From: Quercus robur
Lineage: Eukaryota; Streptophyta; Magnoliopsida; Fagales; Fagaceae
Reading direction: 5' to 3'
Assembly: GCF_932294415.1 (NCBI RefSeq)
Contig: NC_065538.1
Coordinates: 16,139,830 to 16,203,829, forward strand
Length of the DNA: 64,000 nucleotides
Shown here: positions 1-64,000 of the stretch, one piece after another
How the letters are laid out: every line of letters starts with the position of its first letter
Position numbering within the stretch: the first letter of the stretch is position 1
Program-made: the position numbers and the translations under genes
Notes under the pieces: model-generated
The model's input: the letters and a program-made list of their open reading frames with translations, nothing else
What the model was told of the DNA's origin: nothing
Database searches by the model: none

Positions 1-76
1 TATACAACATGGGCAATTTGTTCAATCAGTTCCATTCAACTCCAAGCAAGTGTTCGGTACTTTTGTGTTTCCAACA

Positions 77-96
77 CCCCCCCCCCCCCCCCCCCC
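77..96. repeat. poly-C tract
   Basis: A run of 20 C residues in otherwise AT-rich flanking DNA. Bases 1-713 hold no recognisable gene. Homopolymers of this length are prone to polymerase and assembly error. Confidence 0.9.
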
Positions 97-716
97 TTTC
101 CTTTATTTGAGCTAAGAAGGTATTAATTGGTGTGAGATGTATAGGATTAATATTAATTTTATTGTTTTAGGTGATGAGAAGGTTCTTTCTTTTCTTTTTT
201 TGGATTGATAATGATAGTTCATATATGGAGGTTAAAGTTAATGTATATAGGTGAGGTATTCATGTCAATGGGGAGATTGAGCGTATAGCATCCTTTTGTG
301 GTTGTTGCATGGCTAGTGGAGTAGAATCAGTAGATAACTAAGATCGGTACAAATATATATAATAATTAAAAAAAAAAAAAATGGTTTTCTGGGTTGGCTC
401 CTATGTTGCTAGTTCGACCCAAAATGATATTGACCCTTCCAAACTGAACATTAATGTGGTACTTAAAACTTAAAAGGGTCATCTTTTGCCAATAACTAGT
501 ACCTCTCGATCTTTAGACGATAATATCTTAGGTTCAAATCGTTTCACCTCAATTATTTAATTATTACCAAAAAAAAACGCAAAAAAAGTCATCCTTTTCT
601 TTTTCATAAGTAATTATTAAAGGGCTATATTATCTCTTGGTCCCTATAACTTTTCCATCATTGTTATTTGGGTTTCTAAAATATCATAATTGTAAGAACA
701 ATCCATGTGACATTTA

Positions 717-1011
717 GGGTGGGTTTGGATCCACGTTTGAGTTTTGCTTTTTTTTTTTTTTTTTTTTCTACACGCGTTTCAGGGGACAAGTGCAATAGTG
801 GAGTACTGTTTAGTACTGTTTGGCCATGTTTTTTTGACATTTCTGTCAATTAGTGGGCCTATGCACTGTTCATGGACCCACAAATTTCACATTTTATCAA
901 TTTTTTCATTAAAAATTGGTCCCACAGCACTATTCACACATTTAAAAATTATTTTGCTACAGTGTTTTCAGTTTTCAGTTTCAGCAAAATAAGTTTTATC
1001 CAAACACACCC
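717..1011. mobile_element. Tourist-like MITE (copy 1)
   Basis: The ends are imperfect inverted repeats (GGGTGGGTTTGGAT on the left, ATCCAAACACACCC on the right). A TTA trinucleotide flanks both ends (714-716 and 1012-1014), the target duplication expected of PIF/Harbinger-derived Tourist MITEs. The interior has a T tract and the phrases CACTGTTCATGGACCCAC and CACTATTCACACATTT. These recur in diverged copies near 12.1 kb and 32.8 kb. There is no coding capacity. Confidence 0.75.
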
Positions 1012-1131
1012 TTAACTTCTCATGGTTAATTGATTTTAATGGAATGATCACATGGACAACTATTCTAACGTTGAAGGTATTAATTACTAACTTAGCTCCA
1101 CATACTAAGTATTATTATTGTAGGAGAACAA

Positions 1132-1849
1132 TTTGGTGACCCAATCCTTATCGCTCAAGTCTTGGTCCAAAAGGTCCCACACAATGAATTTTTGTAGAGT
1201 ATGGGCTAAAGAACTCGGTTTCAGTTAGTTTCAACGGTTTGATGCATGGGTTAAGGGAATACACAAACAAGAACGAAAATGCCACTGTAGAAAAGTCTCA
1301 AGGAATGATAAGGCTAAAAACTTGATCAATAGATCAATGCAGCAAGGCTTCTCTACAGTCTTCTCTCCCTTTTTTTTTTTCTGTCCCCTCTCTTGGGAGA
1401 CCTTTACATATTATATAGGCCCTTTCCAATCATCTGAGCTTTACATTTGTTGATCATCCAAACCCCCACTTGAGCACCTGTCCCATCAGACACCCCTTTC
1501 AATTCTTTGTGAGTTGCGGTAGCTGAGGTAGCACTGTTCAGGAGTCTTCTCCTCATTAATGCGGCCAGGAGAGCAGTTGTAATGCATTTAATGTGGTGGT
1601 GGCAGCCTTTGCTGAGATATTTCGGGTTTCCTTCCTTTTTACGTATTGGGAAGATGGACTATAGTGGCTAGGATGTACCTTTACTTCGAAATTTGTAGTA
1701 TCCGAGGAGAAATTACTCCTCGGACACGTTCTCTTTGCCCCAATGGGCCTGAATAAGAATTGCTTGGGTCACGCTGACTCCTCGGACGGGCTGCGTCCTC
1801 GAACGGGCCTAGGGCCTAACCAGCCTGTTATTTTGGGCCGGTCCCCACA
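1132..1849 (-). repeat. 3' LTR of Tat element 1
   Basis: It aligns along its length with the LTR at 53567-54254, sharing for example TGTCCCATCAGAC and CATTAATGCGGCCA. It ends in CCCCACA at 1849, just as the younger LTR does. An antisense polypurine tract follows (AGTTTTGAGAGGCTAT on the - strand). It is about 718 bp long, against 688 bp in the younger copy. Confidence 0.8.
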
Positions 1850-1869
1850 ATAGCCTCTCAAAACTCCGG
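1850..1869 (-). other. Polypurine tract region of element 1
   Basis: On the - strand this reads AGTTTTGAGAGGCTAT directly beside the LTR edge. It is the expected plus-strand primer site and matches the equivalent site at 54255 with one change in the purine run. Confidence 0.55.
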
Positions 1870-2106
1870 TTTTTGATCTCCTTCCGAGGAGAAAAGCGGG
1901 GTTTTGATATTACAAAGAATGAAATTAATTAGCTCCTAATTCACACGTGTGGGGGTAGTTGCTTTTGTCGCGCTACAATTTACGAGGCGCGACTATTTAC
2001 TCCAAGCGGCTTAATGTCTCCCTTATCCAACGGCGAGGCGCAGATCCAACGGCTGACATTCTTTCCAGAATTCTTGAGCGGGAGTGATTTCCTTTTTCCT
2101 CCTAGC

Positions 2107-2114
2107 TATATAAA
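2107..2114 (+). promoter_or_regulatory. TATA box of the antisense extra ORF, element 1
   Basis: TATATAAA lies about 280 bp upstream of the conserved ATG at 2386, outside the LTR. The preceding 190 bp share blocks with the same region of the younger element: CGCGCTACAATTTACGAG, two copies of an ATCCAACGG-like motif, and CTCCTAGCTATATAA. A possible 5'UTR intron runs from a CCC/GTAAGT donor (2297) to a TTAG acceptor directly before the ATG. No RNA evidence is available here. Confidence 0.55.
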
Positions 2115-2385
2115 GCCCTAAAGAGACTCGTTTTTCTTTTTTACTAGCACATAAGAAGTCCAGAGAACTCTAGAGAACTCTAGCGCCCAGAGATTCACGA
2201 ACATTTCCGACCTTCACATTTCTGTAGCCGTTTCTGCGAAGCATCCTTCCTCGAAAAGATTTCCAAGTGTCTTGGTAATTGTTTGTGAGGACACCCGTAA
2301 GTTCTGCTTGCTTCGTTGCTTCAAATTTCTCCTCGGCTCTCAATTTTCATCTCGGTTTTCTTTCCGTCCCTCCAATTTAGCTTAG

Positions 2386-4858
2386 ATGGGTAGATTCAAG
2401 GATCTAGTAGATACCCCGGCTACCATGGAGGCTTTTAGGACAAAATATCATATCCCATCGGGTGTGGTTTTGCAATACTGTCCCCCAGAAGGAATATTAA
2501 CAGATAGAGACGTAGGTCAAGTCGTCATTCCCGTGATTGCTTTTATAGAAGGAGGAATGTCACTTCCCATGCGTAGGATTACCCGGGACTACTTATTCCA
2601 CCATAGGTTGACACCGCATCAGTGCGCTCCAAACATGTTCAGGATATTAGGCAGCATAGATGCCCTGAACGAGCAGATGAGTCTAGGCCTTACTTGGCAT
2701 GATGTGGTTCATCTGTACGAGTGCCACTACGTCGAGAAGGGGGGGTATTATCTTAAATCTCGGTTCGAGATCGTTAGGCTAATCTCTTGCCTCCCCATAT
2801 CCAATAAGACTATGAAGGATGATTTCCTCATTGCCTCAGGAGAGTGGAGCGATGGTTTTCATTGTCCAACTCGGGCAGGAATTCTAGGTGCGGCGCCTCT
2901 AGGGCCAATCCTTTAGGGAGGGGCTTAGCTCTTTAGATTCATTTTCCCTCTTTTTTTTTTTTTTTGCTTAAGAATCAAAAAATTTTATAACCTAACCATA
3001 ATCTCCTCCTCGGCTATTTTGCAGATAGAGCTTAAGTTGCTCCTCGGCTGAGCCACGTGAATGTTCCGGCCTTGAACTATCTTTTGAGGTCAGAAATCTA
3101 CGTGAACAACGACGGGCAACTACGCGCGACTCATCTGGTTTTGGGCTACCAACCCTTATCCCGAGCTTTCCAAGACATTGGCCACGCCATAAGAGCTGGT
3201 AGTCCGAGGTTAGCTAGGATTGACGTGTCCAAGCCCAAGTTTTTGGCCCGACAAGATCTTAAGCTAGTCGTGTTACCTAGCATTCGGAATCCTCCACCAG
3301 TTGTGCAATTGCCTCCACCAGACAACCTTGAAGTTGCTGCGCAAGTTGAAGGAGAGACTGAATCATCTCGTCTTTCCCTTGAGGAGGAGATAGACGAGTT
3401 CTATTTTGAAGAAGAGATTCCCAAAGCTCCTTTGATTGAGCTTTCAGACCCTTAGGGAGAGTAAGATCGAAATTCTGTGGTCGGCGCCCCAATTATTATA
3501 ACCTGCTCGGAAGACTCCTCAGACGACGAGGTAGATAACATGGCTTCCAACAAAGGAAAAAGCCTTCGAGAGTTGATGGCCACCCGAGGCAAGGGTCAAT
3601 CATCAAAGGCGCCAGCTCAGTCCCAGATCCCTATTCTTCCTCCAGTTGCCCCTCAGCCCCCTTTTGATCTCGGCCTTAAGGTTAACCCGGACCTAAAGAA
3701 GAAAAGGCCAGTTGAAACCCCTGAGGAAGGCGAGGTGGTCCCCCGCCCAGGCAAGCAGCAAAAAACCACCTGGGGGCAGAAGAATAAAAGGGCTTCCTCC
3801 GTAGAAAGCCGGGAGGAAGAGAACCGAGTCGAAGTGCGCGTTAATCCGCGCACTTGGAGCCCAAAACTCGAGGTAGACGGGGTCGCCATTCCCTACACTG
3901 CCTCAGTCCGAGAATACAATAGGGGCCGAGCAGGATATATAGCTGAGGCCCTAGAGCAGCCAGTGCTCCTTCCCCGGGACATGGAGGCCTACAAGCGATT
4001 CTCTTAGCCTGAGCTCTTTCTATCCCTCAAGAGGGACCTCACAATGGTAAAATAACTCTTCTAACCTTTCATAAAATCATTAGACATTGTCACATTCTAA
4101 GACATCGTTTTGTTGTTTTGTGGGCAGATTACTTAGCAAGTGTTTGTGGCCGAGGAGTACTGCCACAACAACCACAACTTGGCTAAAGCTGAGGCTCAGT
4201 CTCGTGCCGAGGTGGAGAAATCGATAGGGTCCCTTAAGTAGGAGAATTTTGAACTCTCCGAGAAGTTCAAAGAGTCGAAGAAAGCCCACAAGAGCGCTCT
4301 GGCTGGGCTGAAGAATGCTGAAACCCAAGCCGAGGACTAGCGCCAAAAACTGTACGTGACTGAGACCAACCTTGCCACTGAAAGGCAAACAGTGTTGGAT
4401 CTCAAGGCCGTGTTACAGAAAGCTGAGGAGGAGGTCCGACTGGCTAAAGAAGAGGCTCAGCTAGTCCGGGAAGCAGCCGAGGCTGAAAAGAAGGCTTCTT
4501 ATCAGCTTGGGGCGGAAGAGACTGAAGCCAGGCTCTCTAAGGAGCTTCCAGAGGTATGCAGGGATTACTGCAGCATCTCATGGGCTCATGCCTTTGATAC
4601 TGCAGGGGTTCCTGCAGACTCGGCCTTGAGGTTGCCTGAGAAGGTCTTCTTCCCTCCTAAGATCCGAGAGATCCCTGACGGCGCCCCTGAAGCTTCTGAG
4701 CAGGCCCTGGTTATTCCTGACGCTATCCCTTTACTTAATAAGGCCAAGGATCCTGCCAAGGAATCCGTCTCCGAGGGTCTTGGGGTAGATTCCCAAACCA
4801 AAAAGAGGTTCCTCCTCCTCAGCCAGAGCATAAAAAGAATCCTCCTGCTGAGGCTTAG
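2386..4858 (+). pseudogene. Broken antisense extra ORF of Tat element 1 (Transposase_28-like)
   Basis: This is the decayed homologue of the intact gene at 54798-57247. Exon 1 (2386-2887) is open and begins MGRF. The donor AG/GTGCGG, the acceptor at 3024, the second donor (ATG/GTAAAA at 4046) and the acceptor at 4127 are all at matching places. Exon 2 has a TAA at 3033-3035 and more stops near 3455 and before the GAPII segment. Exon 3 has CAG-to-TAG style stops (for example ITxQ just after the splice) and a frameshift near 4800 that replaces the usual C-terminus. The recognisable parts are the N-terminal domain, an acidic linker with a KKKRPVETPEEGEV basic patch, and a coiled-coil tail ending in CRDYCSISWAHAFD. 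It does not encode a full product. Confidence 0.85.
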
Positions 4859-5180
4859 CTTCTAGGGTTTTTATTACTGTATTTTTTTTTAGAACGGGAG
4901 TTGTCTTATTTTTGTTTTTTTGTAAAGACTTCCCTTTGTATTGATCTCGGCTTATTAATATAGAATGATCTTTTTTCCATTTCTCTTTTGATATTTATGA
5001 CTCATGTTGATATAATTTCATTATTTTGTTCAAAGTTAAAATTGTTCCTCTAGTTAATGCTCGCAACAATATACACAAATATAAACGAACGAGAAAAGGC
5101 AGTGCCGTGCGGTGAACTTAGAACAATAGATGCAATTATACTAAACTACAAACGTACCTTAAAATCACACAGGAGTTCTA

Positions 5181-5423
5181 AGTTATTAATTTCCCCTAAG
5201 TCTGTGGTCCGAGGAGCCATGCAGGACTTAGGTTCTGTTTAAAACTTGGATAGATGCCATAAGTTATTAATTTCCCCTAAGTCTGTGGTCCGAAGAGCCA
5301 TGCAGGACTTAGGTTCTGTTTAAAACTTGTATAGATGCCCCAAGTTATTAATTTCCCCTAAGTCTGTGGTCCGAAGAGCCATGCAGGACTTAGGTTCTAT
5401 TTAAAACTTGGATAGATGGAAAT
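5181..5423 (+). repeat. Three 81-bp tandem repeats between extra ORF and pol (element 1)
   Basis: GTCTGTGGTCCGAGGAGCC-like cores start at 5200, 5281 and 5362, a constant 81-bp period. Each unit also carries TTCCCCTAA and GACTTAGGTTCTGTTTAAAACTT. The same unit, expanded to six copies, sits at the same place in the younger element. Confidence 0.9.
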
Positions 5424-5477
5424 GGACCAATGGGTGTGCGATGATTATGAAACAAAACGTAGACAGAGCTGTTTTTA

Positions 5478-7712
5478 TTAAAAATAATATCTTCTTAAAT
5501 TATTTACATTCCAAGGGCGAGGTACAGTTTTTTCATCTAAGTCTTCTAGGTAATAAACACCTATTCCGGCCACAGATGTGATGCGATATGGTCCTTCCCA
5601 GTTGAGTCCCAGCTTGCCCCAGGAAGGGTTCTTAGCGCTGTCGAGAATCTTCCTCATCACGAGGTCGCCTGGACTCAAAGGTCGCAGCTTTACATTAACA
5701 TCATATCCCTGCTTTAGCTTCTAGTGATAACAGGCCATATGGATCATCGTTTTTTCCCTTTTTTCCTCAGCTAAGTCTAGACTTCTCCTCAGTAACTCGT
5801 CGTTGTTTTTTGGGGTAAAAGTGCTAGACTTCAATGTGGGGAAGCTGTTCTCGATTGGAAGTACGGCTTCGGTCCCATAAGTCATTGAAAAAGGAGTTTC
5901 GCCCGTTGACCGTCGCGGCGTCGTTCGATAGGTCCATAAAACATGGGGGAGCTCTTCCACCCATCTCCCCTTTGCATCATTCAACCTCTTTTTCAGCTCG
6001 CTCACTATGACCTTGTTCACGGCCTCGACTTGCCCGTTTCCTTGGGGGTATGCAGGAGTGGAATATCGGTTTGTGATCCCAAAGTCGCAGCAGTATTCCC
6101 TGAAGTTTTTACTATCAAACTGAAGACCGTTGTCCGAGATGAGGGTATGAAGAGTTCCGAAACGCGTAATAATGTTTTTTCAAATGAATTTCTTGGCATC
6201 CACGTCCCTGATGTTGGCCAAAGGTTCAGCCTCTACCCATTTGGTGAAATAATCAATGCCGACTATTATGTACCGCTTATTCCCTGCTGCTTTAGGGAAA
6301 TGGCCGACAATATCAAGACCCCATTGAGCAAACGGCCAGGAGTTGGAGAGGGGGTTAAGGACTCCCCCCGGTTGGTGGATGTTTGGGGCAAATCTTTGGC
6401 ATTGATCACACTTCTTTGCATATTCTTGGGCCTCTCTCTGCATGTTCGGCCACTAGTACCCTTGGATGAGTGCCCTATGCGCCAGCGATCTTCCTCCTGT
6501 GTGACTTCCACAAATCCCCTCATGCAGTTCTTTGAGCAAGGACTCGGATTCCTCTGGGTGTATACATAATAGGTATGGGCCAGAATATGAACACCGGTAT
6601 AGCTTGTGGTCCTCCGACAACTAGAACCGAGGAGCATTCCTCCGTATCTTCTCAGCCTCCAGTTTTCCTTCTGGTAATGTATCGTCTCTGAGGAAGTTCA
6701 TTATAGGATCCATCCAGCTGGGATTCTTTCTAATCTGATGGATCCGAGCTGTGTCTCTCCCGGCTGAACTTGTCTAGCATAAATCCTCAACAAGGATCAT
6801 TCGTGGTAGCTCATGTGCAGAGGACGTGGCAAGAGTGGCCAGGGAATTCGCATGTGTGTTCCCACTTCTAGAGACATGTGTCAGGTTAAAGGATTCAAAG
6901 TTTGACTGCAGGCGTTTGACTTGACCGAGATACTCTTGCATTCTAGCATCTCTAGCTTCTAACTCACCCATCACTTGGCCAACGACCAATTTGGAGTCCG
7001 AGAACGCTTCCATTGCCTTTCCGCCCAATTTTTGAACCATTGTCATTCCTTGAAGCAAGGCCTCGTACTCGGCTTCGTTGTTCGTAGCTGAGAACCCGAG
7101 TCTTATTGATTTTTCAATGGTAATACTTTCGGGCGATATCAGAACTAGCCTGATCCCAGATCCTTTTTGGTTGGCCGCGCCATCCACGTAGGCCTTCCAA
7201 CGCGAGGTTTCTTGAGCCGAGATTGTGCCAACCGATTTTCCATCCATGTTTTCCTTTGGTGTTACTGTTTCCACAGAAGGCTCAGCGAATTCTGCAACTA
7301 GATCCGCGAGGACTTGACCCTTTACAGAGGACCTAGGCATGTATTTAATGTCAAAAGCGCCCAAGAGTGCGCTCCACATGGCGATTCTTCCCATGTAATC
7401 GGCACTTTGTAACACCGATCGAAGGGGAAGCTGGGTTAGAACAATGACCGTGTGTGCCTGAAAGTAATGAGGGAGTTTTCGCGTGGCATGCACTACCGCC
7501 AAAATTGCTTTCTCCAATGGTAAGTAGCGCACTTCAGCCTCATGTAATGATTTACTTACGTAATACACTGGTCGCTGTATTCCATTATCATCCCGTATCA
7601 GTACCAGGCTGACAGCATGAAGGGCTACTGCTATGTATGCGAACAGTACCTCGTCCGCCTCAGGGCTAGACATGATGGGTGGTCGCGACAAGTATTCTTT
7701 GAGTTGCTGGAA
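5478..7712 (-). pseudogene. Tat element 1 pol remnant (RNase H, integrase)
   Basis: On the - strand from about 7712 the frame gives the end of the RT-linked RNase H and then an archaeal-type RNase H (YVDGAANQKGSG, NNEAEYEALLQG, FSDSKLVV). Integrase segments follow (KCDQCQRFAPNIHQPGG, GLDIVGHFPKAAGNKRYI), then the C-terminal WKNP-like tail ending in NNLRRYYF. A stop after LVEDLC (6774), shifts through 6640-6450, a stop after AKKFI and a stop after ACYH break the frame. The order matches the younger element exactly. The part upstream of RNase H has been lost. Confidence 0.9.
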
Positions 7713-10700
7713 AGCCAGGACATAATCAATAGTTTGTAAAAATATTGTAAAATAGTTTGTAACTGTAGCATTACTCAAATTATAATAATACAAAAAATAA
7801 TGATAATAATGACGAGAGCTTTTAATGAGAGTTGTAGTCATTAGTTACGTGAATTGTTCTTCTTGGAATTGACCCCCCTAGTTTTTTTTTACCTTGAAAC
7901 TAGATTGTTTTATTGGTTTTTTAGATTAATCATATCTTTATCTTATTTATTTTTCCGTTGTAAGATATGTGTGATGAATGTTTAACCTAAATTTACATAA
8001 TTGACTTAAGTATCAACTTGGCAATAAAATTAGGTTAAACATTGTGTGTTTGGGGTCTAAAAACTTACAGTATTATCCATACTCGCTGGCTTGGTCATGA
8101 AAACGACATGATATTATGCCTAATTTGCTGAAAGAAATAAAAATAAAGTGATATGTTAGTATAAGACACCAAACTTTTAGCATTTTTTTCTCCTTCTATT
8201 TCCATAGTATACCATTGACAACTATCTTTTTTAGCATCAATCACACAGCAATATACTAACTTAACAGTTGTGAAATTTTTTTTTTTTTAAAGAATTGTGA
8301 ATCTTTTTGGTAAGAATATCGAACATGTAGCAACTTCTAGGCCATGGGTTCCAGCTAATATGTGCAACTCTATGCCGTGGATTATTAGGAGAGGAAAGAA
8401 ATGTACACTATATACTAGCAAGAAACAGCTAGCATGAAAATGACCTTACGTTTTACATGTGTCAAAATAGATATTATATTCAGAGAGTCACAGTTTCATT
8501 CACACCCATATATTGCCATCTCTTTGTTTCTCAAACACGCACACATACATGCAAATGCAAGTACTTCCGCAGCAACTTTGTCTGCAGATCTCTTTACGAA
8601 CTTAAAACCATTAAACCTTGAGCAGGGTATACTTAGTATTTTTTTTTTCTCCCACTGAACAACTTGGTTATAGTTAGTAAGGATCAAAAACAAAAATTCC
8701 ATCCTTTATTATTATTATAATTATAATTAGTGATTTATTTATTTATTAAGATGTAGAAAACTTATACTTTTTCCCATTTTACGCAGTTCAGCTTTTATAC
8801 TATCCATCCACATAAGCTGGAAAAGAATTTACATTTTATTCTTTTGAATATGATCTACTAGACGTGGAGGATTAGTATTAAAAGCTCAGTTAAATGTCTC
8901 TCAATTACTAATAACTAATAAGTTGTCCGTGCGATGCACGGATAATGTTGTAATGTTTTTTGTAAGATGATTTTGAAGAATGATTTACATATATTATAGT
9001 ATAATTGTTAAATAAGTTTGTTAGTATTGAGTTCATCATAAAAACAATAATTATAAATTGCATACACATTAATTATAATTATTCAGTTTAAGTAATGAAC
9101 AATAAAACCATAACTTTGGAATAATTCTGTAGAATAAAAATTGATATAAAATGTGACTTTCTCTTTCTCCTTAATTCTAAAACAAAATACACTTATGAAT
9201 TTCCCACATTAACATCCTAAATACCCATAGTCAATCACGGCCTTTTAAAAACCCCCAAGTCCACAATGTTTGACCTTAACATCAAAATCGTATTTGTAGT
9301 TGTCACTCAATATAAAATGCAAACCCCCTTCCTTGGTTGTAGCCAACTCATACGGGTTAATGTTAGATAGGACAACAATGTTGGAGCTAGATAGATGTCA
9401 TTGAAAGTTTGAAAGTAAATAACATCGTTTTAATCTGTGTGCATTTGATATGGAATGGCATGAAAGGTTATGTATAGGTGTATATAAAGAAGTTTGGTAG
9501 GAATATTTTCAGAAAAAAATTTCCCAAGGTGCTAGTTTCTATGTAAATATTTGGGTAAATGAATGCTTGAAATTCATATCTTCTTATATAAATTTCATAG
9601 GTTTCTCGTGATTCTAAATGAGAAATATAGGGCAATGTGAAAGCAAATATAGATTTAAAACCTAGTAATTTTCAATTGTTTACAATTATATGTCCAATTT
9701 GATTGATCAATTCCCTAAAGAACAAACAATAGAAAAAGGTAAAAAGCTTCAATTTTTATTTCTCAAACTTCCTCATCAGCCAAGCAAAGAAATTAATTAT
9801 TATTTTTTTTTTCTATAGTGAAATCGAAATTTCCATCACAATTGAAGGTACAAAAAAAAAACATACTTGAACCTTACGATCAAATGATAAAACTACAAAC
9901 AAATATATATCTGAAAAATCAAACAATTTAAATATATGAGTAACAAAACTTAGCTAGTAATGAAACAACAAAACTTCAAACAAATATATATATATATATA
10001 TATATATAAAACAAATATATATGTCTAGAAAATCAAAGAATTTGAATTATATGAACAAAAAAAGATAACCTAGCATGAATGATTTTAACGCTGGTTTTCA
10101 TCTCCTATTCCACTAAGCCATAGACACCATTTTTTTTTTTTTCTCAAGTTACTAAGAATGTAGCTAGTTGAAGGACAAAAATTGGAGCTTCTAATCTGTA
10201 AAGAAGTTTGTCCTCATGTCCAACATTTGAAATTAGTGATTTTTATTTTTATTTTTATTAGACATCCAAAAAAATATAAGAAGCAAAAATGAACCCTTTA
10301 GTATAGAGACAATAAGAATTGAGAGACGGGCACTATTGCACAAATGAAACCAAAGACACACACTTCAACAACAATAATAAAATATTTATGTAATTCTAGT
10401 TTCCATAAATGCTTCTCACAATTTGGCATACCATCAGATTAAATACATTAAAATTAAAGCGAAAATAGGCACGATTGAAGCACTTATAGCATCCAAAGAG
10501 AGAAGAAATTATCGAAGCGAGACCAAAAGGGTTGACACACATATTTAGCATGGTAGGAATGATCCACAGCATTGTACTTGTAATTGTGAAGAGCCACTAT
10601 TAAGGCTAAACATGAACAACAGATTTCAGATTAATTGATGTATTTAGTAGAAGCATTTGGATGAGGATGATACCAAATATGATAAAGCAAATCCAAACAT

Positions 10701-10769
10701 AAGAAACAAAGGTCCAAATCATGCATGGAACGTATATAAAGAAACATGGGAGAAAATTGGCCTCTGCCT
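7713..10769. other. Gene-free AT-rich intergenic DNA
   Basis: No ORF here resembles a protein. The stretch has homopolymers, a TA microsatellite (about 9982-10008), and a near-palindromic CCGTGCGATGCACGG at about 8927-8941. No transposon boundary could be assigned with confidence. Confidence 0.6.
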
Positions 10770-10774
10770 TTTTT

Positions 10775-10908
10775 AAAAAAACAATCCAGCGTTTTGCCTC
10801 ATTTCCCAAACTAATTAGAGAAATACCCTTCTTTTAAAACTCGACTTTCTAAAAATCAAGTTATAGTTTAAAACTTAATTTTTGGACAATTGAGTTATAA
10901 CAAACTGA

Positions 10909-10955
<47 letters not shown>

Positions 10956-11205
10956 CTAGAGCCCTATAGTGGCATTTTAAGGAGCCCTATAGTGACGTTT
11001 TAAGATCCTATAGCGGTGTTTTGGACTTGAGTTCCATGTTTTTTTTTTTTAAAGTTTAATCACCCCATATCTATAGTGACGTTTTAAGGACCCTATAGTA
11101 GCGTTTTGAAACTCGATTTTTGAACAATCAAGTTATAACATGGGCATTTCCCCAATTAGTTTGGGAAAATGGGCAAAATGCTAGATTTTTTTTTGAAATG
11201 GGCAT
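10775..11205. mobile_element. Foldback element with internal A40 tract
   Basis: The left arm (CCAGCGTTTTGCCTCATTTC, then CCCAAACTAATTAGAGAAAT) is matched in reverse complement by the right arm near 11135-11190 (CCAATTAGTTTGGGAAAATG). The repeat continues inward through AACTCGA/TCAAGTTATA blocks. The interior has repeats of CCCTATAGTG(G/A)C(G/A)TTTTAAG and a 40-base A run at 10914-10953. Exact ends and target duplication were not resolved. Confidence 0.55.
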
Positions 11206-11717
11206 TTGCTCATTTTCTCCAAGAAACATGAGGAGATAATAGTAGATTCGAGAACATTGGAAAAGATGGCAAAAATGGAAAAAGAAAGAGTAACTTGAAC
11301 AAAACCTCTTGCATGACCAAACGTAAGGAAAAGAGAAGAGACATAAGTACCAGAATAGCAAGAGGTGAGAATAGCAAGAGGTGAAAGCGTAATGTTGGGA
11401 TTAGTGATAAATTTTGGGATTACTATGATTTATTGGGTAATAGCAAAAAGATTTTACTATGAACTATTGGGTAGCAGTTAAAAAACTTTAATGAAAAGAA
11501 GGTAAAAATGCTAAGTGTTTGTGGGGTGTGAGGGATAATGACCAGGGTTTGAGTTTCTAGAAAAAAGCTTTACACATATATATACTTAGATTATGGTAGA
11601 GTTGAATTTCTATCTTGTATAAAAAAAAAATTAAAAAAAAATGACATTAAAAAAAAAAAAGCATTGGGATCGAAATAGAATTTTTTACTATACCCTATAG
11701 ATGGTTTTTCCAGCTCC

Positions 11718-11762
11718 AAATCCCACTATTCTCTCTTGCAGCAAGAGAGAATAGTGGGATTT
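11718..11762. repeat. Perfect 22-bp inverted repeat with 1-nt spacer
   Basis: AAATCCCACTATTCTCTCTTGC (given here as its two halves AAATCCCACTA and TTCTCTCTTGC) is followed after a single A by its exact reverse complement. A further same-direction copy of the first arm occurs at about 11806-11824. The DNA or RNA would form a near-blunt hairpin. Confidence 0.9.
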
Positions 11763-12093
11763 TTTTAATAGAATTGGTAGCAAGAGTCTTGCTATCAAAA
11801 AAAAAAATCCCACTATTCTCTTTCTCTCACTACAAATGTGATACGACTTTCTAGTGGAAAACTTTTGTGACATTAACAACTTTGACAGCAACGTACGTGC
11901 TTGTTACCCCTAAGTGATTTTGATGTTTCGTGATATAGGGAAAGACTTGTGAGCAAAGTTGAGCTTAAATGTTAAAATTTCCACTAATAAAATGAGAGAT
12001 TTTGATCGGGTGAAGTGAAAGCTAGTAGCTTAGTGAGTAAATTACATTACAATCATCTTTCTTGATATGTTTCGTGATATTGAGAAAGACTTT

Positions 12094-12275
12094 GGGTCCG
12101 TCTATTTTGCGCATCTGACGTTTCAGGGTTCTTTTTTTTTTTTTTAGCTCAGCGCCTATTGCACTGTTCATAGGACATGAACAATAATTTTAAAAGTGAA
12201 CAGTAACCGAAAAATGATTTTTTATTGTTTTCAGTTTTCAGTTTTTAGCAAAATAAGCGGTATCCAAACGCACAC
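12094..12275. mobile_element. Tourist-like MITE remnant (copy 2)
   Basis: It shares the interior phrases of the 717-1011 MITE (GCACTGTTCATAGGACATGAAC, shown in part, and CAGTTTTCAGTTTTTAGCAAAATAAG). It ends in GTATCCAAACGCACAC. It is shorter and more diverged, and the flanking trinucleotide is no longer clear. Confidence 0.55.
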
Positions 12276-12289
12276 TTCATCCTTGTTTG

Positions 12290-13908
12290 AGATATTACAA
12301 CTTCTCTTACAGCAATGAGGAGACAAATAGTCAAATACTTCATCCCTGTTAATTGATACTCTTCTTTTGGCTTATGGTTATGGGTGGTGATAGTTATTGC
12401 AATTGTAACTTTCAATTGGCAACATAATTTTTTTTTTTATTGTCAGCAGTTTTTTTTTTAATAAGAAATTACTAAATTTATTACCAAATATGTTTACATC
12501 ATACATGATAATAATGAATGTGATTGATAAACTTAAACAACCTAATTAATGAATATTTAGATTAATTTATTGTTATTGATGGCATATCAGTTTGTATATA
12601 AATCTTAAATAATAAAATTTGTAACATTTTTTTTAATTGAAATTTGTAACATCCTAAATATCACTCTTAGTTTTTTAGCTTCATTGTTCACTTTTCAATG
12701 GTGTCACATTCCAAAGTTTTGACAACTATATTCAGATTTAAAAACAATAAATTTAGATGCTATATACATTGTTTAAATTTGAGATTCCTCCTAAATCTTT
12801 CTTAGTTATAAAACTTAAAAATCTCAATCATTAGTAATATAAAAATATTAACTTATTTCTTCTGTTAATATAGGTTGGAGTTTTGTTGTTAATCCACCCG
12901 ACAAGTGATGTAATTTTGAACCAAAAAAAAGGGAAAAAAATATACAATGTTATTTTTTTTAAGTGAGTTAATGAAGAAAATATGATGGATCATAACCGAG
13001 AACGGAGATTGATGCTTGCATTATAATAATCAAGTGAGATCAAATGAACAATTGATTTGGAAATGATTCCAACTTAAAAAATGTGAAATGCATTCTAAGC
13101 AAAACATTACACTTGTTTGGTGAAAAAAAAAAGGAAAAGGTTATGAAAATATCAATAAATTAAGCGACACAAAATTTTGTCTTATTTTTTTCATCACCTT
13201 GTTGAAAAAGTTGTGGAAAAAAATTATGTACATTAACTTTATGGATATATTATTATTAGTCATGGACTTCGAGTGATGTTTATACTTCATAGACTTTTTC
13301 TAGTCGAATATATTCTTAATTTCAACAAATAATAATAATAAAGCCTTTTTTTTAGAAGATTAATAACAAAGGCTTAGTTGAATAAATTCTTCACCAAAGA
13401 AAAGTCTATTTGATTTTCTTGCAGGCTTTAACTTTTTAATTTCTTTTGTTTGTTTGGTAATTAGAAGTGGATAAAAGTATTAAACTTATCTTATCAAGCT
13501 AAGTTTTTCAAACTTGTTCCTTTCTGTTAATGGATAAACTCATATTCAAAGTTCAAACTCCTTCATCTTTAATGTCACACTTCTTAGAGAAACCTATCAC
13601 ATTGTCAATCCTCATCCCTTATGGTGCTTCAATTTATGCCATTCTTGACCATTTTCTATATAGGACAGTCAAATTGGCCTTGAAAATTGAGGAGGTATTT
13701 GGTATACGTATTTGAAAATATGTGTTTTGTTATTTGAAAGCATGCGGGGAAATATGTGTGGGTAAAAAAATGTGTAGAAATGCATGTAATGTTGTTTAAA
13801 AACTGAAAACATGTATTTAATCAAGTCTATCGAATAACCCCTGAATTTTTTTTTTTTTCAATGCTTTGAAAGTCTTGAACATCAAATCTCTTGGCTTTGG
13901 TCTCCATA
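12290..13908. other. Gene-free AT-rich intergenic DNA
   Basis: Only short chance ORFs are present. No protein family, RNA gene or element boundary was recognised. Confidence 0.6.
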
Positions 13909-13917
13909 TATAATAAA

Positions 13918-15578
13918 GGCGAAAAGTACATTTTAGTCCCTACATTTTCAGGTGATTCCCATTTTAGTCTCTACATTTTATTTTTACCGCTTTTAGTCCC
14001 TATTCTGAAAAACGCTTCCCGTTTTGGTCCCTGTCATTACTCATTTAACAGAAATATCCTACGTGACAAACGGTCTAACGGTAAATGCTGACGTGTCTAT
14101 TAAAATAATATTAAAAAAAGCCACGTCAGATAAAAATAATATTAAAAAATGCTACGTTAGCAATTTAATTTTTAAAAAAAGCCACATCAAATAAAAATAA
14201 TATAAAAATTTCTAACCTAATTATTTTTTAAAAAAAGAAAAGAAATTAGTTAAATTAATTTTTTTTCCCTTTTTTTTGGAAGAACATGAAGAACATGTTC
14301 TTCATTTTTCTTCCCCAACTAAGCTTGCCCAGAAAATTAAAAATTAAAAATTTACTTTTCTTTTCTTGCATTTTCTTAGCAACCAAAACCATAAAATCAC
14401 TCAAATTTACAAAAAAAAAAAAAAAGATATGCCCATAAAAATTTACAAAACACAAACATTCAACAAGATTTTCTTATGCTTTGAAACCAAACACAAAAAA
14501 CACAAAACTCAAACCCAGATTTTCGGCCTCCATGCACAACCAAACCCAGCGAAGCCTGAATATGATCTTAGAGAAAGTGTACACCTAATTCCACTTTGGA
14601 TTCGAAATCTTCTCCAAATGAGTAGTCGATTTGGATTCAGACAACATACACCACAAATCCACAAACCCATAAATCAACATACACCACAAACCCAGAAATC
14701 AAACCACCCACTGCCGAGCAATTCAAACCTAAACCCAATACCTAACTCAACAAACACCTAAACAAAAAATCACCAAACACCCAAACAAAACCCAAAGGCA
14801 CGACCACCACCACATCGAACAGAACCCAGCCACCACCAAAACCCGGCTACCAATGAAACCCAACTACCAAAAAGACCATCACAAAACCCAGATACCAAAT
14901 AGACCCAGCAAGCACCGAAACCCACCACCAAATGGATCCAACAAACACCGAAAAAAACCCACCACCAAAGCCGGCCACCGATTTAACTCCACAACTGAAA
15001 CCCACCACCGAAACGCCACCAATAAAACCCAGAAACCACCGATTTGATCCAACCAAAACTTAGTCAGATGAGAAGAGATAGATGAGCGAAACATGCTGTG
15101 AGTAGAGAAAGAGGAATGGGAAACGTAGAAGAGAGATATGGAGGGAGAGATGGAGAGCTATGAATAGAGGAAGAGGAATGGGAAACATCTCTTGGAACGT
15201 TCTTCATGTTCTTCCAAAAAAAAAAAAAAGAAAAAAAAATAATTTAACTAATTTCTTTTCTTTTTTTTTTAATAATTAGGTTAGAAATTTTTATATTATT
15301 TTTATCTGATGTGGCTTTTTTTAAAAATTAAATTGTTGACGTGGTATTTTTTAATATTATTTTTATCTGACGTGACTTCTTTTAATATTATTTTAATAGA
15401 CACGTCAGAATTTACTGTTGGACTGTTTGCCACGTAAGATATTTCTGTTAAATGAGTAATGGTAGGGACCAAAACGGGAAGCATTTTTCAGGATAGAAAC
15501 TAAAAGCGGTAAAAATAAAATATATGGACTAAAATGAGAATCGCCTGAAAATATATAGACTAAAATATGCTTTTCTCC
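13918..15578. mobile_element. Long-TIR Mutator-like non-autonomous element A
   Basis: An exact 9-bp duplication, TATAATAAA, flanks the element (13909-13917 and 15579-15587). Its ends are inverted: GGCGAAAAGTACATTTTAGT on the left against GACTAAAATATGCTTTTCTCC on the right (shown in part). The arms run about 370 bp and include CTGACGTG(G/T)C blocks and TTAGTCCCTA phrases. Long TIRs with a 9-bp target duplication are the Mutator signature. The interior (about 14290-15190) is low-complexity CCACCAAAACCCA-type sequence with no recognisable captured gene. It shares its terminal style with elements at 43523 and 46125. Confidence 0.85.
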
Positions 15579-15669
15579 TATAATAAATCTTGTAGGAGTC
15601 GGTTTTTGAATTTTCACACCTAATTAAATATCAAAATTAATTTTACTGCTATAAAGTACATTTGACCTA

Positions 15670-15740
15670 AACACGTGTAGATTCTGCCACACGTGTCAAC
15701 ATTAACGTAGGTGCTGTGGCAAGATCATGACACGTGGCAC
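15670..15740. promoter_or_regulatory. Cluster of G-box/ABRE-like ACGTG motifs upstream of MIOX
   Basis: ACACGTGTAG, ACACGTGTC and GACACGTGGC fall within about 70 bp, roughly 1.3 kb upstream of the MIOX start. A further GACACGTCAGGTG is near 16079. ACGTG cores bind bZIP factors in plants. Function at this distance is inference. Confidence 0.35.
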
Positions 15741-16950
15741 GCTCATGCCCGTAATAGTGGTTGAGTAAAACAAAGTGGCTTGGCGGTAGGAAAAAAACAA
15801 AGCAGGGGAAAATGAAAATAACAAGTGTCAGATGGATTATCAAAATAAAAATAAGTGGTAAGGCTTTTTGAGTTGAATAAAAGACCTGACAATCAATCTT
15901 TATCTACGCTAAGAATTAATTAATATTTTAATCTAATAATAAAAAGTTATTATTAAGAACGGATTTATAGGCTGAAATACTCTCTTAACAAAACAAAAAA
16001 ATGAGTGATAAATTATTTAAAAATAAAAAAAAGTTCCTGATAAAAACAAGAAATGTAGGTAACCGTCTTGACTAGATGACACGTCAGGTGGGGAACCTAC
16101 TCAAATAGTTAATAGTATGAGATTGCGATGTCCAACTCTAAGCTGACTCAGAAATGACGAAAAGATTGCTCAAATGGGCCCCTTAAATATTATAATTATC
16201 AAAGAAACAAAAACGATTAGCTAACTAATGAGACACTTGCATGAAAAATATCTTTGAGTAGTTCTACCGAGTACCGACACAACAGTAGTTCAATGAAAAA
16301 CTATAGCTTAGAATTTACTGTAAAATTATTATAAAAATGTTATAATTATAAAATTTATTTAAAATCTCTTAATTATACTTATACTTAAAGTATTTGCATC
16401 AAATAATACAATAAAAAAAGTTCAATTTTACAAGTTTATATTTCAAAATTACTCATGTTAGTCAAATTAAAGATGAATAAAATTTGTAAAATTGCTACAA
16501 TTCTGTTTAAATTTATATTGATATTATTTATTTTGTATTTATTATATAAAATAAATAAATAAAATATTATAATAAAATAGATTATAATAGATAATATAGT
16601 TTTTGAAAAATAATTGTTAAAAGTATAAATAAAATAAGCTTTTATACTAAAATAACTATATAGAAATTTTCAATCAAATTTACACACCCACAATATCTCC
16701 TTTTTTTAATTTTTTGTTTATAGGAAAATATTTCCCTTTGTGTCCGTCCGTTGCCAACTTGAATGGGAGTCCCTTCTGTTTCCAACTTTGTCTAACTTTC
16801 TTATTTAACTTTGTTGTAAGATAAACGTTTATCAATATCATAAATTATCTAATATATATTGGAATTAATAAAAAAAAAAGAAAAAGAAAAAAGAAAGGAA
16901 TTTAAATTTTCAGGTAAGGACTCGGGACATTCCAATTCTCAGGGAAGGAC
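15741..16950. other. AT-rich upstream region of MIOX
   Basis: No coding sequence was seen. It is AT-rich DNA with short homopolymers, and its last part is the presumed proximal promoter of the MIOX gene. Confidence 0.5.
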
Positions 16951-16962
16951 TCTCCGGCCAAT

Positions 16963-16970
16963 TATAAATA
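16963..16970 (+). promoter_or_regulatory. TATA box of MIOX
   Basis: TATAAATA lies directly after CCAAT (GGCCAATTA), 96 bp upstream of the ATG at 17066. The CT/AC-rich stretch that follows is a plausible transcription start and leader. Confidence 0.7.
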
Positions 16971-17065
16971 CCAACCACTTATCACACCCACAATGCCACC
17001 AAAACTCATACTCTTAAAACTTATCTCTTAGATTTCTCTCATTTTTGCTTTATTTTTGAGTCAGG

Positions 17066-17116
17066 ATGACTATTCTCATAATTGAGCAGCCTGAATTTGG
17101 TAATTTTTTTCTTACT

Positions 17117-17151
<35 letters not shown>

Positions 17152-17679
17152 CACTGCTTCTTGTTTATAATCTCACTGTTCATCTTTTTTTTTTAATATT
17201 TAAATTCTGAGTTTAGTTTACTTTTCTAAATAGGCTTTGAAAATTTTCTTCCTTTGTAGTTCTTTTATTTATTTTTTAATAAATCCTACACAGCATTCTT
17301 TATTTTTGTTGAAAAGAATTCTTTATTTTTCTTGGTATTTTAGTTAAAATTTTGATATCTGGGTATGCCATGATTTTATGATTTTTATCAAAATAAAATT
17401 GACTGGTTATGTTTAAATAGAAAACCCATATATAATTTCCACACACTGTTTAAAATTGACTTTGGTTAAATCACACAGGAGTTGAAGCTGAGGAAACGAA
17501 GGTCCCTGTTGATGAAAAAGAATTGGTGTTGGATGGTGGATTTGTTGTTCCACAGATCAATTCATTTGGCCACACCTTTAGGTTTGCTCCTTTTTCATTA
17601 ATTTTATTTTTATTTTAAACCCCACAAAACAAAAAACTGGAACCGCAATTTTCTAGCCTATTGAGCCCCGAGATCTATA

Positions 17680-17710
<31 letters not shown>

Positions 17711-18415
17711 ATCACTGAATATAAAAGTGTTCTATAAATTATCTGTGATCTGCAATTCTGCATGTAGATCATGTTTATGAGCAAAACTATCTAGATATTG
17801 TGTTGGACATAGGTTTGTGAGAATACGTATCTTGGCTCTTGGTCTAAGGTCAAAAGCAGTGGTTGTTCTTATCTTATCATTCAGCACAGAACTTTGATAC
17901 GGACTTAAATGATAGGCTTCACTATTGAACACAAAAAGGCCGAGCAGCACTTTAATCTTCTGTTTGAAAGCCAAGCCAATAAATTATTGGGGGCTTGAGA
18001 TTTAAAAAAAAAAAAAAAAAAAGGGGATAAGGGTTTGGGACTTTGGACTTGGTGTGGGCTTTAAATATATAAGGGATATTCATATTTTCTGGCAAATATA
18101 ATAAGCTCATTTACTTTTCTCCTGGTCGTAGGTTTCTCGTGATCTCTATTCACTTATTTTGTTATTTTGACAGTTTGAAATTTCCAAAACATGATATTCA
18201 AATCTTGATTGAGAGATTGGCAGTGATATTTCCTTTTGTGTTTTTTTGACAATAAAATAGCAGGAATGATCAGTGAGTTAGATTAAGATACATGATACGA
18301 AGACTTAAACAAAAATGTAGATCATGTAGGGAGTGGATCAGCAGTTGTTATTATTATTATTATTTTTTTTTTTCAGTTATTATTATGATTGTTCTTCTTG
18401 ATCTTGTCTCTCTCT

Positions 18416-18465
<50 letters not shown>

Positions 18466-21457
18466 AAATTGTTGAAATTTATGATGTTGTCAAAAGTTAT
18501 GGTAATTGTTATGATCCAAATCTGGGCCTGTATTTGTTCTCTGATTTGGTCCATAAGGCCTTTTGAGATGGTATTACTGTATAAGACCAGTTTCAAGCCT
18601 TGGGCCCTGGCCATTAAGCTTTAAACCTATCCTGCTAAGCCTTGGACTCTAGTGTCATGCTTATCCTCTGTTACTTCAACAACAACAAAAAATTTAAATT
18701 TTAAATTTTTATTAAAAAAAAATCGTTCACTTTTTTTGCCCTTTTGGAAAAATTTTGTATCGATCTCTGTTGAAGAACTCGATAACTTTTTTCTCTCATA
18801 ATAGTTCAAAAACTACTACATACTTTTATAACTTACCAGAAAAATTTTTAAAAATAAAAATAAGATACCTTGAGTTCATAATTTTGATGCATCCTAATTT
18901 ATTGTAACAATACTATGGGAACACACCGAATTACTTGTGTAATCACTAGATATATAATCCAAATTTAAAAAGTAGTGAGCCTATATAATCACTAGTGGAA
19001 AGTGTCCATTATTTAAATCAGCTAGTTATGAAATTGTCACTAAATTTATTGAATTTATTAGCCAAAGAGGTCATAATTACCTAATTATATAAAATGAAAA
19101 ACCGAAACATAGTGAATTATTTTTCGTGGCCTAATTTCAATCCTTGTCACTTCCATCCTAGAGGTAGGACAAAGCCCAATTAACGTCAGCTGTCATCACA
19201 TGATTCACATCAGGCTTTAGGTCTAGGCAATAGTGCTGCTCATGTGCATGTCATGTGATCTATTTTTTTTTTTTTTTTGACTGAACAAGTTAATTTTTTT
19301 TTTTTTAAATGAAATTGAGTGAATGAGTTATATAATTATAGTCACCCTTTTGCCTATTAACGGTAGTCTTTATCTTAGAAATTTCATTATTTTTGGTTAA
19401 TGATTAATGTAGTTCTAGTCTTGTACACAAATGCAATACAGGGACTATGATGCTGAAAGTGAGAGACGGCAGGGCGTGGAGAACTTCTACCATACCAATC
19501 ACATTCACCAGACTTATGACTTTGTATGCAACTTACCCTTGCATTACATTTACTTCATGCCCATGTCACAACATTCTTCGGAATTGAAATTTGTATAAAC
19601 ATTGTGTTTATAAGTAATCATGTAACTACAGGTTAAGAAGATGAGAGAACAGTATGGAAAATTGGACAGGGTGGAGATGAGCATATGGGAATGTTGTGAA
19701 CTTCTTAATGAAGTTGTTGACGAGAGTGACCCGGACTTGGACGAGCCCCAAATTGAGCATTTGTTGCAAACCGCTGAAGCCATTAGAAGGGACTATCCTG
19801 ATGAAGATTGGCTACACCTTACTGGCCTTATCCATGGTATTTATCCTGCTATGATTAGACATTTCGGTTTGTGTTACATATATAGCTTAGGACCACATAT
19901 GATACATCGTTATTTATCCTCAAAATAAATAAATAAATAAATATTCAAATCAAAAAAGAGAAAAGAAAAGAAGCTAGAAATAAATGTTACCATGGTAGGT
20001 GCAGTGAAGTTTTTGCTAAGCAACTATAATACCCTTGGTAAAAATGTTTCCTTTTTTCATGACCAGGACTGACTTGAAATTTGTTCATCTACTTAAGCTA
20101 AGACTTTGGAATGCCTTTGGCTTGGGGTTCTTGGGCAACTTTCATATGCAATAGATAACCATTGTTGTTTAGATTTCACACTATGAATGGTGGAAATGAA
20201 CATATGTGGCCAATTCTATTGAGCATCCATAGCTGCCTTAAGAATTCTGGAACTAAGGCTTGGTTGTTATTGCTGTTATTTAGAGTGAATAATAGGAGCT
20301 ATCATCTAATTTGGTTCCTGCTTGTGTTCTAGATCTTGGAAAGGTGCTTCTTCTTCCTAGCTTTGGGGAACTTCCACAATGGGCTGTTGTTGGTGAGTAT
20401 TGCGTTTGACTATAGCAATATATGATACTAAGAAAATAGAATACCATACCAATTTGCCAATCTTAGTTACACAATCTCAAACCCGTTCTGCAGGGGACAC
20501 ATTCCCAGTCGGCTGTGCTTATGATGAATCAATTGTTCATCACAAGGTAGCTTTTTCCACAAATTTTACCCTTCAAGAGATACATGGTTACAAAGCGTTT
20601 GACTAAAAATTCACGAATCATTCTAGTCTTTGGTGGATCAAAGTTCAAACAACTGACCTAATGTTACATTCTGACCACAGTATTTCAAGGAAAATCCAGA
20701 CCACTACAATCCTACTTACAATACTAAATATGGAGTTTACTCTGAGGGATGTGGACTCAACAATGTAATGATGTCATGGGGACATGATGACTACATGTAT
20801 TTGGTACATCTTTGAACTCTAAAAAATTAGTTTAAATTTCATTATATACATGAAAATCAATGTATTATTCATAAACTAGAATGAAAGAATCTGTAACTTT
20901 GGTATGTCATTGTCAGGTGGCCAAGGAAAATAAGACCACTCTACCTTCAGCAGGTCTTTTCGTCATCAGATACCACTCATTCTATGGTAAGTAGGAAATA
21001 TGGACAAATGCTATAAGTATAAGCTCCCCATTTACATGAAATATGCCCTATTTTCTTATTAAATGATCTAATGGAAATATTTGATATTGCAGCCTTACAT
21101 AGATCGGGGGCATATAAGCACTTAATGAATGAGGAGGATGTTGAGAATCTGAAATGGCTTCAAATATTCAAGTAAGACTCTATTTGGATGATAAATGATT
21201 GTCACTTTCTCCTTAAATTATAAATACTAAATGTCAATTTCTCTTTTCTTGTTCTTTTAATGTAGCAAATATGACCTCTATAGCAAGAGCAAAGTTCGAA
21301 TTGATGTTGAGAAGGTCAAGCCATACTATATCTCTCTGATTGAAAAGGTGAGTACCATTTGAAGATTACAAGTTTCTTTATCACCTCAATTACTGGTTTC
21401 TTATTTGTTCTATGGGTTAACTTGTTACAGTACTTCCCTGCAAAGCTAAAATGGTGA
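17066..21457 (+). CDS. MIOX: myo-inositol oxygenase, 11 exons, intact
   Basis: This enzyme opens the myo-inositol ring with O2 to give D-glucuronate, feeding UDP-sugar synthesis for cell walls. It is a soluble di-iron enzyme. Exons: 17066-17099, 17479-17581, 19442-19523, 19632-19836, 20333-20392, 20494-20546, 20681-20803, 20917-20986, 21093-21171, 21266-21347, 21431-21457. All introns are GT-AG and the phases join to 305 residues, the usual plant length. Seen directly: RDYDAESERRQGVENFY, QTAEAIRRDYPDEDWLH, LIHDLGKVLLLPSFGELPQW (an HD motif), SWGHDDYMYLV, RYHSFYALHRSGAYKHL and the terminal YFPAKLKW. The expected iron ligands are present as H116, H141, D142, H214, H240 and D273, spaced as in the known family. 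The start is the first ATG after the TATA box. A poly-A signal AATAAA lies near 21591. Intron 2 is unusually long (1.86 kb). No defect was seen. Confidence 0.97.
17582..19441 (+). other. Long intron 2 of MIOX with repeats
   Basis: This 1,860-bp intron holds a TA microsatellite (about 17680-17702), an A tract (about 18004-18021), a T tract of about 36 (18419-18455) and a T tract at 19263. A chance - strand ORF at 17732-17974 resembles no family I know. No nested gene was recognised. Confidence 0.7.
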
Positions 21458-21615
21458 AAAGTTGAGAGCTTTGAAGTTTGATGAGTCGATGCATGAGAGT
21501 GATTAGCTTCTAGCTAGCGATTGAAGAAGAGATCATCTTACTTTTCGAGATGATGTATATTTCCTATGTTTGGTAATTAATATGTTGTATTAATAAAAGG
21601 CAATAGTTGTGCTCT

Positions 21616-21715
21616 GTGCAGTTCTACTTTTTTGCCTTATAATAATCTTTTTTTGATAATATTGTGCAGTTCTACTTTTATTGCCCTTTAATAATCTCTG
21701 TTGACGATATTGTAT
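21616..21715 (+). repeat. 48-bp tandem duplication downstream of MIOX
   Basis: GTGCAGTTCTACTTTT starts at 21616 and again at 21664. Both are followed by GCC(T/C)TT(A/T)TAATAATCT and a GA(T/C)(A/G)ATATT end. The duplication lies just after the predicted polyadenylation region. Confidence 0.75.
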
Positions 21716-23117
21716 TAATAAATGCGCATAAAAATTTTCTTGTCTGGATCAAAAATGTCTGGGATATTGATGTGAAATGTGTTCCCATGCTTAAGCTATA
21801 CAACAAGCTAAAAGCTCTTAAAGGGACTTTAAAGGAGAAAAATAAAAGAATTTCTTTGATCATCTTTCTCAAAAGATGATGAACGCTAATATGTAACTTG
21901 AGTTAGTTTAGATTTTTATTTTCCAAAAAATCCCAATGATTCAAGACTATTGGGGAGGGAAATGGATCGTCTGCACTTGTGTTAGTCCCTTGTCCAAGTT
22001 GAGGAAGTTTCTATAAGCATAGTCGAATGTCTACTTGACAGTAATTAATGGCAACAATATTACTGATCTTGAATTTTTGCTAAGTATGATTGTAGAGTTT
22101 TATAAGCAGTTGCTTTTGAGCATCAAACATCAAGCTTAATGAGGAGGGAATAGTTCATGAGTTGTTTCCAATCCAAAAAATAGAGGAGTTGAGATTTTCC
22201 GTTCTACCCTTCAATATATAAGAAATGCTATTTTTTGTATGGATGATGCTAAAGCATGTAGTCCAGCTAAAGTCGTAGCACAGTTTTTCAAAATGGCTTA
22301 GTCTATTATTCATGAGGATGTCTATAATTAAAGATATACAGTCATTTTGTAAATCTAGCAAGTTCATGGGGGGAAGTCAATGCTATTGTTGTGGCCTTGA
22401 TCCCTATCCTTCCAAAATATCTGAGTTCACTCTTATATGTCACTGTAAATTCAGTAATATCATTTATAAGTGCATTACTACTATCTCAACCAATAAATTG
22501 AAACCTTCTTTGAATGAAGTGATTGGTAAAATCTCAACCTGCCTTTATCCGGGAAGAAACATAACAGAAAAAAGTGTTACTAATGCAGGAAATAGTGAAG
22601 AACTATCATAAGAAAAGAGGCAGCCTAGGTGTACCTTGAAAATTGATATAATGAAAGAATGCGATTCTGCTGAATTGGACTTTATACTTCACTGCTTGTT
22701 AACTATTGGTGTTCCCATAAATTTGCTAATATCTAGTCTGTAGTAGAGGTGAAAAAGGTCTTGGAAGATTTTATAAGTCTTTTGGCTTATAAGCCAATGC
22801 TTCCATGTTCCAAGAGTGAGTTGTTTAGCAATAGATTCTTGACATGCTCCAAATCAAAGAAGGAAAATTTCCAGTTAGCTAGCTTAGAGTGCCTCTCATA
22901 TCTAGCAAGCTCATTGAAAAAGAATGTAGTCCTCTTATAAATAAGAATATTGCAATAGTAAATTCATGGTCTTCTAAGTCTCTGCCCTATGCTGGAAGGT
23001 TGCAATTGATTAAGTAAATCTTTTTTAGCCTTTTAAGTGTACTAAACCATAATCTTCATCCTTCCAAAAATGGTTGTTAAGATTGCGGAACAAAAGCTCA
23101 GGGGGGTTTTTGTGGAA

Positions 23118-23302
23118 GAGAAATGATATGTTTACAACAATTTTACAACATTTTTACAACAAATTCTAAGTGGCATGGCAGGTTGTTACTGGTTGTTATT
23201 GTTGGGTTAAAAAAGTAATCTCAGTACTAAATTCAAATTTGAACCAATAATAACTAACCACCCATAATTTGTTGTAAAAATGTTGTAGACGTAGCACCAC
23301 TC
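23118..23302. mobile_element. 185-bp MITE with 9-bp target duplication
   Basis: An exact TTTGTGGAA duplication (23109-23117 and 23303-23311) flanks inverted ends: GAGAAATGATATGTTTACAA, and the reverse of the right end, GAGTGGTGCTACGTCTACAA. These continue into matching TTTTTACAACAAATT. A 9-bp duplication points to a Mutator-type MITE. It interrupts the LINE frame. A related copy is at about 41915-42093. Confidence 0.85.
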
Positions 23303-23396
23303 TTTGTGGAATGGATTTGACCATTCAGCATTTGGGGCAAATTAAATGGGATCTAATATGAAAACCAAAATATAAGGGTGGTTTAAGAGAAGATTA

Positions 23397-23700
23397 ACAG
23401 ATATGGAATCTACAACAAAGTCAACATCAACAGATTTGGAAAGGTACTGATATGGAAGCTACTGTAGAATCTGCTCCAACAGATTTGGAAAGCTTCTAAA
23501 TCAACTCCTTCATAATTCTCTGCATCATATCTTCCACAATTCCAGCCTCTGACTACGAAATATAACAGCTATTGTGTATTAAATTCTCACTAATTCAGCA
23601 TGTATTTCACCCACTGATTCAACATGTATTTCACCTATATATGTAAATACAAAATCTCTCTCTAACTCATCTTGAGATTGAGTTTCTCAATTTGTCTTTA
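23397..23700 (+). repeat. 5' LTR of the copia element
   Basis: It shares long blocks with 27783-28057, including GAAGCTACTG(T/C)AGAATCTGC and ATTCAGCATGTATTTCACC. The primer site begins at 23701. It keeps about 35 bp near its end that the 3' copy lacks. Divergence between the copies shows considerable age. Confidence 0.85.
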
Positions 23701-23712
23701 TGGTATCAGAGC
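23701..23712 (+). other. Copia primer binding site
   Basis: TGGTATCAGAGC is complementary to the 3' end of initiator tRNA-Met, the standard primer of plant copia elements. It lies directly after the LTR. Confidence 0.9.
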
Positions 23713-23766
23713 TAAAGGTGAGATAGAGGGAATTTTTTTTTTCTTTGCTTTGTTCACAGCTATAAC

Positions 23767-24300
23767 ATGTCTTCCACCACAAACTCCTCTTTGTCTTCAA
23801 CCCAATCTGAAGAATACCCTTACCATGTGACACAGAATATTGCTAATTTTGTGTCACTCAAACTTTCATCCACAAACTTTCTTCTTGGGAAGTCACAGAT
23901 GTTAAACATCCTTGAAAGCTATGATCTTCAGAGCTTTATCACAGGTGAGGCAAAGCAACCACCGCAGTTTGTTACTATTGAGGAATCTGACTCAGTCAAA
24001 GATTCTCAATCCCAGTTTTATAAAATGGCGAAAGATTGATCGCCTAGTAAAGGGATGGCTAACAGCCACCCTCTCAAAAGAAGTACTTGGCATTGTAGTA
24101 GGTCTCGATACTGCTGTCGAGGTCTAGAATGCATTAGTCCATACCTTTGCCTGTGTTTCTTTATATCAAAGCCTTGCACTCAAGCAGCGGCTCACCTCTA
24201 TGAATCAAGGTACAGGCATCTTGGTAGAATATCTACATAGATTTAAGGCTGTTTGTGACAACCTTGCTACCATAGGAAAGCCTTGCTACCATAGGCTATT
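23767..24300 (+). pseudogene. Copia gag remnant
   Basis: It starts at an ATG 55 bp after the primer site. The first 90 codons are open (NIANFVSLKLSSTNFLLGKS resembles the plant copia Gag N-terminus). A stop at 24037 and further stops and shifts follow. The middle of Gag, including the zinc knuckle, is not recognisable, so a deletion is likely. Confidence 0.75.
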
Positions 24301-24519
24301 TGTGACAACCTTGTAAAGGACGTGTTTTTTCTCAAGGACATTCATCTAGTTCAAGGAAACCAAATCAACGAGATGCACGAGTTCAAAGTGCAAATAATCC
24401 TTTCAGATCCAACAATAAGGATGAAGTTCCTATATATCAAATATGCAATAAACGAAATCGCACAGCCCTCAAATGCTTCGATCGTTTCAATCATTCCTTC
24501 ACAATAGAAAACATACCAC

Positions 24520-27500
24520 AAGCACTTGCTGCCATTACCATTGCTGACAGCCAAAACTCTGAGTGGTTCTCGAACATCGGTGCTACTAATCACATCACAG
24601 GAAACCCAAGTAATCTCCATTCTTTGTCACCTTATACTGGTTTAGAAGGAGTAATGGTTGGAAATGGAGATGTTTTACAGATCACTCATATTGGACAAGC
24701 AAACATTCAGTCTGGTAACAATTCTCTACAACTCAATGATGTGCTATTAGTTCCTAATATAAAGAAAGATTTAATATCTGTAGGTAAACATACATCTGAC
24801 CTTCCACTTAAATTTGAATTTGATGGAGATGGTTTTGTGATCAAGGACAGGTTAACCAACAGAATAGTAGCAAGGGGAACTAAGAAGGATGGGTTGTATG
24901 CACTTGCTGGAGAGTCAAAGGATGGTTTCAATACTGCAATATTCTTTTCTTCTTGATTCAAACGTGTTGACAATGAATGTTGGCATCAACACTTGGGTCA
25001 TCCTCATCAAAGGGTTGTAGATCATCTTCGTATCAAGAAATTTCTCTCTTGATCTTAAAAATAAGTTTTCTACCATATGTGCTAGTTGTCAAATGGGAAA
25101 GTTGTGTAGATTTCCTTTCTTATCTGTTGAACATGAAATAAAAACCCCATTCCATAAGATTCATTGTGATCTATGGGGACTAGCCCTAGTGAGGTCTCGA
25201 GAACAATTTTGATTTTATGCAATTTTCATTGATGACTATAGACATTTCACTTGGTTCTATCCTATGCGCAAGAAATCTAATTTAACTAATTGCTTTGATC
25301 ATTTTCATAAGTATATAAGTTGTCATTTCAATGCCAATATTCATATCTTCCAAAGTGATGAGGGAGGAGAATTTGCAAGTGGAGAGTTTAGTAGAAAATT
25401 AGTTACTCTTGGTATTCCTCATCAATTTGTTTGTCCAAAAACACCTGAGCAAAATGGTATTGCTGAACGTAAGCATCATAACATCATAGAATTAAGCCTC
25501 ACAATGATGTTCCATGCACACTTATCACCTGGGTTTTGGATTGAGTGTTTTTCCACTGTAGTATACTTGATCAATCGTCTACCTTCACCAACACTTGGTA
25601 TGGACTCTCCTTTCTCAAAGCTTTATGGAAAACAACCTGACCATTCATCACTTCATGTGTTAGGTTGTAAATGCTTCCCATATCTTGGAGATCATAGGAG
25701 CAACAAATTGGAACCCAAGTCTCTCCCTTGTGTATTCATTGGATGTAACACCAAGCACAAAGGATACAAATGCTTTTATCCACCCACTGGCTGAATTTAC
25801 ATCTCTCGCCATGTTGTGTTTGATGAGAACCACCCCAACACAACTACATGACGGTAATCCAATTGAAGGGGAACTTAGTACATTTTCAAATTGGGAAGCA
25901 TCTTCATTATTACCAACAGAATTGACTAATGCTCTTCATATTTCAGGTTTTGCACCACCAACCATTTCTCACATGGACCGTCACCAAGACTCAATTGAAA
26001 CACCTCATGTTCAGCCCCCTACAACTGAAGCTGAATTAAATCAACAAAGCTTAGTTCCACCCTCTATCAGCACTCCATCTATAGAAAAAAGCGACCTCCA
26101 ATCAGAGTTATATGTTCCAGTTCCAAATGGTCATTCCATGGTGACTCGCTCCAAACGAGGGATTCAATGTCCCAATCCCAAGTATCTTGGCCTTAACACA
26201 GTACAAGTTCCACTAATCATACCTACTGAACCAAGGTTAATTACATCTGCCAAGAAACACCCTGGATGGTCTGCTGCTATGGATGAAGAACTTGCTGCCT
26301 TGCACACCAATCATACATGGACTTTAGTACCTCATTGCCCGAATATGAATGTCATTGGGTGTAAATGGGTATACAAAGCTAAATTGACAGTAGATGACTC
26401 CCTTGAACGTCTCAAAGTAAGGCTGGTGGCTAAGGGGTTTAACCAAGTTGAATCAGTTGATGGTATTGATTTTGCAGAAACATTCTCTCCTGTGATCAAA
26501 CTTGCTAGCATATGCCTTGTTCTCACAATGGCAATTGTCAAAGGTTGGAATATTAGGCAACTTGATGTAAAAAACACATTTCTTCATGGTTCTCTTTCCA
26601 CACTAGATTATATGCAACAACCTCCAGGATATATTGATCCTAAATATACAACTCATGTTTGCCAACTCAGTCGTGCTTTGTATGGACTTAAACAAGCTCC
26701 TTGAGCTTGGTTTGATTGACTCGGTACATTTCTCCTTAACCTTGGATTTTATTCCAGCATCTCTGATCCCAGCATGTTCATTTGTCACTCATAACATGAC
26801 GTCCTTATATTACTCCTCTATGTTGATGATATGGTGATCACTAGTAATGATGCCAATCGCATCAATTGGCTCATTACTAAACGTGGTCAGGAATTCTCCA
26901 TCAAAGACTTGGGGTTCCTTCACCATCTCCTTCGTATTGAAGTTCACCGTCGTCAGCATGTCCTCTTTCTTTGCCAACAACGATATGCTGAGGAAATTCT
27001 TAGTCGTGCCTCTATGAAGTCATGCAAACCAATCTCTACTCCCATGCCTGAAAAAGGACGACACTTATCAGTTACAATGATGCTATATCTTGATCTATCT
27101 CAATATAGAAGCATAGTGGGAGCTCTTCAGTACTTAACATTCACCAAACCAGACCTTTCCTTTAGTGTCAACTTTGCCTACCAATTCATGCATGCTCCTA
27201 CTATAGGTCATTACAAGATGGTCAAACGCATTCTTTGCTATGTTCGTGGCACCACTACCTTTGGGATAAACATTCATAAATCAAGCACCCTTGACTTGTA
27301 TGGATTCTCTGATGCAGATTGGGCTGGCTGCCTAATCACTAGGCGATACACAATTGATTTTTGTACCTTTCTAGGTGGCAATTGCATTTCTTGGAGTGCC
27401 AAGAAACAATTCACAGTAGCCCGCTCGAGTGCTGAACCTGAATATCGAGCTATGGCCTCCATTGCAGCATAATTAACTTGGCTATCCTTCATTCTTCTAG

Positions 27501-27780
27501 ATCTTGGTATCCCATTGCCATGCCCTCCTATCTTACATTGTGATAATCTCAGTGCATTATACATGACTATGAATCCTGTCTTCCATGGTTGAACAAAGCA
27601 CATTGATTAGATTATCACTACGTACGTGAAAGAATGGCTCTTGATGCTCTTGAAACTTGTTTTGTTCCTTCCAAACACCAACTGGCAAACATTTTCACCA
27701 AGCCCCTATCCAAGGCATTATTTCTTGATTTAAGACTCAAACTGGGCCTTGTGTTTGACCCTTTTCATAGTTTGCGGGGG
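24520..27780 (+). pseudogene. Copia pol remnant (protease, integrase, RT, RNase H)
   Basis: The protease site is decayed (NIGATNHIT in place of the usual D-T-G-A core). A GAG-pre-integrase patch (CWHQHLGHPHQ) follows. The integrase has SDEGGEF, PEQNGIAERKHH and YLINRLPSPTLG. The RT has HPGWSAAMDEELAALH, RLVAKGFNQVESVDGIDF and LDVKNTFLHG, with the active-site region near 26815-26840 in a shifted frame. The RNase H has GFSDADWAGC and KHQLANIFTKPLS. In-frame stops occur after PPTG, after LKQAP and after SIAA, and there is at least one frameshift near 25790. It cannot encode a full polyprotein. Confidence 0.9.
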
Positions 27781-27782
27781 AG

Positions 27783-28057
27783 TGAAAACATAACAGATAC
27801 GGAATTTACAACAAAGTCAACATCAGCAGATTTGGAAAGGTACTGATATGGAAGCTACTGCAGAATCTGCTCCAACAGATTTGGAAAGCTTCTGAATCAA
27901 CTCTTCTCTGCATCATATCTTTCACAATTCCAGCCGCTAACAATGGAATATAACAGCTACTGTGTATTAAATTCTCACTGATTCAGCATGACAGCATGTA
28001 TTTCACCCACTGATTCAGCATGTATTTCACCTATATATGTAAACTCATTTGTCTTTA
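27783..28057 (+). repeat. 3' LTR of the copia element
   Basis: It starts with TGAAAACATAAC just after the polypurine tract and ends GTCTTTA, as the 5' LTR does. It lacks about 35 bp near the end that the 5' copy retains, and it has a small ATGACAGC insertion. Confidence 0.8.
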
Positions 28058-28319
28058 GATTAGAGGAGTAGGATAAGGCTACTATTATGGGATTTGTTTT
28101 GGAATTTATTTGCTCATGCAAGCTCAATAAGACATGGGTTCACTTGAATCTTCTTAAAGGAAAGAGTCTTTTTTTTTTTTTTTTTGGTTTCCCACCGTGT
28201 TTTCTCAAAACTTTCAACCAAAGATTAATCACTGTTCACGACGGGTGGGCCCATAGTAAGGTAAATCGCTGATCTAGAGAGTTTTTTCAAAGTGCTGGTG
28301 CCTAGACTTAAACTAGGGA

Positions 28320-28380
28320 GCTCCTAGTCAAACCCAAGATAGCCACTTTGAGACCAAGTGCCCAACCACTTGGCCAAACC
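28320..28380 (-). repeat. tRNA-derived SINE-like promoter remnant
   Basis: On the - strand TGGCCAAGTGG (28376-28366) fits a pol III A box, and GGGTTTGACTAGG (28335-28323) is a weaker B box. Spacing is tRNA-like but the clover-leaf is not preserved. Full SINE limits were not found. Confidence 0.35.
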
Positions 28381-28447
28381 CATTAGGGTAGTCACTATTC
28401 CCTCATATTACTCTTGGTCTTTGAGGAAGATTTTGAAATCAAGAGAA

Positions 28448-28853
28448 ATGACAAGCAAAATTTGCCAAACAATACAAATTCCGAAATATTTCAGCCGGAT
28501 AGCACGCGTTCAAACTTATTTAGTAAGTTGGACTCTTTTTGGAAGTCGATTTTAGTAAACTCGACTTCCAGGCAAATTCAACCCCTCATCCAGCAAGTAA
28601 ATAAGTTTGATTTGTACTGCACCTGGAAATCGAGTTCAACATACTCGACTTTCAGTGGAAATTGAGTTTGTTAAACTCGACTTTCAGGTGTTCTACACTT
28701 TTGCAGAACTGATTTTTTGTAGGAAGTCGAGTTTGTTAAAATCGACTTCCAAAAAGAGTCCAACTTACTAATTAAGTTTGAATGCATGCCATCCGCCTAA
28801 TTTTTTCCTGAAAATATACTATTTAGCAAATTTTGCCGAAATAACAAGGGTAG
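28448..28853. mobile_element. Foldback element with TCGA-rich palindromic repeats
   Basis: Inverted arms of about 110 bp are visible (GCAAAATTTGCC on the left, AGCAAATTTTGCC on the right; AGTAAGTTGGACTCTTTTTG against its complement). The interior repeats AGTCGAGTTTGTTAAACTCGACTT-like palindromes (shown in pieces as GAGTTTGTTAAACTCGACTT). No coding capacity was seen and the target duplication is unresolved. Confidence 0.6.
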
Positions 28854-28859
28854 TCATCA

Positions 28860-30040
28860 AGTTCATGGTACGTTTAGGTGGCGGAACTGTCTCCCTTGGC
28901 ATGACTATTGGCATCTAAATGACACTGTTGAGTTTGTTCCTTCAATATGGCTATTAGGTAGTGTATGATGCGTTTTTCTTGGAAAATTTAGGTGGAATTG
29001 TCTCCCTTGGAAAATTTATTATTATTTTCCTTTAATAATGTGTTTTTCTTGTTTACTTTACTCACATATGACATAATTTTCTTCATTAATATTTCTTTAC
29101 TTATAGTTGACATGTTATATATTTATATTATGTAATGAAGATATTAAGAATGTGCATTACTTGATTTTGAGATATATATATATATATATATAAAAGCATA
29201 ATTTGTTTTAATAGTTATATCGAAATGGTATATTGAAATAGGCTGTTATCAAAATATTTCGTTCTTATGTACAAACCGAAATGGAGGAAGGATTAATCTA
29301 TGAAGGTCATACTTAAGAAAATTAGACCAGAGATCAAAACTAGAATAGAAAGTGGTGGTCAATTTTGTAACTCTATACAAGACAAGGCTCTTCCTTGCTT
29401 TTGATTTGGGTAGAGTCCTCTGAGATTATTATTATTATTATTATTATTATTATGTCTTTTATAGACTTTTATTGCTGGTTCTCTGTGGATTCTCTACTTC
29501 AATAATTCTTTTTTTAGTATTATTTTAAAATATTTATAATGAGATGCTCGATCATTCAACAAAAATATATATGAGAACTATAAAACGAAATCGAAAAGGG
29601 GGGACACATTTATAAAACCTGTTTTCTCAAGACTTTTATTTTGATTCTTCATAATTTAATTCATGATGTAAATTTTATAATAGCAACTGGTAAGGGTACT
29701 TATCAATTCTTCAAGTCTTGATTTTGACTTTAATTTAAAATATGAAAACAGCCAAAGCTTAAGCTTATCGACAGCTCAAATGCCCTTGAAAGTTGAAAAG
29801 TTTAAACTATAAAATAGAAATCAAAACTTCAGTCAAGTCAAAAGAAGAAAATATTGAATATAGCGGAAGTCCATTAATTCACTCCATTAATTGTATACAA
29901 TTCAAGAAGATGACATTGCAAAATGTTACAAAGAATTCATCCATTCATCCCACGAATAATCAACCATTACATTCAAAATATGCGGCATTTCCCATACCAA
30001 TCTAGTTAAAATGTGTTTCTAAAAAACTAAAACCCCACAC
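28860..30040. other. Gene-free AT-rich stretch upstream of the peptide gene
   Basis: It includes a TA repeat (about 29174-29191) and a TTA/ATT trinucleotide repeat (about 29427-29452). The small ORF at 29793-30005 resembles nothing known to me. Confidence 0.6.
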
Positions 30041-30048
30041 AAATGTTT

Positions 30049-30056
30049 TATATATA
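30049..30056 (+). promoter_or_regulatory. TATA box of the cysteine-rich peptide gene
   Basis: TATATATA lies 58-65 bp before the ATG at 30114, leaving a leader of about 30 bases after a typical start site. Confidence 0.6.
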
Positions 30057-30113
30057 GTGTTCACCCTACACCATATTTTGTTCATCTTAGCAAATATATC
30101 TTTCTTATAAGCA

Positions 30114-30249
30114 ATGGCAGCTAAGGCTTTGAGTTCTAGTTTGGTGACCCTTCTCATATTTGCCATCATCTTTTCCCCGATATCAACATGTGATGCTGTT
30201 AGGTTTACTCAACGAGGTGTATATATATAAATAATTCATCACCAATGTT

Positions 30250-30294
<45 letters not shown>

Positions 30295-30466
30295 TACTCT
30301 TACTAATCGGGACAAGATTTTAAGTTTGATTTTTATTTTTGTTTTGCTTGCAGCTTCGGGACCAATATGTCCTGCTTGTGTTTGTTGCACACCTGCACCA
30401 CCTGGCTCTTGTTGTCAGTGTTGCACAACTCCTATTGAAACTCAGTCTGAGAATGGGACTCCATGA
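30114..30466 (+). CDS. Small secreted cysteine-rich peptide, two exons
   Basis: Exons 30114-30216 and 30354-30466 join at a GT-AG intron in phase 1 to give 71 residues. Residues 1-28 look like a signal peptide: a short basic start, a hydrophobic core (LVTLLIFAIIF), then SPISTCDA before a likely cleavage. The mature part has eight cysteines (C40, C43, C45, C46, C54, C55, C57, C58) in two near-mirror clusters, CPACVCC and CCQCC, joined by TPAPPGS. It ends in a short acidic/polar tail. The ATG is the first after a TATA box, and an AATAAA lies in the 3' region near 30511. I cannot name the family or a function. The Cys pattern could suit metal binding, disulfide folding or lipid modification. The intron holds a TA/TG microsatellite (about 30248-30293). 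Confidence 0.75.
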
Positions 30467-30479
30467 TACTATTTACATA

Positions 30480-31250
30480 TTTCAGGACTCCATGAGAGCC
30501 ACATTTCAAGAATAAAAGTTGTTTGTACAATGGTGATCTATTTTCAATGTTTTATTATGTTGTAATAATTTGATACCAAATATATCAACGTTTTAATTAT
30601 GAATTACTGCAATTGAATATTGTTCATTTATTTTGGCTATAAGAGATGGAAACTCTGTTGTCCATGCTCATGCAAAGTTTGCTACTGTGATTAGGTCTAG
30701 TTTGTGTTGTAACAAATTGTCCCTCCTTCCTTTTTTGGAGGTGTATGTGTGGTGGTTGAATGTTTCCTGTGCTTCTGTATAATGAAGTTATGACTTATGA
30801 CCTAAAAAAAGTGTCACTGTATTGTAAGTTGCTTCCAAATATATCAATCTTTGTGTGATATTCTAATTCTATTATTCGTTTCACAAGGAGCTGATAGCAG
30901 ATTTTCAATAATAAAAGTAGTATCTGTAATTTGTTACTAAGTTACACTATGTTAGTATGTTGTGATTCGGAGTTTCTCATCATGGATCTATGTTGCTTTT
31001 TACCAAATATATAATTTTTTTTTTGCGATACATGTATAAACTTACAATTATTGCTTATGCATTTAATTTGTTACGTATACATTACTATTCATTTGACAAA
31101 GAGGACTAGTGAACTTAATTACTTTAGTAGCTGTGTGTGATGGGCTTGGATATGCAAATTTGGATTTTTTATTGGGCTTTAGTTGGGGTGTTCATTAAGT
31201 CAAAGGTGCGTGTGGGTTGTCTAGGTTTATCTTACACGTGAAAGATGCTT
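30480..31250. other. 3' flank of the peptide gene
   Basis: No ORF was recognised. AATAAAAGT(T/A)GT and ACCAAATATAT(C/A)-type phrases occur at 30511-30590 and again, diverged, around 30909-31012. This suggests an old local duplication of the 3' UTR. Confidence 0.45.
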
Positions 31251-31251
31251 A

Positions 31252-32483
31252 GAGCATTTGCAGTAGTGGAGCTAAAAAGCTATAATGCTATTTTAGCTCC
31301 ACTAATATAGCAAAAGAGGCTTGCAGCAGTGGAGCCATACCAAAAAAATTTAGCTGATTTGCTACAGTGCACATCTATCTATAGATGTGCACTGTAGCAC
31401 TCATCTATAAAAAAAAAAAAATTTTTAATTCAACACCGGATTAAAATAATAAAAACACACTTTACTTTTTTCATTCTTTCATCCTCTCTCCGTGCACTCT
31501 GTTTTTCATTCTCTCTCCGTGCACTCTGTTCTCTCAAGCTCTCATCTCTCTCAAGCTCTCATCTCCAAGCCAACTTCACGCCGTCGCCGTCGCCGTCTCA
31601 GCCGAGCCTACGCCGTCGCAGTCTCAGCCCACGCCGTCGCCGTCGCTCCTTACCACCATTCTTCCTTTGTTCAACCTCACGCCTCCTTCACCAGCCTCTC
31701 GTTCACGTCCTCGCCTTCGGCGAACGACACCAAAGGGCACCGCAGGAACACGAACCGGCTAAACGGCGTCGTACTGGTGAAGAAAATCCACTCCCCGACA
31801 TCGGAATCGCCTCGATGTCTGAGCCGATCCTTGGAGTGGCGGTGGAGAGCGAAACCGCCGGCGTAACCGAGCGCCGGAGCGATGAATCCAAGGAATTGAA
31901 GGAAGGGAACCGAGAAACTAGGGATTGGAAGAGGTCTTCGAACTCGAACTGGGAACAACGGAGGAGCGAACTATTGTCGTTTGCTTGAGCCTTGATTTGG
32001 GTTTTGTTTGTTTTGTTTTTTTTTTTTTTTTTTTTTTTTATCTGCTGTGGACTGCTGCTGGTGGTGGTGGTGGTGGTGGTGGTGGTTGAGGATGTTTGTG
32101 TTGAGTGGTGGTGGTGGAGGATGTTTGTGCTGTATCGTCGTTTGCTTGAGCCTTGATTTGGGTTTTGTTTTTTTTTTTTTTTTTATTTATCTGCTGTGGA
32201 CTGGTGGTGGTGGTGGTGGTGGTGGTTGAGGATGTTTGTGTTGAGTGGTGGTGGTGGAGGATGTTTGTGCTGTGTGGTGGTGGTGATATATTATTTTATT
32301 ATTGTAAAAATATTATTATTTTATTAGAGTAGAAATATTATTTTATTGTGATGAATATATTATTTTATTGTGTTGAAAGCTAAAATAGATCCACTGCTGT
32401 AGTATGTGTGTAGGTAAAATAGATAAAGTAACTTTTGGTAGAGCTAAATTGCTAAAAATTTAGCTCCACTGCTGTGGATGCTC
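31252..32483. mobile_element. 1.2-kb Harbinger-like element with GC-rich interior
   Basis: TTA flanks both ends (31249-31251 and 32484-32486). The terminal repeats are inverted: GAGCATTTGCAGTAGTGGAG, and the reverse of the right end, GAGCATCCACAGCAGTGGAG, continuing into GCTAAA. The interior (31480-31985) is GC-rich with many CCGTCGCC repeats, unlike its surroundings, and may be captured host DNA. A 150-bp tandem duplication with GGT runs follows (about 31977-32130 and 32139-32275). No transposase is present. Confidence 0.75.
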
Positions 32484-32767
32484 TTAGGTTTATGTCAAAG
32501 GGAATGAAAAAGATGATCTCATGAGACCATCCTCTCATAACATGTGATCTGCACATGTGACAGGCAAGTCTATGATACTTTTTTGTTTAACCAAAAAGTT
32601 ATTCCAAAGGTCCCTACCATGTTTGAGAGAATTTCATTTCAAATTGATTTGCTTAGTTGGGTCCATCTGCAAGCCCGTGGATAGTGCTTGGGTACTGACC
32701 CAAAGTTCCTTTGCGATCTAGGTTGGGACACACTAGGCCCAATCTCCTTCACTAAATTTCTTTTATT

Positions 32768-32813
32768 AAGGCTTAGTTTGGATTGGGCTGAAAACCAGCG
32801 CGTTCGTGTTTGG

Positions 32814-32851
<38 letters not shown>

Positions 32852-33101
32852 CACGCGTTTTTGAGACTTGCGGCTACTGTTCATGCACTGTTCAATGAAC
32901 AGTAGCTGCAAAGTTTGACTTTTCTAACTTTTTTTTAGTCAATCAGTGCACATCGTGTACTATTCACGGACCCACAAATTTCACTTTTCAGCAACTTTTT
33001 CATTAAAAATGGGTCCCACGGTACTATTCACACATTTAAAAATTATTTTGCTATAGTGTTTTTCAGTTTTCAGTTTTCAGCTGTATCCAAACGGACCTTA
33101 A
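32768..33101. mobile_element. Tourist-like MITE (copy 3)
   Basis: Ends AAGGCTTAGTTTGGATT and ATCCAAACGGACCTTAAG are inverted. The interior shares GGACCCACAAATTTCAC and CACTATTCACACATTTAAA with the 717-1011 copy. It contains a T tract of about 34 (32817-32850) followed by CACGCGTTTTTGAG. The flanking TTA/TAA is compatible with a 3-bp duplication. Confidence 0.7.
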
Positions 33102-33104
33102 GAC

Positions 33105-34380
33105 ATTACTAAAACTACTATAGTTCAATTCCACCAATCTTTCTTCATATACAAATTGAGAAATAGGTTGACTATCTTTCACAAAAAAAGAAAAAGAAAA
33201 AGAAAAGGTTTACTATCATTAACGCTCGGAGCACTAAGTTTTGACTTGTGATTAGACATTGGCACTGATTTCTTACAATTTTGTAATGGAAATTGTAGTG
33301 TAACTAAGGTTATCATTCCACCGAGAAAAGGAAAAAAAAAAAATCAAAAGCACTAATAATATATAGAAAAATATTATTTAAACTAGCACAAATAAAGTTT
33401 GGCAAAATTCAATAATTAAAAACACTAGGGCATTGGGGTTTGTCTATCTATGTCATTAAGCATCCACTACCAATCCAATTTTAGTACACAATTGGATAAG
33501 TAAACACATAAACTATTTGATTGGAAAATTTAGAAGTAAACTTGATTAATAAAACACTCTTTAGTTGATTATATTCATCAATTGTTCCAATGATTTAGTC
33601 TAGAAAATAATAGTTTTGCTAGAAAAACTCAAGAACATTGCATACCCTAGAGGCAATACTATGGCAAAAGTAATATCTAATAAGATTACCACATTTTGCT
33701 AGAGAGATTATAAAACCCTATTCTAACAATAAGAAAATTGAAGAATATACTTATGTAAGAATTAGAGATTAAATATCATTCTAACAAAACAATTATTAAA
33801 AGAGAACAATTGATTTCAATAATCAAAACGTTATAGACATGCTTGGATTGATAAGTGAACAACTTATAAGATTGGGGATTCACCCCCAACCCTAACTTAG
33901 GTTCTTAATTAAGCTTCCATAGAAAATAAAAACTCTCAAAAATTGATAAAAAATAAGGTTTTCTAGTAGGCAATAACGTGGCTACCCTTGTATCCTTTTA
34001 ATATTTATAACTTTCAAAACCCTAAAACCCATGCTTCCCAAAAAGAGAAAACAAATGTCAATTCCCCCTTTTTAGCAATGGGTCAAGTTCCATGTCCGTA
34101 TGTTTCTGGTCTGTGTTTATCACATAGTACGACACAGTTTTGCTTTCTTCTCTTAAATCTTGCCTATTGTGCTACATTTTTAATCATCTTTGAACAAAGG
34201 CTATAGTGCTACACTCTAGTTTAGCTTATTATATTCAACAGTTTTGATAAATAAGAAAAGAAACTAGTAACATAAACATTCACATGAGTATGTTCTTCTT
34301 GAATACCTATTATGGAGGTCCAATGACAAGCCCAAGTTGATTTTAGTCTAGGTCCTTGGGGGTCAAGACTAAAAGACATA
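33105..34380. other. Unassigned AT-rich region
   Basis: No protein-like ORF or transposon end was recognised. The composition and phrases such as GGGGATTCACCCCCAACCC would suit an old LTR fragment, but there is no supporting structure. Confidence 0.4.
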
Positions 34381-34389
34381 AAATAAAGG

Positions 34390-36465
34390 TTAAAATTCAA
34401 AACTAACCCTTTTAAGTTTCACATTTTATCATTTTAGTCTTTTAAGTTTCAGTTTTGTTATTTTAGTCCTCTAAGTTTCAAATTTGTTAATTCAATCCTT
34501 TGGTTAAGCGTTGCCATTTACTAAACAAAATAATGCTGTTTTGGATTTTTTTTTTTATTTCTTAATTTAATTTTACTGAAAAACGTTAATTACCAAAAAA
34601 AAAAAAAAAAAAAAAACTAAGGGCTCAAGGAACGACGTCGTTCCCTTGCCTAGTGAAATTCAAAAACTATCCCAATACCCTAATTGAGAAATTTGGGGAG
34701 AAAGAAAGAGGGGGAAAAAGAGAGAGTGAGAGATCGACTGGGGGAGAGAGAGAGAGACTGAGAGACCGAGAAAGGGAGATATTTGAAACCGTAAGGGAAA
34801 GAGAGATCGAGACCGAGACTGAGAGAGAAAGATATATCGAGAAAGGGGAAGGAGAGACCGAGAATGAGAAGAGGGAATTTGCGGCGTCTCCGTCCGCTCC
34901 GGTAGGCTAGGGTCTACTCCGCCGCTTCAAGAGGCAGCTCTAGCTCTGGCTCCGACCAAGTATAGCATTGGGTAAGTTCTGAAAACCCAACATTTTTGCT
35001 TTGTGTTATTTTGGGTATAGTTAGTAGTAGATGGGTTTTGTGTTAGATTTTGCGGTGCATTCTTTAAAGCTAGTGACTTTTTCAATTGAAGACTAACTTT
35101 ATTTCATTTGTTTGTTTATGTTGGATTTTGTTGACTGATAGGTGAGATTAAATGCTTTGGGATAATCTACTTTATATTTATATTTATGTTTGTCTGCTTG
35201 TTGAACATCTTCACATGCAGTTTTATTATCTCAAAATAAATTGGTCCACACTTGGAGTTGTTTGCTGTGTGGAGTACTTAGCAGTTAGTACTTTATTTTT
35301 CTGCTAATATTTTGGTGTGTGTGGGGTACTTAACACTGTCTTTGTCAGCTAAAATACTTTGTTGTGCTATGTGTTGCCTTTTTAATTTAAAACTGTCACA
35401 AGAAAGATGCTTGGTTAGAATTTTTCATTGTTTATTCATTACAATGGAGTATTACACCACTCGATTAAGAGGTAGTATATAGGTGGTAAGGTGAAAGTTT
35501 ATGATTATGTGGATTTAGACTGCTTTTCTATACCAGAGGTTAAGCATTATTGTATGGAGTTGGGGGTATCGGATTATGTCCAAATTTATTTTGTTGTGCG
35601 TGGGTGTGATCTTCACAATGGCCCAAGATATTTGTCCAATGATGCTGATACTTAGGAACTATTTAAGTGTCTTGACCCCATTGATCCTAAAATAGACATT
35701 TATGTAGAACATGAAACCCCTGTTCAGAAACAATTGTTTATTAGGGATGTCAGTGTTGTTAATGTTGCGAATTTGGTTGGTTGTGGTATTGGTGTGGAGA
35801 ATGTGGATGTGGATGTTGATGATGATGATAATGATGTTGATATGGAGGATGGGGATGATGCTCTTGTTGACGATGAGTTTGAGGTGGGTGGTAATTTGGT
35901 GGATGTAGGGAATGATGCTAAAGGTCATGACGCGAATGGTGCCATGGAGGATGTGACTTATGAATGGTATGACTCTGACTATGATGATCTAGTTAATGAA
36001 AAGTTATATGAAATTATTGTGAATGAATATGATGGCAACACTTGTCAGCCCACCAGCCCACATAATGGCCAGCCCTCATAAGAACACACACCTAATATTG
36101 CCTATCATCCATTGTCATACCCATCTAATTTTGCAAAACAATAATTATCCCACCTAGTTCTAGTTCCAACTTTTTTTAATTGGCCATTAGATGAAATTCT
36201 AAGTGGATTTGACTATGCATCCTCAAACTAGTTGCATTCTCCCGACAATCTGATGGTCAGCAAAAGAAAAAATTACCTAAATTTAGAGTTGAATACTTAA
36301 AGGATCCTGAATTTGTGTTGGGGATGTCCTTTAGGGACAACAAACAATTCAGAAAGTTTGCACGAACTTACAAGTTAAAGTATGGATATGGCATCAAGTT
36401 ATCAAAAAATGAGAAGTCTAGGGTAAGAAATAAATGTGTTGAAGGTTGTTTAAGGAAATTCTAAA
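34390..36465 (+). mobile_element. Truncated autonomous-type MULE
   Basis: A left region with TTTTAGTCCTCTAAGTTTC-type phrases resembling MULE terminal repeats is followed by a purine-rich GAGA leader (34680-34870), an intron-like stretch and the N-terminal part of a MuDR-type transposase. The transposase is cut off near 36465. No right terminal repeat was found. Confidence 0.55.
35440..36465 (+). pseudogene. MuDR-type transposase N-terminal remnant
   Basis: The first part (VYDYVDLDCFSIPEVKHYCM, then VQIYFVVRGCDL) resembles the PB1-like N-terminal domain of plant MULE transposases. An acidic linker rich in VDVDDDDNDVDMED follows. Last comes MSFRDNKQFRKFARTYKLKY with KNEKSRVRNKCVEGCL, typical of the Mutator DNA-binding domain. 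In-frame stops (for example near 35655 and 36079) and a stop after CLRKF break it. The catalytic DDE part and SWIM zinc finger are absent. Confidence 0.7.
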
Positions 36466-36469
36466 CTTT

Positions 36470-37376
36470 GTAAATAAAAGGTAATCTAAAAATCTATTAC
36501 ATTCCAAAGTGCAATCTAGACCTGTAGACATAGGGGGGAAATTACAGAAAAGGAGTGGCTTGAATTTGTGCCTTGTAACCTAAATGTGAAACAAGCCCAG
36601 CAGTGCCGCGGACACAAAAATCAATGCCAAAGGCCATTTCATCAAACATATTAAGCCATCTAATTGCATTTATCACACTTAGAAATAGCATTGTCAGATC
36701 TCATGATTCAAATCAATCATTAAAAAAAGTTTAGCATTGTGAGGCACAAACTAACTATACCCAAAATAATGTCACAATTATTTGTTGCAAGAAATCTGAA
36801 TAAGATTGAAATTGCCACCAACAATTATGGCATCAATAAGATCCTAGAGAATGCACACGAACAAATTGTACTAATTTATCTCTCCATTACTAGTGTCAGA
36901 AGTAAGAAATTAAATATGCTATTTAGAAGAGAACCTTAATAAAGAAAAATATGAATATTGGTGATACAATGATGGAAATGGAACAGAAACTGAACTTGAA
37001 ATTAAGAAGAAGAAGAATAATGAGAATAGCAGAACACATGACTCAGCAGATAATACAACGTTTCATGATCTTAACTGTTATCAGTTTTCAAACACAATTT
37101 GTATCATATATTCAAGTAGATACTCCCACAAAAACTCTGAACATAAATCAATGATATGAAATTAAAAATAAGGAGACAACCAAAGCATCAATAAGGGTTA
37201 AGTATTCCATATTCACCAATAATAAAAAATTAAAAGTAAGAGAGGAGAGAGACATATTTGACAGATGGGAGAGAGAAAAAAAAGAAAGAAAGAATTGTGA
37301 CAATATCACTGCCGAAATTAGGAGAGAAAAAAATTAGAAGTCAATACTCATAAATAATGGCAAAACTAAATACAAT
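36470..37376. other. Gene-free AT-rich stretch
   Basis: Only short unconserved ORFs occur here. No family was recognised. Confidence 0.5.
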
Positions 37377-38082
37377 ACCTTAGATGCAGTTCTTTAGGTA
37401 CCCCTCTTAATTTTTGACATCTGTCCATTTTAAACATCTCTCAAAACGACGTTAAAATCCTCTCTATTTGTTTACTTCTTTTTTTCTCCTTCTCACAAAA
37501 ACTAAAAAACCCAATTACCAGATTTCTTTGGACTTCTCACACCCAATCCAAAGAAAAACCGCTTTAGCAAAATCCATAATCCATGGGTAGTTTTCGAAAT
37601 TCTGAAACAAGTTGACTTCAATTTTCATTTAAAATAGATGACTTGGTTGGAGAGATGAAATTTGCTGTACAAAAAACTTCCAGGATTCCTTGAACACCTA
37701 ATTCTTTCTTTGGACCGACAATTTCAACACTAGAAGCTCCCATTGATGCAAAAAGAGAAACCATCTCAAAAATTGTGTTACCACCTTCATGGATGTCTTT
37801 CACTATTATATTTGCTGATTGAGATTATTGTAAGAATTGAAGGAATTGTTGATGTAGTCAAAGATTTAGAAGGTCTAGCAGATTTCCCTAGCAATGGACT
37901 AGATCTAAAATTACAAAAGGATTGTCGGCAAAATTTCTTATTCAGTTTGAGATATGAAGAGATCTGAAGCCATTGGGTTTTGAGAGAGAGAATGGATTTT
38001 AATGTCATTTGGAGAGATGTTTAAAATGGACAGATGTCTAAAATTTAAGAGGGATACCTAAGGAACTGCACCTAAGATACTA
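37377..38082. mobile_element. Foldback/TIR element with possible captured fragment
   Basis: Inverted arms of about 90 bp are clear. TGCAGTTCTTTAGGTACCCC and GACATCTGTCCATTTTAAAC on the left match, in reverse, AAGGAACTGCA and GTTTAAAATGGACAGATGTC on the right. The interior has a - strand reading (about 37900-37618) that looks coding-like: KDIHEGGNTIFEMVSLFASM and ASSVEIVGPKKELG, with stops upstream. I do not recognise the family. The target duplication is not clear. Confidence 0.6.
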
Positions 38083-38166
38083 TATCTAAGTTTTGCCTCA
38101 TAAATAATACAATGCTACCAACTTCTAATGTTGAAATCCCAATCTCTAAAAAGAGTCCGAATTTGG

Positions 38167-39842
38167 TAAGGATGAGGTGTAAAACCCATGTTTTACACTA
38201 TTCAATAAAAGATTGACACTTCAATTTTTTACTTAAAACTCAATAGATCCTACCACATAATAACATCTCAATAAACACACAGTTAAATTATATTTTAAAA
38301 TGGCTATTAGATTTTTTTTTTTTTTTTTTGAGAAATTGGATCTAAAAGCTTTATTACGAAGTAGGCAAATCTACCTGATATGTACCAAAGGTGTATAATG
38401 GAACATCCTCCATCCACACTAAAAAACCAGTGACATGTCGTGCATGTTTAGTTAGGTTGTGAGCTACACAATTTCCATCCCTATGAACATGTGGAAAACT
38501 AATACAATGAAAATAGTTTGCAATATTCTTGACATCTTGATAAGTAAACCAAATGACGCCAAAGATTGCAAGTTCTCATTCAAAGCATTTATAACGATCT
38601 CCGAATCTCCTTCTAGGATGACTTTGCTCAACCCCAAATCAATAGCAAACTATAATGCCTTCACCACTACTAATGTTTCAAGCTCCACAATATTTAGAGG
38701 TAAGGGAATGATTTAAGACATTGATGCCAAGACTTGCCCTTGACAATCTCAAATAACCACTCCAATTTCATACCTTGTCTTCCTCTTTAAATATTGCCCC
38801 CATCAAAGTTTACTTTTGAGAACTCACTTGGAGGAGCTTTCCACCTCGTTCTTGTTCTGACCTTTGCTGCCTGAACTGGAGGTGGGGCAGTCTGATACTC
38901 GATCAATGCTGCAACAGCTCGTTGCATCACTTGGTCATTTGGGAAACCTGGTGGGGAAAAGCGTACCTTGTTTTGCCACTGTCCATGTGACCATGGCGAA
39001 TAATTCTGATGAACAATCCAAAGCCAAAACATACTCCAGCAGCTGTGCAAAACTTGTGAGTGTTGTGACAGTCCTGAAATTCCATTGTGGATCTTCTTCC
39101 CAAATTGTTGACAGACTCGGACAAGACCAGAGGCAATGGAGTACGTTCTCTTCATTGTTATTGTAGATGCAGCATCTCGGATCAGTCATTACACAACTTC
39201 GAACTAGATTTGCATTTGTTGGCAGTGCATTTCTGCAAGCTCTCCATAAGAAATTCTTTATTTTGCTTGGCACAGCTAGCAAAATACTTTTCCAAGCGTA
39301 AGAACCACCCCTTCCTTCATTAGCATCCATGATAGAGCCATTTGGGAAAAACCTTGATTTAAAAACTCTATAGAATAGAGAATTTTTATTGTGCAATAAT
39401 CTCCAAGTTTGTTTTGCTAAGAGTGCTTCATTGAAGAGTGACAACTCCCTGAAACCCATTCCCCCCTCCAATTTTGGTTCACACATATTCCCCCCGTTTA
39501 ACCAATGAATTTTCCTTTGCTCCCCCCTTTGTCCCTCCCAAAACTTACGGATTAGACCTTCAATTTCTTGGCATAAACCAAGAGGAAGCAAGAAGAAACT
39601 CATTGTGTAAGTTGGGATGGTTTGAACCACTGCTTTGATCAAAATTTCCCTACCAGCTTGTGATAGCAATTTTTTCTCCCAACCCTGTAATTTCCTCCAA
39701 ATTCTTTCTTTGATATAATCAAAGCTAGCTTTCTTAAGTCTTCCGATGAGAGAAGGCAGCCCCAAATATTTTGTCATAGTGTACTATTGGGTGACATATT
39801 GGGATTGGAGAAGTAAAACTTGGGTTTTACACCACATCCTTA
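38167..39842. mobile_element. MITE interrupted by a LINE
   Basis: TAAGGATGAGGTGTAAAACC at 38167 is matched in reverse complement by the sequence ending CACCACATCCTTA at 39842 (about 27 of 30 positions across the arms). Between them lie about 145 bp of MITE, the LINE at 38312-39779, and about 60 bp of MITE. The reconstructed host is about 205 bp. Confidence 0.65.
38312..39779 (-). pseudogene. 5'-truncated L1-type LINE (RT tail, zf-RVT, RNase H)
   Basis: On the - strand it opens inside RT (KYLGLPSLIGRLKKASFDYI). It continues through the thumb/zf-RVT region (GWEKKLLSQAGREILIKAVV, GGMGFRELSLFNEALLAKQ, KIKNFLWRACRNALPTNANL) and ends with part of an RNase H-like domain (SEFSKVNFDGGN). A deletion between SILL and AVPSK and a frameshift near 38940 break it. 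The T tract at 38312-38329 is the polyA tail read from the other strand. It sits inside a MITE. A clear target duplication was not found. Confidence 0.85.
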
Positions 39843-40063
39843 TAAAATTTAATATCTTCTACAACTTCTTAAAAAAAAAAAAAAATGTAAAATTACAGTA
39901 ATTACCACCAATATAATTGATATTAGTTTTCATTTTCAGTCTTTTTTAGTTTGTGCTTTGTTTGCCCCGAAGTTCAAATTTTGGTTTGAAGAAGGGATCT
40001 ACACAAACTAGAGTTGGAGGCCTAGTTTGCTTGGGTTATGTCACCTTGGTTTGACCTAATGTT

Positions 40064-40080
40064 GATTCTTTATGGTTTGC
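40064..40080 (+). other. Left 17-bp target site duplication of a LINE
   Basis: GATTCTTTATGGTTTGC is repeated exactly at 41633-41649, just after the polyA tail. It fixes the insertion limits of the LINE between them. Confidence 0.9.
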
Positions 40081-41632
40081 CGATTGGTGAGGTTGGGAAT
40101 TTGGATGCCTTAGCTCGTATTTTATGTTGTAAGATAGGCTGTTTACCCATGTCTTATTTGGGTATGCCTTTGGGGGCACATTATAAGGATTCCTCTATAT
40201 TGAACCCTATCATTGAACGGATGGAAAAAAGGCTTGCAGGTTGGAAGTAGTTATATTTGTCAAAAGGGGGTAGACTTACTTTATTAAAGAGTACCCTATC
40301 AAGTCTTCCTACGTATTATTTATCTTTGTTCACTATTCCACAACATGTGGCAGACAGATTAGAGAGGATTCAGAGGAATTTCCTTTGGGGGAGTTCTAAT
40401 GATGTTTTTAAATTCTCACTTGTTGCTTGGGAGAAAGTTGTGTGGCCCGTGGAGGTAGGTGGCTTGGGGATCCGGAAGATTAGGCTATTTAACCAAGCTT
40501 TGCTTGGGAAGTGGCTATGGCGATTTGGGAATGAGGTCACACATTTATGGAGGCAAGTTATAGCTTCCAAATATGGGGAGGCCAGTGGGGGATGGTGTAC
40601 TAGAGTTGTTAGAGGGACGCATGGATGTGGTATGTGGAAGAACATTAGGAAGGGGGTTGAGAGCTTTTTTGGTCATGTGTTGTATGCAGCAGGTGAGGGT
40701 TTTCGTATCAGATTTTGGTATGACCCTTGGAGTAGCCCTACTGCCCTGAAGGATTTATATTCGGCTATGTTTGCTATTGCTATGGATAAGTCAGCTATGA
40801 TTTCTGATATGGTTGACTATGCACCAGATGGGGGTGGTAGAAGTTGGAACTTACGTTTCCGTCGTGCTTTTCAGGATTGGGAGACAGGGATCTTTTATGA
40901 TTTTTTTGCGCATATCTCATCCAAGCTACCTAGAGGGGGTGATGACACCATGATATGGCAATTGAACCGTAGTGGTGTTTTTGATGTGCGCTCTTTCTAT
41001 TTTTCATTGCTAGCAGCCCTGTCGGTGTCTTTTCCTTGGAAGAGCATTTGGTGTGTTAAGGTCCCTAAAAGGGTGGCTTTCTTTTTATGGACAGCTGCTA
41101 GGGGTGGGATTTTTACTATAGACAACTTTGTTAAGAAGGATTTACCTCTTGTTAATTGGTGCTGCCTTTGTCGATGTGAAGAGGAAACTGTGGATCACTT
41201 ATTGATCCCTTGTAAGTATGCTCATACCTTGTGGAGTGAAGTCCTTCGTTTGTTTGGGGTTCAGTGGGTGATGCCCAAGAACGTTGTTTCTCTTCTCTCT
41301 GCATGGTGGAATTGGTTGGGTAGTCACACTTCAAATGTGTGGAATATGGTTCCAGCGTGTCTTATGTGGTTAATTTGGAAGGAATGCAATGCCCGAACTT
41401 TTGAGGAAACTGAGAGACTTGTAGATTGTGTGAAGTCCTTGCTGCTTAAGACTTTGTTTGAGTGGTCCCGTATTTGGGGGTTTACACATTGTCATTCTTT
41501 GTTTAATTTTCTTAATTCTGTTAGCCTTTCTTTTTGATTGGTTTGTATTTTTTTCAGTGCAGTGAGTTTACTATCGTAAATCCATTGTACTTCTATTATC
41601 AATAAATTTGTTATTACCTATAAAAAAAAAAA
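40081..41632 (+). pseudogene. 5'-truncated L1-type LINE with polyA and perfect TSD
   Basis: The insert begins inside RT at [17 protein letters not shown], runs through [11 protein letters not shown] and a TAG in place of a codon after RLAGWK (40248-40250). A 426-codon open stretch then includes SKGGRLTLLKSTLSSLPTYY, GGLGIRKIRLFNQALLGKWL, FWYDPW, and zf-RVT (KVPKRVAFFLWTAARGG, CCLCRCEEETVDHLLIPC). A 3' UTR, AATAAA and an A tail at 41622-41632 follow. Bounded by exact 17-bp repeats, it is a recent, dead-on-arrival insertion. The endonuclease and most of the RT were never copied. Confidence 0.92.
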
Positions 41633-41914
41633 GATTCTTTATGGTTTGCAATTCCAACAAACGACACCAGTTGTAATAGGTGATTTAAGAAGGGATGGAA
41701 CCTTTGGGAAATTGTTTGTTATGTTGGCTCAATGTTATAAGTAATTGATATGGTTGCCTAAGGTCCCAAGTAAAAAAAAAAAAAAAAAAGCCCCCAAATT
41801 TCATCAATTAGGGTTATTTCTTGCATTGTAATAGTATTAATCAAGTCCAAATATTAACTAATAAATAAAATAATATTTTTTATCAAATAAAAAACAAACA
41901 AAAAACAAAGAAAA

Positions 41915-42093
41915 ATGCTACATTTACAATATTTTTCACAACACTTTTACAAAAATCCTAAGTAGCAGATTGTTACATGTTGTCATTGATTAACAAATAT
42001 ATAATTTTAGTGGTGGGCTCACATAGAAAACAAGAAGTAACTTGACACCTATGATTGTTGTGAAAAATATTGTGAATGTAACACTTTTAAAAA
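41915..42093. mobile_element. MITE related to the 23118 element
   Basis: Left end ATGCTACATTTACAATATTT, and the reverse of the right end, GTGTTACATTCACAATATTT, are inverted. They continue into TTCACAAC, followed by the shared CCTAAGTAGCAGATTGTTAC. The target duplication is obscured by A-rich flanks. Confidence 0.6.
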
Positions 42094-43056
42094 AAAAAGC
42101 AATACACAAAAAAATTCACAACATTTTTCACGATAGTTAAGTTAGCAAACTTTTATTAGTTCTCATCTAGATCCATCACTAATATCACTCTTTTACTTAC
42201 CATCATCAATCTCTTACATCAACAAATGTAAAAAGTTTTGTCAAATTTTTTGTGTCAATAAACTTTTTGAGGAAAAAAAAAAATCTATGAGGTTCATGTT
42301 AAGTAGTAGTAATTTTGCATATAAAACAAGATAATCAATTTTCACCCTAGGCCATCAACTGCATCAAGCTACCCATGCAAGTCGAGGAGATACCTTCTTA
42401 TATGACTTAGGAGTTGGTCAAAGCTATCCGATGGTAAATTCAGTAGATTCCTAAAATTTGAGCATGTCAAAAGATTATTTTCTTTGGTTAATTGAGGGTA
42501 TGCTTAGCTAAGAGCACTCATAATAATAGCATCTCAACCAACGAAAAATGCTTTACAATAAAGTTGCTATAACTAAAATTTGTAGCTATATTTTACCTTC
42601 ACGCTACAGTGAGCTGTTATGAATAACAGTCTACTGTAGCACAAAGGTAAACACAAAAATCAAAATTTTAATCGCTAATGGTCTCTTTTTTTCCTCAGAC
42701 TCTTCTCTCTTCTCTTTCCTCGCTCACTTCTCTCTTTTCTCTTTGCTCTCTCCTATGCCTTTGTTTGTGCTTCATGGTTCAGCAATTGTAGTCAAGAGGT
42801 GAGATCAGATTCATGGGTTTGATTTGGTGAGGTGAGATCGAATTCGCAGTTTTGTGATTTATGGCTTGCTGGGTTTTGGTATGGTGGGTGGGTTTTGTTG
42901 GTTGTGATATGGGTTTGAACTTTGTGGTGGTCGGATTGGTGGGTGGGTGCGGCGTTGGCATTCTGGGTTGGTGTTATGGGTTCATGGGTACAGTGGTGCA
43001 TTTGGCCGTGCTCGATGGTGTGGCCGTGGGTCTTAGGTGAGGTTTCATGGGTTGCA

Positions 43057-43150
43057 GATGGTGTGATCGTGGGTTTCAGGTGGGTCTCAGATGGTGTGAT
43101 CGTGGGTTTCAGGTGGGTCTCAGATGGTGTGGTCGTGGGTCTCAAGTAAG
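43057..43150 (+). repeat. 33-bp minisatellite, about three copies
   Basis: GATGGTGTG(A/G)TCGTGGGT units start at 43057, 43090 and 43123. They create a spurious Trp-rich ORF (repeated FRWVSDGVIVG) inside the Harbinger-like element. Confidence 0.85.
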
Positions 43151-43522
43151 TTTGGAATGGGTCATAGAGGGTTCACGGTGGTTGTGGTTTTGTTTTGTTT
43201 TTTTTTTTTTTTTTGTCTTTTTGGCCTCCAATGGCGGTGGCAAAGACTCATCTTTGCCGGGTTTGGTTGCAGGTTATTGGGGTTGCTAAATGTGTTTTTT
43301 TTTTTTTGGTGATTCTGATTTGGATGTGGTTTTTGGTGGTCTAATTTGCAGGGATGTGGTTTTGGGTGGTTTTGATTTGTAGGGATATATTATTTAATTG
43401 GATTTCTTATATTATTTTAATGTGGTGTTTGTTAAAATAGAAGTTTTGATGTTGGGTGTATTGTAAAATGTGTTGTTAAAATAAATAAAATAAGTTTTTG
43501 AATTGCTAAAAGTTAAATTTTT

Positions 43523-45111
43523 GGCGTAAATGCACTTTTGGTCCCTACATTTTGCACTTTTTCTATCTTGATCCCTACATTCTATTTTTATTACTTTTAG
43601 TTCTCTAAACCAATTAACGCGTGACATTTAAGTCCTTACCGCCAGCCAACTAATGGGAAATGCTAAGGTGGCAGACGGAACATCCTATTAGCTGATGTGG
43701 CGCTGATGTAGCACTGATGTGGCGATTAAAATATTATTAAAAAAAAATTATTTGCATTTTTATATGCCATGTCAGCATTTTAATTTTTTATAAAAAGCCA
43801 TGTTAGAAAATTTAAACCAAAAAAGAAAATAAATTAAAAAACAAAACTTAAATCTAATTAAAAAACGGTTTCCAAAAAAAAAAAAAAAATCTAATTAAAA
43901 AACAAACACAAACACAAAAATAAAAGGCCCTCCTTCGTTCTCAACACAGTTCTATCTCAAAAACTCTGCAAATTTTATCACAACTTTCTATTTTTTCTCC
44001 GTTTCTTTCAAAAAGTGCTCATAGATTTCTTTTCAGATTGTTGAATCTTGACCGTACAAAAAAAAAAAAAGTCTATTAAAAGAGAGGGTCCTGCCATCGG
44101 AATCGATCTCAGCACGACCTACTCGTGTGTCGGAGTTTGGTAGCATGACCATGTCGAGATCATAGCTAAAGACCAAGGGAACCGAATGACATCGTCTTAC
44201 GTCGCTTTCATCAATATGGAGCGTTTAATCGGTTTTAAATTTCTGGGTTTGTTTTTTTATGTGGGTTTGATGATTTTTTTGGGTTTATGGGTTTGATTTG
44301 TTGGAGGTTTCGGTGGAGGATGGTGTTTGGATGGAAAATGGGAACATCTTCGGTGGTGGTTGTGGCATGCATCAAGAAGAGAATCCATTGCCCATGAGTG
44401 GGTATTTGGGTTTGTTTGAGACTTGTGTGACTAAGTTTGTTCAGATTTGGGTATCCTTGCTCTCGTTCTGGGTTTGTTTGTGTTTTTGTTTTTTTGGAGA
44501 CAACGAGGAGTTGTTTGTTTTTATGGGTTTTTTTGTGTGTTTGTTTTTGAAGAAAAATTTTGGGTTTATGGGTTTGCTAGAGATTGAATTGGTTACTAGG
44601 TTTATAGGTTTATTTCTTCGATTTATTTATGGCTTGGTTTGGTTTCTTAGATTTATTTCTTGTTTTTCTGGATTTGATGGAGTAGATTTGGTTGCTGGAT
44701 TTGGATTTGGGGTTTGCTAGAGATTGGTTTATTTCATGGATTTAGGAAGAACACGAAGAACAACTTCAGTTCTCATGAAAAAATAATGGAAAAAAAAAAG
44801 TTTTGTTTTTTTAATTTATTTTCTTTTTTGGTTTAAATTTTCTGACATGGCTTTTTATAAAAAAATTAAAATGCTGACGTGGCATATAAAAATGCCAAAT
44901 AATATTTTTTAATAATATTTTAATCGCCACATCAGCGTTACGTTAGCTAATAGGGTGTTCCGTCTACCACCTCAGTTTTTCCCTTAGTTGGCTGATGGTA
45001 AGGACTTAAATGTCACACATTAATTGGTTTAGGGACTAAAAGTGAAAAATAAAATGTAGGGACCAAAATGGAAAAAGTGCAAAATGTAGAGACCAAAAGT
45101 ACATTTACGCC
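43523..45111. mobile_element. Pack-MULE B carrying an HSP70 fragment
   Basis: An exact 9-bp duplication TAAATTTTT (43514-43522, 45112-45120) flanks inverted ends: GGCGTAAATGCACTTTTGGT on the left against ACCAAAAGTACATTTACGCC on the right. The arms run about 310-340 bp, with CTGACGTGGC-like and CCTTAGTTGGCTGATGG-type blocks. The interior contains an HSP70 5' coding fragment at 44078-44232. No transposase is present. Long TIRs, a 9-bp duplication and captured host coding sequence define a Pack-MULE. Confidence 0.88.
44078..44232 (+). pseudogene. Captured HSP70 N-terminal fragment
   Basis: The frame from 44078 reads [21 protein letters not shown], then a TAG stop, then [20 protein letters not shown] and [10 protein letters not shown]. 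This is the start of the HSP70 nucleotide-binding domain, which normally has [29 protein letters not shown] and ERLIGDAA. Gly to Ser in the first phosphate loop, the internal stop and loss of similarity after LIG show it is not functional. It lies between the two long TIRs. Confidence 0.88.
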
Positions 45112-45276
45112 TAAATTTTTTTAGCTCTTCTACTGTGAATCCTCTAAGATGGCATTCCTAAAGGCTAAAGCAATAATAAGGGTTGTGGACATGCTTAATC
45201 ACATTTAATTGAAGGTTAGTGTGGCACAATAAATATTTATATGAAGGGAAATCAGGCCTCAGTAGCATTTAATAGA

Positions 45277-45638
45277 TGTTAAGATCACACCGGCTCATCA
45301 ATCAGCTCAGCAGCCAAGGCAGTCTCACAGTAGCTAAGAAGGTTTGCACAAGGAAGGTTTGCACAGTCATCAAGAGTCAGTTACAGAAGGAGTTAGTTTG
45401 TTGGTTGCTAGTTACTAGAGGCTGTAATGACAGTTGTACAAGTAGTTTCTGATATTACAGTGAGTGAGGCAAGGAATTGTATATAACCATTACTTTGAAA
45501 CTTTGAAAGCATTGAATAGGAATGTACAAGTTGTTTCCACTCTCTTAATTCTCTCTTCTCAATTCCATAATCACAGGATGCCCAACTGACCTCGAACCCA
45601 GCTACAACAAACTCCCAAATCCTATTCTGCTCTTAACA
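45277..45638 (+). repeat. Probable solo LTR (copia-like)
   Basis: It begins TGTTAAGA and ends TCTTAACA, a perfect 8-bp terminal inversion. A TATATAA box and a pyrimidine-rich end suit a copia LTR. Flanking 5-mers ATAGA (45272-45276) and ACAGA (45639-45643) differ at one base. No internal region is attached. Confidence 0.6.
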
Positions 45639-46124
45639 ACAGACTTGATCCTTTTGAGTAAAGTCATATATATTGGTCAACTAAAAAATAAAATAGATAC
45701 TTTTCCCATACTTTTTGTGTTTGAGTTTATATTCTAGCGATCATTATATGTTAGAGTAATTTAATTACTTTGTCTACCACTTACAGTCTACCATGGGGAT
45801 TGCTCTGTGTTTTATGTATTATTATTATTATTATTTACTTCTATTTTAAACTTTGGTTGTTTTATAAGAGAAGCCAAAGAATTCCTTCTCTAATTATTTG
45901 ATTTGGTATACATTTAGAGAAGTAAATTTTGTTACCCATAATATTGCTAGATGAGGTATTTTGTGCAAGTATGAAAGAATGGTCTCCATCTCCTTCATCC
46001 CACATAAGAGTTTTTTTTCCTCAATAGAAAAATGGTGGTAACTCCCCATCCTAAAAATATATGAAAAATGCATGGCATGCGCACACACAAACAGATTTAA
46101 CAAAATTTTCATTAATAGTTTTAT

Positions 46125-47867
46125 GGCGTAAATACACTTTTGCTTTCCAAATTTTGGCCACATTTCCATTTTGGTCGCTACTTTTCTAATTTACCTTTTT
46201 TAGTCTTGAAAATGATAAGCGCGTTTTATTTTGGTTTTTACCGTTATCTCACTAATGAAAACAACCTACATGACAGACGAAAAATTTAAAAAGTAATTAA
46301 TTAATTATACGTGTCATTACTATCCTATCCATGTCAGCTTTCCACCACATTTAAAGTTACGTGACCCTCATGTGACTGACTAATCAACTACCCAAATCAT
46401 GTGACAGATTAAAACCCCAAATCAGACGATCAAACCATAAATCCCTCTCTTAATCCCTCTTTTCTACCATCATCAATCATTTCTTGAATCTGGAGATGAA
46501 ACAATAGATACCAAACTCCAAAAACATTAAACTGAAAACACATTTCCATTCCTCCAAAATCATTAAACTGAAAACTCACTTCCATCCCAAATTGTCAATG
46601 TTTGAATAATAGCCTTTATTTGGGTAAATATTTTGGTACAAGGTAAAATTAAAAGCAGCTAAAATTTATTAGGGCTTTAGTGTTCATGGGATGAAAGTTT
46701 CCAGTGATTTTGAAACATCTTTGTTGTGATTGTATGACAGATTTCATTGCAGCAAGTTTGTGCAAATCTTATTTGAGTTGTTTTATGAGTGATCTTCCAC
46801 AATAACTATTAGGACTTTCACACCACTTACCTTTATATAGCACAACACAGCAGTATGCACATATGGAGAGAAAGTTTTCCAATTCATTCAAATTACAAGT
46901 ACAACCTAATCTGCAGGTGTTCCATTGCTAATTGGAAAAAAATTGACAGCCCAAAGCTACATACATTCACAACTACATCATTTTTTCCACCCCACCTATC
47001 TAACCCACCAAAGATAGAATCACAAAAAACAAACCCCACATATCACCAATGACAATGCCAAACACAGTGTGAAAAACTTCTCTATCTTCTTGCAATTTGC
47101 AACCTCAGTCTCAAGTGTGATAATCGTCTACCTCTGCTCTAAGATAAGATCCTTTCCACTCACAAATCTCATCCTCATGCCATTGGAAAAAATTACACTT
47201 GCACTTGAAATGCAAACCAAAGCTAAAATTGACTATGTAATACCTGTAAAATCTGCAACCCAAAATTGCAACAAAATCTTACAAAAAAACATCTATGTTT
47301 AATATCAGTCAATACCCAGTAATTAGGACATCCGTAAAACCTTTTGTTGAAATTGTCTGATGTCCATGATGCCACTAACACTAGTTTTTTTGGGAACAGA
47401 AGCACTTCATTGGTGCTCTCCTCCTTAGACTTACACCGATTGATGAGCTTGATTCCATCGATGGGATGAGCTGTCGATGACGAGATTTGGTGTTTGTAAT
47501 TAGTGATGAGCTTCAATTGTGAATTGGAGGTATAAGTTGTGTTGTGCTATGGGGGAAGAGCTTTAATCGTGAAATTTGGTTGTTAGGGTTTTGGGTTCAC
47601 AATTGTTAGCCAAACGTGTGAGTCAGTCACATGACTCTAAATGTGGTGGAAAATTGACGTGGATAAGTTAGTAATGACACGTAGGATGAATTTATTTATT
47701 TTTTAATTTGCCATCTGCTACATAGGTTGTTTCTATTAGTGAAAGGATGGAAAGGATCAAAATGGAACGTATTTTTTATTTTGGGGATTAAAAACGGTAA
47801 AATAAAAAAGTATGGACTAAAATGAATTTGGGTCCAAAATATAAGAACCTTTTGGTGCATTTATACC
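46125..47867. mobile_element. Pack-MULE C carrying a GRF zinc-finger gene fragment
   Basis: Ends GGCGTAAATACACTTTTG and (reverse of right) GGTATAAATGCACCAAAAGG are inverted and match the terminal style of elements A and B. The arms run about 270 bp, including CCACCACATTTAAAGT against its complement and CGTGTCATTACTA blocks. The interior contains a two-exon GRF zinc-finger fragment on the - strand. The 9-bp flanks no longer match, so the target duplication is not demonstrable. Confidence 0.7.
47060..47458 (-). pseudogene. Captured two-exon GRF zinc-finger gene fragment
   Basis: On the - strand from the ATG at 47458-47456 the reading is MESSSSIGVSLRRRAPMKCF with CFCSQK. After a shift in an A7 run it continues VASWTSDNFNKRFYGCPNYW. 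After an intron-like gap with an AG acceptor at 47224-47223, the reading resumes as FKCKCNFFQWHEDEICEW and then, in another frame, LETEVANCKKIEKF. This is the GRF zinc-finger pattern (CxC, W, RxFYGCPxY, CxFFxW) followed by the coiled coil usual in plant single-GRF proteins. The frameshifts make it non-functional. The retained intron suggests capture from genomic DNA. Confidence 0.75.
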
Positions 47868-49027
47868 AATTATTACTTAACTAACAAGAAAAATTGATGT
47901 AAATAAAAAATAGTATATAAAAATTATTAAAAATTTTTGAAAAGAAAATATTATTAATTTTTTATTAGAATATAAGAAAATGTCTCACACAAAATTATTA
48001 TCTTTAGTTTTCAAATTGCATAAAGCCAACACGACTCTCACATGTACCTTATATAATTTTTATTGTTATCCATAACTATATTAGCTCAATTATTATGAAA
48101 AAAATTCATAAAAGAAAATTATATGCTTAGATTTATCCTATCTTTTGAGAAACAACTTATTCTATCTGGTGGCCTTGTATCCTAAAATAATTATATTAAA
48201 AAAAATTCATAATTTATATCCTGAGAGATGACCAATGGGTTCATTTCGCGGAAAAAGATGGCCTCGATTTTACTTTATGACTTTTTGCGTAGTGGGCGAC
48301 AAAAAATAGACCGTTCTACTTTTTTTCTTTTCCTAATCGCTGGAGTCTTTTCACAATAATGCCATATGCACTTTGGCAGAGTTTTCTCATAATTTGAGTA
48401 CTAAGACAATAAATTTAAATGCGTTTTCTCATATTTAAATATAACTTATATAATATTTATTTATATATTATAATTTTTTATTTAAAATTTATTATGTTAA
48501 TATGACTAATTCACTATTATAAATTTATTTAAAAAATCTTACAAACTAATGACAATGAATGTAACTGTTGGCATTTTAACAAGATACTAAATAAGTATTC
48601 AAATTATTTCTTGTGATTGATAACACATTAATTTATAGGACTTATGTAATAAAATTTGAGTGATATTATGCATACTACAAATTTTACTACATAAAGTTTA
48701 TACAAATTGATTTCTCACTTTCTTCTAAATTTTTTCTTTTTTGATGTCTCACCAATTACAAATAAAAAATTAATTCAAACATTCACTTATTAAATGGTTG
48801 AAACTCACTGATTACATTTATTGTCCCCAAATTTTGGATCCTTTTGGTAGCAGAGGCCCTTGGGCCTAAGGCCAACCCTACATCTTCCAAAAAATATGTG
48901 TGAAACCTTTTAACTCTATAGTCATATTAATTTTTACAAGTATTTTACGATAACCAAGGTAGTCAATGAGATAAGCATTTGCATCAGTGTTTGTATTATA
49001 GAAAAAGTAGCACAGTTTAGCCAATCA
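47868..49027. other. Gene-free AT-rich stretch
   Basis: No ORF or element boundary was recognised. AT content is very high throughout. Confidence 0.55.
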
Positions 49028-49545
49028 AGTTCAAAAATCACCAATATCAGTTCATGCAAAGTAATATAAAAATATAGGGTTTTTATAGTAACTGTGTAAA
49101 TTTACACAAACACTACTCATTTTTTTTTCTTTATATCTTGAGGATGAAATAAGAGAGTGGATGTTAATTATTGTGTATGAAGAAAAAGAAACAATTAAAA
49201 AAATCAAGAATATTTGATATTTTAATAAAATGTAGTATAAAATAGATAATCTAATATAGAGTGTTTTGAAAAGTTCAAAAAATCACCCACATCAGTTCAT
49301 GCAAAGTTATATAAAAATACATGGTTCTTATAGTAACTGTGTAAATTTACACAAACACTACTCATTTTATATTTAGTTTATTTATTTATTTTATTTTTTT
49401 TAGTATCTTGAGGATGAAATAAGAGAGTGGATGTTAATTGTTGTGTATGAAGAAAAAGAAACAATTAAAAAAATCAAGAAAATTTGATATTTTAATAAAA
49501 TGTAGTCTAAAATAGATAATCTAATGTAAAGTGTTTTGAAAAGTG
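49028..49545 (+). repeat. Tandem duplication, about 250-270-bp unit
   Basis: AGTTCAAAAA(A)TCACC starts at 49028 and 49272. Both copies run through GTGTAAATTTACACAAACAC, ATCTTGAGGATGAAATAAGA and TTGATATTTTAATAAAATGT to GTGTTTTGAAAAG. The second copy carries an insertion of TTTATTTATTTATT-type sequence. Confidence 0.85.
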
Positions 49546-50079
49546 AATATATAAAGTAGAAAAAAAAAATTCTTATACCAAAATAGATAGAAAATTATGC
49601 ACAAGCCTATGCAAATGCTGAGTGATTGATAATAAAGTTACATTGGCCGTACACCCACATGAGAAGTAATAAAAATATGCTAACTTGAAAATTTTTTTGT
49701 TTTTTTTTTTTTTGAACGAAACTTGAAAATTATTTTATTAGTAATATTTCTCAAAATTTTAATCTTCAATCATAGAAGAATATTATATATAAAGCGGTGG
49801 GAAACCTTTTTTTCGTTGTCTATAGTTCAGGATAAACAGTTAAGAAAATGCCTAATTTATAATATAAAAAATGTGAACAATATATCCATTAAGGTAATTT
49901 GGATATTTATTTTTTAATTGTTTGAATGATATTACTTATATAAATTGTCACGTCAATGTTCTCTAAAAAAAAATTGTCACATCAATTTGTGAGGCCTTTA
50001 TAATAAAACTTCACAGTAATTTTAGCATTTGAATAATGCCAAAGACGATAATTTTCACAATATTATATGATTTATTATT

Positions 50080-50376
50080 ATTAGAGTAGTGTTAGTTTCA
50101 CCTAGGTCAACAACTTATTCCACTTTTATGATGTACCAATAAAAATTGGTCATATTAGCATTTGTTAAAAAAGTTGTATACTCCTAGATTTAGCATTAAG
50201 ACAAAACCATAGTTGTTAGGGAGGACACTCTCACATTGTTAGCAGATATGGCCAAAGCTGTTGTTGTTAGGGCTGTAATATGGGTTTTTGATGAGTTGTC
50301 GCGTCAATTCGTATGTCATTTGTAATAAAACTTCTTAGTAGTTTCAGCATTTAAATAATGCCAAAAAAAGTTGGTC
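50080..50376. repeat. Diverged partial copies upstream of the 1.22-kb duplication
   Basis: ATGATGTACCAATAAAAATT, TTGGTCATATTAGCATTTGT and ATAGTTGTTAGGGAGGACAC are degenerate versions of phrases in the large repeat. This points to earlier rounds of local duplication. Confidence 0.6.
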
Positions 50377-51383
50377 ATTAGCATTTGTCATTAATTAGCA
50401 TTTGTCAAAAAAAGTTATACACTACTAAATTTAGTACTAAGACAAAAACATAGTTGTTAGTGAGGACACTTTCACATCGTTAGCAGATGTGGACCAGGCT
50501 ATGGTTGTTAGGGCTATAATATGCATTTTTTGATGAATTGTCACATCAATTCTTAAGTCCTTTGTAATAAAACTTCATAGTAGTTTTAGCATTTGAATTG
50601 GTCATATTAGCATTTGTTAAAAAAATTATATACTCCTAGATTTAGTATTAATACAAAATCATAGTTGTTAGTGAGGAAACTTTCACATCGTTAGCAGGTA
50701 TGGACAAAGATATAGTTATTAGGGTTGTAATATGCTTTTTTTTTTTTTTTTTTAATAAGTCAAAAAAATGGTTAAGGAGGGGTGATCTGTGTGGCTTTCC
50801 TCTCTAAGGGTAGCCATAATAGCTCTTAACTACTCTTGAGCAAGACTTCATTTTCAGGGCGGCGCCACTTTAAGGCCAGGGTGGTCCTGGGACCACCTTG
50901 ACCTGATTTTTTTTATATTATATAATAATTTAAAAAAATTTATTTGTCTACCCTTCAAAAAAAATTTTGAGAACACCCTCAGTTTTTTTTTTTTTTTTTT
51001 TTATGCCAATAAAATTAAATTTTGCTCCATAATTTGTTCTACATTTAGTGGATAAATGATTGCATGGTTGTGTACATTGAAAGAGATGTTGCTTGTAGCA
51101 TTGATAATAAGACTATCATGCAACGATTTCAAAATATGAAAATTTGTAGAAGACACGCAAATACATAAAGTTTACAATTATAGAAGACAATTGTAAACTT
51201 TATGTATTTGCGTGTTTTTTTTTTTTTTTTATTGTTGTTGTTGTCAATATATGAATTTCTCTTTTTATTAGATTATATAATTTATGCTTCTTAAGGAACA
51301 TCTTGAGAAAAATTCCTGAATCCGCCACTATTCATTTTGATGAAGAATAAGGAACACTAGCACGTTACTCATGGGGGAGGGAT

Positions 51384-51448
51384 GAGTTGAACCCAAATCA
51401 CTCCGCATAACAAAGTCTTGTTAACCCAAGACCCCAACCACTAGGCCA
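51384..51448 (-). repeat. tRNA-derived SINE-like promoter (copy 1)
   Basis: On the - strand TGGCCTAGTGG (51448-51438) is a good pol III A box and GGGTTCAACTC (51394-51384) a good B box, spaced about 43 bp apart. The sequence does not fold as an intact tRNA. SINE end points are not defined. Confidence 0.5.
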
Positions 51449-52563
51449 CCAATCGCGTTGGTAGGGTTGGAATACGCTGTAAGTATGGTAAAATGTCTAT
51501 CACATAGGTGTGTATTGATTTTATAAGCTTGTGAATTTATTTTGTTCTTATTTAATTTTGGGAGAATACAATTACAAGACCCTCCCTTTCTTATGATGTA
51601 CCAATTAAAATTGGTCATTAGCATTTGTCAAAAAAAGTTATACACTACTAAATTTAGTATTAAGACAAAAACATAGTTGTTACTGAGGACACTTTCACAT
51701 CGTTAGCAGATGTGGACCAGGCTATGGTTGTTAGGACTATAATATGCATTTTTTGATGAATTGTCACATCAATTCTTAAGTCCTTTGTAATAAAACTTCA
51801 TAGTAGTTTTAGCATTTGAATTGGTCATATTAGCATTTGTTAAAAAAATTATATACTTCTAGATTTAGTATTAATACAAAATCATAGTTGTTAGTGAGGA
51901 AACTTTCACATCGTTAGCAGGTATGGACAAAGATATAGTTATTAGGGTTGTAATATGCTTTTTTTTTTTTTTAATAAGTCAAAAAAATGGTTAAGGAGGG
52001 GTGATCTATGTGGCTTTCCTCTCTAAGGGTAGCCATAATAGCTCTTAACTACTCCTGAGCAAGACTTCATTTTCAGGGGCGGCGCCACTTTAAGGCCAGG
52101 GTGGTCCTGGGACCACCTTGACCTGATTTTTTTTTTATATTATATAATAATTTAAAAAAATTTATTTGTCTACCCTTCAAAAAAAAAATTTTGAGAACAC
52201 CCTCAGTTTTTATTTTTTATTTTTTATGCCAATAAAATTAAATTTTGCTCCATAATTTGTTCTACATTCAGTGGATAAATGATTACATGGTTGTGTATAT
52301 TGAAAGAGATGTTGCTTGTAGCATTGATAATGAGACTATTATATAACGATTTCAAAATATGAAAACTTGTAGAAGACAATTGTAAACTTTATGTATTTGC
52401 GTGTTTTTTTATTGTTGTTGTTGTCAATATATGAATTTCTCTTTTTATTAGATTATATACTTTATGTTTCTTAAGGAACATCCTGAGAAAAATTCCTAGA
52501 GCCGCCACTATTCATTTTGATGAAGAATAAGGAACACTAGCACGTTACTCGTGGGGGAGGGAT

Positions 52564-52628
52564 GAGTTGAACCCAAATCACTCCGAATAACAAAGTCTTG
52601 TTAACCCAAGACCCCAACCACTAGGCCA
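52564..52628 (-). repeat. tRNA-derived SINE-like promoter (copy 2)
   Basis: This is the duplicate of the 51384-51448 segment within the second copy of the 1.22-kb repeat, with both boxes unchanged. Confidence 0.5.
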
Positions 52629-52779
52629 CCAATCGCGTTGGTAGGGTTGGAATACGCTATAAGTATGGTAAAATGTCTATCACATAGGTGTGTATTGATT
52701 TTATAAGCTTGTAAATTTATTTTGCTCTTATTTAATTTTGGGAGAATACAATTACAAGACCCTCCCTTTCTTCTGATTT

Positions 52780-53566
52780 TCTCCTTTCTCCTCTTCTCTC
52801 TTTTTTATTTTATTTTATTTTTTATTTTTTATATTTTGATAGATGTGTTGGGATTTGAACCATACATTTCTCCATTGAAAATATTATAAGGTGCTAGTTG
52901 AGTTATAAATCTCCTTGTTTTTTTAATTATGCAATTAGTGTAATGCCAATATGATGCATGATTAAAATACTTATGTGGGGTTGTTTACTTTGTCGATTTA
53001 GTTCTTATCATCATCTTAGCGACAAAAAATACTTACATGGCCAACAAATTGCAGCTAACACATTTGAAACTTAAGTAGCTAATAAAATAATAATAAAATT
53101 TCTTAATTGCATTAAAACATGCCACATCAACATTTATATAAAAAAATCAATATCTTATTAAAAATGAATTAAAAAATCAATATCTAAAAAAAAAAAAAAA
53201 ATTCATCAATCTTTGCTAGAATTAAAAAAAAAAAAAAAAAAGCCTCCAACCATTGTTATATCACCACCACCATCTTCTGCATCCACCCATTCAGCCACCA
53301 TCAACAAAACCTAATTCTCTGTTGACAACCACTTTTATATATATAAACAAACAAAATATGAACTGAGTTCAAATTACACTTAGTTTAACTCTTATAAAGT
53401 TACACCTTTTGTACGCTGAAGATTTCTAAGATCCAACAGTTGAAAAAATATCATTAAATGCTATTGCTTTCCACCTTGTTACCTAATTACTACTAGTATT
53501 CTCTCTCTTCTTATTTATTGCTTTCCACTAGATAATATCTTCTTCAACACAATCTAACAAAAACAA
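52780..53566. other. Gene-free AT-rich DNA before the young Tat element
   Basis: No coding sequence was seen. It includes A tracts near 53189 and 53225 and a weak B-box-like GGTTCAAATCC on the - strand near 52856. Confidence 0.5.
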
Positions 53567-54254
53567 TGTGGTTACACGATTTTCCTGGCCCAACTCGTGT
53601 TGATTAGGCCCTGGCCCAAAGCGCAACCCACAATAATTATTTGTAGAGGATGGGTCAAAGAACTTGGCCTCAGTGAACTTGTTCGGTCTTATGCATGGGC
53701 AGTATGATTTGCAAAAGAAAAATAGAAAAACACCAGAATGGATCTTTCTCAAGTCTGATTTTATTTCTTTTTTTGTTTCTGATACAGTTCTCCCGTCCCC
53801 TTCTTTGAGGGACTCCACTACATTATATATTTTTCTTCTTTTCATCCCAGCCTTACACCTGTTAGTCATCCAAGCATCCACTCGAGCACCTGTCCCATCA
53901 GACGCCCTCATCAGACCCTTTGTGAGTTGCAGAGGCAAAGGCGGTACTGTTCAGGAGTCTTTTCCTCATTAATGCGGCCAAGAGGGTGGTTGGGGCGCAA
54001 TTAATGTGGTGGTAGCCTTCCGTGAGATATTTTGAATTTAATTCGTTTTATATGTTGGGAAGACGAGCTGGAATGGCTGGGGCAAGTTTCTCGTCTGGGC
54101 TTCGCGATGTCCGAGGAGGAGTTACTCCTCGGACAGGTTTCCTTGATGCTATTGGGGTTGAATAGCGCTTCATATGAGGCTTTTCGTTGGACAGGACGCT
54201 CCTCGGACGGGCCTGAGCTTGGAATAGCCCATCATTTTTGGGCCGGGCCCCACA
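53567..54254 (-). repeat. 3' LTR of Tat element 2 (688 bp)
   Basis: It starts TGTGGTTACACG and ends GGGCCCCACA on the + strand, giving TGTGG/CCACA inverted ends. Its first 502 bp align without gaps to 63499-64000, with only two substitutions (53859 against 63791, and 53937 against 63869). Confidence 0.95.
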
Positions 54255-54272
54255 ATAGCCCCTCAAAACTTC
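54255..54272 (-). other. Polypurine tract of Tat element 2
   Basis: On the - strand AGTTTTGAGGGGCTAT abuts the LTR edge. It is the plus-strand primer site expected next to the 3' LTR. Confidence 0.65.
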
Positions 54273-54349
54273 GGTTTTTATCTCCCTCCGAGGGGAAAGG
54301 CGGGGTTTTGATGTTTGTGAGTGGAGGGAAATAAGGAGATCGTGGGGCG

Positions 54350-54520
54350 CGCGTGCGGACCGTTACTTTTGACGCGCTACAATTTACGAGACGTGGCCAT
54401 TAACTTTTGGAGGCGTTATGTTCCCTTCATCCAACGGCTTGGCGTGGATCGAACGGCCATCGTTTCTTCCCGTATTTCTAGGCGGGGGTGATCTTTTCTC
54501 TCTCCTCCCAGCTATATAAG
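54350..54520 (+). promoter_or_regulatory. Internal promoter of the antisense extra gene
   Basis: TATATAAG at 54513-54520 lies between the LTR and the extra gene and points along the + strand. Upstream blocks conserved with element 1 include ACGCGCTACAATTTACGAG, the paired ATCCAACGGC / ATCGAACGGCC motifs and CTCCCAGCTATATAA. Conservation in two diverged copies argues for real promoter function in the antisense direction. Confidence 0.65.
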
Positions 54521-54797
54521 ACGCCAGAGGGGTTCAGTTCCTTCTTTCATCTGCATTTCGCAAACCTCAAAAGACTCCAGAGAACTCCATCGAATCCTAG
54601 AGATATACGAACACATGCGTCCGTTACGCCGCCGTAGCCGTTCTTGTGAAGCGCTTCGTCCAAGAGAGATTCCCAGGCGTCCCCTTGAGCGTTTTGTGAA
54701 GGTACCAGTACATTTCGCCTTTCTCTCCGTTTCAATTCCCTCCTCGGACTCTACTTTTCTTTTCAGTCTTTACTTTCATTTCCTCAGTTCAGTTCAG

Positions 54798-57247
54798 ATG
54801 GGTAGATTCGAAAAATTAGTAAAAACTCCTGCCGCTATGGAAGCCTTTAGGGCTAAATACCACATTCCCCCGAGGGTTGGGCTGCGGCACTGTCCTCTTG
54901 AAGGAATATTGACCGATAGAGTTGAGGGAGAAGTCGTTATCCCCATGATTGCTTTCATAGAGGGAGGGATGACACTTCCCATGCGCAGGATCACAAGGGA
55001 ATACCTGTTCAACCATAGGTTGACGCCGTATCAGTGTGCCCTAAATATGTTCAAGATACTAGGCTGTGTAGATGTCTTAAACGAGCGGATGAATCTAGGC
55101 CTCACTTGGCACGATATGGCTTATTTGTACGAATGCCACCGCCTCGGGGATGATGGGTATTATCTTAAATCCCGGAACGAGGACGTTAGGTTGATCTCTT
55201 GTCTTCCAGTTTCCAATAAGACCGTGAAGAATGACTTCCTCATTGCTTCTGGGGAGTGGTTCGACGGTATTCACTGTCCAACTCGGGCAGGAAACCCAGG
55301 TGCGGCGCTTTTAGGATTGATCCTTTTTGGGGAAAGGATTTAGTGTTGAGGGGTTATTTTTTCTGGCTTTCTTTGTAATTGGAAAATTTCATGATCTGAC
55401 CTCACTTTTCTTGGTTTGTTTGCAGACAAAAGTCACGTTGCTCCTCGGATAAGACTTGTGAACGTGCCAGCGCTGAACTATCTTCTCAGGTCGGAGATTT
55501 ACGTTACCGGGGACGGACAGTTGCGTGCGGCCCATCTGGTTTTGGGCTATCAACCTCTGAGCAGCGCTTTCCAGGCAATCGGTCACGCTATAAGGGCTGG
55601 CAGCCCGAGGCTAGCCAGAATTGACGTGTCCCGGGACGGATTCCTAGCTGACCACGATTTGCCACCAGTTGTGTTGCCAGGTGTCAGAAATCCCTACTTA
55701 GCGGAGCAGTTACCTCCGGTAAACGAGCCTGGTGCTGCTGTTTTGGTTGAAGAAGAGGCTGAATCATCTCGTCTTTCCCTTGAAGAGGAGATAGATAAGT
55801 TTTACTTCGAGGAGGAAATTCAGCAAAACCCCTTGGTGGAGTCTTCTAATCCCGAAGTAGAGCAGGACCAACATTCCGCAGTTGGTGTTCCCTCAATCGT
55901 TATCTGCTCGGACGATACTTCAGACGAAGAGGTAGAGCCCATGGCAGGAAAGGGAAAGTCTCTAAAGGAGCTGATGACCTCTCGGGGGAAAGGTCAGTCA
56001 TCAAAGGTTCAGCCATCGAAGGGACCAAGTCTATCAAAGGTCAAAACCCTTCCCCCTGTGGTCCCCCAGGGCGTCTCGGACCCTGGCCTTAAGGTTATCC
56101 CGGACCTGAAGAAGAAGAGGCCGGTGGACACGCCTGAGGAAGGCGAGGTGGCTGTCCAGCCGACCAAGCAGCAGAAAACCACACGGGCGCCAAGGAGCAG
56201 AAGGGGCACCTCCTTGGACAGCAGGGATGAGGGGAACCTTGCTGAAGTGCGCACTTCCCCTCGTCCATGGGACCCAAAGTTGGAGCTGGATGGGCTCGCC
56301 ATTCCTTACACTGCTTCGGTCCGAGAGTATAATCGTGGCCGGGCAGGGTACGTGGCGGAGGCCTTAGAGCAGCCCCTACTTCTTCCTCGGGACATGGAGG
56401 CCTACAGGCGGTGCACTCAGTCCGAGCTCTTCCTATCCCTTAAAAGGGATCTCGCGCTGGTAAGTAATCCTTTTACTGCTTTGTCCATTTACTTGCTCCT
56501 GTTAGATTATATATTTTTCTTTTAAGGACACTCTTGTTTTGTCTGCAGATTACTCAGCAGGTCTTCGTGGCTGAGGAGTTTTGCCGTAATAGCCGCAATC
56601 TGGCTGAGGCTGAGACCCAGGCTCGGACAGAGGTGGAGAAAGCCTTGGGGTCCCTCAAGCATGATCACATTAAACTCACGGCTGAGTTCAAGGATTCGGA
56701 GAACCGACGTAAAAGTGCAGAGGCTGGCTTGAAGAGTGCCGAGGATCAGGCGGAGGACCAGCGCAAACAACTGTACACGGCTCAGCTTAATCTTAACACC
56801 GAGAGGCAGGCAGTGCAGGACCTCAAAAATGCCCTGCAAAAAGTAGAGGATGAGCTGAGGCGGGTAAAGGAGGATGCTCAGCTGATCCGAGAGGCAATAG
56901 AGGCCGAGAAGGAGGCCGCTCGACAGCTTGGGGCCGAAGAGACGGAGGCCAGGTTATCTGAGGAGATTCCCGAGGTATGCAGGGATTACTGCAGTATTTC
57001 ATGGGCTCATGCTTTTGATGCTGTAGGAGTTCCTGCGAATTCGGCACTAAGACTGCCCGAGAGCATCTTCTATCCTCCGGAGATCCGAGCTAACCCTGAT
57101 GAAGCCCAAGTCGCTTCGGAGCAAGACCTGGCGGTGCCTGATGCCGTCCTTGTGCCTGATGTGGCTAAGGATCCTGCCACAGACTCTACCATTGAGGTTC
57201 CTCCTCCTCAGCCCGAGCAGAAAGAAGATTCTCCCGCTAAGGCTTAG
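54798..57247 (+). CDS. Antisense extra gene of Tat element 2, three exons, 744 residues
   Basis: Exons 54798-55299, 55426-56459 and 56549-57247 join in frame (introns AG/GT...CAG/AC and CTG/GTAAGT...CAG/AT) into 744 residues without a stop. Exon 1 carries a domain like Pfam Transposase_28 (IAFIEGGMTLPMRRITREYL, then CALNMFKILG and GYYLKSRNEDVRLISCLPVS). Exon 2 has an acidic linker (SRLSLEEEIDKFYFEEE), a basic patch (DLKKKRPVDTPEEGEV) that could be a nuclear signal, and SVREYNRGRAGYVAEALEQP. Exon 3 is a long charged coiled coil, then CRDYCSISWAHAFDAVGVP. The MGRF start is chosen because it is conserved at 2386 in element 1. An upstream in-frame ATG (54615) lies in the leader, and a possible 5'UTR intron ends right at this ATG. 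Such ORFs are known in Tat elements; the function is unknown. It is not a proven transposase. Confidence 0.85.
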
Positions 57248-57539
57248 CCCCCCCCTTTTTTTTTTTTTTTTTTTTTTAATGAGAGTTGTCTTGTTTTTTC
57301 ATTCTTTTGTAAGGACCTCTCCTTTTAATGTACTCGGAATATTAATATAAAATGTTCGTTTTGCTTACTAAGAATGTATGTCAATAGCGTTCTTTTTTAA
57401 ACATTTGCAACGAGGTAGATACAGGCAAACGGTCAAAATGAAAATGGGTTTTTGGGTTGCTCATTTGAGGGTCGCGATGGTGCTAGACTGTGCGCATGTA
57501 TTAAAAGTGATTTCCTTTAAGTAATGATCTCCCAATCTA

Positions 57540-58030
57540 TCACAAGTAATAATCTCCCCAAAAGTCTGTGGTCCGAGGAGCCAGGCAAGACTTAGGTTCT
57601 GCTTAAAACTATGACTTGTCATGAGTAATAATTTCCCCTAGAGTCTGTGGTCCGAGGAGCCATGCAGGACTTAGGTTCTGTTTAAAACTATGAGCTGTCA
57701 TGAGTAATAACTTCCCCAAAAGTCTGTGGTCCGAGGAGCCATGCAGGACTTTGGTTTTGTTTAAAACTTATAAATAGTTGGCTTAAGTAACAATTTCCCC
57801 CAAGTCTGTGGTCCGAGGAGCCATGCAGGACTTGGGTTCTGTTTAAAACTTATAAATAATCGGCTTAAGTATTAATTTCCCCCAAGTCTGTGGTCCGAGG
57901 AGCCATGCAGGACTTGGGTTCTGTTTAAAACTTATAAATAATCGGCTTAAGTATTAATTTCCCCCAAGTCTGTGGTCCGAGGAGCCATGCAGGACTTGGG
58001 TTCTGTTTAAAACTTATAAATAATTGTAAT
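57540..58030 (+). repeat. Six tandem repeats of 79-82 bp between extra gene and pol
   Basis: GTCTGTGGTCCGAGGAGCC cores begin at 57564, 57643, 57722, 57804, 57886 and 57968 (periods 79, 79, 82, 82, 82). The last three units are almost identical, so expansion is recent. Element 1 has three 81-bp units of the same family here. Confidence 0.95.
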
Positions 58031-58086
58031 GTAGACTGGCAAGCGGCAAATGGTCATGAAAGAGAACGTACGCTATGCCATTCTTA

Positions 58087-60138
58087 TTAATAATAATAAT
58101 ACCTCCTGAGGTTATTTACATTCCATGGTCGAGGTACAGCTTTTTCATCCAAATCTTCTAGGTAGTAGGTGCCTATTCCGGCCACGGATGTGACACGGTA
58201 TGGTCCCTCCCAATTGGGCCCCAACTTGCCCCAAGAGGGGTTCTTTGCGCTGCCAAGAATCTTCCTCATCACGAGATCACCTGGACCCAGAGGCCGCAGT
58301 TTGACGTTAGCATCATACCCTTGTCTTAGCTTCTGGTGATAATAGGCCATGTGAATCGCGGCCTTCTCCCTCCTTTCCTCGGCTAGGTCCAGACTTCCTC
58401 CTAGCAACTCATCGTTATCGCTTGGGGTAAATGAGCTAGACCTCAACGTGGGGAAATTGTTCTCGATCGGAAGCACAGCCTCAGCCCCGTAAGTCATTGA
58501 GAAGGGGGTCTCACCGGTGGAACGCCGCGGCGTTGTCCGATAGGTCCATAAGACGTGCGGTAGTTCTTCTACCCATCTCCCCTTTGACTCATCCAATCTT
58601 TTCTTCAATCCGTTCACTATGACCTTGTTTACGGCCTCGACTTGCCCATTTCCTTGGGGGTATGCGGGGGTGGAATATCGATTGATGATCCCAAACTCAC
58701 GGCAATACTCCCTAAAATTCTTGCTGTCAAACTGAAGACCATTGTCGGAAATGAGTGTTCTCAGAGTTCCGAAGCGGGTGATAATGTTCTTCCAGATGAA
58801 TTTCTGGGCGTCCACGTCCCTGATGTTGGCCAAAGGCTCAGCCCCCACCCATTTAGTGAAGTAATCGGTTCTGACTATTATGTATCGCTTGTTCCCCGCA
58901 GCTTTGGGGAAAGGTCCGACAATATCAAGACCCCATTGCGCGAACGGCCATGGACTGGAGAGTGGGTTGAGAACCCCTCCGGGTTGGTGGATATTTGGGG
59001 CGAATCTTTGGCACTGATCGCACTTCTTAGCGTATTCCTGGGCTTGTCTCTGCATGTTCGGCCACCAGTATCCTTGGGTGAGTGCCCTGTGCGCCAGCGA
59101 TCTTCCTCCGGTGTGACTTCCACAAACTCCCTCATGCAACTCTTCAAGAAGAGACTCGGACTCCTCTGGATGTACGCAGAGCAGGTACGGTCCAGAGTAG
59201 GAGCGCCGATAAAGTTTGCGGTCCTCTGATAGCCAAAAACGAGGAGCATTTCTACGTATCTTCTCGGCTTCTAGTCTTTCTTCCGGTAGGATCTCATCTT
59301 GGAGGAAATTCCTCAGGGGGTCCATCCAACTGGGGCTCTGTCTTATCTGATGGACTTGGGTCGGGTTTCCACTGATGGGACTGGCCTTAACTAGATCTTC
59401 GACTAGGATCACTCGTGGCAAATTACGTGCCGAGGACGTGGCAAGAGTGGCCAGCGAGTCTGCATGAGTGTTTACGCTCCTGGAGATGTGCGTTAAACTG
59501 AAGGATTCAAAGCTCTCCTGTAGCCGTTTGACTTGTCCCAGATACTCTTGCATCCTAGTATCTCGAGCTTCCAGCTCTCCCATCACTTGTCCGACCACTA
59601 ATCTGGAGTCCGAGAAGGCTTCTATTACTCTTCCACCCAACCTTTGAACCATTGCCATTCCTTGAAGTAAGGCTTCGTATTCGGCTTCATTGTTCGTAGC
59701 CGAGAATCCGAGTCTTAATGATTTTTCAATGACAGCGCCGTCTGGCGATATTAAAACTATCCCAACTCCTGATCCTCTCTGGTTGGCCGCGCCATCCACG
59801 TAGACCTTCCAATGCATGGTTTCCCCGGCCGAAATCGCGCCGACCAGTTTTCCGCACAGGTCTTTCTTCTCGGTCACCGTTTCTATAGAGGGCTCAGCGA
59901 ACTCTGCTACCAAGTCCGCGAGGACCTGTCCTTTGACGGAGGGTCTGGGCATATATTTAATATCAAAAGCCCCCAGAAGAGCACTCCACATGGCGATCCT
60001 TCCTGTGTAGTCAGCACTTCGAAGCACGGCTCGAAGTGGAAGCTGAGTCAGGACGATGACCGTGTGCGCCTGAAAGTAATGAGGAAGCTTCCGGGTTGCA
60101 TGCACTATCGCCAAAATTGCCTTCTCTAAGGGTAGGTA
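58087..60138 (-). pseudogene. Tat element 2 archaeal-type RNase H and integrase (3' part of pol)
   Basis: This 675-codon open part of the polyprotein follows a TGA at 60139-60141 (HEAEV-stop-YLPLEKA, where element 1 has Arg). It starts with the end of the RT-linked RNase H. A second, archaeal-type RNase H follows (VYVDGAANQRGSGVG, NNEAEYEALLQG, FSDSRLVVGQVMGELEARD, NTHADSLATLA). Integrase comes last: an HHCC finger (HTGGRS...KKCDQCQRFA), a catalytic core with D (GLDIVGPFPKA), D (LISDNGLQFDS) and E (GNGQVEAVNKVI), and a C-terminal tail (SWGKLGPNWEGPYRVTSVAG) ending NNLRRYYYY. These domains would integrate cDNA. All catalytic acids are present; only the upstream stop separates this part from RT. 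Confidence 0.9.
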
Positions 60139-61404
60139 TCACACCTCGGCTTCATGTAGTGACTTGCTCACATAGTACACCGGTCGCTGCACCCCATTAT
60201 CATCCCGTATTAATACCAGGCTTACGGCGTGGGGAGCTACGGCGATGTAGGCAAACAACACCTCGTCTGCCTCCGGACTGGACATGATGGGTGGTCGGGA
60301 CAGGTAGTCCTTAAGCTGCTGGAAAGCCTGAACGCAATCCTCCGACCATTTAAACTCTTTCCACTTGTTTATCAGGAGGTAAAAAGGCCGACATCGATCC
60401 GCCGATCGTGATATGAACCGGCTTAATGCCGCAATCATGCTAGTGAGCTTCTGCACTTCCTTCGGGTTCCGAGGAGTCTGTAGACTGTTAATGGCTTTGA
60501 TTTGGTCAGGACTTACTTCTATTCCTCTATGGGTGACCATGTACCCTAGGAATTTCCCAGACCCGACCCCGAATGAACATTTGGAGGCATTCAGCCGCAA
60601 CCGGTGCTCCCTTAAGATAGCGAAGACTGTTCCAAGGTCTTGCACGTGCTCGGACACCCTTTTACTCTTCACAATCATATCGTCTATATACACCTCAATG
60701 ATCTTGCCCAGTTGCGGCTCGAACATCCGAGTCATCATCCTTTGGTAGGTTGAGCCCGCGTTCTTTAGCCCGAATGGCATCACCTTATAATGATAATTTC
60801 CGATGGGCGTCATGAAAGCCGTTTTCTCTTGGTCCTCTAGCGCAAGGGGTATCTGATGATAGCCCTGGAAGGCGTCCAGGAAGCTCATTCGAGGGTGTCC
60901 CACGGTAGCATCCACCAATCGATCAATTTTGGGTAGGGGGAATGGGTCCTTGGGGCACGCCTTGTTCAGGTCCGTGAAGTCCACGCAGACCCTCCACTTC
61001 CCCGTCTTTTTCCTTACCACCACTGTGTTCGCCAACCATTCAGGATAAAAGACCTCTTTGATAGCTCCTGCTCTTTTCAACTTGGCCACTTCGTCTCTCA
61101 CGGCACCAGCGTGTTCCTTTGAAGGACGTCGGGGTGGTTGCTTCCTCGGAGTGGAAGAGGGGTTGACGTTCAGGTGGTGACAGATGAGGCTGGGATCAAC
61201 TCCAGGGGCATCGTAGGCGTCCCAAGCGAATACGTCGACATTTTCTCTGAGAAATCTGACCAGTTCCTCCTTTTCCTGAGAGGGCAATTCAGAGCCGACC
61301 TGAAAGAACTTCTCCGGGTCATTGCTGACAGCAACCTTATCTAAACCTTCACACCTTATCTCCTCGGCCAGCTTCTCGTCTTGCTTTGCCGAGGAGGCTG
61401 GTTG
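60139..61404 (-). pseudogene. Tat element 2 reverse transcriptase and first RNase H
   Basis: An open frame runs from after the TAG at 61405-61407 to the TGA at 60139. Motifs appear in order: ELVRFLRENVDVFAWDAYDA, WLANTVVVRKKTGKWRVCVD, FTDLNKACPKDPFPLPKID, FLDAFQGYHQIPL, MPFGLKNAGSTYQRMM, YIDDMIVKSK (catalytic box), SKCSFGVGSGKFLGYMV. The degenerate gypsy RNase H follows (LLINKWKEFKWSEDCVQAF, LVLIRDDNGVQRPVYYVSKS). It would copy the element RNA into cDNA. The domain itself has no break, but the flanking stops cut it from protease and integrase. Any ATG start inside is unlikely to be natural, because the frame is part of a polyprotein. Confidence 0.9.
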
Positions 61405-62265
61405 CTACAAGCTCTTTGGGGCCGAGGACTCGACCAAGGGCCGATGTAAAATGGCGGCCACCACACACTTCCTGGCCACGGCCTGATCTCCTCGGATCTC
61501 TTCCACTCGTCCTCTGGATGGGTATTTCACTTTCTGGTGAAGTGTGGAGGTCACGGCCTCTAGGCTGTGGATCCATGGCCTTGCAACTATCGCGGTGTAG
61601 GGTGAATAAGCGTCGACCACGATGAAATTCACCTCCACCACTTCCGCCCCAGTCTGTACGGGCAGTCGGATTTGCCCCTTTGGTGTAACGAGCTTCCCCT
61701 CGAAGCTGAGGAGGGGGGAGTCATAAGCTGTCAAATCTTCCGGCTTCAAATTCAGCCCCTTGTATAGGTCGGGGTACATTATCTCCACCGCACTTCCAGA
61801 GTCTACTAATACCCTTTTCACATCGAAACCCCCCATCCGCAAGGTGACCACCAAGGCGTCATCGTGAGGTTGAATTGTTCCTCTCTTATCCTCATCCGAG
61901 AATCCCAGTATCAAAGAGCTTCCCTTTTTTATCCTTTTGGGCTCCCTTTGCCTGCCTTCGGAGGGAAGGCGGTCCACGGCTAACACCCTGGGGATGGGTG
62001 GCCCAGTTCTTCCTGGTGCAGCGAGGATGACATGTATCGTCCCGGTGGGGGGTCTTAAAGACACGTCCCTTCGAGGTTCTTGTGTTGCCTGGCCGGGATG
62101 GCCGCTCGATGGGTGCAGCAGGTGACGTAGCTTTCCTTCTTGGACCAATTGATCCAGGTGATTCCACAAATTCCTGCAATCCTCAGTAGTATGCCCGTGG
62201 TCCTGATGATATTGGCAATATAAGTTCTGATTACGATTAGCAGGATTTCCAGCCATCTTTCCCGG
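61405..62265 (-). pseudogene. Tat element 2 zinc knuckle and aspartic protease region
   Basis: It is in the same frame as gag, separated by a TAG at 62266-62268 (PYFR-stop-PGKMAGNP). It starts with a CX3HX4HX4C knuckle (CQYHQDHGHTTEDC) typical of Tat Gag. The protease has the active site in VLVDSGSAVEIMY (D-S-G), the flap-side FEGKLVTPKGQIRLPV and NFIVVDAYSPYTAIVARPWI. The frame ends at TAG (61405-61407), after which the same frame reads on into RT. The stop context TAG CAA CCA matches the UAG-CAR-YYA readthrough signal. Confidence 0.88.
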
Positions 62266-63445
62266 CTATCTGAAATAGGGTTCATCCCTTACTTTCTCCA
62301 GTACTTGTTGTACCGGCTCTCTGAATACGGCATTCACAATTTGCGGGTTGCTCTGCCCAGCCTGTCGCGGAAAATCTCTCCTCGGCTGACCAGGATTGTG
62401 ACGTTCCGTCCTGAAATCATTTGCTTTAGGGGGGACAACCTTCTCCTTCCCCTTCCCTTGCAGCTGATCCTCCTCCACCCTTTTGTACTTGTCAATCCTA
62501 TCCATTAGCTGTTGGACGTCGGTAACTGGCTTTCCGGTGAGGGATTTCCTCAAGCCATGCCAGGTAGGGAGGCCGCTTTTGAACGTGCTGATAGCAACGT
62601 TATCATGGTTGTCGTCTAAATCGTTATACACCTCCCAATACCTATCCGAGTATGCTTTCAGAGTTTCCCCTTCATGCATGGACAAGGACAGTAGCGAACT
62701 GAGCGGTCGAGGGACTCGGGTGTTTGTAATAAAACGGGAGCAAAAAGCTTGAGTGAGCTGCTTGTAGGAGCCTACTGAGTTTGTCCTCAGGCTGTTGAAC
62801 CACCTCATTGCCATCGATCCCAAGCTGGACGGGAAGATCTTGCACATTAGGGCTTCGTTTTGCGAATAGATCGCCATTTTCTGGTTGAACTGACTCACGT
62901 GCTCTACCGGGTCTGTTCTGCCGGTATAGATGACGAATACCGGTTGGTTGAAGCGTCTTGGCAGCTTAGCCCCTTCGATTTTACTCGTGAAGGGTGACCT
63001 TGAGATCTGATCCAACGCCTTCTTCATGGCATCGCTCCCCGAACCTTTGCTGGATGGGCTCTCATACTTCCGTACTGGGCGTGGTTCCTTTACGTAAGAA
63101 AAGGTCTCGCTTGGGGGGGGTCCTTGACCTTCGTCTGTAACTCGTGTCCTCCGCATTAGAAGACTCGCCTGAGTCAGAGGGAGATTGTCTTCGCTGTACA
63201 CGTCGTAGCTTCCTTTTTAGGTCATCTATCTCTCGCTGCATGGCCTGGTGACTATTTCGCCTTTGAGACACGTGACTTCCTATCTCAGTGTGACTCTGGC
63301 TCGTCCGGGTGGTATGCACACTCCCCTCACGATTCCCCCTGCCGCCTGGGTTGGTTGGGTTATTTTGCCTTTGGGACTCGGCGGGTTGTGTTCGTTGGGA
63401 GTTAGCTTGGTGAGGATCTTCCTGGTGTGGATCTAGTTCTTCCAT
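62266..63445 (-). pseudogene. Tat element 2 gag, one frameshift
   Basis: The ATG at 63445 (MEELDPHQED) lies about 35 bases after the primer site. The N-terminal part is basic and repeat-poor (DDLKRKLRRVQRRQSPS). At 63113-63120 a G8 run (C8 on the coding strand) shifts the frame. With seven, RRRSRTPP would run on as SETFSYVKEP. The second part has the retrotransposon Gag domain (GRTDPVEHVSQFNQKMAIYS, MCKIFPSSLGSMAMRWFNSL, RFITNTRVPRPLSSLLSLSM, EGETLKAYSDRYWEVYND). It ends at TAG 62266-62268, in frame with the protease region. Gag would form the capsid-like particle. Confidence 0.9.
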
Positions 63446-63478
63446 GCTCGACTGTTGCACTAGCTGATGCCCTAGCTC

Positions 63479-63496
63479 TTCCCACAGACGGCGCCA
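63479..63496 (-). other. Primer binding site of Tat element 2
   Basis: On the - strand TGGCGCCGTCTGTGGGAA begins two bases after the 5' LTR end. The leading TGGCGCCGT fits the 3' end of a plant tRNA, probably tRNA-Asp from memory. The assignment is not checked. Confidence 0.7.
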
Positions 63497-63498
63497 AT

Positions 63499-64000
63499 TG
63501 TGGTTACACGATTTTCCTGGCCCAACTCGTGTTGATTAGGCCCTGGCCCAAAGCGCAACCCACAATAATTATTTGTAGAGGATGGGTCAAAGAACTTGGC
63601 CTCAGTGAACTTGTTCGGTCTTATGCATGGGCAGTATGATTTGCAAAAGAAAAATAGAAAAACACCAGAATGGATCTTTCTCAAGTCTGATTTTATTTCT
63701 TTTTTTGTTTCTGATACAGTTCTCCCGTCCCCTTCTTTGAGGGACTCCACTACATTATATATTTTTCTTCTTTTCATCCCAGCCTTACACTTGTTAGTCA
63801 TCCAAGCATCCACTCGAGCACCTGTCCCATCAGACGCCCTCATCAGACCCTTTGTGAGTTGCAGAGGCCAAGGCGGTACTGTTCAGGAGTCTTTTCCTCA
63901 TTAATGCGGCCAAGAGGGTGGTTGGGGCGCAATTAATGTGGTGGTAGCCTTCCGTGAGATATTTTGAATTTAATTCGTTTTATATGTTGGGAAGACGAGC
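63499..64000 (-). repeat. 5' LTR of Tat element 2, truncated by the window
   Basis: It is the counterpart of 53567-54068 at a constant offset of 9,932 bp with two substitutions and no gaps. About 186 bp are expected beyond the window. Confidence 0.95.

Follow-up and report, generated by a model that had tools for sequence, protein, structure and literature searches.

The window analyzed here, a 64,000-nucleotide stretch of the Quercus robur genome, contains a Tat-type LTR retrotransposon which, between pol and its 3' LTR, carries a gene on the strand opposite to gag-pol with three coding exons, two GT-AG introns and 744 codons plus a stop. Comparison with its relatives supports its reading as a protein-coding gene that has introns, runs antisense and keeps a TATA box located outside the LTR. 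At a probability of roughly 0.6, we take it to be a three-exon protein-coding accessory gene of a Tat/Retand-type element that works in the manner proposed in the last section. The gene is of a known kind, namely the antisense aORF-3R/TRP28 of Retand/Tat elements, and the conserved introns of such antisense genes seem not to have been described. The argument is carried by the anatomy of the locus, by the constraint on the protein and on the splice sites, and by a domain and intron phases common to other families, all of which can be read from the DNA itself.

Anatomy of the element and its antisense gene

The element spans 53567-64186 (10,620 bp) with its sense strand on the minus strand, the last 186 bases lying outside the window and being taken from the genome sequence. 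Its LTRs, the 3' copy at 53567-54254 and the 5' copy from 63499 to 64000 and past the window end to 64186 (both minus strand), are 688 bp long and differ at 3 of 688 aligned columns; the 5-bp target duplication AACAA precedes the former and follows the latter, as befits the young element that the earlier note had claimed. The open pieces of gag-pol (58090-63216, minus strand) match the Pfam families RVT_1, RT_RNaseH_2, RVT_3, H2C2 and rve in pol, where a match to RT_RNaseH falls one bit short of its cut-off, and Retrotrans_gag in gag. This set comprises RT, RNase H and integrase in the order of the Tat-type Ty3/gypsy elements and, in RVT_3, the second RNase H that we take to be their mark. The coding region is broken four times, again as had been claimed: by three in-frame stops, whose first bases lie at 62268, 61407 and 60141 on the minus strand, and by a frame change in gag, a region that in the window copy is split between two overlapping frames; a single open frame of 402-403 codons spans it in 7 of the 14 copies in which the gag region is nearly complete. 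A tandem array with a period of 82 and 5.9 copies (57544-58021) separates the antisense gene from pol. This layout and the LTR and internal sizes fit the Retand ranges in the portions of the survey by Vicient 2025 (PMC11963269) used here, and an antisense ORF of at least 600 bp between pol and the 3' LTR, the Retand antisense layout, is present. Just outside the element, at 50126-52777, there is a 1.2-kb direct duplication, 95–97% alike, with shorter repeats within it.

The antisense gene lies on the plus strand. A TATATAA box at 54513-54519, outside the LTR by about 260 bp and kept in other copies, is followed by an ATG at 54798 that opens the coding part of exon 1 (54798-55299), which encodes the TRP28-like domain. 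Intron 1 (55300-55425; 126 bp, phase 1, donor GTGCGG, acceptor TTTGCAG) leads to exon 2 (55426-56459), which encodes an acidic stretch at about residues 249–310 and a basic KKKR at residue 396, and intron 2 (56460-56548; 89 bp, phase 0, donor GTAAGT, acceptor TCTGCAG) to exon 3 (56549-57247), whose product is heptad-rich and coiled-coil-like around residues 587–640 and which ends in a TAG stop. The coordinates, the exons, the GT-AG introns, the 744 codons and the place of the TATA box all reproduce the spliced-type gene described in the earlier note. Read unspliced, the frame from exon 1 ends at 55343, at a stop inside intron 1; on the element-sense strand within the gene there is one other frame of at least 120 residues (143 residues, at 56522-56953).

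The same window holds a related element, older and truncated, at about 1120-7716, consisting of a 3' LTR, an antisense gene, a tandem array and the end of pol; its similarity to the young element stops within pol, at about 7716. Its antisense gene (2386-4858, plus strand) has the TATA box, the ATG and GT-AG at 4/4 splice sites in common with the gene at 54798-57247. Upstream of the coding part, a candidate extra 5' leader intron may lie within 54698-54797, where a GT aligns with a GTAAGT in the older counterpart; both copies also have pyrimidine-rich sequence that runs up to an AG immediately before the ATG.

Conservation of the introns in near and distant copies

The genome (785.7 Mb, 42 contigs) yielded 5291 first-look candidates for exon 1, the best 150 of which were scored by exon 1 protein similarity; 25 copies were drawn from those 150, five for odd frame lengths and 20 at steps through rows 2–70. 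The ATG and the TAG stop are kept in 25/25 copies each and the TATA box in 24/25. Both donors are kept in 25/25 copies, the acceptor of intron 1 in 24/25 and that of intron 2 in 25/25, so that the GT-AG dinucleotides are intact in 99 of 100 cases, and 199 of 200 of their letters are the same as in the window copy. The interior of intron 2 matches the window copy at 1243 of 1675 positions (74%), and its contrast with the splice letters makes this intron the clear case. The interior of intron 1 matches at 2425/2600 (93%), and its divergence among the copies (0.059) is no faster than that of exon 2 (0.064). Intron 1 is thus less clear from close copies, and its probable status as an intron is drawn from the older copy, where identity to the young one is 64% and 59% in the introns as against 70–77% in the exons, and from other families.

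Two observations on individual copies may be added. Intron 2 exists in two versions: in copies L009-L012 its first 49 bases are 82–86% alike to those of the window copy and the remainder is unlike, which has the look of a partial replacement with the acceptor retained. The first of these copies, L009 (C5:63353406), has an 848-residue open frame and was considered as a processed, intronless copy; this was rejected since intron 1 is kept in it and is open in frame (6283-6405), which lets an unspliced reading run from exon 1 to exon 2. A pattern search of the genomic DNA with up to 3 mismatches found spliced junctions 1 and 2 at 0 and 0 places; unspliced junction 1 was recovered 329 times as a control, and the figure for junction 2 comes without a matching one. 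This absence is neutral with respect to splicing.

Exon 1 provides the link to more distant families. The Transposase_28 model, PF04195, gives no match to the window copy protein, which does not reach the membership threshold of 26.2 bits and deviates from its relatives at one conserved TRP28 position. Exon 1 of the older copy scores 23.3 bits (E 7.5e-5), below that cut-off, and 2 of the 26 exon 1 proteins match at E 0.01 or better. A genome search with PF04195 gave 4149 candidates, and the best 150 of the 4149, those that were scored, are all above the cut-off. One such locus, L034 (E 1.6e-11), is in antisense orientation to a pol of Tat type (L036), and its protein is 50% identical to that of a second locus, L035. 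No DNA match was found between the coding regions of these two and the window gene; the exon 1 profile of the window family aligns with them at an hhalign probability of 92% (E 5.5e-7, 144 columns, 24% identity). The earlier proposal relating exon 1 to Transposase_28 therefore fails as a direct match of the window copy and stands as a profile link to a PF04195-positive family, by homology to which the window gene can be regarded as TRP28-like.

The resemblance extends to gene structure. With splice sites chosen by eye and by open frame, L034 and L035 can be joined as four exons. The domain is directly followed by a phase-1 intron with a GTGCG donor, and the heptad-rich last exon is preceded by a phase-0 intron, both being features of the window gene as well; between these two introns lies an extra phase-1 intron. 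As exons 2 and 3 have no significant profile similarity to the exons of L034/L035, it is the domain, together with the phases, donor and order, on which the case for a common structure depends. Two further loci, L038 and L039, have the same donor; their proteins look like that of L035 (judged without an identity figure), and for this reason they give no independent support. Behind its antisense gene, L034 has a short tandem array (2565-2831) with a repeated peptide in one frame. As for other possible relatives, a match of exon 1 to Fn1_2 (E 4e-4, under the cut-off, in 23/26 members) was set aside as probably spurious; a structure model of exon 1, built on two sequences of the window, had a mean pLDDT of 39 and was not taken on to a fold search; a PDB sequence search gave no relative, two matches at E 0.65 and 0.78 being disregarded; and a scan of IMG/VR with exon 2 gave none.

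These patterns bear on the best-surviving alternative, an improbable one nevertheless, that there are no introns and that two or three separate antisense proteins are made, as ORF-based surveys would present them. PMC11963269, in the portions used, lists ORFs of at least 600 bp and puts the antisense ones at 104 across 63 clusters, reporting also 11 Smc-type matches and regional tandem repeats; the separate ORFs are open in the window copy too, and both the exon-like conservation of intron 1 and its open frame in L009 would suit such a reading. It does not account for the near-invariance of the splice letters, for their conservation in the older copy despite the divergence of the introns themselves, or for the agreement of intron phases in the divergent L034/L035 families, all of which argue for a spliced gene.

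Selection on the encoded protein

One measure of constraint comes from the comparison of the older and the young antisense genes. Once codons with gaps or stops (8 and 7 of 744) were removed, NG86 gave a dN/dS of 0.162 (bootstrap 0.12–0.21; dN 0.197, dS 1.21, the latter being near saturation). The other two frames of the same pair, serving as off-frame controls, gave 0.90 and 1.53, and a 683-codon piece of pol gave 0.067 (0.047–0.090). Differences fall at 43% of third codon positions as against 22% and 17% of the other two. Relative to the window copy, the older gene carries an insertion of 32 bases as well as 7 stops and two gaps that shift the frame; a neutral simulation at 28% divergence led to an expectation of 22 stops, with 14 as the lowest.

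Across the 26 sequences (325 pairs), dN/dS is 0.247 for exon 2 and 0.232 for exon 3, in copies picked by exon 1; the value for exon 1 itself (0.106) was set aside because similarity in exon 1 had guided the choice of copies. The pol pieces gave 0.112, 0.102 and 0.188. As an excess of transitions lowers NG86 ratios, the neutral simulation was run with the noncoding spectrum: it gave 0.68 at 6% divergence (sd 0.12, lowest 0.42) and 0.58 at 28% (sd 0.06, lowest 0.45), with 60 runs each. Arranged by rising synonymous distance, the ratio for exons 2 and 3 falls from 0.54 (5 pairs) through 0.34 (10), 0.31 (22) and 0.245 (91) to 0.239 (197). The high ratio in the closest copies and the value of about 0.24 in distant ones point to a protein kept in replicating lineages and decaying after insertion; such a fall would be expected if selection acted on the gene while its lineage was replicating and ceased once a copy had inserted. 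The earlier note had named a dN/dS near 1 across copies as the outcome that would speak against it; the ratios, about 0.24 for exons 2–3 and 0.16 for the older copy, lie well below 1.

Its further suggestion, that the gene is selectively retained within copies in which gag-pol decays, was not borne out. In the 25 other copies the antisense gene has 14 breaks, that is 0.25 per kb (0.30 without exon 1), and the three pol pieces, covered in 23, 21 and 20 copies, have 17, 9 and 12 breaks (0.36, 0.34 and 0.70 per kb); the gene's rate is lower, but not clearly so in copies chosen by exon 1 similarity, and for its length it is broken with about the same frequency as pol. No stop or frameshift is seen in 15/25 copies, among which one has a long in-frame deletion, one a broken acceptor and one no TATA box; the copy with the deletion (L022, 590 residues) was left out of the exon comparison. 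In the window element, the probability that all four breaks would miss the gene by chance (about 5.4 kb plus 2.2 kb of target) is about 0.25, so that the contrast of a broken gag-pol with an intact gene is weak by itself.

This pattern of selection helps weigh two further readings. It is unlikely, to nearly the same degree as the absence of introns, that the functional product is the antisense RNA, controlling the element by way of double-stranded or small RNA, instead of a protein. Such an antisense transcript would pair with the genomic RNA, and the possibility has been raised for transcripts of this type in the portions of the review PMC7264820 used here; the constraint on the window gene tracks the codon frame, as the excess of third-position differences indicates, which would be needless for an RNA role. 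The RNA and protein roles could coexist. Already disfavored, and less probable still, is the reading of the gene as a passenger, a leftover frame intact only through the youth of the element. The near-identical LTRs, the break rate close to that of pol and the ratio of 0.54 between the closest copies would be expected of it, but not the ratio of 0.16 against a copy differing by 23–30% in its exons, the few stops for that divergence, or the low dN/dS of exons 2–3 across distant copies.

Known systems, proposed mode of action and meaning

That Tat elements carry extra antisense ORFs, as the earlier note had stated, is established (PMC11963269, PMC7264820). Within the portions of PMC11963269 drawn on, antisense TRP28 ORFs occur in 97% of the Retand clusters (61/63) over flowering plants, and these resemble the window gene in orientation, in their place between pol and the 3' LTR and in the TRP28 domain, as well as in coiled-coil or 'Smc'-type matches, regional tandem repeats and LTR and internal sizes. 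The survey gives its ORFs apart, whereas the window presents one gene model that joins the pieces and, in this copy, lies below PF04195 detection. The maize Grande gene23, for which the review PMC7264820 gives, in the part used, an own promoter and a nuclear product, is likewise an accessory gene that runs antisense in the stretch from pol to the 3' LTR; it is likened to the window gene by layout and promoter description, not by sequence, and features of its type are seen in the window gene at the sequence level in the TATA box (24/25 copies) and the KKKR. The antisense ORFs of PvRetro13 (ORF2, with an SMC domain), RIRE2 and Silene Retand occupy the same place (PMC7264820, same portions), and the SMC-like coiled-coil part described as an ORF in PvRetro13 ORF2 corresponds here to the last exon of a TRP28-like gene. 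In a word search of PMC11963269, 'intron' was absent and 'splic' occurred only in a reference title; the literature searched gave no description of introns in antisense Tat/Retand genes, with an earlier mention in the original gene papers being possible, and the parts of the 2020 review used (PMC7264820) ask for a look at spliced antisense transcripts. The recent capture of a host gene by the element, the least likely of the alternatives and a very improbable one, would suit the introns usual in host genes but sits poorly with the same gene position in L034 (where it adjoins a Tat pol) and in the older copy and, as far as the portions of PMC11963269 go, with the spread of TRP28 over flowering plants and no relative reported outside mobile elements, though an ancient capture is possible.

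The favored reading, an intron-bearing accessory gene of the element, can be outlined as follows. After integration, RNA polymerase II would start at the internal TATA box near 54513 and head away from the 3' LTR, and the two introns would be spliced out of the antisense transcript, giving a 744-residue protein with an N-terminal TRP28-like domain, an acidic stretch, a basic nuclear-signal-like stretch and a C-terminal coiled coil. We infer such transcription and splicing of the gene, together with the nuclear site, dimerization and regulatory role of its product, which by analogy with Grande gene23 would most likely act as a dimer in the nucleus to regulate or assist expression or integration of the element itself. 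A parallel in working only, with no claim of homology, might be struck with HBZ of HTLV-1, a bZIP protein made from a spliced antisense transcript, which regulates its retroelement in the nucleus. The start of HBZ lies in the 3' LTR, that of the window gene outside it.

The orientation of the gene follows a simple logic drawn from its anatomy and from what is established about splicing and reverse transcription. In the genomic RNA the introns are present as their reverse complement and so would be unremovable; since the genomic RNA keeps them, an intron-bearing gene would survive copying through RNA only in antisense orientation. It may be, at slightly less than even odds, that the Tat/Retand antisense gene as a whole is one ancient multi-exon gene whose introns outlast the cycles of reverse transcription through its antisense position. 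If so, the conserved introns would offer a simple reason for the invariably antisense orientation of TRP28 genes; ORFs published separately as 'TRP28' and 'SMC' would be exons of one protein; and expression would be limited to integrated DNA, which would make the gene a natural analogue of the intron-marked reporters that score retrotransposition. The conserved exon-intron structure supplies a full protein to express and test and a ground for annotators to join ORFs that are now listed apart. Should most families share the introns, the origin of the gene, from captured DNA and not from a processed mRNA, would become testable by intron position across the flowering plants.
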